From Rhizophagus irregularis (taxonomy: Eukaryota; Glomeromycota; Glomeromycetes; Glomerales; Glomeraceae): DNA of 64,000 nucleotides. The position numbers and the translations under genes are program-made. The stretch is from the NCBI RefSeq assembly GCF_026210795.1, contig NC_089437.1:2976001-3040000 (forward strand), read 5' to 3'. Shown here in pieces: positions 1 through 64,000 of the stretch (positions within the stretch are counted from its first letter, which is position 1; every line of letters begins with the position of its first letter). The notes under the pieces are model-generated. The model was not told the DNA's origin. It saw only the letters and a program-made list of their open reading frames with translations, and made no database searches.

Positions 1-1335
1 GCAATTTAAAACAGCAAATCGAACATGATACAGATCAATGACAATGGGGTTAGGTATAGTGGCAAAGGGGTTAGGTGGAGGAAGTTGAGGAGGTGATGGC
101 GGTGGTGGATTCAAAACATTAGGTGGTACCCCATGATAAAGGCATGCCAATTGAATGTTGATAACCCTTTGCCCAGGTTGCAAGTTGAGAATTGGAGTTC
201 CCTGAAGGTCAATGGTTCCAAATTCATACTAAATAAAAGAATATCTCACATTTTATCTGCTTTTAGTAAAAGTTAAATCTGTAAGAAAATAAATTTAACA
301 TACCATTGTGGGATTAAATCCACCAATGTCTTGATTATTTATACAATAATGATAGGCCTATTAAGAATATAAACCAATCAGATAGTACTAAAGAAATTGA
401 GCAAAAATCAAATCTTGTCATTTCTTACTGTCATCACTGAAGGAGTTGTAACTGGTGTGATAGGTTTATCTATAACAATTAAGATTACATCATGAACTCG
501 GTCAGGTTGAAGCCAGTATTGTTCAACTTTTCTTCTAACTCTCTCCATATCTTCTGTATATGCAATCTCTACTACTAAATTAGGCCAGGGTTGAGTCTAA
601 AAATATAATATTATATCAATACTATAAAATCTTAAAAAATTAAAATAGGAAATGAATAAAGTCAATAAGACAATAACTTTACATACACCAGTAGTGTCAG
701 AACCACCTGCATTGACTGGAGGTTTTGATACTGGTCGCCATGATGCATCCGCTTCTTTTCCTGTTTTAGAAGTTTTTGTATCTTTTTGCTAAAGATAATT
801 AGTGATAAATTTAACTAACACTAATAGTATCAAAAGAAACTAACAACACTTACTTGTAGCTCCAAGATAAAACAAATCAGCGTTAGTGCTCATTACACCA
901 CCAGTTGCTAAAGAAATTTGCCGGGATATGGCACCAATACAATTTTTATGAAATATTGAGGGTAATTTAACAACACATACAGTTCCATTATTCCACTCCC
1001 ACCAGCCATGAATATTATATTTATCTGTATGTTTGACATAAGTATCATAAGGTACTTCAGTAGCAATCTTATATGGTAATCTTAATAATAAATAACAGTC
1101 AACAATTAGCTTATAAAAATAACAAAATTGTTGAAGCAAATAATAAATTGACTTACATTGCCTCTTCCCACCTGGCTTCTGGGTAAATTTGACCAGTTTC
1201 CCACCAGTACTTGCGATATTTTTTCAGTTTGTTAGACTCAAAGACATCATCAACATCATCAATATCAATGATATCAGAAGTAAAAGAGATAGCTGCAGTG
1301 TCTTGGATTGATTGAATATTTTGATTAGTTGACAT
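1..1335 (-). CDS. Uma2-like (putative restriction endonuclease fold) protein, 5' part, runs off left edge
   Basis: Six exons are seen: 1335-1158 (ends AT|GTAAGT), 1080-854, 781-687, 596-429, 357-304 and 228 to the window edge. All introns have GT-AG ends and the phases match. The start is the first ATG. The protein has an acidic N-terminus, then WWEWNNGTVCVVKLP and an H-rich segment with a spacing like the Uma2 family start. KEADASWRP follows, in the place of the family's Pro-Asp strand. PNLVVEIAYTED then RRKVEQYWL match the Uma2 core strand and helix (the conserved Glu is present, and the usual Asp of Pro-Asp is Asn). A proline-rich tail follows. Uma2 domains are mostly known from bacteria as PD-(D/E)xK-like nucleases, so function here is inferred from fold motifs only. 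The C-terminus lies outside the window. Confidence 0.72.
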
Positions 1336-3300
1336 ATTTTTCAGAATAGTAAAATTGTTATTTCTGTATAAAGTTATACTACAAGTTTAATATAAAGAGA
1401 AGGTTACTGATTATTAATTATATTAATTATTCTAAAGCTTTCTGTTACACAAAATAGTAATCTACAATCACATGCTAATTTTTCTGATATAACTTTAAGA
1501 AAACAGTAAAATGTATGATGCTATGGAAGTATGTAAAGTCTAAACCTTGAAACAACCATTATCCATTTTGTTTTTCATTTTACATAACTAATCGGCCTTT
1601 TCTTTATATAATACTTTATGAGAAAATATAATAAAACTTTGCTTTGATTTTTTAAACATCATATATAAAATCATAAAAATAAATGATTTTTATTATAGAT
1701 AATAAAAAATAAATACAAAGACTCAAAACTTTATCAGTGATAGAATTATAAAATAAAATAAAATACAAAGATTTAGGACTTTATCTATGGTATATAATTT
1801 GGATAAATATTGTTTACTGAAATTTCTATCCTAAGACTTAACTATAATGTCTGAATTTTCTGCAAGATTGTATGCTTTTTTATTACTTTCTTATTAATAG
1901 CTGAATCCATCTTTTGTGACTTTTTCAACAATCAAATAATATGACTAAAACCTTTTTTACCATATTTTTATACTCACTTCTTCATATGTAATAAACAGAA
2001 GTGGTTTTAACAATTTAAACAATAATTTTTTTTAATACTTTTATATATATTCTATAAAGTATTATTTCTCTACATCTATTATGATTAAAGATAATACTGC
2101 AAATAGGTAATTGTAAAATAATTGTGATATATATGAATTCTTTGCAGTAAAAAAAGACAAAACTACTGAAAAAATTTAAATTTTCTTTTATATGCCAAAA
2201 ATATTTTAAATGCTATAATAATTCATTTAGACTTTATATTAACTCATTTTTTATTTTTTTTAGTAGTTTCAACCCTTTTTATTGCAAAGCGTCCATATGC
2301 AATATTGTAGAATATTGCAAATTTTAAAGACTATATATTCGCAATTTTGCAATTTATAATTATTTGCAATTTGCAATTTTTCCACAATTTCACAAATAAT
2401 TTGCAATTTAACAATTAATTATGAAATTGCAGATTATTTGCAGAATTGCAGATTACTTGCAAAAAAAATAATTTTTTAATAAATGTAATTTTTTAATTTA
2501 ACTAATAAAAAATAAAAAAATTCAGTTTTTTTTATTAATAAAATTTTTTTTAAAAAAGTCAGTTTATTTTTTAAAAAAAACATATCAGCTGATTAATTTA
2601 ATAATTATTAATAATCTAGTAACAGAAAAATTAGACTATCTGATAATTTTTTTTTTATTTTATTGATCTAGAGAACTATTTTCTAATTATGATAATGAAT
2701 TGTATTATGCAATTAAATTTTTTTTTATTTAAAAAAAATTTACCAATTTTTTTTTTGTAAATTTTGACCTAAAATTTAGAAATAAATATAAATGTCTCTA
2801 AAAGTATTTTTTGTTTTTTTATATAAGAACGTTTATTAATATTTTTTTTACATTTTTTGTAAATTTCAGCCCAAAACTTGAAAGAAAGAAAATGGTTTTT
2901 TTTTGTTTTTTTTTATGTAACTTATATAAGAATGTTTATTAACATTCTTTTACTTTTTTTTTATAGATTTTGATCTGAAACTTGAAAGTAAAGATCAGTT
3001 AATTATAAAAATATTATTAATTATTAAAGAGAATATTATATAATAATGTAATTAATAAATAAATTATATATAAATAAATATACAAATAAAAATAATTTTA
3101 AATAATGAATAAAAGATAAAATAAATGAATAAAATTAATAAATAAATATTAAAAAAATATTCTTAAGGATTTCTTAATGGTAAATTTAAAATTCTTAAGA
3201 ATTCTATAGAATTCTTTTGATAAGAAATCCTCACTGATAGGAAAAGTTCTTTAGGAATCCTTACTAATTATAAAATTTTTAAAATTTCTAAGGATCTACA
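1336..3300. other. AT-rich spacer without a recognisable gene
   Basis: Very AT-rich intergenic sequence upstream of the Uma2-like gene. It holds a degenerate TTGCAATT/TTGCAAA tract at about 2280-2470, similar in style to the arrays at 6460-6680 and 13430-13570. Around 3160-3300 there are short repeated AAGGATTCCTTA-like palindromes. Nothing coding is supported. Confidence 0.5.
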
Positions 3301-3309
3301 TTCCAAAAA

Positions 3310-3520
3310 ATTTACTAATAATAATAAAGATAAAAATAATTATGGGAGTAATGATAAAAATTATGAATATAATAATAATGAAAATTATGAGAATAATGAT
3401 AATAAAAACTATAAGAATAATAATAATAATAATAATAAAAATTATGAAAGTAACAATAATGAAGGTGATGATAAAAATTATAAAAATAATAATAATGAAG
3501 GTGATAATGAAAATTACGAT
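3310..3520 (+). repeat. AATAATGATAATGAAAATTA-type low-complexity tract
   Basis: A trinucleotide-like AAT/GAT/GAA/TAT tract. It resumes at 5234-5285 and again at 6692, so elements H and G inserted into one original tract. Read on the plus strand in the GAT AAA AAT frame it encodes an Asn/Asp/Glu/Tyr-rich stretch. Whether it was ever coding is doubtful. Confidence 0.5.
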
Positions 3521-5233
3521 TAAAGCTTTGAACAGTTCAGGCTAAATTGGAGAACTGATCTGAAACTGGCTCAAAATTCAGTTCGGTTCAGTTTAATCTG
3601 ATTTTTATAAAAATATGAAAAATTGAATAGCCATCCATCTAGTGATCATACAAAGTCAAGCTATATATCATTTGATTTATCTCAATAAGACATGTCAAAT
3701 GGTGGTAAGATCATATCTCTAGCATCAATAGATCACACGTTAATCCACACTAAATAATTTATTAATAATTGGAATTAGCAAGCCATCTATCAGTGCTAGA
3801 GACATGATCTTAACACTATTCGACACGTCTTAGTGAGATGAATCTAATGAATATTAATTCATCTATGTATAATCACTGGATGGTGAATAATATCAAGTTT
3901 CACATTTTTTTAAAATTTCCGAACATTAAAAATTAAAAATTCTGATACATGAATTTATTCATCATCTAATAGTCATACAAATATGAATTAGGACTCATTA
4001 GATTCGTCTCAATGAGACGAGTTGAATGGTAGTGAAATCACGTCTTTAGCATCGATAGATAGCTTGCTAATGCCAATTTTTTATAAATCATTTAGTGTGA
4101 ATTAACTTACGATCTATTGATGCTAGAGATATAATCTCACCACCATTCAACTCATCTCATCGAGATGAATCCAATGAGTTCTAATTCATATTTGTATAAC
4201 TATTAAATGACAAATAAATTCATGTATCAGAATTTTTTATTTTTAACACTCAAAAATTTTAAAAAAATGCGAAACTTGACATTATTCGCCATCCAGTGAT
4301 TGTACATGGACGAATTAATATTCATTGGATTCATTTCACTAAGACACGTCAAATGGTGCTAAGATCATATCTCTAACACCGATAAATAGAATCATTTAGC
4401 ATGAGTTAACTTGTGATCTATCGATGCTAAAAACATGATCTTACTACCATTCAACGCGTCTCATCGAGATGAATCTAATGATATATAGCTCGACTTTGTA
4501 CGATCACTAGATAGACAGGACCCCGGATATCTAATATAAAGGTCATAATGGACTTTTGGCCAAAAATACCCCTTTTTACTGAAACTCAAAAAATCGTTTT
4601 TTGTAAATATCTCAGCATCCAGTAATTCAATTTTAATGAACTTTTTTTTATTTTGTAGCCCTCATTTAGCTCTACAATTTAAAAAAATGTTCATCAAAAT
4701 TGGACCACTGGATGCCGAGATATTTACAAAAAACGATTTTTTGAGCCCCTGAAAAATGGGCCAATCTGCCAAAAGTGTGACTTATGACCTGTTTTGGAGA
4801 TATCCGGGGTCCTAGATAGACGGCTATTCAATTTTTTGCATTTTTATAAAAATCAGATTAAACTGAATTGAACTGCCAGTTTTTTGGTTCAGTTTTTATG
4901 GATAAAGCTCCAATCAGTTCAGTTCAGTTCTATTTTTTGGTTCTTTTCTGATTGGTCAGAATCCGTTTTGCGCAATAACTCACCATCCAGTGATCATAAA
5001 AACCCAATTTATAGCTCGTTGAAATCATCTCGTTGAGACGGTTCGAATGGTACCAAAATCATCTTTCTAGCATCGATAAATGGTGAGTTAATTTTGCCAA
5101 TTTTTTAAAAAATAACTCACCATCTATCAATACTAAAAAGATACTGAACTGAACCGTTTGGAGCTTTATTTACAGATTTCAGCTCTAATCTGAACCGTCT
5201 ATAATCCAGACCAAACTGACATGTTCAGTACTT
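3521..5233. mobile_element. Element H: large foldback, Mutator-like non-autonomous element
   Basis: The ends are related inverted repeats: left TAAAGCTTTGAACAG, right CTGACATGTTCAGTACTT. Imperfect 10-bp flanking copies are AAATTACGAT (3511-3520) and AAATTATAAT (5234-5243). The body is a giant inverted repeat. The 3580-3650 segment (TTTAATCTGATTTTTATAAA then GAATAGCC) returns as its reverse complement at 4825-4875. Inner units of roughly 250 bp (CATCTCATCGAGATGAATC-like) are repeated in both orientations. No coding capacity is seen. The right arm is broken by a MITE at 4517-4813. The superfamily is inferred from the long foldback and the 9-10 bp duplication. Confidence 0.6.
4517..4813. mobile_element. 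hAT-like MITE nested in element H
   Basis: Perfect 16-bp terminal inverted repeats AGGACCCCGGATATCT, flanked by an 8-bp target duplication AGATAGAC (4509-4516 and 4814-4821). Nearly the whole 297 bp folds on itself: AAAATCGTTTTTTGTAAATA near 4590 pairs with 4715-4740. No ORF. It interrupts the right arm of the surrounding foldback, whose uninterrupted counterpart is present in the left arm near 3630-3645. An 8-bp duplication suggests the hAT superfamily. Confidence 0.85.
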
Positions 5234-5285
5234 AAATTATAATGATGATGAAAATTATGAAGATAATAATGAAAGTTATGATAAT

Positions 5286-6691
5286 TAAGGATGGGTCCAC
5301 AAATGATTTTCAAATTCCACAATATTGCAGATTTTGGAGTTGAATTGCGGTTAGTAGCCTGCAATTCTGCAATTCTAATGGCTGCCCATAACTGTCAGTT
5401 TCATACATTTATAAAAACGCTGGAACTATGGGTTCTGGCATTTTCTTTTAATTTTTTTTACATAAAAACGCCAGAACTATGGTTCCAGCGTTTTCTTTTA
5501 ATTTTTTTTACATAAAAATGCTGGAACTATAGTTCTGGCATTTTCTTTTAATTTTTTTTTACATAAAAACGTCAGAACTATAGGTTCCAGCATTTTCTTT
5601 TAATTTTTTTTTACATAAAAACATCAGAACTATGGGTTCTGGCATTTTCTTTTGATTTTTTTTACATAAAAATGCTGATACTATGGGTTCCAGTATTTTT
5701 TTTTGATTTTTTTACATAAAAATGCCGGTACTATAGTTCTGGCATTTTCTTTTAATTTTTTTTTACATAAAAATGTCAGAACTATGGTTTTGGCATTTTC
5801 TTTTGATTTTTTTTTGATTTTTTTTTACATAAAAACACCAGAACTATAGTTTTAGCATTTTCTTTTAATTTTTTTTATATACAAATGCTGGAACTATGGT
5901 TCTGGCATTTTTTTGATTTTTTTTTAATTTTTTTTATGTAAAAACACTGGAACAATAGGTTCTGTCATTTTTTTAAATTTTTTTTATATAAAAACGCTAG
6001 AACTATGAGTCTCAACGTTTTTATAAATTTTTTATATAAAAACGCTAGAACTATAAGTTCTAGCATTTTTTTTTTGACTTTTTTTATTAAAAATACCAGA
6101 ATTATTGATTCTGACATTTCAATTTTTATTATTTTTTTTTATATAAAAATGCCAGAACTATTGATTTCAGCATTTTTTTAATTTTATAAAAATGCCAAAA
6201 CTATTATTTCTGGCATTTTTTTTAATTTTTTTTATTAAAATTGCCAAAACTATTAGTTCTGGCATTTTTTTTGCAGTTATAATAAGAGAAAATGCCATTT
6301 CTGGCAGTTTTTCCAATTACCGATCCATTTTTTTCTAAAAAATAAAATGATTTTTCTTTTAAATTTTGTTAATGAAAAATGATTTTTTTTTATGATTAAT
6401 AATAAGAAAAAATATATTTTTTAGTAGTTAAATTAAAAAATTATATTTCATTAAAAAAAAATTAGTTTTTTTGCGGACATTCTGCAAATCCGCAACTATT
6501 CCGCAATTCTGCAAATATTCTGCAATTGAATTGCGGTACTTTAAATATTTGTGGATTTGCAGAATATTTGCAGGATTGCGGATAATTGCAGATTTGCAGA
6601 TCTGCAGATTTTAGATTTAAAAATTTGCAATGTTCCGCAATACCGTAAATCGCAAGTATTCCACAATTACATATTTGCGGCATCATCCTTA
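5286..6691. mobile_element. Element G: hAT-like non-autonomous element carrying a stem-loop array
   Basis: Terminal inverted repeats begin TAAGGATG (left TAAGGATGGGTCCACAAAT, right reverse complement TAAGGATGATGCCGCAAAT, 15 of 19 matching). They are flanked by a perfect 8-bp duplication ATGATAAT (5278-5285 and 6692-6699). Between the ends lie a Gly-less TTGCAGAATTGCGG-type subterminal region on each side (5320-5390 and 6460-6680) and the stem-loop minisatellite. No transposase. Confidence 0.75.
5395..6300. repeat. Stem-loop minisatellite, about 60-bp units
   Basis: About 15 diverged copies of a unit of roughly 55-65 bp. Each is a near-palindrome around CCAGAACTATGGTTCTGG, flanked by AAAAATG on one side and CATTTTCTTTTAATTTTTT on the other. 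Paired arms co-vary between units (for example GCCAGAAC/GTTCTGGC beside GCTGGAAC/GTTCCAGC). The same core builds the array in element E at 13960-14660. Confidence 0.8.
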
Positions 6692-7468
6692 ATGATAATG
6701 AATGCATTATAGACGAAGCATTAAACTAAAATGAATTACCAAATAATAATAGAAACTTTTGGCCATATTTTGAAAATATTACAGCAACATTGCTTTTTTA
6801 TTAAGTTTATAAACATAATATTTCAATAAGAGTTTATAATGAACTTATTGATATATTGCAATATTCTTAATTTTGTATAAATGATATTATAATAAACATT
6901 CAGAGATTTTGAAAATGGAAACAATAATTACCACTTATTTCTATTCAATTATATTATGTTAAAATTTCTATTAAAAAAACACTATCAACAACTTGTAATA
7001 GTAAATCAACTTACTACTTATCTATTTTTAATATTATCTGGTATGTCTTAAATAATCATTTTTTATTTAATAAAATGTACTTTAATTCTGCATTAGGAGT
7101 AAAAGAAAAGTCTGAATTTTGACATAGTGATCTTTAGGGAGAATTATCTCAATTTAGTCAAAAAACTATTGTAATTAAACAAGATATATACTTTAATATT
7201 CAGTTATTTAAATTTTGTAAATTATATATATATACATAATAATTATTAAATCTTTTTTTTATATAGTATTAGTGATTATGTATACTATAATGAAGTTACT
7301 AAAAAAAAAGTTTGGATATATTTTGGTGATAATATTTGAAAATAATATTAAAAAATTAAAAATTTAATATGTTTTTACATTTGATAAACTACCAGAAAGT
7401 TTTTATATTACAATAAAATAACAACAATCTTGTAATAATACATTTTAGTTATTTGATCATAATGAATA
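6692..7468. other. AT-rich spacer, nothing recognised
   Basis: Roughly 780 bp of AT-rich sequence without open frames of note, family motifs or clear repeats. Confidence 0.5.
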
Positions 7469-7472
7469 TTAG

Positions 7473-9009
7473 TGTAAACGGTCGAATATTAAGCGTGAAT
7501 AAATAATATACCAAATAGACAAATGTAAACATTAAGTACTAAGTACAAACGAACTAATCTTGAATCAGCGTGAATGGATAAATGATTAGCCAAAAAGGAT
7601 AAACATTTAGGAAAAGGAATGATCTACATGATGTAATATTTATTAAATGATTAACAAGGAACCAATAGATTAAGTAGGAAGTCGATCAATTGCGGCTTAG
7701 CAACCAGTTTATTGAGTTCAACAATAAGAACAATTAGAAGGAATAATTATAAGCCACAAAAGATAAATTATAAGGAAAACATATAAAATGGAGGGATAGC
7801 GGATTAAAGGAACATGCATAATGAAAATACATAAAAACAATAATATAAAAGATAATATGAAAAGATAATATAAAAGATAATATAAAAGATAATATAAAAA
7901 GATAATATAAAAGATAATATAAAAGATAATATGAAAAGATAATATAAAAGATAATATAAAAGATAATATGAAAGATAATATAAAAGATAACATAAAAGAT
8001 AATATAAAAGATGGTATAAAAGATAATACGAAAAGATATAAGCTACAAAAGATGAAATATAACATATTAAAAATAGAAACATATTGAAAAATAGTATATT
8101 AAAAAGATGGAACATAAAAGATAACATATTAAAATAGAAACATATTAGAAAGATAACATATTAAAAGATAGTATATTAAAAGATAGCATATTAAAAGATA
8201 GTATATTAAAAGATAGCATATTAGAAAAACAACATATAAAAAGAACATAAAAGATAGCATATATTAGAATAGAAAATATAAGAAAGTTCGTATAAATAGA
8301 GAGCGGAATTCAAAGTAATTCCATATTATAGATCTCATCCACAATGTAATTTAGGAAGTTCAGAGAAACTCAATTTAATTATTTTTTTTTTAATAAAGTA
8401 TAATATTAATTAAAGGTAATAGGTTCACCCTAAACTTTAATTAACGTTTGCTTAATTAATTTTAATTGAATAAATTGAAAATTATGAGATGAATTAAATA
8501 TACACTTTTGTAAAGAGAATTATCAAAATTTTAAAGTTGAAATAAATAGAATATTTTGTAGCGAGAGCTATCAAAGTTTGGAATTAAAGGTAAAGTGAAT
8601 AAAAATTGAGGAAGATTTAGAGAAAGTTTATTTATTTTATATCGCTTGATATTTTGTATTACTAATGCAATTTATATTGTGAACCAAGAATGTTGTTGTT
8701 GTATATTGTTGTTATATGTTGTTGTATGTTATTCGTTGATTATGTTATTTGTTAATTATGTCAATGATTATTTGCTTGTTTGTTTGTTTAAATTGTTCAT
8801 TCGTCCGTTTATTCATTTGTTCGACCATGAGAATGCCTATTTAATATGGCAACTCTGTAAATTGATGACAAAGGGAATAGGGGGATCTCATCGGCTTAAA
8901 TTCAGTAAGTGCTTAAATTTAAGATTTTACAGTAATAATTCAGTATAAATAAATGTAAATAAAAATTTAGTATAAATTTGGTTCAAATTGCAACATAAAT
9001 AAAATAACA
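7473..9009. mobile_element. Possible solo LTR (weak)
   Basis: The segment begins TGTAAACGG and ends AATAACA, flanked by TTAG on both sides (7469-7472 and 9010-9013). It contains a strong TATA-like box TATAAATAGAG near 8293 and AATAAA-type signals downstream. A 4-bp flank match can arise by chance and no second LTR or coding region is present, so this is only a candidate. A simple repeat occupies its centre. Confidence 0.25.
7845..8270. repeat. AAAGATAATATA simple repeat
   Basis: About 35 copies of a 10-12 bp unit AAAGATAATAT with variants AAAGATAACAT and AAAGATAGTAT. Long hydrophobic frames on the minus strand are artefacts of this repeat. Confidence 0.85.
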
Positions 9010-9257
9010 TTAGGAAAACTATTCAGTTAATTTTAGCCAGATTTCAGCTATAATTTGGCCAAAATTTTTTATTTAAAATTTAACTGAAATAAACTAATCA
9101 GTAAACTGAACTTTGATTGAAATTCCAAGTCAAATTTTAGGTAATTGGCAGTAAATTGCAGCCAAAATATTGGCTAAAATTCAATCAGCATTAGATCACA
9201 AATTAGCCTAAATTCAACTAGCTGAACTTTGGCTGATTTGGACTATTTTGACTAGTG
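9010..9257. mobile_element. Right-end fragment of a CACTA-like element
   Basis: The segment ends GGACTATTTTGACTAGTG, almost the same as the right end of element C (GGACTATTTCGACTAGTG at 34604-34621). Inside it are many short GGCTGAATTT or GGCCAAAATT motifs, typical of the subterminal region. No matching CACTAGTC left end was found nearby, so it is called a fragment. Confidence 0.5.
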
Positions 9258-9955
9258 ATTTGCAACAGAATATGGTTTAAGAAATAAAAGGTCAATTTTA
9301 GACCTTTTAAAACATAAAAAACATTTGCAGACCTCTCAAGATATTTATTATTTAACAGCTGAAAAAATTTAATGATTATTAAATATAACTGTTAATTTAC
9401 TTTTTAATGATAATAAAAAGACATTTGTAATAACTTGGAAGAGTTTAAATATTTATAACAATAGCAAAAACTTCTCAATTCAGTTTGGCATCATGAAAGC
9501 TTTATAATATTAGACTGTCTTCATTTTAATACTATAATGCTATTTATAATCAATAGATTTTTGTATTTTAATTATATTAAAAATAATAGTTTAACAACAA
9601 TACAAAATAGATATAATATTACCTAAGCTGATTTTACTATAAAAATGATTGTAATATATTGGAAAGTAATAGCAGAAACAATAGTGCTTATATTAAAAAA
9701 TCATATAATACTAATGATTATATTTTATTGCAAAAATATTTGAAAAAAGAAATGAAAATTCTTTCACAAGTAATTCATATTATAAATACAAATGCTTTAT
9801 TATTTTTTTATTATTATACACTAATGAATTATTTTTTAATAGATTTTTGAAAATTTTGTAAATTTGCCAAATTTTCATGCAAGTTTTCATTTACTAAAAA
9901 ATAAAACATATGCAATATTATTAAACTCTACTATTAGTGTAAAAGAAATTGTATA

Positions 9956-10127
9956 CAGTCAAACCTTGATATAGCGAACTCTTGATATAGTGAATTTTTC
10001 AGACAACTATAATAAATTTCCCCTTACTATAATGAATTAACCAATCAAATCTCTTAAAATCTTCACTATAGTCTTATAGCAAAGTTGAGGTTTGGAATCT
10101 AAGGTTCGTTATAATAAGAGTTGACTG
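9956..10127. mobile_element. Tc1/mariner-pogo-like MITE
   Basis: Inverted ends: left CAGTCAAACCTTGATATAGC and right, on the opposite strand, CAGTCAACTCTTATTATAAC. The flanking dinucleotide TA is duplicated (9954-9955 and 10128-10129). 172 bp, no ORF. The CAGT-CAA-CTTGATATAGCGAA style of terminus and the TA target fit the pogo/Tigger group. Confidence 0.75.
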
Positions 10128-10489
10128 TATAAAATTTTTAAAGGTATTGTATTATATACAAATAGAAAAAATATTGAATTAGATTTAAAGCTCTAAATGG
10201 ATTAGGTCAGGTTAAGTAATTATAAATTTGCATCAAAATTACGTAATACAAAATATTATACAAACATCCAAAAAAAGGAAATTTTGCTTTCCAAAAAATT
10301 GAAAAAATTGAATGATACTAATTTTCAAAAAAGAAAATTTTATTGTTGATTATTTAATTCTAATCAAATACTTTAACACATCTTTTTTAAAAAAAATTTT
10401 GTATAAAAAGTTATATGTTTTTTGTTTTTGGCATTTTTTTATAATATTATTATATGAAAAAATGCTGAAAATTCATTAAAAAAAATCAG

Positions 10490-13330
10490 TAATTAAATTA
10501 TTTGAAAAAGTTGGACTTGTAAACCTACCAAAAAGCAAAAGTAGAAAAGTAAAAACATTCAATTAGTTACATTAAAAAAAATAAAATTTAAAAAACTTAA
10601 AGAATATTTTCAAAATTCCATTTAGATGTAATCCAAAAAGTTACAAACCTACAAAAGAAAAGAAAATATCAGTTAACAATGTTTTATTAAAAAAAGTTAA
10701 AATTTAAAAAACTTCAAAGAATACCTTTGAAGTTCCATTTAAATATTACTCAAAAAGTCATGATTTACAAAAAGAAGAGAAATGAAAATGTTGGTTAACA
10801 TTTCATTAAAAAAATAAAAATATGTAAACTTCAAAAATAAATTTTGATATTACCTTTAAAATTACATCCAGGTACTCGTCCAGAAGCCTTAGACCTATAA
10901 AATAAAGAAAAATTGAAACACCAGTTAACATTTCAGTTAAAAAAATAAAAAATTTGAAGGTATTTACCTTTGAAATTCTACCCAGAATTGTTTAGAATTT
11001 TGTGTTCTGACAAAAAAAAAGCTGAAATGTTAGTAAACATTTCGCTAAATAAAATAATAAAAATTTTAAAGTTTATCTTTAAAATTCTATTTAAGAGGCA
11101 TGTGAAAAGCTGAAAATTTACAAAAAAAAAAGAAAAATGAACTGTTAACTAATATTTCATTTAAATAAAAACAAAAAATAGAATTTTGAAATTTACATTT
11201 AAAATTCTATTATCCAGGAGCTGAAGTACTATAGTTTTATAAAAAAGAAAAACAAAACATTAGTAAAGTTTTGTTTAAACGTAGAGTATATGTCAATTAT
11301 TTTTTATATGTAGCGAGTGGCAAATTATTTTACTATAGGTTTGCCAATCATTTGTTTACATTTTAAATATACAACTGATACTAATAACCAATAAAATTCA
11401 AGATTGCCTAGTCGCAAAAACATATATGCCTAGTCGCAGCTTCATTAGATGTTTTTAAAGATTTTTTTTATAAAAGAAGTTTTTTTAATTAAAAAAATAA
11501 AAGTTCAAAATTGTGGCTTTCATTTATATTAAGTATTACAAAAGTTTATATTGTACAGAAAATAGTGTTACTATGTAATAAGGAATTTGACAAGCTGATC
11601 TATATGAAGTATCACGTGATACACTTTACCTTTAAATAAAATAAAAAATTTTGAAGTTTTATCTTTAAAATTCCATTCAAGAGACGTCTAAAAAGCTGAA
11701 AATCTACAAAAAAGATAAAGAATATTAGAAATGTTCTTTGAAAAAATAAGAAAAAAAATATTAAAGTTTTACAATGAAATTGTTGTAAAACTTATTGAAT
11801 TCAAATTTAAAGTTTGATACAAACCCCATAAAAAAAAGAAAGAAATATTAGTAATGTTTCTTAAAAATCACTCAAAAGTTTCAAATTGAAATTTATCATT
11901 TTTGAAGTTTAAATCCATTCAAATTCAAAATTAAAAGATTTACAAAAAGAGAAAATAAAAAATATTATTAGTAATGTTACGTTTCTTAAAATATAAAAAA
12001 TAAAAATAATCAAAATTTTACAATGAGAATATTGTGAAACTTATCTTTATACTGTTGAAAACTTGGAGTACCAAAATATTAATAACATAAAATATTACTT
12101 GAAATTTAATAGAAGTTATTTTTAAAAAAATAATAAATTTAAAAAAAAATAATTAAAAAATTTTGGTTTAAACAAACTAAAAAAAAAGTTTTTCATAAAA
12201 AAAAAAATTTTTTTCCTTTAATAAAATTAGATCTGATGTATGTATTACAGTTTTGATAAACCAATAAAGCAATAACTAATATGATCGATATAATAATAAT
12301 ATAAATATTAATATCATAAAAGGCCTAAATTTTTTTTTAATAGAAATTTTACCTTATATTTTTGGATCTTTATTAGAAGTAAGCAGGATCCTACTGAAAC
12401 TTTATAAAAAAATATAAATGAAATATTAAACATTTTATTAAGTAAAAGCAATAAAAAAATTAAATTTCAAAGTTTTACCCTTGAAATTCTGTTCAGATAG
12501 CTCATAAACTTGAAAATGAAAAAAGAAACTAAAACATTTTATTAAATAATAAAAATAAAAATAAAAATAACGAATTTTGAAGTTTTACCTTTAGATTCTA
12601 TTTAAATGTAAATTGAAAAGCCAAAAATCTAAAAAAAAAAGAAAAACGAAATATTAGTAATGTTTTGCTAAAATAAAATAAAAAAAGAGTTTTTTCAAAG
12701 TTATTTTTAAAACTTTGAAATGGAGTCAGCGGAATTTTAGTCTTTCAAAAAATAAAGATGTTAAATAAAATTAATAAATTTTTTTTGTTATGTCTTCAGA
12801 ATGGGAGATAGGTTTTGACTTTTCAGATTTATAAAGAAAAAACTAGTTAACATTTGTTTAAAAAAAAAAAAAAAAATTTTGAAGTAACCTTTAACATTAC
12901 CTTCAAAATTTTTCCAGAAAACGTTCAGGAAGTAGTAGGTTAGCGATTTTTTTATTTGAGCTCTTTTGTTCTCTAATAATTTCAGCTAAGATTTACCAAG
13001 ATCTTTATTACTTCTTCATTTTTTTCTCCTTATTGCCAAAAAGACCAGTCTATAAGAAAAAAAAATTTTTTATAAAAAAAATAGATGGGAATAAAGTTTA
13101 TTAAAAAATGGAATAATTTTTGAAACTTATCTTTGAAATAAATTATCAAAATATGAAATTTACTACTGGCTGATCCTATTGAAAGTAAAAGTATTTTGAA
13201 GTCTGAAAATTATTAAAATATTGTGAAAAAAAAATTATTTCTTTAAAGTGTTGTGAAAAAAAAACTATTTCTTTAAATAATAAAAAAAAATTATTTCTTA
13301 GTGTAAAAGAAGTATTTTTAAAAAAGTTCG
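10490..13330 (-). repeat. Tandem array of about 115-bp mini-exon-like units (degenerate)
   Basis: At least a dozen diverged units. Read on the minus strand each has, in order, a branch-like ACTAAC or TTAAC motif within a short palindrome (for example near 11030 and 11850), a T-rich tract, AG, a block of about 40-45 nt ending AATTTTAAAG or ATTTCAAAG, then GTAAAT, GTAATA, GTATTC or the decayed ATAAAC. Examples with intact AG and GT ends lie near 10850-10900 and 10970-11015. The layout is that of the better preserved array in element B. An unrelated piece at about 11290-11620 interrupts it. No continuous reading frame could be supported. Confidence 0.55.
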
Positions 13331-13707
13331 TATTGAATTAAGTTAATTTATTTTATATAAAGCTTATCAAAAGTCAAAAAAGTTTAAAGATCTCTAAAGA
13401 TTTTTGTTTGGAGTATTTGATAAAATCTGCAATTTTGAAGATTATTGCAGATTTTTAATTGTAATGTCATTAAAAAATTTGAAATCTGCATTTTGCAATA
13501 TTGCACAGATTTTTACTAAAAATTGTAAAAAAAAATGTGGCAATTTGCAAAAATTGCATATTGCTGCAGTTTTGCATTCTAAAAAATTTAAATATTAATT
13601 TCTCTAGATATGTAGAAATGATAAAAATTGAAGTCTAGATATCAATACATGCATTATTTAAAGATAAACCATTGAAGATTAGTTTCACAAATTTAGATAT
13701 ATGTATC
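13331..13707. other. AT-rich spacer with TTGCAGA-rich tract
   Basis: AT-rich sequence with a TTTTGCAATATTGCA-like tract at about 13425-13575, resembling the subterminal regions of elements G and A. No gene. Confidence 0.4.
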
Positions 13708-13959
13708 AGAACCCCAAACATTACTAAAAAAACTCAGATCTGAATTTGTATAAACCCTATAATATAAACCTTATAATTAATTTCTGTTCCAAATATATAA
13801 AGTTATATATAGATTTAGAGCTCTGCAACCTGACTTGACAGATTGGATGATCCGACAGGTTGACCCAAAATATTCAGGTCACGGGTCAGGTCAGTGCTAG
13901 TTGGTACCTGATCTGACCTGTTGATCCAACATATATTTGGGTCAAATAAATTAAAAACA

Positions 13960-14662
13960 CTGAAACTAATAGTTCTGGTGTAAATTAAAAGGAAAAATGC
14001 TGGAACTAATAATTCTGGTGTTTTTACATGTAAAATTGAAAAAAAATGCTAAAACTAATAGTTTCAGCATTTTTACATGTAAAATCAAAATGAAAAATGC
14101 CAAAACTAATGATTCCAGCATTTTTATATGTAAAATCAAAAAAAAATGCCAAAGCTATCAGTTTTGGCATTTTTACATGTAAAATAAAAAAAAATGCCGG
14201 AATTAATAATTCTGGCATTTTTACATGTAAAATCAAAATGAAAAATGCCAGAACTAATAATTCTGGCATTTTTACATGTAAAATTAAAAAAAAAATGCCA
14301 AAACTAATAGTTTCAGCGTTTTTACATGTAAAATCAAAATGAAAAATGCTGGAACTAATGATTCCAGTGTTTTTACATGTAAAATCAAAATGAAAAATGC
14401 CAGAATTAATGATTCTAGCATTTTTACATGTAAAATCAAAAAAAATGCTAAAACTATCAGTTTCAGCGTTTTTACATGTAAAATAAAAAAAAATGCTAAA
14501 ACTATTAGTTTCAGCGTTTTTACATGTAAAATCAAAATGAAAAATGCCAGAACTAATGATTCTGGCATTTTTACATGTAAAATCAAAATGAAAAATGCTA
14601 GAACTAATAATTCCAGCATCTTTACATGTAAAATCAAAATGAAAAATGCTGGAACTAATGAT
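13960..14662. repeat. Stem-loop array of element E, left part (right part 34622-34740)
   Basis: About 13 units of roughly 55 bp: AAAAATGCCAGAACTAATGA, then TTCTGGCATTTTTACATG, then TAAAATCAAAATG. Each unit is a perfect or near-perfect hairpin and the two arms co-vary. Because the unit is palindromic, both strands show long repetitive frames. These are not proteins. The unit at 14646-14662 is cut exactly by element C and continues at 34622. Confidence 0.85.
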
Positions 14663-14946
14663 CACTAGTCAAAATAAGAAATTTCGGACATGTGACTTTC
14701 GGCTAAGTTTCGAAATAAATTTCAGCCAAAATTCGTCTGAATTTAATTTCGGCTTAATTTTGACTCACATGATTTCCGAAGTTCTTTTTCGAAGTTCTTC
14801 TGAAGTTCTTCTGATGTTCTGATTTTCTGAAGTTCCGATCATTATATAAAACTCAGTTTCTGAAATTTATTATGAACAAGTGACACTTATGTAAAACTCA
14901 AAAAAAAAGAATTTATGTAAAATCCAATAAAAAGCAACAACTTCCG

Positions 14947-15410
14947 TCAAATTTTGACTAACAAAAATGAAGATTTATTATTATTATTTTTAAATTTTCT
15001 ATTAACAGGATTTACGGCCAAATATTCTCTCGCATTTTTCCTATCCGAAATTTTATATTTTATTGGCACAAATCTACTGAGAATATTATGCACTGGAATT
15101 ATACAATCTCGACCTTCAGGGTAAAATTCAGTACCCCAAAGTTCGACATTGCAAATTTCATCGTCTTCAATACTGAAATAATAACGAGAATTCGCTGATT
15201 GATACCATCGAATGAATGCCAAATTATGTTCCAATTCTCCATCCGGTAAGTCAACCTTGTGGGAAAAAAAGAATTGAACTTGTCCAGGATAACAATTGAC
15301 GCTACCGTCTTGTGTTATAAATTTGGCTAAAACATATGAGTTCTTTACGTGTCGAGCTGACATATTTGACCCAAATGTCTCTGAACCGATTCTACATCTA
15401 CCGAACTGTT
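14947..15410 (-). pseudogene. C-terminal part of the element C transposase
   Basis: Open from just after element A to a TGA at 14947. Recognisable residues are FGRCRIGSETFG, then SARHVKNSYVLAKF, CYPGQVQFFFSH, LAFIRWY and YYFSIEDDE, ending after VHNILSRF. I associate these with the C-terminal region of glomeromycotan tnp2-type transposases. The frame continues exactly from the upstream half at 28087, across the 12.7-kb element A. The last residues after the family block are Asn/Lys-rich. Confidence 0.8.
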
Positions 15411-15412
15411 TC

Positions 15413-15650
15413 CATCAGGAAATTTTTTGGGGTGCAGATCTGCGCAGATCTGCAGGTGACATTTTTACACAGATCTGCGACCCTGTCGGCAGTCTTTGGA
15501 AAAAAAAATTCATCAAAAACTGCGCAGAATTTCAAGAAACAAAATTCTGCGAAAATTTTTAAAAAATAAATAATGAAATTCTGCGAAGATTATAAAAAAA
15601 CAAATAACGAAATTCTGCGAAGATTTTTAAAAATAAATATTCGAAATAAT
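15413..15650. repeat. Left subterminal repeats of element A (right set 27780-28084)
   Basis: Repeats of GCAGATCTGC and GAAATTCTGCGAAGA in both orientations. The mirror set lies at 27780-28084 (AATTCTGCAAAATTGCAGA and similar). Such clustered, end-proximal palindromic motifs are typical transposase binding arrays, and that role is inference. Confidence 0.6.
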
Positions 15651-17596
15651 TCAAATATATTTAATTTCACTGATCATCACAATTATTACAAACAATTTTA
15701 TATATAGTAATTTATTTAATATGTAATTTATTTAAATAAAATATATTCAAAAAAAATTGAAGAATTTCAAATACAAATTTCCGAATTCTGAAAATTAATG
15801 TAATACGAAGAAATTCGACGAATGTTAAGAGAATTTCGAATCTAAACTCTTGAGCTGTAAATTTTTTTGATTTAGATTAGTAAAATAAATTAACGCGGTG
15901 TAAAAATCATTATATATCAGATAATAACTTTGACTTACTAATTCTTCGTAACTACTACTATTACCATCATCAGCATCGCTCGATTCTTCGATCATAGACA
16001 AAATCTCTGGACTTTGTTCTGAATCTTCTTTTGCCGCTAACTCCTGCAACAAACGCGGAGTTACAGTAACTTTATTTTTGATCGATTGCTGATAATTGAT
16101 TATATATTAATATTTGCGAAATATTTTAAAATTTTTAACTTCAAAGTACTGATGAATGTTATTATTACCATAAGAAAATCAACTCTCTTTAAAACTAACT
16201 TGTCGTTGCATTTAATCCCAGGGCTACTGGGATTTAAGACAATATCGCAGATGGCGAGTACATAAACCCAGTATTCTGGAGGAAGCTCACTGCCTTCGTA
16301 TGATTTGAAAACAGAAGAGGTTATTTTCGTGAGAATACCTTGATTTTTGAAAAATTCTCGATATGCTTCTCGCGTTTTTGCACTTTTTTTCCATTCGGCA
16401 ATCTTTTTAGAGGACGCACTGCTATCCACACGTTCTAACTTCTGCTCACCGAAGTTAGAAAACATAGTATTTCGAATATTTGCCGCTAAATCATTTCGCT
16501 TGCTTCGGCATTTGTTTTTTATCTTAATAATCAAATAATTTCAGATTATTATTATTATTATTATTATTGATTATTATTAATGATTTCACATACTTCTGGT
16601 AATAACTTTGATTCGAATAGGGAAACCCACGTATTTCTTCCGAGATTTTCAATATAATGACTGGCATGTTCAGCGAGGTATCTCTCTAAAGCTTCACGGT
16701 ACTCCGTATCTGAGGGAAATAGGATCTTCGGAATAAGTTCTTTGGACACCTTTTTATATGCGTGCTGTAAAGACAATCAGTTATTTTTAAATATCTTGAG
16801 ATCAAATAAAGTTGCTAAATATATTAAAGTAACTTACGTTCCAAAATTCATCCGAAAGCTCATCGACCACCACAAGTCTCTGTATCGTTTAAGAATCTAA
16901 TCGTTGTTGCTCACTAATACGTTGGTACAATCGATATATTGAAGTAATTTTTTCGTCTAATAATTTCATAGTATAGTTGAATTTCTCGATTGTAAGGTAA
17001 CGTTCGTCACGTTCTTCGAAGTTACAATATTCGTCATCAATTTGCATAGGTGTGATAGGCGTAGAAGCTCTGATAGGTGTGGGTGCTCTGATAGGTGTGA
17101 AAATTCTTCGGTTTGAATCATCATCGGGTTTAGTTGGAGAATTTTCAAGATTTCTTGTTGAATTATTACCAACAATGGGCGTTAATGATCTACCCCGATT
17201 TTTTTTTGGCTTGCCACTTTTGATACTTTTTGTAGGATTATTGGATGTTGAAGATTTGAAAATTTCATCTGGAACAACCAACACGAATGGTCCTTCGGTA
17301 TGGGGTGTTGAAGTTAAAATATTATCGTAATCAGGGCCAGTACGAGTTTCAGTATAAGATGTTGAAGCTGAAGCATTATCATCAACATTTTCTGTATCTT
17401 GTGATGATACATCATCAGCTGTTGGTGTCGATTAAACAAGCGAAGCTTAATTATAATATTAAATTAATGTAAGAAATGCAATTCCTTGACGGACTGTACC
17501 TGATAAAATTTGAGATAATATATTTCCAGTTTTTTGAGAAGCTTCATCTTTTTTTTCCAGACTATTATGGGAAACTTTCATTTTTTTCTTTGCATT

Positions 17597-20085
17597 CATC
17601 AGGAAGTCACGGGAAAAATGTTCATCAAATGTACATCAATCACTTGATGTACATCATAAAGAAACGCTGAATATCGGACCCTGCAATGCACTACCGATGT
17701 CACAATATTTGATGTGCATCACCTAATTTTAATGTCCATTAACGATGTACATTATTTAAAGATAATAAACATCATATTAAATTTATAATATTATTGAATT
17801 TATTTTATTAAATACACTATAACAATCTATATACATTAAATTACACTATAACAACTAATCTACTGTATATACTAAAGTCTATTAAATTAACTCAATACTC
17901 TGGGACAAAGAAAAATTTTGAAGTTATTCTTCGAAACTTACCAATCTTCATGTCCAGGAAATACAACCTACAATAAAAAGATAAAAGTATTAATAAAAAA
18001 AATTAATTTAATTAAAAAGTTTCGAAGTGAAACTTCGAAACTTACCAATCTGTTAAGATTCGTATATACTTACGAATCTTGGCCTTCTTTTTCCATTCTT
18101 CAGAAACCCACCCGAGACCTAAAAAAAAGAAAAAGAACGGTTAGTAACCGTTCATAATAATAATAAAATAATAATAATAAAAACCAAGATTCGTATATAC
18201 TTACGAATCTTGGTTCTTTCTTTCAGTTCTTTGGAAACCCACCCAAATCTATGAAAAAAAGAAAAGGAACGGTTAGTAACCGTTCATAATATTAAAAAAA
18301 AGAAAAAAAACTAAGATTCAGAATAATACTTACGAATCTTAGTTCTTTTACATTATTCAGAAGCCCACCCGAGATCTATATAAAAAGTAAAAGAACGGTT
18401 AGTAACCGTTCCATAACATTAAAAAAAAATCTAAGATTCATAAGATAGAATACTTACGAATCTTAATAAAGGTTCTTCTTTTTCCATTCTTTGGAAACCC
18501 ATCTGAGACCTGGTACATTTACCTCTTCATAGTCATCGCTAACCCAAAGAGGAATCGGAGTACCCATTTTAAGCCAAAAGAATGGTACTTTACTTGAAAA
18601 AAAAAGAAAAAGAACGGTTAGAAACCGTCCATAATAACAAAAAAAAAAATAAAAAAAATTTAAAGATTCGTACCGTCCTTACGAATCTTTGAGTTTTCTG
18701 TTCTTTGGAAGCCCACCCGAAACCTAAAAAATAAAAGAAAAGAACGGTTAAAAACCGTTCATAATAATAAAATAAAAATAAAAATAAACCAAAATTCATA
18801 TTTACGAATCTTGGTTTTTTCCGTTCTTCGGAAGATACTTGAGACACTCAAGATCTAAAAAAAAGAAAAAGAACGGTTAGTAAACCGTTCATAATATTAA
18901 AAAAAAATCTAAGGTTCGTAATATAATACTTACAAACCTTAGTTCTCCTTTTTCCGATCTTCGGAAGTCCACTCGATCCTATAAAAAAAAGAAAGAACGG
19001 TTAGTAAACCGTTCCATAAAATAAAAGAAAAAATAAATAAACCAAGATAAGAATCTTGGTTCTAACAAAATCACCTTCCTCCATCCCCTTTCTACGCGTC
19101 AGTCCTACAAAATAAAATAATTAAAGAAACGTTAGTTCATTTCTCATATTTAAAATAAAAAAATTCCCTTTTCCCATTTTTTACTTTAAAGTCCGGTTTC
19201 ATATTCAAGCCGGCGTCCTATTACACGTCCTACAAAAAAAAATTATGAAAAGAAACGTTAGTTCGTTTCTTAAATTTAAAATAACAAAAAACTCTCCCCC
19301 TTTTTCCCGTTCTTACTACCTTAAAGTCCGGTTTCGTAGTATTCAAGCCAGCATCCTCCTAGTACGCGTATTACAAAAAATAAAATAGTGAAAAGAAACG
19401 TTAGTTCGTTTCTTAAATTTAAAATAATAATGAAAAGTTCCCTTTCCCTCATTATTTACCTTAAACAAGTCCAGTTTCATGTTAAAGCCGGTGTCCTACA
19501 AAAAAAAATAATGAAAAAGAAACGTTAATTCGTTTCTTAAATTTAAAAAAAAAGATAAAATTAAAAAAAAAAATTAAAAAAATAAGTAAGTTTTGAAATG
19601 AAACTTACATTACTTCCAAGAATAAGAGGCATGAGAAAAGGGGGACGAAAGGGGAAGGGAGTGACAAAGGGAAAGGGAAGAACGAAAGGGAAGGACGATA
19701 GGGGAAGGCAGGATGATAGGGGAAAGGAAGGACAAAGAGAAAAGTTTAAAAAAAGATGATCCTTTTTTAAACTTTTAATATGCGTAATGCAATGCGTGAC
19801 GTTTAATTAGTGCACTATTCGACCAATGTCTAATCGTAGATCATGGTCGAATTTTTTCCTATTTTGACTAGTGGCTAATATAATAAATTATTTTTATAAA
19901 TTTATTCACCCATTTGATAAATATTGAATTATCATTATTTAATGCTGCACATCATGATAAAAATCTCATTGATGATGCTCATTAATGTTAAATATTACAT
20001 GTTCATTTAAAATAATGAATATTATAATATACATGATCTACAAAAATGTATATGTAATAAACATTTTTTCCGTGACTTCCTGATG
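17597..20085. mobile_element. Element B: CATC-type non-autonomous element with mini-exon array, 2.5 kb
   Basis: Terminal inverted repeats CATCAGGAAGTCACGG and on to AAAATGTT match at 25 of 26. They are flanked by TT (17595-17596 and 20086-20087). Subterminal GATGTACATCA-type motifs lie on both sides (17630-17760 and 19945-20050). Its interior is the array at 17920-19610, followed by a polypurine GGGGAAGGAAGGAC tract (19630-19740) and a short CACTATTCGA/GACTAGTG pair (19813-19873). It sits in exon 1 of the element A accessory gene and its removal restores the frame. Confidence 0.88.
17920..19610 (-). repeat. Tandem array of about 128-bp units with splice-signal architecture
   Basis: About 11 units, spaced about 123-140 bp. 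On the minus strand each reads: GAACGGTTACTAACCGTTC (a hairpin that contains the TACTAAC branch consensus), TTTTTCTTTTTTTTAG, a block of about 42-49 nt typified by TCTCGGGTGGGTTTC and GAAGAA, then AAGATTC|GTAAGTATA, in which the donor sits in a second hairpin (AAGATTCGTA with TACGAATCTT). Near 18500-18570 one unit is extended and contains an ATG followed by MGTPIPLWVSDDYEEVNV and GLRWVSKEWKKK. Block lengths and frames vary and several contain stops, so a protein product is not supported. Confidence 0.75.
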
Positions 20086-20123
20086 TTTTTTCCAGTTTTT
20101 TTCTTAGTATTTTTCGTTGACAT

Positions 20124-20784
20124 TATTAACAACTAATTTAGAAAATTGTATAGGAAAAAATATACTTGAAATTTACGAAACAATTTAAATAAAAAATTGA
20201 TTACCGAAATCGATAAAAAAATCCAAAATCTATAAATTAAATAATTTAATTATCAGTAAAAATATTAATTAAAATGATTAAAATCTGTAAATTAAAATGA
20301 TTAAAATTTAAAAATAGAAATAGTTAAAAATCTGTAAATTAAAATGATTAAAATTTAAAAATAGAAATAGTTAAAAATCTGTAAATTAAAATGATTAAAA
20401 TTTAAAAATAGAAATAGTTAAAAATCTGCAAATTAAAATGATTAAAATTAAATAAAATAATTAAGAAATCTGCAAATTAAAATGATTAAAATTTAAAAAT
20501 AGAATGATTAAAAATCTGTAAATTAAAATGATTGAACCCCTGCGCCAAAAATGTAAAAAAAATCAAAAAAAAAAAAAAAAAAAAAAAATTGAGAATTCAC
20601 ACAAACGAAAGAAATATCAAATTCTTCATTAAAATTCGCAAATTCACAAAATTCATAATTTCGCATTAATTAAAATAATCATTAATAAAATCACTAAAAT
20701 TTGCTTAAAATTAGCAAAGAACAAATAAAAACAAATATTTACTATACTGCAAATAAATCCTCATAAATTGTTCTTCAAATAAAA
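20124..20784. promoter_or_regulatory. Bidirectional promoter of element A with 47-bp tandem repeats
   Basis: This lies between the divergent starts at 20123 (-) and 20785 (+). About five tandem copies of a 47-bp unit (AAAATGATTAAAATTTAAAA and so on to TCTGTAAATT) lie at 20265-20535, followed by an A-run and AT-rich DNA. The promoter role is inferred from position. The promoter of element C has its own 50-bp repeats in the same place. Confidence 0.5.
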
Positions 20785-21999
20785 ATGGTTAGATATCAAT
20801 GCCAAATTTGTAAAAGAGAATTTTCAACTTACGGCGGTTTAAAACAACATGCCAATGCTAAACATCACGGGAAAATGAGATCCTCCCAACTAAATGAGTC
20901 ACCAGTACAGCAAAGATCTTTGTTGCAGCCATTAAGAGAAATGATAAGATCAGAACATGATGCAGAACTTTGGAGCACGTCAATTATTATGCCAAACCCA
21001 ACTACTTCGCAAGAAAAGCTTACATCGCAGGATGATGATGATGAGATGAAGCAATTTGAACCTTCATCTCAAGATGAAGACTTAGTAAATATTGCAGATG
21101 AGTTAGAAGATGAACCACGTTATCATTTGCGAAAAAGGTTACGGTCAGAAGAGAGGGTCGAAGCAAATTTTGAAGAATCGGAAGCAGAATCAGAATTAGT
21201 AAACTTTGAAGATACTGAATTCATTGATCCTGAAGACCTTCAGGGTGCGTCATTAGATGATGCCATAGATGTAGTTGATGGAAAACCCACACCAGAGCGC
21301 GTAGTAAAATGGCCGAATGATGCATATCACGACTTTTTGGAGTTGATAGTAGAGGGTAATATCTCTAATAAGATAGGTGATAAAATAATAAAGTTTTTCA
21401 ACAAACATAGTAATTTAGACAAATCACCATTGCCAAGTTCAACGAAAAATGGCAAGGATTATCTTAATCAAATAAATTTACCTTTGATAGACTTTAAAGA
21501 AAAGGTTGTTGCGACCTATAATGAAATTAATTTTACCTCTACTATCGCCCACTTTTTCGTGCTATTCAAGCTCTTCTGCAATGACCAGAAGTAGCCAATA
21601 ACTTCGTCCATAAAGGAATCCAAAATAAAATGAAGGTCTGTATAATAATTTGATTTCCGTCTGCAATGATAAATTACATTATTTATGCTTATTTAGTTGT
21701 TTATATTCTCAGGATGATAGAGGCGAAACAAGAATATTTGGCGAACCTTTCGAAGGTAACTGGTAGTTAGAAACCGAAAAGAACCTTCCATCATTAAATC
21801 GACTATTGTCCATCATCTTATACTCAGATGCAACAACTTTGATGGACTTGGGAAATCATCAGGCCATCCAGTTTTTTTAACTCTTGGTAACATTCCAAAT
21901 CGTGTTCGAAATTTGCCAGAGGTTAAAATTCTTTTAGGATTTCTCCCTAAAGTCCAAGATACAGGAATCAAAACAACAGAAAGTTTTCGAAGCTTCATC

Positions 22000-22480
22000 A
22001 GGAAATTATATAGTGCGAAAAGTTGCGCAAGTTTACACATCATAATATTTCGTAAGCTTCCAGACCCGCCGCAAGTTTGCGTAAGCGTAATATTTCGTAA
22101 CTTTTTAAAATATTTCGAAATATTACGATATGCAAAGCTTCGTAATTTTACGATTTGTAATATTCCGTAATTTTGCGGTTCGCAATATTTCGTAATTTTA
22201 CATAATATTTCGTAAGTTTTCAGACCCGCCGCAAGTTTGCGTAAGCGTAATATTTTGTAACTTTTTAAAATATTTCGAAATATTACTGTATGCAAGGCTT
22301 CGTAATTTTACGATTCGTAATATTCCGTAATTTTACTGCGTAATACTTCGCAACTTTTTAAAATATTTTGAAATTCTATGATGCGTAATGTTCCATAATT
22401 TGATGATTCGTAATATTCTGTGATTTTACACAACTTAATATTTCGTAATATTTCAAAATATTTCGATAAATAATACTTCA
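22000..22480. repeat. Left subterminal array of element D
   Basis: Many short AATATTTCGTAA, GTAATATTCCGTAATTTTG and CGAAATATT motifs in both orientations. One larger block (ACCCGCCGCAAGTTTGCGTA) is repeated at about 22063 and 22228. The motif vocabulary is shared with the right end at 25000-25620. Confidence 0.7.
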
Positions 22481-22519
22481 TTTTCTGTACTATAAGTTTA
22501 TATAATGTATGTTTTATTA

Positions 22520-23095
22520 GATATAATCATAAAAAATTACAAGTATTTATTAATATATACAGAATACATAAAAGTAAAAAAGAGAAAGAGTAGAGTAACA
22601 ATATTATTAGACGTAAAAAGAAGAGAAACAGCTATAGTAACGTTAGTATTAGATATAAAGATAAAAGAAATATTGTTATTATTGTTAGTATTAAGGTAAA
22701 AAGAGTTAAAGAAACAGTAAAAGGAGTAAAAGAAACATGGATATTATCGTTAGTATTAAGGAAACGTAGATAGTATTGTTAGTATTACGACATAAAATAA
22801 CAAAGAGGTAAAAAAAAAACGCGTTAATATTAAAATAATTAGTATTAATAAATAAATATTTCTATACCTGCAAAGTAATTGAACAAAAGAATAAAGAAAT
22901 AAAGAGAAAGGAAAAAATAAACATGTTGTTAGTATTGTTAGTATCGTTAGTATTAAAGTACAAGTAAAAAGGAATAAAGGAAACATGGATATTATTGTTA
23001 GTATTACGATACAAAATAACAAAGAGGTAAAAAAAAATGAAAATAATTAGTATTAATAAACAAATATTTCTATACCTGCAAAGCAATAAATTATG
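22520..23095. repeat. GTTAGTATT-rich direct repeats in element D
   Basis: Two related blocks (about 22745-22875 and 22980-23095) share GTTAGTATTACGA, AACAAAGAGGTAAAAAAA, ATTAGTATTAATAAA and TTTCTATACCTGCAAAG. The minus strand carries many TACTAAC motifs and CAG|GTATAG, so it looks like a third, less regular set of splice-like units. No coding frame. Confidence 0.45.
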
Positions 23096-24006
23096 AAATA
23101 TATGTAAATATATTGTATATAATTAAAGAAATAATAGAAAGAAGAGACAAAAAAATTAAAAATATTGAACAAAAGAATAAAGAAATAAGAAACAAAAATA
23201 AATAAGACAAAAACGCGTGCACTGATTAAATGATTAAATGATTAAATCACATGCAAGGATCAGCCTAATTTTGATTGGCCAGAAATCATGTACATCGTAT
23301 AGCGGGTGTGACGTAAATAAATCGTGACTGAAATTTGTGTTCAATTTGTGTTCAATTTGTGTTGATAATTCTGGTAAAAAATTTGTTAATTTTGGCCAAA
23401 TTTCGTTAAATTTGTTAAATTTGTGTTGAGTTTGTGTTGAATTTGTGTTGCGTAATTTTTTATTTATCACAAGGGGATGATATTTAGTAATTGCATGTAC
23501 GACGTACAAGATTTTTTTTATGATTTTTTTAAGAAATGTACGCAAAATATTTAATCAGAATATAATTGTTTTATTTTTAAATATGATATATTGATGATTT
23601 TTTTTTAAAAATTCAATAGAATGTGCTAATAATAAATTGTTTTATTTTTAAATATAATATATTGATATTTATATTTAAATAACCAAAACATGTACATGAT
23701 TTTTAATTATTTTTAATTGAAATCAAACTAAGATTTTTTTTTTAAAAAAAATTAAAATAAATTAAGTGATTTATATCTATATTTAGAATCAGCGATATTT
23801 ATATTTAGATAATCCATATCCGCATGAGATTTAATTAATATGTTTAATGATGAAAAGTCTAATAAATTAAATTTTAATTGAAACGAGAAATAAAATCAAA
23901 CCAAAGAGGTATTGTTCAAATTTTATTTAAAGTGACATTTTACGACTTTCTTTCAAATTTTTACTCATCCCAAAATCAAATTATAAAAATAAAATCAAAT
24001 CTAATA

Positions 24007-24646
24007 ATGCCTCGCCAAACACGTCGTCGTTCCTATAACGTCCATTGGAACTGGGCTATGATGGACGAACTTGTCGACATACGCCGCGACAGAAACCGCG
24101 CCTACCATAATATTAATGGTAGAAGCCGCCATGATTTTTGGGACTCGTTGCCAATAGGTTCATATGACTAATATCTATAATTTTCTTTAAGAAAGAATTT
24201 AAATTCAAATTAACCAATCCATTTAATTGAATCAGAATAAATAGAATATTTCGAACGAGGGTTTCCGGGCAACAGTGCAGCCAAAAGTGGAGGAACCGCC
24301 GTCGGGATTACCATGTAAGTAAATAAATAAAATTACATTCATTTAAATTAAATGTATTTACCGAATATTCAAACTGATTTTGATATTTAGAACTATGTCC
24401 TTTATCGTAATGGTACCCCTGATCGGCCTGGGCGGCGGCTGTGGACGCGTACCGGCCAAAGATATTATCGCGAATTTAGAACGAGATTTTGGGAGAGGCC
24501 GGGTAATTATACTATAATAAAATTTTATAATTAATATTACATTCTATTTTACGTTCACATTTTAAATTTGATAAATTTGATCAATTTTAGATACGCGTGA
24601 CGATCGTAGGAGAAGGAGAAACTTACCTACGTATCGTAGAAGATAA
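24007..24646 (+). CDS. Myb/SANT-like (trihelix-type) DNA-binding protein, 128 aa, carried by element D
   Basis: Exons 24007-24146, 24236-24314, 24391-24502 and 24591-24646 give 129 codons with no internal stop. The first donor (TC|GTTGCC) is unusual, and the other donors are GTAAGT and GTAATT. Features: a basic start MPRQTRRRSY, then HWNWAMMDELVDIRRDRN, FWDSINRIF, GQQCSQKWRNRRRDY, and a basic tail DRRRRRNLPTYRRR. The spaced Trp residues (W near 16, W near 45, W near 66) and the Q-C-x2-K-W core fit a trihelix, Myb/SANT-like fold that binds DNA. The gene is richer in G and C than its surroundings, unlike the arrays beside it. The 3' UTR has an imperfect GGCCCAGTCCGTACC palindrome. The native role is unknown. 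It may recognise the element's own ends or be captured cargo. Confidence 0.72.
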
Positions 24647-24994
24647 TTATTTTTATTTTTTTATTTATTAAGTGAGTAGCTAGGCCCAGTCCGTACCAAA
24701 TATCGGCTGGAGACTCACGTTTTTTTTGCTGTGACGGATACTGACGTCCACGCCGTACAGCCTGGGTACTATTTTATAAAATAGTAGCGAACAAGTATCA
24801 AATGTATATTTTTTTATTAAGTTATAATAAAAATTAGAATTTACTTTAATTTTTAACATAAAAATTGTAAATAATAAAAAATTCGTAAATAAAAATAAAT
24901 TTGCTTTCCCAAACTTAAAAAAAAAGGTGTTTATATAAAAGAAAAGGTGTTTATATTATTTTTGATTATTCAATAGTATCACATGCCCCTTGTA

Positions 24995-25620
24995 TACGTT
25001 CTACTGCATACGCAGTTTACAATCTCGTAAATTTTCGAAACGGAATATTACGCAGGTTTACAGTCTTGTAAATTTTCGAAATATTTCAACCGTAATATTA
25101 CGCAGGTTTACAGTTTCGTAAATTTTCGAAATATTTTAACCGTAATATTACGCAGGTTTACAGTCTCGTAAATTTTCGAAATATTTCAACCGTAATATTA
25201 CGCAGGTTTACAGTCTCGTAAATTTTCGAAATATTTCAACCGTAATATTACGCAGATTTACAGTCTCGTAAATTTTCGAAATATTTCAACCGTAATATTA
25301 TGCAGGTTTACAGTTTCGTAAATTTTCGAAATATTTCAACTGTAATATTACGCAGGTTTACAGTTTCGTAAATTTTCGAAATATTTCAACCGTAATATTA
25401 CGCAGGTTTACAGTTTCGTAAATTTGCAGAATATTTTGACCGTAATATTGCGTAAATCTTACGATATTGTAAACTTACGTAATATTTTAACCGTAATATC
25501 ACATAAATCTTACGAAATTGTAAACTTACGTAATATTTTGAAATTTTTCGAAATATTATGCCATAAACTTTCATAAACTTACAAAATCGTAAATTTACGC
25601 AATTTTTCGCGCTATAAAAT
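24995..25620. repeat. Right subterminal array of element D, 50-bp units
   Basis: About nine tandem copies of a 50-bp unit (CCGTAATATTACGCAGGTTT, then ACAGTYTCGTAAATTTTC, then GAAATATTTCAA), grading into degenerate CTTACGATATTGTAAACTTA motifs toward the end. Every unit is rich in small palindromes such as AATATT and TTTCGAAA. Confidence 0.8.
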
Positions 25621-28086
25621 TTCCTGATGTTACAGCACGATGTATATCATAAATGCTTTAAAATTATGCTCCAACCTTTATTAGAAAAATCTGAAGCGCT
25701 ATATTTTGGAATTAATAGACAAGTGATTACTTTCGCCGCACGGATATCTTTTTTTCTCGCATATATGCTTGAAGCCTGATGATATAACTGCGACATATAA
25801 AGGAGCGCGGTGCAAAATGCCATGTCATACTTGCATAGTTTTGCAAAGTGATCTGAACAATATGAGTCTTAAACTAGAGAACGTACCTCATAGAAACTCA
25901 TGAAAATATGAAGCAAGTAATCAACAATGGCCAAGGAAAGGAGTATTCTGTGCATTCTGTTGAAAATTCCTTCTGGAAATTTCTGTAAATATCTTTATAT
26001 TTCTGTAATGAATTTCAAAGATGTAAATTTTTACGCACGTATAATTTGTTTCAGAAATTTGAATATATATATACGAAGCCTGCATTCCTAATCGTATGCA
26101 CCATATCGATCTTGGACTCTTCAAATACCAATTGGAATTTACACAAGATATTTTGAAGGCAGTCGGAGAAACAGAACTACAAAAAAATTTGATGATCGAC
26201 TTCGTCAGATTCCTCGCTTCCTGGGTCTTAAACTCTTACATAAATTAGGACATTTAAACGTACTTACTGCGTCAGACTATCGTAACATAATGAAAATTGC
26301 CCTTTTTGCCTTAGATAAAATTTTTGAAGGGAACGAAATAACCTGTAAAGAACTTTGCGAACTTTACGCAAAGTTTAGTAAGATGTACATAATGAGCAGG
26401 AAAGAAGTGTACACTGAAGAAAATCTGAAAATTTTTGAAGTAAGTCAAAGTTTATAAAGTCACGTTGGAAATCATCAACACACTAAAGATTATCAATTAT
26501 AGTCAGCAATTATTGATTGGTGCATTGATTTCAAAAAGATCTTCTCTCCATTGTTCACTACTGATTGCAATTTTCCGAAGTTACACAGTTGGCGGTATCA
26601 CGCAAGTAGGACGCTAGTAAACATATAGTATATGATTTTATCCTAATTTATTTTGATTGTTTTCAGTGACCGCTATTAGAAAATATGGTGCATTGAATGG
26701 GTTGTCAACGGAAACATACGAAACCCTCCACAAATTATATGTCAAACCTCCATATCGGTTATCAAACAGAAAAGACGTAATGAGACAATTGGTGAACGCT
26801 GTTAGTTGAATTCAACATGACTGAAATCAATTTCTTTGAAATATTCATACATTTAATTATAAATTCTAATATTTTTTATAGGTAAAACACAAAGAATTGA
26901 CATCTTCTGCTAAAAAAGTTATTCATCATAAAGCCAAAGGATTTGGAAAAGTACTTTGGGAACTAACATTAGATAATATCGACCAAAAAATAAAATCGTT
27001 GAAAAAATCTGAAAATCCACCACATTCAAACTTCATTGAAGGGTTATCGCAATTAATTTCAACTTTAGATACCTTTCTGGACACATCTTCGCAGGAGTCC
27101 GAAAGTGAATAATTTTACATTAAAATTTATGATTCAGTACACCTGGAAGATAGACATATTTTAAGAACGACAGGAGAATTCCAAGGTAAATAATAGTTCG
27201 GTAATATTGCGGTAACTCCTGCGGAAGATCAAGAGCAATACAATTCGGATGAGGGAGCTTGGTATGGAAAAGTAAGTAAATGATTAAGATTGATAAAGTG
27301 TTGTATGTCATTAATCAATTTTCTTTATAAGGTATTGTTATTATTTAAATTCTTCCGAGGTTCTTTCAAAGAGCCATATGAACTTGCTCTGGTTCGTTGG
27401 TTTGATATTATTACGGAGGAACCTGAACTGTATGGGTGTCTGCAGTTGTATTACACCAAAGAATACAACACAATACCAATCGGTTTAATTAACCAAGAAG
27501 TTCATATAGTTCCAAGGTTTGGCAAAGTAAATCGTTATTTGTTAAATAAATACATGTTTTAAAAATTACTGGAAAACTTTAACGAAAGTAAAGTCAGAAA
27601 GTTTAAAAAATAAAATTTGTAAATTTGTTGAAAAACTTTAACGAAAGTATTAAAAAAAAACTATTAAAAAACTTTAGCGAAAATAAATTGTCAACGGAAA
27701 TGATCGAAAAGCTTAATTAAGCTTAATTACTAATTGAAATCGAAAAGTTTAATTAGTTAGTTACTTAAAGATTAAACGCAATTATAAACCTGCAATTTTG
27801 AGTTAAAGAATTTTGCAGAGTTTCGCAAAAAAAAAAGGACAAAAAGTGAAGATCTGCTATTTCGCAGAACTTCGCAAAACTGGCATGTTTTAAAATTTCT
27901 GTTAAATGAAATTCTGCAAAATTGCAGAATTTTGCTGATTTTATAGATAAAAATATTCAATTATCTGCGAAGTTGCAAAGTTTACAGAACTTCGCAGAAA
28001 TACACAAAAAATGACAAAAAAAAAGTGGAGATCTGCTAATTTTACAGATCTCCGCAGATCTGCACCCCAAAAAATTTTCCGATGTC

Positions 28087-30855
28087 ATTTTGACGGAAAT
28101 GATCCTTGAATTCTCGTGGCTTTCTCCGAATGGCTTTCGAAACTCAAGTGTTTCATAAGTCGTCAAATAGTATTCGACCAGTAAATCAAGCATTGAATTT
28201 GACATCACTATATTTTCAGAGGCGGGACCCAATATTTCACCTGGAAACGACTCGCTTCCAGTGACTATTGATTGTTGAATATTCTGCGAATTCAACCAAA
28301 ATCGTTCCATTTCATCGGCTGAAAATTCATCAGCCTCTGCCAAGGATCCAACAAAAGCTCGGTTATTGAGAAGTTCTAGTCCCTTTACATTTTCTCTAGA
28401 ATTTATAATACTATCAATGTGGATATCAGCCATCATTCGTCACATAATTTCCGGTTCTATTTTCCTATGGCTGTTCGGTAAGGCGTCTAAAATTTAAAAT
28501 TACGATTATGCATAAATTAAGAATAAGAATATTAAACCTAAATAAATAGTTATAGTTTACTTAATACACCGTTCATGCGTTCGAAGAAACGCAGAATGCG
28601 TATAAAGGTCCAAAATCATACATACATTCACTCAAATGAAGTGAAAGATGGAGATTAGGAGTAATTTTATTCCGTCCATAATGTTCCTCAATCAACTTCA
28701 CAATTTCAATCAATCTCTCATGCGATTCTCTCACAGGCATCAGTTCTAAATTCGACTTACGAAAGCGTACAAATCTCATTTCAAAATGATGGAGAATTTT
28801 CCGATCATCAGCACGAAAGGTATTTCAAGCGATACCGTAGCGTAAATTGTGAAAAAGATTTGCCATTGATCTGCTGTAAAATTTGAAAATCCTTCTCCGC
28901 AATGGATTTTCCCAGGGATTCGTCCCAAATCGGATAAAATCTGAAACTCATCCATTTTTTTTTGAATTTTTATAAACGATTGTTGGTTCAAAATTCCTTC
29001 ATCAACCCAAATTCTTTTCACTATCCATCTTGCGATGCCTAGAAATAAGCAGTGCATTGGATCGACAACAATGAACCTTATAGGGTCGAAGTATGACAAC
29101 CGCAATAATTCTGACCATCTAATTCCAGTATCTTTCGTAAAATGTTTTCGTGAAGCATTAAAGCTACAACGTCGCCATTCATGTGCATTTTCACGAAACT
29201 CGGCCAAATCTCGAGTAACAAACCATTCGTCTATATTGTCCATCCCAGTGAAATTATTTTGTCGATTCTCATAATTTGCTCGTTTTTTGCACTAGTGACA
29301 TGATGCAAGTGCTGAAATATACCCGCATATCTTTCTTGCCGTGGGAACATTATACGAAAATAGTACTAAAGCCACACGAATATTTTTCCGTTTTGGCACT
29401 CAAATATTCGATTTAGAGTTATTCCACTCCATAGTAATTCTAAATCATTGACAATTGGTGCTAAATAGTGATTGATTTGGTGTAGTCACTTCGTTAGGAC
29501 CTGGTAATATTCCGAGAATTAATAAATTTTCTCTTTTAAATCGAATGTCCCGAAGCAAGTTGCAAATGGCGACATATATCACACCGGTGCTGTGAATTGT
29601 CCCTTCATAGGGTTGGAACCAATCCACATTTAGCATTAGACCGAGGTGTGAATCTGCAACTTCAGGCCAGAAAAAATCAGGCGAATCATTATAAGAAGTA
29701 TCCTTAAATATTTTCCATACTTGACCATCATAAATGTCGGTCAATATATTTTCAGAATGTGATCGATCAGACTAATGTCTGAGTGACCTTTCGAATCCTG
29801 ATCGAAGATATAGGGTTGCTAATTGTTGACGAATTGTAGAAAATGGATAAATCATCTCAATTCGATTTGACACTTTATTTAATAATCTTATTTGATGAGA
29901 TAAAGGAGTTTGGCACTTCTGGCGTCTCGATGAATTTGGAAATTCGATATGTTGACATTTCATAATGGCAAGAATTTCATCTTGACGAAACTCCTCTACT
30001 TCTTGTTTGTTGTATAATTTGTGACACTTCGTACATGCCGCAAAGCAATAAAATCGATCTTCTATGTTGAAAATATTTCTCGCTTTATATAAAGTGACGG
30101 GAAAATTTTCAAATGCGGTATCGCCAATTTCATCCAATAACAGTTTTATGAACTTTATTAGTGATTCAGTTGCTGTTTCTGAAATGTTAAATCTCATTTG
30201 AAATTTCATAATCCATATTAAAATCCATAAAAACTTATTATCATCGCTAGTTGGAGTTGGAGTGACATCTGGGTCTTGATATGGTTTGAAAGAAGGGCAT
30301 GAATAATCTTCAAAAGTTTCAGAATTGTTATTTTCCGATTCGTCATCTCCATTCGATTCGTTATCTTCATTAGTGTCTTCGCTTTGATCTTCGGCCGTAC
30401 TTTCTCTCGGTGATAAATCTTGTTCGATATTACCGATATTACCAATGGAAACTCTGGTCGAAATGTACCTTGATCTACGTCTTTGAGGCAATCGGTCAAC
30501 TCTTTGCTCATTTAAAATAGTCAATTGAGATGATTCATCATTAATATTTTCAGTATTTTCCAAAACTTCAGATGGTTCGTTATCCCGAATTTCAGTATTT
30601 TCCAAAACTTCGGATAGTTCGTTATCCCGAATTTCAGTATTTTCGATAATTACTTCTGAAACATCTGACGAAAGTTGGCTCGATAATTCATGTCGATTCT
30701 TTGTGCGAGGAGCAACTAACATTCCTTCGCAATCGCTACAGAAACAGGGTACTTTACGAATTCTTGGCGTAATGATTGATCGAGTAGTAACTTGAGGTGA
30801 TCTGGTAGTAATAGGATTTTCATCAAGTACACTAGATATCGTTCTTTTTCATCCC
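28087..30855 (-). pseudogene. N-terminal and central parts of the element C tnp2-type transposase
   Basis: Read from about 30855: a Cys motif CFCSDCEG followed by RTKNRHE, a Ser/Glu-rich linker with a duplicated VLENTEIRDNE block, FAACTKCHKLYN with KCQHIEFPNS and a second Cys, TIRQQLATLYLR, DIYDGQVWKIF, the tnp2 core LMLNVDWFQPYEGTIHSTG and LILGILPGPNEV, WSELLRLSYFDPIRF and DPMHCLFLGIARW, LHLSLHLSE with DFGPLYAF, then IISVKM where element A cuts it. In-frame TAG at 29772-29774, frameshifts near 29450 and between 28440 and 28800, so it is not functional. The 3' part is at 14947-15410. Confidence 0.83.
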
Positions 30856-31500
30856 ATTTTGTCAAAAATTTCAGATAATTTTGATAATTATGGAATTGTA
30901 TCGAAATTTGTTTCGATTCAATAATTATCATATAATTGTTGCTAGTGAAGTTTCGACTAACGAATTTTCAACTTGAGCGATCAACTTAAAGCGATTTATT
31001 GAATTCTCATCAAACTTTACGAATTTTCCATCAACTTTAAGTGATGTATTGAATTCTCATCAAACTTTACGAATTTTCCATCAACTTTAAGTGATGTATT
31101 GAATTCTCATCAAACTTTACGAATTTTCCATCAACTTTAAATGATGTATTGAATTCTCATCAAATTTAAGTGATTTGGCGAATTTCACATCAACTAAAAT
31201 TGATTTATCGAATTTCTATCAACTTAACGTAAAGTAACTTATTGAATTATTAATAAAAAATTCGATAAATCACTTATCAAATTTAAGAATTTAATAGTAT
31301 AAATTAAGCTTTTGATCAAATTTTTAACTATAAATAAACTATAAAAAAACTCGATTCTTCAAAGTTTCGTCCTAGAACTTAACTTTTTTTTTCTTACAAT
31401 TTCAAAATACTTTCGTGTAAAATTTTATTATATATTTTTACAAATTTAATAAATTTAATAAGAGTAAATAAATTTTGGCTATTTTAACAATTAAGAATAG
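30856..31500. promoter_or_regulatory. Bidirectional promoter of element C with 50-bp tandem repeats
   Basis: Between the divergent genes of element C. Exact 50-bp repeats begin at 31001, 31051, 31101 and 31151 (unit GAATTCTCATCAAACTTTAC and so on). Looser copies of the ATCAACTTTAAGTGAT motif continue to about 31250. Regulatory role inferred from position and from the parallel in element A. Confidence 0.5.
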
Positions 31501-34055
31501 TTCTATTTTTTCAAATATATCAAAGGACACATCAAAGAATATTAATAAAAAGGGAGAGAAAGAAGGAACCGAAAGAAACGAAAGAGATGTTTTTTATCTT
31601 GTCCCTCCTAATGTTGATGAGGAAGAAACTGCTTTATGAACCTCCAACACGTCATCGGAAACTTTACGATCCCCTTCAACATGAAATCATCTTCATCATC
31701 ACCGAGTACTTTAAGATCCCCCTTCAACACGAAATCATCTTCATCACCAAGTGCTTCACGAACCTCTCTTTCCAATACGAAATCATCTTCATCACCGAGT
31801 GTTTCACGAACTTCTCTCTCCAATATGAAATCATCTTCATCACCAAGTACTTCACGAACTTCTCTCTCCAATACAAAATCATCGTCAAATATTATTAAAT
31901 CAAAGCTTGCAGGCTTACAAGTAAAAATTCCGAAAATCCATTTACCAAAATCGATAATTCTAGACGAAAGTCGAGTTGAAGCAACCGAAACTTTGCGATC
32001 ATCAGAAAAAAATTTGAGTAATTTTGGTAAATTTTGATTATCGATTCTTAATTGTTTATTGACGAATGTTTTTACGATATATAGATATATATTTGAAAAC
32101 CTTCAATTTTTAGATCTGAAGGTAGAAAATGGGAAATTAAGAGCCGATAATATGGAATTGCAATATAAGATAGACAAACTTAATAAAGAACTTGAAGAGT
32201 CGAAAGAACTAAATGAAATGCTAATAAAAATAAATGAGGAATTCGGAAAAGAGAACGACAGACTTTATGAATGAATCGATTTTTATAAGAACCTTCAGAT
32301 GCCAAGAAGTATGAAAAAAAGCTCAAAGCCTAAACGTAAACATCAAAAGTATCATAAATTTTTGTTATCCATTTTATAACTATTCGTATAATTAATAACC
32401 TTTTATTTGCCAACATTAGGAATAATGATAGTGAAGATTCGGACGATGAAATTATTGACGTGGATGTTGAAATGGACAAAAAGGATGAAAAGGACGATAA
32501 GGATGAAAAGGACGATAAAGATGCAAGGGTTAGTAATATTTTAAAAAATGGTTTTGTGCTAATATTTACCGAATTTTTTATTACTGTTAATAATTTAGAT
32601 GGAAATGAAGACCATTTTGAAAACTATGCCTGCCAAATTTGACCTGGACTATGATCAAACATTTATGAGCAAAACTAACGTAGACATAAGAAAACAATTA
32701 ATACCAGAACTAATGAAGAGCTTAAAGCCAAATTTTAACCCCACCTACGATAAGTTGACGAAATGGCTAATGTCGTTGCATAAATCTAGACGAAGTGTGA
32801 ATAATTACAAGAAGAAGGGAAGACTCGATAGTGACAATCGTTATCTACACACTGTGACACGCTGCCCATAGGATATTAAAATAAAATATCGTATGTTGCC
32901 ACCGACGTGTTGAGTTCGTATAATATTTATGCTTGGTTTTAAAATAAAAATTAGTTACAAAAATTACAAAACATTATTTCTTACCGAAATTTTAAATTAC
33001 GATAGTTTCTCTATATTTTCGATAAACCATTAATTAAAATAAAATAATTAATGTGGCACTTTTTACTCATAAGAAAAAGGCTAAAAGAATGTGTTTGTTT
33101 ATTATTAAGGACGAAATAAAATTTTTATTTTCCAAAAAATTGAACTGCGAATTTCCTATCGAAATCCACTTGTATTTATACATTTTTAAGAAAAATATTT
33201 CTAATATTTCTAATATTTCTAATATTTCTAATAAAATTTGAAGATCTATTATCATATGACTATCTCGTTATTCTAAACTAAACTATAAATATAATTTTAT
33301 TGGCTAATTATTTATCCATCGGCTAAATATTTATCCATCACTTACTGCGCCATGTGACTTGTCACGTGACTTTGTATTCCAAACTATTTCTTCTTGTGTA
33401 ACCATATCATGTGACTTACTGCGCCACAGGATTTACTGCGTCATTTATCTATTATATTTTCAGTTATTACAACGCAAATGGAAGGATGAATGACGTAAGA
33501 ATTTTGGTTGTTTTTAGTTAAATATAAATGTTTTACCCATGTTATTTTGCGTTTAGAAAAAAATTCGTCGACTAAAAGCTGCCAAAACTTTATATGATAA
33601 AGACGATGTGAGAATCGCTCACTATGAAAAACAAGAGATGATCAATATCATTCAAGATATCAGATATCATTCACCGGAGTTGAGTGAAATGGATGAGAAA
33701 AATGCGTTGGAAAAACGTTAAATAGTTGTGTATAATCGATCATGGAGATCATCGGAGGTATGTACTAACTTTCGACTTATTATAGTAATTTATAGATTTA
33801 CACTAACTTGTTTCTTTCTAGTTAAAAACTTTTTTTAGGGAAGTATTGGATCCTTATTCATTTACACAACAAAACGCACAACTAACCAGACGTAGAAATT
33901 ATGATGATACGTTGCAAAATTTTGACGTCCAACCTCCGAACGATGCACCACAATGGACTGTAGAACCAGGAAATGGTAATGTCGTATATGATTCTGATAT
34001 AGGATACGAGAGTATATACGATGACTATATGTACGATGATGCTGACACGTTTTAA
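31445..34055 (+). pseudogene. Element C accessory protein, decayed
   Basis: Recognisable parts in order: DVFYLVPPNVDEEE (about 31585), a serine-rich block of about four 48-nt repeats (TKSSSSPSTSRTSLSN at 31690-31880), a coiled-coil exon DLKVENGKLRADNMEL to 32274, acidic DKKDEKDDKDEKDDKD, MSKTNVDIRKQLIPELM and TKWLMSLHKSRR (32640-32820), then after an AT-rich interruption (about 32880-33480) IRRLKAAKTLYDKDD and DIRYHSPELSEMDE, and a last exon NVVYDSDIGYESIYDDYMYD ending at 34055. Stops: TGA at about 31636 with a frame change, TGA at 32272, TAG at 32869, TAA near 33719. I know of no named domain. The layout parallels the accessory gene of element A. Confidence 0.6.
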
Positions 34056-34621
34056 TGGAGTGTTGGTAATTATTATATACATTCAATGTTATTTCACTAA
34101 AATTTAACGTTCAATGTTATTTCAGTATAATTTTGCTTTAACCTTTATTTTATTTGTTTATTGTATCAAAAAATTAGCGTTGTGAATGAAGTTGATGACG
34201 AAAGTCGTCTTGAAGGTGTTATATTATATAAATAGGACATTATTATAATATATTATTATTAGCGTAGCATATAAATTGAACATTATAATAATTAGTATAA
34301 ATTAGTATTAAATATATAGTATTAAATATTTTATTAAATAAATAACAATTTATTGCGTTTAAAAGCTGACCGAATGTTAAGTATTCATTATAATGAATGT
34401 TATCTGAAAGTTATACGATTTTTTATTCTGAAAGTCATGCAAATGGTAGATCAAAATCTACCGAAGTTTAGCTAAAATTTAGACGAGTGGCAGTCTGAAT
34501 GGTAACACTTGATAAAAACTTTCAGTTAAGAGATTCGTCTAACTTCGGCCGAATTTCAGCCATAATTCGGGCCAAATTTGCCTATACGAAATCTGGCCGA
34601 ATTGGACTATTTCGACTAGTG
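34056..34621. other. Right end of element C, noncoding
   Basis: AT-rich 3' flank of the accessory gene, then from about 34470 subterminal motifs (CGGCCGAATTTCAGCC, ATTCGGGCCAAATTT) and the terminal repeat ending GACTAGTG at 34621. Confidence 0.6.
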
Positions 34622-35209
34622 GATTCTGGCATTTTTACATCTAAGATCGAAAAAAAAATGCTAAAACAAATAGTTTCAGCGGTTTTATATATAAAAACAA
34701 AAGTAAAATGTCGGGACCTGACATTTTTTCAATAAAAATTAAAAAAAATCATTTTTTTTTTTTAATTAAAAATGTTGAACCTGACGTTTTTTGTATAATT
34801 AATAAAAAAACGTTACAAAACGTTTTTTTAATTGAAATATTTAATAAAAAAACTTTGGGTAACCTGAGTTACCCGAAGTGATCTGAATACTTTAGATCAA
34901 ATGGATCAGATCAGATCAGAACAGTTTACCCAACCTGACCTGACCTGAAAAAAATTTTTGGTTTGGGTTAACCAGGTAATCTGACCTGACCTGACCTGTA
35001 CAGAACTCTATATAGATTTTAGCTTCAAATTTTGCTATTTCAGGATCCAGTGATTAGATTTTAATGATCTTTGACTTGTTAGATTCGTCTCAATAAGACG
35101 AACATTTTGACATATAATTCATATTTTTAGGTGTAATATTGATTGAGATATAGCATTTTGAAAATTTGGTACATGAGTTTTGAGTTGTTTTAGTAATGTT
35201 TGGGTCCTT

Positions 35210-36965
35210 GTATATCATATATTGAGTCATAAAATTCCATATATTAATAACACCTATCTTTATAATAATAAGTCATAATTACTATCATCACAAATCTCTT
35301 AACCTACTGTACATACAGTTAGAAGTTTGGTAGCAGGTTATATATATAAATCTGTCACTTGATTAAGAATATTAATTTTTGGCCAGAATTAAGATTTAAT
35401 TATCACAAAGCAGAGACCCGGATTTATTCCGATATTAAACCAATTATAATAAGAAACATTTGATAATTCTAGCCGGCTTACATCTCCAACTTAGGTTGCG
35501 CTAGTGACATGACAATAATTTTAGCCAAAAACGATTGAAATGATCAACAATTTACTCGATATAGAATAAAATATGCAATAATGATTGGCTAGTTTCACGT
35601 ATTGGAATAAAATTGTTAAAAATCATAAAAATTCCGGTTATTCCATAATACAGCAAAAATTCCGATTTATAAAAATGGAATTTTCCCGGGCAGAAATTCC
35701 AAACACGTGATCGTAGCTGTGTACGTTATATCAAGTTTTATATGAAATTCGGTATATCAAGATTCTTTTAAATAATATGAAACTGGTTTTTAAAAAAAAG
35801 TTCGAGTTCGTTATACTTTGAGAAATTCAAAACACTATTGCTGTGAGATTACTTTTATAAATTCGCTTTTCGCTTAAAAGTTCATGCAAAACTCATTTTA
35901 CCCTTTGTATTTCATTTTAACCCTGTTTTTTGCTTTTTTTGGAAGGAAGTTGGTCGGTGCGCTCTAAGGTTTCATATCTAATAATAACTTGTATTTTCTT
36001 TTTTTACCTACGATCTATTCTTATATCATCTTTTTTTAAAGGGATCTTCACGTCAAAAATTTTGCATGTCGTGTAACCATTTAAAAAGCACTAAATAGCG
36101 ACTCATTTGGTTTTGACATGCATAAAATCCGAAATTTAATATTTAATTGGAAGAATAGACAATCTTTTTAATAATGATTATTATATTCTTTTTAATGCAG
36201 GGAAAATTAAATATTTGGCATTCAGGACAATACAAAAATAAAACAATTTATTATCTATTGTTAGTCATAGTGTAGATGCCATTGTGCTTTTTTTTCCTCT
36301 AGGCATCATAGTGCAGTTGTCCGAAAGAAATTTGCATATTGCATAAGTCCCTAAGTTCTTGTTACCTGTTAAAGACCGAATTACGCCTTTATAGATACGA
36401 TCATTGCCTAATAGACTTCGAAACATAATCATCTAACCAAGATAACTTAATTTTCAATAAATAAGAAAATACATTCAAACCCCCCACAATCACCAAAGTA
36501 GATTATTTAACATCTATAGGAACACGTTCTTATTACTTAGTACAATATGTTTCAGTGTATTTACGAAAAAATATATATATGTATATATGTATAAGTAAGT
36601 ATGTTTCTGATGTATCCCAAATACAGTTTATACATAAACCCCTCAACGAAATAAAAAGGCAAAAAAAAAAATTAAATTGAAATATTTAAAAAAAATCGAT
36701 GAAGGTAAATATATAATAACAATACTATTGAAATGTTGGAACTTGTTTTTAAACGGTGACTGAAGGTAAAAGACGTAAACTAAGTAAAAAGAGAGATAAT
36801 ATGAAAAATAAAATAAAATTCAAGGTGTGTATGTATAAGAGATATCCCCTTGCTTTGTGATACAACTGTCCAAATAAATCGTATTTAGTTACGTCAAATT
36901 GCAAGAAATTCCCCGCATATTCAATGTGCTTTTGCGATAAGTTCCAACAATTCAAGCGCCTCTAG
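35210..36965. other. Spacer between the transposon nest and the host gene island
   Basis: AT-rich. A patch at 35620-35710 has the mirrored motifs AAATTCCGGTTATTCC and GGAATTTTCCCGGGCAGAAA and may be a small element remnant. The rest includes the 3' flank of the Hook gene. No gene is supported. Confidence 0.4.
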
Positions 36966-39900
36966 TCACCGTCGTTTTAGCTGCATAGTTTGTAATATTA
37001 TTAATAATCAATATGCATTTTTACAAAAATTCTGCGCTAATAATTCAATTGTTGAAATATAAATCTCACCTGAGTGTCAAGAATTAAACGTTGTTGATTA
37101 AGGAAAGATTGAGGTCCTTGCCTTTGCAAGAACACATGATCACCTTGAATACGTGTGCCTATATTGAACCAAGCACTTGTGATCAAATTAATTTCTTTTT
37201 GTAATTGCTCCTTTACTTCCTTGTGAAGTTGCTGGTAAAAAAAAAAATGTTATAAAACGAGCGGAACGTAAAGAGTGTGTATAAAAAACAATTAATAGCG
37301 AATCATTTACCTCCAAGCGTTTAATTTCAGCAGTATGAGCTTCTCTTTCTGCTTCGAACGAATTTTGTGCATTTTTGTAATTCTCGATTATTTCATGTTG
37401 ACCAGTAACCAAAGTCTTGAGTTGTTCAAGCTTCCTTGTCTTTTCATTAGCCTGTTTGTGCAATAGTATATTTTGGCTCCTGAGGTCGTCATCACTTTTA
37501 CCTTCTAAATTCAGAAGGAGGGAAGTCAGTTCTCTAAAAATTTTTAGGAGGATAAGGTAGAATTAAACATTAGAATTTTATAATGAATAATATAGATCAA
37601 ATAAAGAATTTCTATGTTAAACATACTCATTACGATGCCTCAAATCCTCATTTTCAGTGTCTAATGCTTTGATTCTAGCTTCGGCGTTAGCTGTTATTAA
37701 AACAATAAAGATGAAATGATATTGACATTTATTAACAAAAAAAAGCAAACATCCCATCCCTATCAAGAATTCAGTCTATATAATATTTTATGTTGGTAGT
37801 TTTTTTTGATTATTTTGTCAAAAAATAATTCACTATATGTTTGTATTAAATAAATTATGTTGTTCGTGTATAAATACATTCGCGACTTATCTGTACAATT
37901 ATTGTATCTTTGGTCGTTTTTTCGAACCACAAATAAAAAAACGAAAAATGCGCCACTCAAATTTAATACCACACGTACAATCAGGTCTGATTTCACCCAA
38001 ATCCTTTTCTGCTTGTTCTAATTTCGCCTGGGTTTCTCGAAGATGCTTCTTAGTTTCCAACAATTCCTTTTGTTCCTTCCTGGGTTCATTTTTATTTATA
38101 CTTATAAAGATAAAAATGTAAAATATATTAATAAAAAATTAACAAACGAGCTTTAAAAATAAATTTGTCAACAGATTAATGAGGAAAATTAATGTTGCTA
38201 AATATAATTCATGATGAAAAACTAACCCATTAGATGAACTGCCTTTCTCAGCTTGCAATCGTTCAAGTTCAGATTCTAATATAAGTTTTTCCTTTTGGAC
38301 TTTAACGTAGTCCTAAAAAAATATATAACGGTAAAAAAATCGCAAGAAATCGTGAATATTAATAAAAATCCATAAGTAAAAATTGCAAATAAAACCTTTA
38401 AGTTACCGTTTCGAATTTAGCCTTAATGCGATTAGCGTCTTCAAGCTTATGTTGTAATACTAGAAGTTCAGCGTCAGAATTTTCATCTAGATTCTTACCC
38501 TCGCGTAAACTATTTAATTCGCGTTCAAGTTCGTTGATTTTCAATCTCAAACTTGTCTTTGTGGTGCCTTTAAGGGCTTCAAAAAGTTCAGTTTCTTCGA
38601 TATGTTGATCAATTTCGTCTGGTTCAACCTTTTCATCATCATCATCTAATTTTAGAGGCTCTCCTGTGTAATGAAAACGATAATTTATGAAAAAAATCCA
38701 TCCAAGTATTCCTCATAACAATAATTATCAATTGAAAAAAATAAAAATAAAAATGGTTTATAAATTATTAATTTACCTTCACCTAACTCTAATTCCCGTA
38801 ATCGATCTTCCAATAAATGTATAGTTTCCATATCACGTGAATGAGCCATCTCGTACGATTCAATTTTTGACCTCATGTGTTTATATTCGTACTCGAATTT
38901 ATTCTTTTGATTGACTAATTCAGTCTTTTCAGTCTGAAGTAGGTCAATTTGTTTTTTATAGTCTTCCATTAATGATTTGAATTTAATTACTTTATTGTAT
39001 TCTTCTTCAATAAATTGGTTACGGTCAATGAGTGTGCGATTTTCTTGTTCTGCATTCTAAAAAATATGAATTCACAGTTAACATCAAATATATAGTCTAT
39101 TGCTCTTAATAATTTTAACTTTCTACCTTCAAAGTTCGCCGTAAATCCGCCCCTTCTTCTAATTTCTTCTTATATTTTTCAATAACATTTTCTGTTTTCT
39201 TGAGTTTGTCAGCAGCATGTCTGTACTCGTCAAGTTGGTCTTTTAATTTCGCAGTTTCATTTGCTTGTTCAGTAAGTGTTTCGATCTATTTATTTATTCA
39301 AATCAATTTTGTTTGATATAATTTTCGAATTTATAGGCAATGTGAAAAAAAAACTGACTTTACGAGTAAGCTCAGCTATCTGGGACTCTCTCTCAGTAAA
39401 CTTTTTTGTTGCTTCTTCACGTTGTTTATCGTATCTTTTCCTGTAATGTATATAAAGAAATAAGAGCATAATAAATAAATTTCATTACTATACCATCATC
39501 AAATGAATGAACAAATATAAATGTAATATAATACTTGCAATTCATTCTGAAGTCTGTCAATTTCTGTTCTCAAAACAAAGTCTGCTTTTCCGGTTTGTGT
39601 AGAATGGTCTAAAGCAGTTTCCATATCTTTCAGCTTCTGATTCAAATCTTCTACTTCTGCCCGTAAGTCGTCCTATTATTATTATTTTTTTTTTTCAGAA
39701 AATTTATTTCTTTTCATTTCACGGAACATTTTATATTTTTCTTAATTTTATAAAGATTTACGTACACGTTGATTAGTCAAATTTTCACGTTCATCCAGTG
39801 AAGCTCTGTATGCTTTTTCTAGAGCTTCTTTCTCAGACTTGATTTTTTCTAGATCCGCATTGACTTGTTTTAGTTCACCTTCTCTGTATAAGTAATAAAA

Positions 39901-40731
39901 AGTGAAAAATTTAAATTTTTCCTTGATAAACTATATAAAATAAATAAATAAATATATAATTACACGTCGAATGACGACTTTCTTGGCGGTCCTTCGGAAA
40001 TAGGTTCACCCAATTTATTCATAACCTAAATGTTATCGATCAATCAGAAAAGATTATATTTTGTATACCTATTAAATTAAGCACTAAATTTACAACATAC
40101 CCCTTCAATAGTCAACATCAAACCCTGTTGAGATTTTGGACTTAAGTGTTGAATTTTTGTAATTTGTCCCGCCTTATCTTTATAAGTTACGGCCAATGTT
40201 ACAATTAACGAGTATAGCTTCATTGTCTCGACTAAGTTATTTTCTTTTGCAATAGCATTAAAATTTGGAGCTTCAAGATTTTTAATATTCGTATATCCAA
40301 GGTTTTCCTCATAATATCGTGTAAGGAGTAAGTGTAATTTTTTGAGTTTATTGATTTTCATCACCCAATTATCATCATTACTCCGAGAAAGCAGTTTAAA
40401 CCATTTTGGATCGCTGTTCATGTCCAAACATAAGTTAAATCAAAACACTTCCACTAGTTCTCTATAATATGTTTTGTAAATTTCCAAATATAACACTTAC
40501 ATGTTTACAACTATATCAATCAATACATTGCAATCGGAAAGTTCGCTTAAAGTAATTGGACGTACATTTTCAAAAGTGTTCGCCTAGTTAAAAAAAAAAA
40601 AGAGAGAGAGTTTACAATTTAACATAAGATAAATACATCCTGAAGTCTATAGTCTAATTGTGACATCTAAGTCTAAAAATAATTTGTACCCAGTCCACAA
40701 AGGCGGCGGCGGTTATATCTTGTTGTTCCAT
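36966..40731 (-). CDS. Hook-family dynein adaptor
   Basis: Start ATG at 40731 (MEQQDITAAAFVDWA). Clear exons are 40731-40690, 40583-40501, 40413-40101 and 40025-39964. Further short exons follow, with a last one at 36980-36966 (LKRR stop). The N-terminal Hook domain (about residues 1-150) shows FVDWANTF, SELSDCNVLIDI, NIDPKWF, NWVMKINKLKKL and QQGLMLTIEG. The remainder is almost entirely coiled coil (for example IDLLQTEKTELVNQKNKFEY), then a conserved-looking tail ITSAWFNIG and SFLNQQRLIL. In other fungi Hook proteins link dynein to early endosomes through FTS/FHIP partners. No damage seen. It shares an upstream region with SEC31 (divergent). Confidence 0.85.
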
Positions 40732-41700
40732 AATTGATTGACTATTTTAAATTGCTCTTAAAAACGAATAACATGGACAAGGCGGGGAATATATTTACAA
40801 TGAAGTGAATGTTCACTTCTTAGTTCCTTTGTTGATAATAAGTTTTTTTTTATTTTCTTTAAGAGAAATTTTCGAATCACAGTTACTAATTGAATTTCGA
40901 TTGTTTTGAGGACGGTTATGGATTGAGGAAATACAATTAATTGTATAGATGTGTAGATATCGCGAGTAACTATTTCTTTCAATGTTCGATCACAAAAAAA
41001 GTGGCTTACGTCAACTATGCTAAACCATTAAGCACTAAATAAACTCAAATTTTGGTCGTTCATATCGAAACATCACTATGATTAGCGATAATCACAATTC
41101 TCATTACAACACATTGTTTAACATAGACATAATATGTGAGTTATGCGGAAGTTTTTGATCGTTAGTCCGTTTCTCTGTTACCCGTAACGTATATCTATAT
41201 TTAGGGCTTCTGCCAAAACTATTAATTTTGTAGAAAATAATCGCGTTTATAATTTGTGATATCCAAAGGATTCACTCAAATTTTTTACTCGAATACATAA
41301 TAAAGTTAACATAAACTATTGTATGATTATATGCACGATGATAATTCTGGACATATTTGAAAAAGTTCTCTGAACATATTTGGAATAATTGAAAATTTAA
41401 TACTGTGCTTACCTTTCATGGAAGAGAAAGAATGTTAACATTTAAACCAATAAAACAAGCGTCAAATGACATGTTAGAATTGGAGAAAGTGAATCCATGA
41501 TTTAAAAACGCCAATCAAGTATTGAGGTTTTTTTATCTAGATCCAAAAAACTAATACATAACGTGAGTACCTCATCTAACTAAATTTGGTTGTACGAATT
41601 CTAATCTAAAGATTGGCGAATTCATATTTGCCACGTATTTTAAGTTTTTGATAAAATGAATTATTTCACAATTAATTTTCATTAAATTACATCAGTAGAA
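40732..41700. promoter_or_regulatory. Shared upstream region of Hook (-) and SEC31 (+)
   Basis: Almost 1 kb between two divergent starts. No long repeats and no further gene. Promoter function is inferred from position only. Confidence 0.4.
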
Positions 41701-44700
41701 ATGAAGTTAAAAGAAATTCCACGCACAGCGACGTTTGCCTGGAGCCCTGGTCAACATTTACCTATAATAGCCACGGGAACTGTAGCTGGAGCTCTTGATG
41801 CTTCGTTCTCTAATACCACTGAATTAGAACTTTTCAACCTAAATCTTAAATCTGATTCTGGTGTTGAGTTACAAAGTGCTGGAGTTGTCAATAGTAACGC
41901 GAGGTTTGTGTCGTTTAGTTAAAATATAAATCAATAACGGAACGCAAAAAATTTTCGTGCCTCGAACTTAGATAATTTACCAAAATTTTATTAATAACTT
42001 GCGAATCAGATTCGATCGTCTTGTATGGGGAATTGCAAATGATAAGACATACGGAATCGTTGCTGGTGGTTTGGAAAATGGTGAAATAAGTTTATATGAT
42101 CCGGCAATAATTTTGGAGGGTGGAGAGTGAGTTAAATTTTTACAGAATTAAATATTAATTGTGTTGAGTTATAAGGAAATTCAATATGCTAAACGTTTAG
42201 TTTATAATTATGAAATTTATAAATAAAGCTCCGAAAAAGCACTTATTCTAAGAAATAACGCACATTCGGGAAATGTTCGTGGGTTACAGTTTAACCCTTT
42301 TCAAATTAATTTGTTAGCATCAGCAGCAACCAATGCTGAGGTATTACAATGTCGACATTTTGGGTTATAATTTTATCAATTATATAACTATTTCTTAAGG
42401 AATTATGTTAATTTTCACGTAGATATTTATTTGGGATTTAACGAAACCAGATAAACCTTATACTCCAGGCGCAAGATCGCCGAAACTTGAAAATATTACC
42501 CATTTAGCTTGGAATAATCAAGTACAACATATCTTGGCTACCTCTTCAAACACAGGATCTACTGTAATATGGGATTTAAGAAGTAAAAAGCATGTAATGG
42601 ATTTATCATTTGTGGGTTCAACTGTTACTGGAGGTTATAGTATGGGAAACATGAACATGGCTCCTGGAATGAGCACAGGAGTTAGAAGAGGAACAACTGC
42701 AGTTGCTTGGAGTCCGGATAATGTACGTTATCGTTTCTAATTAAGTAATAAAATATATGATAATATTAATAACAGACCTTTCAAAACCAAAGGCTACACA
42801 AATTATAACCGCGTCGGAAGATGATATTAATCCTGTGATTGTCATGTGGGATGTCCGTAATGCTCATGCTCCTGAAAAAGTATTTGTTAAATTTTTATTT
42901 ATTTTATTACATATATATATTTTATTTTTTTTTTATTTACTTTTTTATCATATTTGATTTTTAGATTTTAACAGGTCACCAAAAAGGGATTTTGTCACTT
43001 TCTTGGTGTCAGAGAGATGCTGATTTGTTGCTATCATGTGGAAAAGATAATAGAGTTTTGTGTTGGAACCCCAGAACTGCCGAAATAATAGGAGAGGTAT
43101 TCTGTCGGTTATATTTTTCCTTACTTATGTTATTGTAACATGATTTTTCATTTCATGTAGCTTCCTGCAAGTTCAAATTGGGTTTTTGACGTTCAATGGT
43201 GTCCTGGTAATCCTGATTTATTTGCTTCCGCCTCTTTTGATGGAAAGGTATTAAATTAATTAAATGAATTTTCTCAATTATCATAATTAATATTAATATG
43301 TTTAATTCTTTTTTTGTAATTTAAAAAGGTTAATGTACACTCTCTACAATCTGGTCAAAATGAAAATGATCAAAAAGTTTCGTTGGACAGCAATGATCCG
43401 TTCGCTCAGATAGCATCAGCATATGAACCCTCTCTCACGCTTAAACAACCTCCAAAATGGCTCAAAAGACCCGTTGGAGTAGCTTTGGGATTTGGAGGCA
43501 AATTAGTATCTTTTGATAATAAAAGACATATTGTTAAAGTTTCAACAATAATAACTGAACCTGAAATTGTTCAAAGGTCAACTGAACTTGAATCTTTAGT
43601 CGAATCAAAATTATTAGATAGTTTCTGTGAAAGTCGGGGCAAAAGTGCTTCTAATGACTTTGAATCAGAAAATTGGAAGGTACTTCACACAATGTTCAAT
43701 GAAAATGAAAATGCAAGAGAACAATTAGTTAAACATCTGGGATTCTCAAAAGATGACGTCGTGACACAAATAACTATTGCGACAAAAAATATGAGTATTA
43801 ATGGTTCTGTTAATACTGAAAAAACTCAAGTTGAAACAGATAATGAGCAAAATGTAATAAAGCGAAAAAGTGTTGCAGAAGCAGCAGGTGTGCCATTACC
43901 TACCAGTCCTATTGATGTTAAATCGGAGAAAAAAGATTATGGTGTAGTGGATAATTCCGCTGTTAAATCTGAAAATGTAGATGAACTTTTTTCTGGTTCA
44001 TCTACGTCGGGTGGTCCTTCTGATGCTTCAGATTTCTTTAGTTCTGAAATTATTCCTGATGCTTTTCCTATTCATAGTGCCACTTCAACTTATAATGAGC
44101 CAACATCTTCATCTATTAATAAAGGAATCTTTAAGATTTATCCTGCTCAAGAGTCAGATGTGGATAAACTTATTACAAGGTCTATCGTACTTGGTGATTT
44201 TGAATCTGCTGTGAACTTATGTTTAGAGACGGATAGATTATCAGACGCTGTCCTTTTAGCTGGTTGTGGCGGTCCTGAGCTTTTACAGAAAACTAGAAAA
44301 ATATATTTTGAAAAAAAGGCTTCCAATGTTCCTTACTTGCGTTTACTTCAAAGCATTGTATCTGAAGATTTATCAGACATTGTATATAATGCAGATTTAT
44401 CTGAATGGCAAGAAGTAGTAGTTGTTCTTTGTACTTTTGCTCGTTCTGAAGACTTTAGTGGATTATGTAATGCCTTAGGCCAAAGACTTGAGCAAGAATA
44501 TCGCAAATTGTACGGATCTTCCAATGACAGATCAAAAGGAATGGAATACATGAAAAATGCAGTCTTCTGCTACCTTGCAGCAGGAAATCTCGAAAATGTC
44601 GTTAATATTTGGATTACTGAGCAAGAAGAAGAAGAACGTGCTGAGCTAGAACGCGCTGAGCTAGAACATGCTGATCAAGGTGATGCGAAATCCTCTAGTT

Positions 44701-46801
44701 TTAGATATTCATTGCATGCCAAATTTCTTCAGAGCCTTATTGAAAAGGTTACTGTATTTCGTAAGGCTATCGATTATGTTGATCCCGCTTTGGTTCAGAA
44801 TTTAGATACTAATACTACAGAATCAAATAATCAACTATTTAAGTTATCAAAATTATATGATAAGTATGCTGAATATGCTGAGATTTTAGCATACCAAGGT
44901 CGATTAACCACAGCAATTAAGTATTTGAATTTAACTCCATTAGAGTACAAGAAAACAGATGCTAACAATATCGATCAGTTAGCTGTGATCAAAGAAAGAT
45001 TATACCATTCAGGTGTTGATATTGGCAGTATTAAAGCACCCGCATTCCCATTTGAACATGTTTACGTTGGAGCTGAAGGTGAAATAAATCCTTCTCTTGC
45101 TCCTATAATGGGCAATATAGATGGAACTACTTATCAGCCACAAATAAATCCAAATCTTTATAACAATCAACAAGTTGCTCAACCACCATATTACAATCAA
45201 TACGCTTATAATCAACCTGTTGCGGCTAATGCTCCATTCCAACCCATGTCTCCAATTCAGCAGCAAATTCAGCAGCAATCAATTCAACCTATACTTCAAC
45301 AACCTCATTATAATAACTTCCCTCTATATAATGCCCCAATCCAGAACCAACCTTATAATCCGGGATATCAGCCTGCCTTTCCTGCTTATAACCAGCCACA
45401 GTATCAGGATAATGCAAATTTTATTCCACCTCCACAAATTGCCAATACAAATATTCAAAATGTAAACCCTCCACAGCAACAAGCAGAAGTTCCAGCTGCA
45501 TATAAGAAAAATATACCTAATTGGAATGATCCACCAGTTGTATCCTCGGCAAAAAAAGTTGCTCAAGCACAAGTAAACAAGCTACAGCCAATCACATCTC
45601 CTTTCCCTTCAACTTCTCCTGCATTACAGGGAACAGTACCACCGCCCGGAGTTCAAGGAATATTTCCTCCGAATCAAAATATACAGGGAATAGTACCACC
45701 GCCCGGAGGGATATTTCCTCCGAATCAAAATATACAGGGAACTATCGCTAATTTGCCGCCGCCAGCAAATCGTGCAATAGCTGCAGCTACTGGATATCAA
45801 CCTAATTCCCCAATGTCCCCTCAATCAGCAGGTAATTATTATCCACCACCGCCACCACCACCAAAAATGGGAGCGCCATCACAGTTACATGCGCAACAAA
45901 TACAGAATCCTCAAAGTCCTCAATCACATTATGGACCTGGTCGTTCGGCTCCCACTCCTCCACCTCAAGCTAACGCAGGTTACCAAGCTGCTGCATATGG
46001 AGGTCAAAATACTACACATACTGGGTCCAATTTAGTTTATGGTGCCCCAACGCCCCAACCACCCATTCAACAACAAGTTCCAACACAAAATCAACAACCA
46101 GTTGCACAACCTGCCAGAACACCTACTCCAGTTAAAACACCTACTCCAGTTAAAACACCTACACCTGTAAATAAACATCGTAAGTTTTTTTGAAGTTTTT
46201 TATATTTTTGCCTTTTATTTCATTTTAAATAATGATTTATTATAAATAAATTTAGCTGTTGGCGATAGAAATCATATCCCGACTTCACAAAAACCAATCT
46301 ACGATGTGCTCTCCAAGGAATTACAAAGAGCTAAACATTATCATACTTCCGTATGTTAATCTAAAATTTTATTAAATGAATTTGGATTTGTTATTTAATT
46401 ATTAATTATACTGTAACAAATAACAGGGTCCATGGGGAAAACAATTGCTTGACACAGAAAAACGGCTTAATACGCTTTTTGACGCATTGAATAATGAAGA
46501 AATCTCCGAACCGATCATTGATTCCTTACTTAAATTAGTTCAAGGTTAGTATAAATGAAATGATTTTACCTTGTCAATATAATATTACAATATATTTCAC
46601 TTTATAGCTATGGAAATACGTGATTATACCACTGCTAATAATCTTCAAGTTAACCTATTGACATCGTACTCGAATGAGACAAAATGGTAAATGATAAATT
46701 TTTTATCAGATTTTCCTTTCTGGTTATTAAATTAAAATTGTTTTATTTATAGGTTAATTGGTATTAAGCAATTAATTAATATTATGAAAAATACGCCATA
46801 A
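41701..46801 (+). CDS. SEC31: SEC31, outer coat subunit of COPII
   Basis: Twelve exons: 41701-41903, 42010-42126, 42229-42340, 42423-42722, 42793-42879, 42965-43096, 43161-43247, 43329-46179, 46256-46350, 46427-46544, 46608-46686 and 46753-46801. Together 1410 codons in one frame. Start [16 protein letters not shown] is typical of the family. The N-terminal WD40 propeller (about 1-340) shows [41 protein letters not shown] and [15 protein letters not shown]. An alpha-solenoid region follows, then a proline/glutamine-rich segment (runs of Pro, and three PTPVKT copies) that would contact SEC23. The C-terminal helical domain ([22 protein letters not shown]) ends WLIGIKQLI. It acts at ER exit sites with SEC13, SEC23/24 and SAR1. 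No anomalies. Confidence 0.95.
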
Positions 46802-47539
46802 CTTAACATAACAGTTTGGTAGGGCATCTTTATTCAGTTTGATTATATTATTATTAATGAATAATTTTAAATCTTTCGAATTTTAGGAGTCGTATAATAT
46901 TTAATCTATTTAAAAGTAGTACAACTTGCTAAGTTCTTTGTTATTAATAAATTAATTATGATAGAACTTAATGCTGTTAAAAAAGCTTTTTTTTTTGGTT
47001 TTTATTTTTACTTGCTAAGTTCTTTGTTATTAATAAATTAATTATGATAGAACTTAATGATGTTAAAAAAAGCTTTTTTTTTGGTTTTTATTTTTATTTT
47101 ACTGATTCTAGTGTAGAAAAGGATTTTAAAAGTAATATATATAATAGACACAAATTGTATACAAAATAAACATTGGTAGTTTCCTTTACGCGTAATTGTA
47201 TATAATTTATAAATACACATAACAAACGATTTATTCAATATATTGTCTATGTTTAAAAGTGTTTTTATTCTCAACTATTTAATAAATTTGGGAAATAAAA
47301 TAAACATAAAACAAATATATTAAGAAGGGAGAAAAAAGCTGAAATACAAATAATAATAAAAAAATTATTTCAAAAAAGGAGATTACTAACTAACTAAACT
47401 AGCTTTATTTTTTGCAGTCTTGATCACTTTTCAATGATCCAATTTTTCATTTATCATCTAAAACATATAGAAAAAAAACAAAATAAATTATGTATTGAAT
47501 ATTATAATAAAAAAGTAATGCAAGTTACCAAATATACTT
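46802..47539. other. Intergenic region with an 86-bp tandem duplication
   Basis: Convergent 3' region of SEC31 and ATG8. It contains two near-identical copies of an 86-bp unit (starts at 46924 and 47010, beginning ACTTGCTAAGTTCTTTG), differing by few bases. Confidence 0.7.
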
Positions 47540-48145
47540 TTAGAATTCTTTGACCATATCTCCGAAAGTATTTTCTCCAGAGTATCTATTGACAAAAAAC
47601 GGGTATGTGATTTAATATATAGTAGAATAATGAAAACATTTAATTACTTAAGTTACTTACGTTATATATAAAAAACCATCGTCATCTTTATGTTCTTCAT
47701 AAATACTTGACATAAGAGCAGCTGTGGGTGGGAGAACTTCGTCCACAAAAATGAAGATCGCTTTCTCAGGGCTCAATTTAATACGTTTACGAATAACATA
47801 TACAAACTGGCCTACAGTAAGGTCAGCTGGGACAAGGTATTTTTTTTTATCAATTGTGGCGATGTCTGATTTCTCTACTTTCTCACAAATAACCTGTTGA
47901 ACATAATCAAGTAGAATGAGAAGATATATTGAAATCAGAGTGCCGGAACGGCTTTTTTTATTTGCGTTAATTAATAATATTTACCGGAATTCTGTCAGGA
48001 TATTTTTGTCGAATTCTTTCTGCTTCAGCCTTACGTTTTTCTATTAGACAAAAAAAAATGATTCAATGAAAGTTTATAATATTACAAGTAAAAAACGATA
48101 TAAAAGCATACCAAAAGGGTGTTCGTCCTTAAATTTTGACCTCAT
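47540..48145 (-). CDS. ATG8: ATG8, ubiquitin-like autophagy protein
   Basis: Exons 48145-48112, 48040-47985, 47893-47661 and 47585-47540 give 122 aa. Start [20 protein letters not shown] and core [35 protein letters not shown] and [20 protein letters not shown] are diagnostic. The C-terminus is YSGENTFG followed by six residues (DMVKEF). ATG4 is expected to cleave after the Gly, exposing it for coupling to phosphatidylethanolamine by ATG7/ATG3. All introns GT-AG. Works in autophagosome formation. Confidence 0.96.
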
Positions 48146-48713
48146 ATTTGTTTGTTTGTTTTAATATTACAAATTTACCAGAACTAAAAGGTTTCAAGAC
48201 AGCAAAATTAGAGAGTTTTTAGTTTTAAAAAAAGAGAGAGGTTGGGATAAGGGGGTATTTATAAAGCTTTCAGATGAAACATCCGGAGTTGGTTGAACCG
48301 ATTTGTCAAACTGCGCCCGCGTGATTTTCATCAAATCATTCGTCAAGCATGCGTAATCACTTCTGCGTCAAAAAGGTCCTATGACTACATGACTCATCAA
48401 AAATTAAAAATATAAAAATACAAAATCACTTGTCGAATCACACCCTCCGCAGAATTACATTGTATACTGCGGAATATGGTAATATGGTCTTCCATTAAAA
48501 TAAATTCTTTTGTTCAATGACATTTAGTGATATAGTAGGTACAATTGACCGAAGTGTAAAAGAACTAATAATTTATCATTAAAAACAACATAAATCACGA
48601 GCTAAGGACCTTAAGGCTTAAAAGGCTCAAAACATTCAGGAAAACTTTATTTTGGTATGTAGAAATTGAAAATTACAAATAAAGTAAAAAAAAAAAATAA
48701 CAAGTGAATGCAA
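48146..48713. other. Intergenic, no feature seen
   Basis: 5' flank of ATG8 and 3' flank of RTF2. It has a short AGAGAGAGGTTGGGATAAGG stretch and nothing else identifiable. Confidence 0.4.
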
Positions 48714-49877
48714 TTATGCATATCTATTAAATGTACCTCTAACTAAATAACTTTCAGTAACGGTATCATCTTTCTTCTTTGAGTAAATAGATTGAATGGC
48801 TTTTGATTGTTTAGTTTTAGCGGATGTATTAACCAAGTGTTCCTGAACTTTTTGGTTAACAACAGCAGCAACACTATTACCACCAATTCCACTATTAGTA
48901 GTGACATTAACTTCTGATTTTACTAATGGTTTCTTTGAAGATGACTGTTTTGAGTCTTCCTCATTGTTATTCTCCCTTTTTCGTTTTTTATTAGGCGCAG
49001 TAGACGATGATGATTCAGCTATCATGTCTTCACTAGAATCTTGTTTTGTTATAGTCTTATTTTTCTTTTTCTTTTCTTTTGCTTTTGTTTTTCTCTCTTC
49101 TAAAGCGATTTTTAATTTTTCTTGTTCAGCAGGACTTGGATTTAAAGTAATAATGTCATCTTGTTTAAAAGGTTTTCCGCACTATAGTTAAATAAAGATC
49201 AGTTAAAGATTGAATTTACATAATAAAATATCGGAAATTTTTGTTAATCTTACCTGTATGCAAGTAGAACTTGGTACTTCTTTTAAACCTTGTTCAGAAA
49301 ATACACAACCGCAAGTATTCAAATAAACAAATTTTAATTTACCATTCATTTCTTTCAGAGTAATAGGACAAACAAATCTAGATACCATTCCTTGATCAAA
49401 ATGTGCTATACTAGCTCCAGTTGTTTCTTTAAATGCTGGATTAGCGGCAAGTTTTAACGGCTTAACATCCTATTTATTTGATATTACAGTTATTATTCTG
49501 AATATCCCTATATAAGAAGAAATAAAGCAATTATAAAAATTTCTTTTAAATACCTTCAAGTTGGAAATATGAGAGCAAATTATGTCTCCGTCGCCATACG
49601 CATTCTTATTTAACAAGTACTCTATAATAGCATCTTTATTATATAGTTTACCTAGCGCACACGCAACAACAGGATCTTGTAACAGTTTCTGAAAAAATAC
49701 AAATAAGTTAGACAAGAATAATCAAATCTAAGAACAAAATTATTTTCCTAATACCTTAGATAAAGCACAGTAAAACCAAGTAGCTATTTTCATTGCATTT
49801 TGATCTGGTCTAACTTCTTTTTTCTTTTCTTTAACGAGTTCAATACGTTTAGGAATTGAGCCTCCATCGTTACCCAT
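48714..49877 (-). CDS. RTF2: RTF2, replication termination factor 2 homologue
   Basis: Exons 49877-49755, 49688-49554, 49469-49254 and 49181-48714 give 313 aa. The start MGNDGGSIPKRIELVKEKKK is the signature of the family. The modified RING/U-box-like part follows: WFYCALSKKLLQDPVVAC, KLYNKDAIIEYLL, FVCPITLKEMNG, TCGCVFSEQGLKEV and CGKPFKQDDIITLNP. The C-terminal third is Lys/Ser-rich and low in complexity, ending SYLVRGTFNRYA. In fission yeast Rtf2 acts at the RTS1 barrier and in pre-mRNA splicing, and the human protein is cleared from stalled forks. The function here is by homology. Confidence 0.93.
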
Positions 49878-50274
49878 TGTTTGTAATAATAATAAAGGAA
49901 AGAAAAAGTTTAACAGCACGGAATTTGGCAGATAACATTTAAATAATGCAAGTCAACTAGTGAATTTCACCTCACGTGTTAAGTGGCGATATTTTATTAC
50001 TAATCACGATTTCTTACAAAATAAACATTTTAATAGTGAAAAATTCCAAAAATATACAATATTTTATGTATTAGATTTCATTTTAAAAATTCCTAATTAT
50101 CTTAATTATCATTATTTTTTTTTGTATAAAAAGATTCTATTGGCTCTAATTAAAATTTCTTGTCTTATTAGCTACGAAGTTATTGAAGTTGTTTAAGTAA
50201 AAAAATGCAATATAACAAAAAAATATCTAAATAACCATTTCGGTAAAAATAATGTGTAAAGTTTAAAATAAAAT
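49878..50274. other. Intergenic, no feature seen
   Basis: About 400 bp of AT-rich sequence between RTF2 (upstream side) and the 3' end of the zinc knuckle gene. Confidence 0.4.
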
Positions 50275-51138
50275 TTAACTTCGACCTCTACGCTTTCTTT
50301 TCCTACAATATGATACGGATGATGATGAACTTCTCGATGATAAACTTGATGATCCTCCTGAAGAACTTGAATCACTATCGCTTTCTGAACTTGAGCTGTA
50401 ACTTGATGATGTTGCTGAAGTATCACTACCACTACCGCTAGAGAATCCTGATGATGATGATGAATCTTCTGATGATGATCTATGACAAAGATTAGATGTT
50501 AATATTTCTAATACTTTTAAGCGAAAACTTCTAATAAACATACTCGTCCTTGCGAAGTTTTTTCTTTTTTGGTTCATCTTTTGCTTTCTTCTCTTTCTCT
50601 TTTTCTTTTTCTTTCTCTTTCTCTTTTTCTCTCTCTTTCTCTTTCTCTTCCTCTTTTTCTCTCTCCTTCTCTTTTTCTAATAATAATGCTTTTTCTGCAA
50701 GCTCTCTCCTATTTCAATATAGTTTATTAAAATTATAATGTTAAACTGGCTGATAATTAATCGTTCAAAGAACTTTATCTATTTACTTTGATTTAAATTC
50801 ATCTGGGAGTTCAAGAGATATAGGTTTCAAGGGTTTTGTGAGTTGCTGCGTTCTAGTTGGTCGAGCTTTATAAGTTGGAGTGTTCTTACATTCGTATGTC
50901 TAAAGATCAAACTTAAAATAAAACTAAAACATTAAGTATACTAAAAAAAAACAGAGATAATTACCCAATGACCGGTTTCTAAGCACTTTTGACATTTCGT
51001 GTTAGCCGAGGGCTTCGATTCCGTACTCGGATATCTAAAAAAATTATTAAGAAAAAAATAATACTTACATAAACTACTTTTATTTACTGTGAAAGCATAA
51101 ATATCTTACCTACGTCCGGTAAATCCTATTTTCTTCAT
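50275..51138 (-). CDS. ZCCHC10-like zinc knuckle protein
   Basis: Exons 51138-51110, 51034-50965, 50899-50787, 50708-50544 and 50479-50275 give 193 aa. After MKKIGFTGRRYPS comes one CCHC zinc knuckle, CQKCLETGHWTYEC, split by an intron after the Trp codon. ARPTRTQQL follows, matching the ZCCHC10 layout (knuckle then R-P-S/T-R). The middle is a long Glu/Lys helix (EKEKEREKEEEKEK-type). The C-terminal third is an almost pure Ser/Asp tract, closing with the basic CRKRKRRGRS. Nuclear RNA-associated function is likely but inferred. The low-complexity tracts create long meaningless frames on the other strand. Confidence 0.85.
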
Positions 51139-51441
51139 AGTTTTAGTTTAATAAAATTAGAAAGTTTGATATTTGTCAAGAATATAAACTTTATAAATTC
51201 ATAACAAGCAGCGCGATTTACGAAGTCTTTTCCCAAACGTTATTAACATCAATGTTTATGCACGTGATTAAGTTGAATGAAAAAAAACGTGACTAAGTTG
51301 AAATGCTAAACTTTATTTTATGTATTTTTATGTGCACAATTTAAGATTATATAAAATAGTTGATATTAAGGTATTTATACAATCTATTCATTATTCATAC
51401 ATTAATAAATATGAATATGTACTATATAATTAGAATAATAT
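51139..51441. other. Intergenic, no feature seen
   Basis: About 300 bp between the zinc knuckle gene start and the NOT3/5 stop. Nothing identifiable. Confidence 0.4.
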
Positions 51442-54400
51442 TTATATTAATTCCGCATCTTCTAAGAATCGATATTCGAATCTAAAAGTGTTGATAAATA
51501 TACTACTTTAATTACCATACATATAATATTAGTCGTTGATATTTACCACTACTCACCTAAATTCTGTCTTCTTTCGTTGACACCAAGCACCTTCGTAATC
51601 AAAATAAATGTAAGTTCCTTGCTCGTATTCGTCCGTAATTGCTTTTGGTTCTTCATGTCTTTGGAACCATGTCAGATATTTTTTATGAAACCTCCATGAC
51701 TGTTTTTTTAATTCTCTTGCAGCAAGATATCTTTGTAATTACAAAGAATAAGTTAATATATGGTAAATAATTGTAATATAATTTTAAAGATGATGAAACA
51801 TACTGTTGATAAGTTCCTTGCTGATAATAAAATATAAAAAAGAGTGTATCGAGATCAAATTTCTCGAATAGTGCAGGATTATCGAAAATTTGTGGTGGAT
51901 TCTGTGGATAGAAACCCGATGTGGGATATGGATTACGTGGCGCATAATACTTGGGTCTAAATAAAATTACAAATAATTAGAAAAAATATATTCTATCTGT
52001 TCAACGAATAGAATAATAATTTACCTTTCAGAATCTAAGCTTTCCGGGACATATTGAAGACTGGCATCAAGCATTTGTTGAACATGAAATCCATCTTCTT
52101 TGCCTAAGACTATTTAATAAATAAAACATAAATGTCAAAAAAAAAGAAAAATATAAAGTTAAGTACTAAAGGCGTGATGTAGTACCCCGCTGCTTACATT
52201 TCTCTTCGGCTGCCTCATATGATTGTACTAAATCGGCAAGTGCAGCTGGTATACGACTTTCTGAAGAAGATCCTTGGTTAGAGGAACCTTCTTGTTTATT
52301 TGGTTCAGGCGGGCTAATATCAGATGAAGGTTGTATAGGCTATTGAGAAATAAGATAAATGTTTAAGATTAAATAAAATAGAAATATGTGAATTTTAAAT
52401 CATAAATTTCAGACCTGTATAGTTGCTGTTTGTGTTACAGATATGCTCTCTCGAGTTTGTGATTGCGACTGTGACGATAAAGGATTGGCTTGTTGTTGAA
52501 GAATAGGTTGCAAAAGAGATGTTGATGTTTGACTTTGCTATTAAAACAATGAATATTAAAACACACATAATAGAAAAAAAAAATCTCATTATTGAAATAG
52601 TTGAACAACCTGTATATCATTGGATTGTGAAAATTGCTGCTTGCTGATATCAGCGAAATCATGTGAAATATCTGAAATAAAAAAAAAGAAAGAAAAAGAT
52701 ATTAATCAAACAACATAGTATTGATGATAAATTTAAAAATTCAACCTTTTTTAGTATCGCCAGCAGGCTGTGATTGTGTTGATAATTGTGAATGTGGAAT
52801 TGGTTGTGTTGTTGTCGGTAGCGGCTGGGGTTGTGGTACTGATGGAGCCGCTATGTGTATACGCATATCGTTTTTTAGTGAATAGATAATTTATTATATA
52901 CAGACGAAAATAGTTACCTTGTTTTGTTACAGCTGCTATAGTTCGTGTTTGTACTGAAGTAGGTAGTGCAGCTTTTGCCTGAGGGAATGATATCGTTGTG
53001 GATGGTGGAGACTGAAGATTGTTAACAGTCGTAGTGTTCGCAAGCGTAGGTATGGGAGTTGGTAATGCAGAAGCTTGCACTGAAGTCGTAGGAGTTGGCG
53101 TTGAAACCGGTGGAGGAGGAGGAGGAAGTTTTGGCTTGTCTATAAAAATAATACAAACTTAATCACTTATCTTCATGACGATAATGTTTAATTATTTATA
53201 CCTTCTTCCTTCGGCCGAGGAGCCGATTCAAAGGTAGTGAAGTTATCTGTGTAATAAAGTTAGGTCATTAAATTTTATCGTTTATATTAACGAAATCAAA
53301 CTAATAAAAACGTCGTACTTATTGATGGAACAGACACCGGTGTTTTAGGTGCAATTCTTGATGTGGGTGAAGTTGAAGGACTTGATAGCTATTTGAATAA
53401 GTATAGTATTACAATATATATATATTCTGTTCTTAATATGGCTAAATATAAAACATAAAATATCAATCCTTGCCTCCTTTTGTGGTGTCCTTGGCTCTGT
53501 ATACGAAATACCTAAAATAAATAAAATATTAGATAACGAAATCTTTATAATAGTTATACGATGATAAATAATATTTTTAAATAAATATACCTCCATCAGT
53601 TATGGAGTCATGACTACTATGATGTTCTTCATTTGCAATACCCCATAACTCCTCCTCCTCTTCAAGATTCAAATCATCGTATATATTTTCATCCTCGGCG
53701 AAGTCAGGTTCCTTAAAAACATTAAATAGTAAATTCAAAAACTTCAAAAAAAATATTAATGCACAATAAAATATACCAACCTGATTACTTTCAATGTAAT
53801 AAATAATATCATCTTTAATGTGAATAACCTTAAAAATTTATATATGATTAGTTACAAGAATATACAAGAGATAAATATTATTTTTTTATATTTTAATACA
53901 TACCTTCTCTGGAGGAATATTACCATTTTCTAATAACCGCAATATTAATTCTAGCCGATTGACATGCCATTTATGTCTTTCTATAATATTTTCTACCTCA
54001 CCCAATCGTTCAACTTTCTGAGAATCCTTCCGACTTTTTTTCACAACACTTTGTAATTGTTCAACTTCAGCTTCAGCGGTTTCAATTTGTGTGCTTAGAG
54101 CATCAATTTGATTTGATACCCATTCACATGTTTCCATTTTTTCTTTTTCCTTTGGATCCATTTTCGTTGACTGTTGTAGGCCTTCTTTAGAGTATGCCTT
54201 TGTCTTCATCTCTTTCTCACACGCTTTGAATTTTTCCATTTGCTAAACATGAACGTATTTATTTAGAAAAATAAAAGTAAGCATGTGGTCATAATTTTGA
54301 ATGGATCAAAGATAAATAATTCTTGTTTACATGTTCTATCAGACGTCTGTTTTCAAGAAGTGCCCGCTTATCTTTTATATCATTTGAAGAAATCCATGTT

Positions 54401-54655
54401 TTTATTTGATCTCGATGTCTTTGAAGTTTTTTGATTTCTTTCTTCAAATCTTGTTCTAATTTTTCTTTTTGATTAGAATTTGTTGTTGCTTGAATTTTAT
54501 CGAAAATGCCTTCAAAAGTTTCGACTCCTTCTGCAACTTTTTTGAGAACACGATCGATCTCGGCTAAAATAAAATATTTAAGAAAAAAGATAGAGATTAT
54601 CTTAACCACATGCAAAAATTTTTAAGAACTTACTTTGTAACTTTCTATTCGCCAT
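51442..54655 (-). CDS. NOT3: NOT3/NOT5, CCR4-NOT complex subunit
   Basis: Start [20 protein letters not shown], the family signature. First exons are 54655-54634, 54563-54331, 54242-53904, 53828-53781, 53711-53591 and 53511-53497, with a last exon ending at 51442. The N-terminal coiled-coil Not3 domain occupies about residues 1-230 ([55 protein letters not shown]). A Pro/Ser/Thr/Gln-rich linker over many short exons follows. The C-terminal NOT-box domain shows [48 protein letters not shown] and [16 protein letters not shown]. It binds NOT1 and NOT2 in the deadenylase complex that shortens mRNA tails. The intron after 53497 appears to begin GC (GCAAGG) rather than GT. No damage seen. Confidence 0.93.
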
Positions 54656-55586
54656 AATGTAACAAGTATTTAAACTTTTTATTATTCAAAAAAAGGGTTA
54701 TTTAGTGCAATAGAAATCTATTCTGTGATGTTCGTTTTTAGATAAAAACAATTACATTATTCAGTCACGTGTAATGTATACGACTGTCGTCTGTTGATCA
54801 ATATGAATATCGTTTTGATCAATTTGAATAATTGTCCGGAGCGAAGCGAAGGACTATATATGTCTACGCACTATGATGATCTATGGAAATAACGTGTAAA
54901 TTTTCAATCACGTGAGTTTCTCTGTCCAGGAATTCCAAGGCGTTATGCTGCTAATCAGCAGAAAATTACCGGAATTCCAAGGCGGTATGCTGCTAATTAG
55001 TAGAATATCGCTACATCTTTATTTATTATACCTCGCTCCGGACACAACGGTTCCCGTTTCCTAGTGGGTAAAAGGTAAGAAATTATTACTATATCATACT
55101 ATATCATACTTAAATTTAATTGTTAGGATACTACGCCTATTTATTGTATATCAATAGTTTATCAAATTAGCATAAATATTTATATTGTAAAAAAGAGCAA
55201 AAACATGAAATATATATAAAAAATTATGTCAAATTACATCTTCACAATACTTTGAGGTGTGTCTTGAATTTTAAGGACAGAAATACAAAAATATATATAT
55301 TCCCTCTAACAGAATCTACAAGGTACTTTTTGAAGAAATAAACAAAATCGAATACTTTTTTTTCTGATCTTTATAAAGAAAAAACCCACACCATATATAA
55401 TAACTAAATAATGTATTAAAAAAAAGGAGTTACAATAAATTGAGTGATATAATAATGTTCACTGCGAAGTGATAAACTCTCAATCTAAAAGCATACATGA
55501 TAATTCGACAAATAAATTGTAACAAACTAACGGATTCAAATTATTTAACAGCAATTCCTTACCAAAACCCCACCCTTTAATATCAC
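54656..55586. other. Intergenic between NOT3/5 and YPT1, with one small MITE
   Basis: 5' flank of NOT3/5 and 3' flank of YPT1. The only recognisable feature is the inverted-repeat element at about 54832-55047. Confidence 0.4.
54832..55047. mobile_element. Small inverted-repeat element (MITE), CCGGAGCGA ends
   Basis: Left TTGTCCGGAGCGAAGCGAAG and right CTCGCTCCGGACACAA are inverted copies with a 2-base offset. The interior has a duplicated block (GGAATTCCAAGGCG, then TATGCTGCTAAT, at about 54930 and 54970). No convincing target duplication was found, so the boundaries are approximate. Confidence 0.5.
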
Positions 55587-56879
55587 CTAACAACAACCTC
55601 CACTTTGTTGTTGTGGTACTGATGTACCTGGACCAACTTTAACGGTTTGCTTCTGAGTTCCCGGAGAGACGGTTGTTGTACCCATTCTGTTAAAGAAGTA
55701 ATGTTACAAAATCTGTATTTAAAAGAAAAGAAAGTTTCAGCGATTATATCATAATCTGTTTTATACCTGTCTTTAATTTGTTTAGCCATTGTTAAGAAAG
55801 CTTGTTCGACATTCGTAGCATTCTTGGCAGAAGTCTCCAAGAATGGAATATTCAATTGCTCGGCAAATTCCTAAACGAAGGAAAATTTAATTTAATGAAA
55901 ACAAAAGAACGAGGCATACTCAAATTTTCAACAAATGAGTTAGACAGGCACCTTAGCAGTTGTATATTCTACTACTTTTTTATTCGTCAAATCGCTCTTA
56001 TTTCCAACTAACAATTTATTAACACCTTCACAAGCATAACGGTCAATTTCCTGAAGCCATTGCTTTACATTTGCAAAAGTATCTTGATCAGTAACATCAT
56101 AAACAACAATGATTCCATGGGCACCGCGATAATAAGAAGAAGTGATTGTACGAAATCGTTCTTGTCCAGCAGTATCCCACTAAATAAATTATACAAATTG
56201 TCAATTGCTATAGTATATTTTGAAAAATATCATTATTATGAAATACGTACGATTTGTAACTTAACGGTTTTGCCTTCAAGATCAATAGTACGAATTTTCT
56301 AGGTATTGTTATAAAAAAAACGAGTCGCTATTAGATTAACATACGCGTTTGATACTTCTTTCATGGTTTACGTTCACTTACAAAATCAACCCCAATAGTA
56401 CTAATATAACTCTCTGTATATGTATCATCGGCGAATCGAAGTAGCAAGCATGATTTGCCAACCCCAGAATCGCCGATCAACAGAAGTTTAAAGAGGTAGT
56501 CACTATAATTTATTAATAATAGTAAAGAAATAAGAGTTAAATTCGTTATAAAATTAACAATATTAGGCTTATGTGCTTATTCGTTCCAACATGGCGCAGA
56601 ATAGCAACGAGATGATGACCAAAAATAACAACCAAGCGTTGAGTATGAAAGATAACATTAGTACGAAATTAATAACGCTAACGGTTACTTTTACATTACA
56701 AATCAGCGTTGTCAATTCGCACCTATGTTGATAGCTTGATTTTCTCAAGGTCATCCCTCCTTCATAAACCTAGTTTAATCCATTGCGGTTCAAAAGTTTA
56801 ATCTCTCTCTCAAAATCGAACAAAAACAACTCCTACGCAAAGTTGCAAAGGAGAACCTTACTTACTATTCTGGATTCAT
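55587..56879 (-). CDS. YPT1: RAB1/YPT1 small GTPase
   Basis: Exons 56879-56866, 56502-56382, 56298-56251, 56179-55952, 55870-55767 and 55686-55587 give 204 aa. [20 protein letters not shown] with GKS (P-loop), STIGVDFKIRTI (effector loop), [11 protein letters not shown] (switch II), NKSDL and ETSAK (base recognition) are all intact. The tail SGGCC is the double-Cys geranylgeranylation signal. Rab1/Ypt1 directs ER-to-Golgi transport and also autophagosome formation. Intron 1 (about 360 bp) is longer than the others and holds no gene. A divergent upstream region is shared with the membrane protein gene at 57662. Confidence 0.96.
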
Positions 56880-57661
56880 GTTAGTTAGTTAAAATAAGAG
56901 ATTATAGTAAATAAAAAAGGAAATTAGAAATAGATAGAAGCAAAGGAGTTAAGTTGGCCAGGAGAGAAAGAGTTTGTGTTAACTACTAACTATGTGGTCA
57001 CGATAAGAAAGATAACTGTATATATATGAAACCACTACCCCGTTATACCTTTGAAAAACCGTTAAAAGAAGGGAGGAGGGAGTGGCGATGTCATGATTAG
57101 ATATGACGTGTGGCGAAGAACGGCGAAGCCGCATGATTGGTTATTGGCGGATGAGTTAACTCATGTGATTAAATTAATCGTCAAAGGCTGATGTCATTTC
57201 TTTCCACAGAATTCTTATATTTAAAGGCGGATTCTTTGATTTTTTTGACATTTACATAAAATTAGAATTCATCATCGCAAATCATATTAACGTAATTACT
57301 AATTATGTACCAATAAGTAAATAATGGTCTGGACCTAATATCACATTTTTTTTAAAGGATTATTCTTTTTATGGAAATAATTGAAATTATCATAATTTCG
57401 CCGGCACTATAAAAATTTAAGAATTCGGTTGTCGGGTTTGATCTTGTCTAATCGTTATCTGTTTATGATATCATAAGTTATTGATCTGATAAAATTATCC
57501 GTGCGCGATGGGCTAAAAAGTGATGGACAGAATAATAAAATAAAAAAAAGGTTAAAAATAAATAACTAATTGTAGCACAGTAGTTTTGGTTAAATCGATG
57601 CAAACAAATTCTTTCAACTCTTTTTACATTTTCTTATTTCCTCATATAATATATATGTAAT
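56880..57661. promoter_or_regulatory. Shared upstream region of YPT1 (-) and a membrane protein gene (+)
   Basis: About 780 bp between divergent starts, with purine-rich GGGAGGAGGGAG near 57070 and ATGACGTG near 57098. Promoter role inferred from position. Confidence 0.4.
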
Positions 57662-58705
57662 ATGTCTCAACCACTATATTATGATACTTGTGAAGCTTCG
57701 ACTTCATTGAAAACGCTCCGTATTGTCAACATATTATCTTTTATAGCAAGTTTTGTCGGCAGTACTTATGTTTATATTCTTGACCCAAGAGCTAGAGAAA
57801 TTACTCATGAATATAACAACATTTTTTCTCCTTCCTTAATTTTGTTAGCAATTTTATGGCCTATAATTTACTTATTAAGATTCGGGTTTGTTTTCTATAT
57901 TCAATTTAGCAAGGTTTCTATAATTCAAGAAATTGTGACCGAAAGTATTGGCTGGCTATTTACTTTGGCTAACCTTTTTATGCTTGGCTGGTTATGGTTT
58001 TTGGTTCGTATATATTTAAAAGTAAATAATTAGAAATTATTGATTTTTTGAAATTTACTTTTTTTTTTAATTTGTATAGTTGAAACTGAACTTTGTAGGA
58101 AGTTCATTTTTTGCTACATTGACCCTATTAGTAGTTAGTCTTGCTCATTACAGACTTACTGTAGATTATCCTCCAAATGAACTCCCTTCTTTACAAGCCA
58201 AGAAAATATACTTTTTCGCTCATGTCCCATTTGCATTATACGCAGCATTTTCATGGTTGGATTTATTCCATAATATTTATATGGCAATATTAAAATCAGA
58301 CCACGAAGAAGCTTATGCTTTACTAGGAATTTTATGTATTTGGATTTTGGGGATTGTTGGGCTTGCATGGACTGTTACCGGTTTGTTTAGTAACTGCCAA
58401 AGAGACGGACTTTTTGGTCTTACCATGGCCGCGTAAGTTTTTTTAACTTATTTAAGTTAAAAAATCTAAAAGTAATAAACGTTAAACGTTAACTTTTTTT
58501 CTTATTTAGATGTTTGATCGACGTTGCTGTTAGAGAATGTAATATATTGTATTTATCAATTCAAGCTTCATTGTTAGCCGGTTTAATTTTTTCAACTTTT
58601 TTATTTTTTTACGTTACTTCTGGATATAAATTAAAATATGCTATTAGCTCCAAATGCCCTTTGATATATGCTCCAAGGGAGCAAAGGCAACCCTTGATAC
58701 AATAA
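57662..58705 (+). CDS. Multi-pass membrane protein of unknown function
   Basis: Exons 57662-58003, 58080-58432 and 58510-58705 join in frame to 296 aa. About seven hydrophobic segments are visible: IVNILSFIASFVGSTYVY, PSLILLAILWPIIYLL, GWLFTLANLFMLGWLWFLL, FFATLTLLVVSLAHY, FFAHVPFALYAAFSWLDLF, ALLGILCIWILGIVGLAW and the last, SIQASLLAGLIFSTFLFFYV. There is no signal peptide, and the short C-terminus is charged (APREQRQPLIQ). I do not recognise the family. The segment count and Trp/Pro pattern would fit a small solute or lipid-related membrane protein, but no role is assigned. Confidence 0.75.
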
Positions 58706-59153
58706 TTGCAAAAAGAAAATTGCAGGGGCTGGATGGTTACTTCAATTAGCTCATTTTTTATTTTTAAAAATTTATATTGTATTAGCGGTTAGATAATTAT
58801 TGTAAAAAAAAAAAAATTTTTTTTTGTAAAAACGAAATAAAATATTTATAGAATTATAAGACTTATATTTATAATTGGAACGCGTATTGGCATATACATA
58901 ATATACATAGTCGCGTAAATGAATGCAATAATGAAATAACCATAAAATATCAATATCTTATTCAAAGTTGTTAAACGCGTAGATCAGCCACTGCCAAGCC
59001 TTTATGTAACTTCTGTATAGACGAGATTGGTTAGATTAACACTCTTGAATTTGTTCAACTTTTCCTTTTTGGGGGTTTGAATAAATTAGCCAGATGTTCT
59101 GACAGTTATTAAGAAAATTTCAATTTTTTAATTTTTTACGAACTTTGAGCGAA
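58706..59153. other. Intergenic, no feature seen
   Basis: AT-rich, about 450 bp. 3' flank of the membrane protein gene and 5' flank of the WW-domain gene. Confidence 0.4.
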
Positions 59154-60045
59154 ATGGACCCTAGACCTTTACCGCCTGGGTTTATTTCTCAATATGATCA
59201 AAACACACAACGTTATTATTATGTTGGTATGTAATAATTTAATCAGAAACGTTTGGATATTTTTTTTATACACAACTTTTACTGCGAATTCAATTTTTTT
59301 TTTTATAAGGCAAAAGAAACATTAATTTAGTTAAAAAAAAAATTTATTCCATCTACAAGATACAAGTACTGGAGTATCACAATGGAATCACCCTCTTGAC
59401 GCGAAACCATATTCCCCACCACCAGTGGGGCAAACTTCAAGTCAATATCCTATGCAACTTCCAACCCCTAGTGCAAATCCTAATCCGCAAGGACATTATC
59501 CACTTGGATTTACTGATCCAAATTCCTCTGTTACATACGGGGGAGGCAGTCAAATTCCACAATCAAAAGAATATGCTACAATTCCTTACGTAATGCAACA
59601 ACAATCTTCTAGTCCATATCCACAACCTACACCATCCAATTATCCGTCATCTTATCTACAATCTGGGCCTTATGGGAGTGGAGGCAAACCTACCGAAACT
59701 TACCCTTATTCAAGCCAGTCAGATTATCGAGTTGGTCATAATCCTCATGGCGAAGCTCAATCTTATGTAAGCGCTCCATCTCATACACAAGGACCTCCTG
59801 GTAGTAAAGTTTCTAAAAAAAAAGAGGATAAAGGAATGGGAGGAATGGGAGGAGCTGGAGATATAGGTAAATTATTATTAGGTACAGGAATGGGAGCCGC
59901 TGGAGGTTTATTAGTCGGAAATATGGCTAAAAAGAAATTCAAAAAGCATAAACATAAAGGATGGAAAGGCAAGTGGAAAGGTTGGAAAGGCAAAGGTTGG
60001 AAAGGTAAAGGTTGGAAAGGCAAAGGTTGGAAAGGTTGGAAATAG
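59154..60045 (+). CDS. WW-domain protein with Gly-Trp-Lys repeat tail
   Basis: Exons 59154-59226 and 59360-60045 give 252 aa. Residues about 5-40 form one WW domain: LPPGFISQYDQNTQRYYYVD, then STGVSQWNHP. The first signature Trp is Phe here, while the YYY block and the second Trp are kept. A Pro/Gln/Ser/Tyr-rich disordered stretch follows, then GMGGMGGAGDIGK, a glycine-rich helix-like segment (LLLGTGMGAAGGLLVG) similar to glycine-zipper motifs, and a tail of KGWKGK repeats to the stop. Proteins of this plan (WW, disordered linker, GG-rich segment) occur in fungi. WW domains bind proline motifs. The exact role is unknown. Confidence 0.8.
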
Positions 60046-60759
60046 TGGATAGTCCTCAGTGATTCTATTTTAACCTGTAAAAATAGAAAGTGTAAAATAA
60101 AATAATAGTAATTTATTATTATAGGATGGAAACAACTTATTTAAATTGGGTGAAATGAATGCCAAATTTTGTTTTATATTACAGGCAGACGCGTGTTGTG
60201 CATGCGCGCGTTAATAATTCACGTTTGAGCTTTTTACTTATTGACTTTAAAGAATATTTTCTATAACGATTATATTTGTTCTTATTGATATTGATTGTGT
60301 GACATATAAATATACGAAATAAACCTTTTCGTTTATGATGATCATTGAGAAACAATATTCTTGGAGAACGAATAAAATAAATGGGAAATATTTCGCCAAA
60401 CGCCTTTTTTAGGAAAAATTCAATCAGCTCACTGAACTAAAAAGAAATTAATTGAAATGACAAAGAATTTTTCGCAGAATATCGTGATTTTTTTAGTTAA
60501 GAGATATACATAAATGAAACATTCAAAAGGAACAATATTATTTCCCAGCCGAAAACCATTCTCTTTGTGTATGGCTTTGTTGTACTAATACGGAAATTTG
60601 TTCCAAATACAGGAAGTTGTGATAAAGTTTATTTTTATAATAAATTTATTTAAACCCACATTTCTGCACCAAAAAAAAAAAAATTCGTTATATTATATTT
60701 ATTTACTAAATCTTTGATCATCATTTTAAATTTGTATTATATAATAAATAATAAATAGA
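60046..60759. other. Intergenic, no feature seen
   Basis: About 710 bp. A CATGCGCGCG patch near 60200, otherwise AT-rich 3' and 5' flanks. Confidence 0.4.
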
Positions 60760-61845
60760 ATGATTTTAAAATTTTTGTCAAAATTTTCGGTTCCAACTCT
60801 TCATTTTCAATCTCCAACAACAAAAAATCCCATCACAACATTATATCCAACATTATCACCAGAAGCAGCTTCAAGAACTTCTACAAATCGTTTTAGCATA
60901 ATGTCAATTGCTTCTACAGCTGAATCTGAAATAAATTCTTGGTCGTCATCATCTGTTGATGAATCCTTTACTCCAATAAATGATATTAAAGAAGTTATAC
61001 CATTAATTTCTATCAATAACGAACAAGAAGTCCATAGAGTTGCTTATAAAACTTTACAACAATGTATAGATCTATTAAGATGTTTACCAAGCGACGATAA
61101 ATATACATATGAAAGCAAATTTATCCCTTCAAGCACCATCGGGAAACATGTAAGGTAAATCACTACTAAGAAAGGCAAAGCCGATAAATTTCACGTGACT
61201 TACAATTTTAAATTTGCTTTTGCAGACATTTATATGATCATTTTCGATTACTGCTTGAATCTAAACAACTAAAGGAGAAAAGAAAACCATCAGATGGTAA
61301 TATCGATGATTACGATGATCAATATTATGAAGAACAAAAAGATGAATCTAAATTTTGGATCGTGAATTATGATAACAGATCAAACAACGTAAGTCGCAGT
61401 AATAATCAGTGGCGCAGTAATTTCATCCTTAATTAATTTTTATGTAATATGGATTAGATTCCGGTGGAAACATTACGATTAACAGCAATAAAACGACTAG
61501 AACAATTACAAACTACAATTATAAATGATTGTACTTTTATACCATTTAACACTCAAATACGAGTTGATGCTACAGTTGATTCCGAGATGTTAATGGATCC
61601 GATTCCATTCCAATCTACCTATGGAAGAGAATTATGGTTTTGTTGTCATCATGCGGTAATTATCTCCGATTATGCATTATACACATTTATATTTTACTTA
61701 CCGTTTGTCTTTTTTTTTATTGTAGATCCATCATTTTGCTTTGATTAGAGTAATTTGTGCTGAACAAAATATTGTGGTTCCTGAAGACTTTGGTATTGCA
61801 CCTTCTACACTTCAAAAACGATATAAAATGGAACACAACAGCTAA
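60760..61845 (+). CDS. DinB-like (putative metal-binding four-helix) protein
   Basis: Exons 60760-61154, 61226-61388, 61458-61655 and 61726-61845 give 291 aa. MILKFLSKFSVPTLHF looks like a short leader, possibly mitochondrial targeting (basic and hydrophobic, inference), followed by Ser/Thr-rich sequence. The core has ALKTLQQ-type helices (YKTLQQCIDLLRCL), STIGKHVRHLYDHFRLLLE, then STYGRELWFCCHHAIHHFAL and PEDFGIAPSTLQKRY. Spaced His residues (H in GKHVRHLYDH, and HHAIHH) would be the three-His metal site of DinB/YfiT-like folds. The family occurs in fungi and bacteria without a well-defined reaction. An acidic insert (DDYDDQYYEEQKDE) separates helices 2 and 3. Confidence 0.8.
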
Positions 61846-62612
61846 AGAATAAAAAAAATAGAAATTTTATGTATCTTGTTTGATTGTTTTATTTGAAGCA
61901 TTCATGAATAGATAAGTCTTTAAAAAATGTAATAGTGATATTCTAATATTGAACAACTATTAAATTAGAACTATCAGCATTTAATTTAATTGTACTAAAA
62001 TTTCCTTTTCTTGTACATAATTATTGTAATAATTTGAATTAATAAAATTATTTTTGATACTTAACAACTACAGTAATTAAAAGGCATTAATACTTTTTTT
62101 TAAAGTAAAAATCTGTGCAATCTTAATGTGCGTAATCAGTAACCTTGCTACTATATATTATATGCAAAAAAATTTTAAGATATCTATATGGATTTTCAAG
62201 TTAATTTGTGAAATAATGCTGCTGAAAATGCTACATAAAAGATACTAAAATTTGAGAGTATTAAAAAATTTTAGTAAAGTATAAAGGTTATATATTTATT
62301 CCAAAGAACATTCATATATTATATATATAATAAATTAAAAAAATTACCAATCACTTTTTAATATATATCAATTCCTTTTTTTTACCAAAAGAATTCTGCT
62401 ATACATAATAATTTTATAAAATTATATTAAAAATTTTTGAAAATACCATTTGATAAATAAAACTTTATAAATTTTATAAATTTTTTTTTTCAATTTTTTT
62501 TTAATATATTACATACAGTATTTATTAACAGATAGTAGAAACAAATACAAATGCGCTAATAAACTATTTATTATTTCAAATTTCCAATAAAAAGACTTCA
62601 TATATATATAGT
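61846..62612. other. AT-rich spacer, nothing recognised
   Basis: Highly AT-rich 3' flank of the DinB-like gene without repeats or frames of note. Confidence 0.4.
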
Positions 62613-62797
62613 CAGTATTGGAATTTGGCCATAGCCAAGAATTTTTTTAGCCAATTTAGCTGGCCAAAATGGCCAATCCTAGCCAAATTTTAGCCAAATA
62701 ACAAAATACTAATACTTTATTAAGGTTGTATTGACATTTGGTCACAGCCAAACAGCTAAATAACCAACTCCAGCTAAATAGCCAAGTGTTAACACTG
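62613..62797. mobile_element. hAT-like MITE, 185 bp
   Basis: Ends CAGTATTGG and (reverse complement) CAGTGTTAACACTTGGC, flanked by ATATAGT on both sides (62606-62612 and 62798-62804). The interior has inverted TTGGCTATTTAGCTG-like repeats. CAGTG-type ends with 7-8 bp duplications fit hAT. No ORF. Confidence 0.6.
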
Positions 62798-62804
62798 ATA
62801 TAGT

Positions 62805-64000
62805 TATTCAATTATATTATTATACAAGTAAAAACAGATTTCAATAACTCACATTAACCAATTAGCTCTGTAATTTATACATGCAAACTAAAGAAAGCTA
62901 CTCTGCTATAATCTGTATTACACTATTACTATATTAGTATTATTATAAACAAAAAAGTAATATAAAAAGATAAATTTTCTTATTATCCTTATAAAGTTTT
63001 TCCATCTCTTAGCAAAATAGCAAATTGACTTAACCAAACTGCATCTAGACTATAAAAACTATTTAAATTTTCTAAATTTCTGGACCAATCCAATAGGTAT
63101 AACTAATCTATAAAATTCAAAAAAAATTACTGTATATTATAGATTATACTATTATAGTACTCCCTTATGTATAGTACTTCTCAAAAAAAAGTTATATTCT
63201 CTATTGATTTCATTATTTAAATAATCCATCAAATATTTTAAATGTAACATATAACATTACTCTAATAATTTTATAAGTTTAAACATCCTTTATTAATAGT
63301 AAAAATTTATATAATAGGGAGGAGTATAGGACTAAACCTCCAAAATTTGCAAAATATCTAAAGTACTATAGCAGGATCTGAATTTGTATAAACTTTATAA
63401 TTAATTTCTGTTCCAAATGAATAAAGTTATGTGTAAATTTTAGCCTCAAATTTTGCTATCTTGGGATCCAGTGATTGGATTTTAATGATCTTTGGCTTGT
63501 TAGATTTATCTTAACAAGACGAACATTTTGATATATAATTTATCTTTTTAGATATAATATTGACTTAAGATATCACATTTTGAAATTTTAGTTACATGGA
63601 ATTTGAGTTGTTTTAGTAATGTTCAGAGTCCTACTATGGCCTGCAATATATGGTAATAATATTAATCCTTTAAATTCAGCCAATTAATATTTTAATACCT
63701 TTAGCTTTTCAAAAAAATACTGAAAGATAAAAATTTTGAAATGCCAAAAAAAAAAACTAAACTAAACTAAAATAAAAAAAAGTCATAATCTCCATATTAA
63801 AGATGTTAGCCTTAATTATTTTTTAAAAAATTTTGAATTACGGCTATAAGATTTTTATAGCCTTAATTAATTACGGCATATAAAAATTTTGTATTACGAC
63901 ACTTTTTTGAATTACGGCTAACATCTTTACTCCATATATTAGATATACTATATACATGCTGTCCAAATTATTTTTGAATGTCATAATTATAATTTGAAAT
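62805..64000. other. AT-rich spacer with a relative of element F and a final inverted repeat
   Basis: Contains the F relative at 63328-63632. Beyond it, 63785-63940 has mirrored motifs (GATGTTAGCCTTAATTATTT and, opposite, AATTACGGCTAACATCTTTA) that form an inverted pair. Nothing coding. Confidence 0.4.
63328..63632. mobile_element. Unsplit relative of element F
   Basis: The right end TTTTAGTAATGTTCAGAGTC matches the right end of F. The centre (GATCTGAATTTGTATAAAC, TTAATTTCTGTTCCAAAT, GATCCAGTGATTGGATTTTA, CAAGACGAACATTTTGA) matches both halves of F in order, without the 21-kb interruption. The first 35 bp differ from F, so the left boundary is uncertain. Confidence 0.6.

Follow-up and report, generated by a model that had tools for sequence, protein, structure and literature searches.

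A five-deep nest of transposons in a 21.5-kb block of the Rhizophagus irregularis genome

Introduction

Nests of transposons are already known in fungi and plants and arise as a matter of course where a genome is rich in transposons. In Mycosphaerella graminicola, 78 nested clusters of two to seven elements have been described and their target duplications verified, one example, 242(49(263(623))), comprising four levels (PMC4522978). Rhizophagus irregularis genomes average 147 Mb and are about 50% repeats, with Plavaka elements prevalent and two-thirds of the transposons said to be unclassified (PMC11075540). Within the Plavaka elements, those termed PlavakaB are marked by CATCA..TGATG termini and target-site duplications (TSDs) of 2–3 bp (PMC12730594).

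Here we dissect a 21.5-kb block of the R. irregularis genome in which six elements lie one within another in the order F(E(C(A(B,D)))). The block resembles the M. graminicola clusters in showing multi-level insertions in a fungus with verified duplications, but those clusters are dominated by LTR retrotransposons (PMC4522978), whereas the present nest consists mainly of DNA transposons and is one level deeper. No general idea is changed by it; it offers a clean, fully dissected case of the origin of a large gene-poor block, and from its empty sites the exact boundaries and duplication lengths of six transposon families in this species can be read.

Materials and methods

The genome searched comprised 146.7 Mb in 32 contigs. 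The window, i.e. the whole stretch of 64 000 nucleotides that was analysed, corresponds to C9:2976001-3040000, and coordinates given without a contig are positions in this window. In the empty-site search the two flanks of an insertion were joined, one copy of the duplication was kept and the whole genome was searched with the product; for the junction of C in E, the join was aligned to fetched E copies instead. Duplication counts rest on selected ends of other copies. The exons of the Myb/SANT-like gene in D were joined by hand.

Results and discussion

Overall structure of the nest

All six elements claimed in a preliminary description of the locus were found in the window, nested by their coordinates without any crossing, and every nested junction is backed by empty copies in the same genome. 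The five-deep nest is thereby confirmed, with uninterrupted copies at all five nested junctions, and the ends, the family-wide duplication lengths and the interrupted reading frames of C and A are likewise shown. Empty sites with junctions at odds with the predicted points, named beforehand as the outcome that would speak against the nest, did not arise. The list of elements proved incomplete, however, since a seventh, a solo LTR inside C, had been missed. We regard it as almost certain that the block arose as a nest through transposition events that followed one another in a fungal genome rich in transposons.

Each DNA-transposon insertion would have begun with a staggered cut, presumably made by a transposase of the respective family, the repair of which would leave a duplication of the length typical of that family. 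Other copies give this length as 8 bp for F and E, 3 bp for C and 2 bp for A, B and D, and a TSD of the family-typical length flanks every layer of the nest, being exact for E, C, A, B and D and matching at six of eight positions for F and three of four for the solo LTR. Inverted ends with a matching duplication, which had been claimed for each boundary, were thus found for E, C, A, B and D, but the duplication of F itself, not given in the preliminary description, is imperfect. As every part of the block is a multi-copy repeat, repeat copies might have been wrongly joined during assembly; the internal junctions, however, are flanked by exact duplications of family length, which misjoins would not give, the lengths add up exactly, to the single base, and the window lies within a 5.26-Mb contig, so that we consider an artefact of this kind extremely improbable.

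The outer layers, F and E

The outermost element, F (13708-35208, plus strand), is a MITE of about 298 bp with ends AGRACCCC..GGGTCCT, split by E. Across the F family, flank matching at k = 8 reached 0.78, compared with 0.39 for shuffled flanks, all other lengths from 4 to 12 remaining at background. The flanks of the window copy, TATGTATC on the left (13700-13707, plus strand) and TGTATATC on the right (35209-35216), are a decayed 8-bp TSD, their degree of matching being reached by 2.9% of unpaired flanks. Searching the genome with the joined flanks found no pre-insertion copy of F's own site, only partial repeat matches. Small size, terminal inverted repeats (TIRs) and an 8-bp TSD are features that F shares with hAT-type non-autonomous elements and MITEs, from which it differs in that its AGGACC end is not textbook hAT; it is without a transposase. 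F would have been the first to arrive, sitting in intergenic DNA. A second copy of the family is located at 63387-63623, close to the right end of the window.

The hAT-like element E (13816-35010, plus strand) would have inserted into F. When the genome was searched with the two halves of F joined, the junction was unbroken at 28 of the 30 best-listed loci (80–86% identity), so the containment of E in F is real. The 10-bp duplication ATATAGATTT proposed for it is rejected: 8 bp is the length in each of the six other E copies that were read at both ends (with one mismatch in one copy), and ATATAGATTT is therefore the true duplication TATAGATT (13808-13815, plus strand, and 35011-35018; 8 bp, exact) extended on each side by one base, the outer A and T being the terminal bases of E. 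Its assignment as hAT-like is drawn from its ends and duplication, i.e. a TIR of the TAGNG type (TAGAGCTC) together with the 8-bp TSD. E thus looks like the hAT-type non-autonomous elements in its TAGAG ends and TSD, and differs in having no transposase; once C is removed it is a short, non-coding element of 1233 bp. Within it lies a tandem array of a 51-bp unit (13982-14659, plus strand).

The CACTA-like element C and its solo LTR

C (14663-34621, plus strand) would have entered the tandem array of E, in which it now sits between two copies of GAT, as had been described. Six of seven E copies lack C and align over the junction with 88–92% identity, although this is the least sharp of the five empty sites because it falls inside the 51-bp array. 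By its termini (CACTAGTC..GACTAGTG) and its 3-bp TSD, which matched in four of five other C copies, C appears to be a CACTA-like (EnSpm/CACTA) element. A large gene on the minus strand (14947-30848), with exons and stops and split by A, is probably its transposase; what sets C apart from EnSpm/CACTA elements is that this gene is decayed and has no Pfam match, the joined exons hitting no Pfam family at E ≤ 1. Its product showed only weak local similarity to the Plavaka protein of A.

When A and the LTR are subtracted, C measures 6662 bp, identical in length to a copy on contig C28 (L135). Relative to that copy the window C carries an extra 623 bp at about 32.85–33.48 kb, and a reading of this indel (32853-33471) as mere length variation was rejected, a solo LTR being shown. 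At least 36 occurrences of the sequence were found, frequently paired on the same strand at a distance of 7–18 kb; seven of seven such pairs had TG..CA ends and exact 4-bp duplications, and one pair encloses domains of gag, protease, reverse transcriptase and RNase H. These relatives identify 32853-33471 (minus strand, 619 bp, TG..CA ends, TSD ACAC/ACGC) as a Ty3/Gypsy solo LTR, from which type it shows no notable difference. It is a fourth-layer sibling of A, and the Ty3/Gypsy element would have inserted in C and later been reduced to the solo LTR. The same LTR family has also inserted in another C copy, on contig C4, about 100 bp off in C coordinates.

The Plavaka element A

The fourth layer, A (15413-28084, plus strand), would have inserted in the large gene of C. 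The preliminary description had placed it there with a TC duplication, and TC is indeed present twice in the window. The joined-flank search for C without A gave seven full-length copies at 88–96% identity, and all 11 loci read over the site carry a single TC. The minus-strand frame of C is unbroken at this point in nine other copies. A contains a Plavaka transposase gene (20785-26454, plus strand) with a C2H2 finger and a PF18759 domain, which scored E = 1.7e-35, passing the cut-off, on the hand-joined exons of another A copy (L136). In this domain, in its CATC..GATG ends and in its 2-bp TSD, A agrees with PlavakaB, from which it differs in that the families described (PMC12730594) are from Agaricomycotina and that the A family here mostly ends in CATCGGG. 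Ends in the family follow CATC[AG]GGAA and a 2-bp TSD was found in nine of ten other copies.

An inverted-repeat search detected A, B and D directly through TIRs of 40–41 bp that are 88–93% complementary (40 bp and 93% in A). The left ends of all three start with CATCAGGAA, and their termini are all of the PlavakaB type. The duplicated dinucleotide differs among A, B and D copies (TA, AA, AC, TT, GA and AT), and hence there is no fixed target. Duplications as short as TC and TT would be uninformative by themselves and gain their value from the empty sites.

Without B and D, A is 6545 bp long, all of which aligned with copy L136 at 96.8% identity, and no further hidden insertion was found in it.

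The innermost elements, B and D

B (17597-20085, plus strand; 40-bp TIR, 88%) and D (21996-25629, plus strand; 41-bp TIR, 88%) would both have inserted in A, D into the transposase gene, the exons of which it interrupts. Each has CATCAGG ends and is flanked by TT on both sides, as had been claimed, and each junction is intact in 13 other copies of A. In the joined-flank search these copies were 97–99% identical at the B site and 93–97% identical at the D site, where remoter relatives at 76–79% were also retrieved, and both sites were split in the window copy only. The exon hit by D is open in copy L136. With the frame of C broken by A and an exon of A broken by D, what the 21.5 kb hold is decayed transposon genes plus one small gene in D.

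The 2-bp TSD was found in five of five B copies and in both readable D copies, the left end being unreadable in two of the four D copies. No long frame resembling a transposase was found in B or D; like PlavakaB they have CATCA..TGATG ends and a 2-bp TSD, but unlike it they carry no transposase (PMC12730594), and they are therefore filed, by their ends, as non-autonomous Plavaka-end elements. Both would have been mobilized by a transposase of the A type.

D belongs to a very high-copy family, with 340 candidates at first look, and the 40 copies scored are 97–99% identical, which indicates a recent burst. Its small, intron-split gene (24007-24500, plus strand) is Myb/SANT-like, with a PF13837 hit (E = 0.0045) that falls short of the curated cut-off. 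We raise as a speculation, and a rather doubtful one, that D is a very young, high-copy Plavaka-type partner whose Myb/SANT-like gene may aid its use of the A-type transposase; if so, the nest would record a partner breaking the transposase gene of its own helper.

Order, age and targeting of the insertions

Identity to the best other copy is 86% for F, 89% for E (right end), 94–97% for C, 97–99% for A, 99% for B and 99–100% for D. As nearest-copy identity depends on the last expansion of each family, it is a rough clock only, but the gradient supports an age that would increase outwards and a simple outside-in history. The exact insertion order claimed in the preliminary description was too strong: which element lies in which stands, yet nesting does not order B relative to D, and any layer may have moved already carrying its insert.

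The latter possibility amounts to a composite arrival, e.g. of A carrying B and D into C or of E carrying C into F, with a different order in time. Cut-and-paste donors leave no copy, so nesting by itself is not decisive here, and B and D, with ends of the same kind as those of A, could have been mobilized together with it. On the other hand, B and D are missing from these sites in every other A copy, the searches turned up no E or F copy sharing the insert seen here, and nearest-copy identity climbs inwards as serial insertion predicts. We therefore hold a composite arrival to be unlikely, and suggest that the events followed one another strictly from the outside in.

Three CATCAGG-ended elements in one nest could also reflect a preference of Plavaka-type elements for other transposons or for each other, which would make the nest non-random. 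Of the 11 A copies mapped at both ends, six exceed the basic length of about 6.47 kb by 0.3–5.5 kb, so that nested inserts in A are common, and the recurrence of the LTR family close to the same point in C also fits targeting. With 340 D candidates and about half of the genome made up of repeats (PMC11075540), however, chance nesting is to be expected, and we rate targeting as slightly less probable still than composite arrival. Successive insertion is the reading that we retain.

Additional observations

On contig C1, a B-family copy (C1:5317913-5336254) has 300-bp ends 99% identical to those of B but 18.3 kb apart, and may be a longer parental element or have taken up nested inserts. Inside B itself, a CACTA-type terminus, TATTTTGACTAGTGG, occurs at 19860-19875, and several copies of the B family seem to include it; it has no partner in B and no extra layer is claimed from it. 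Beside the block, the window contains an open frame of 957 amino acids (43320-46193), which by eye resembles the COPII coat protein Sec31 and which we take to be an ordinary gene.
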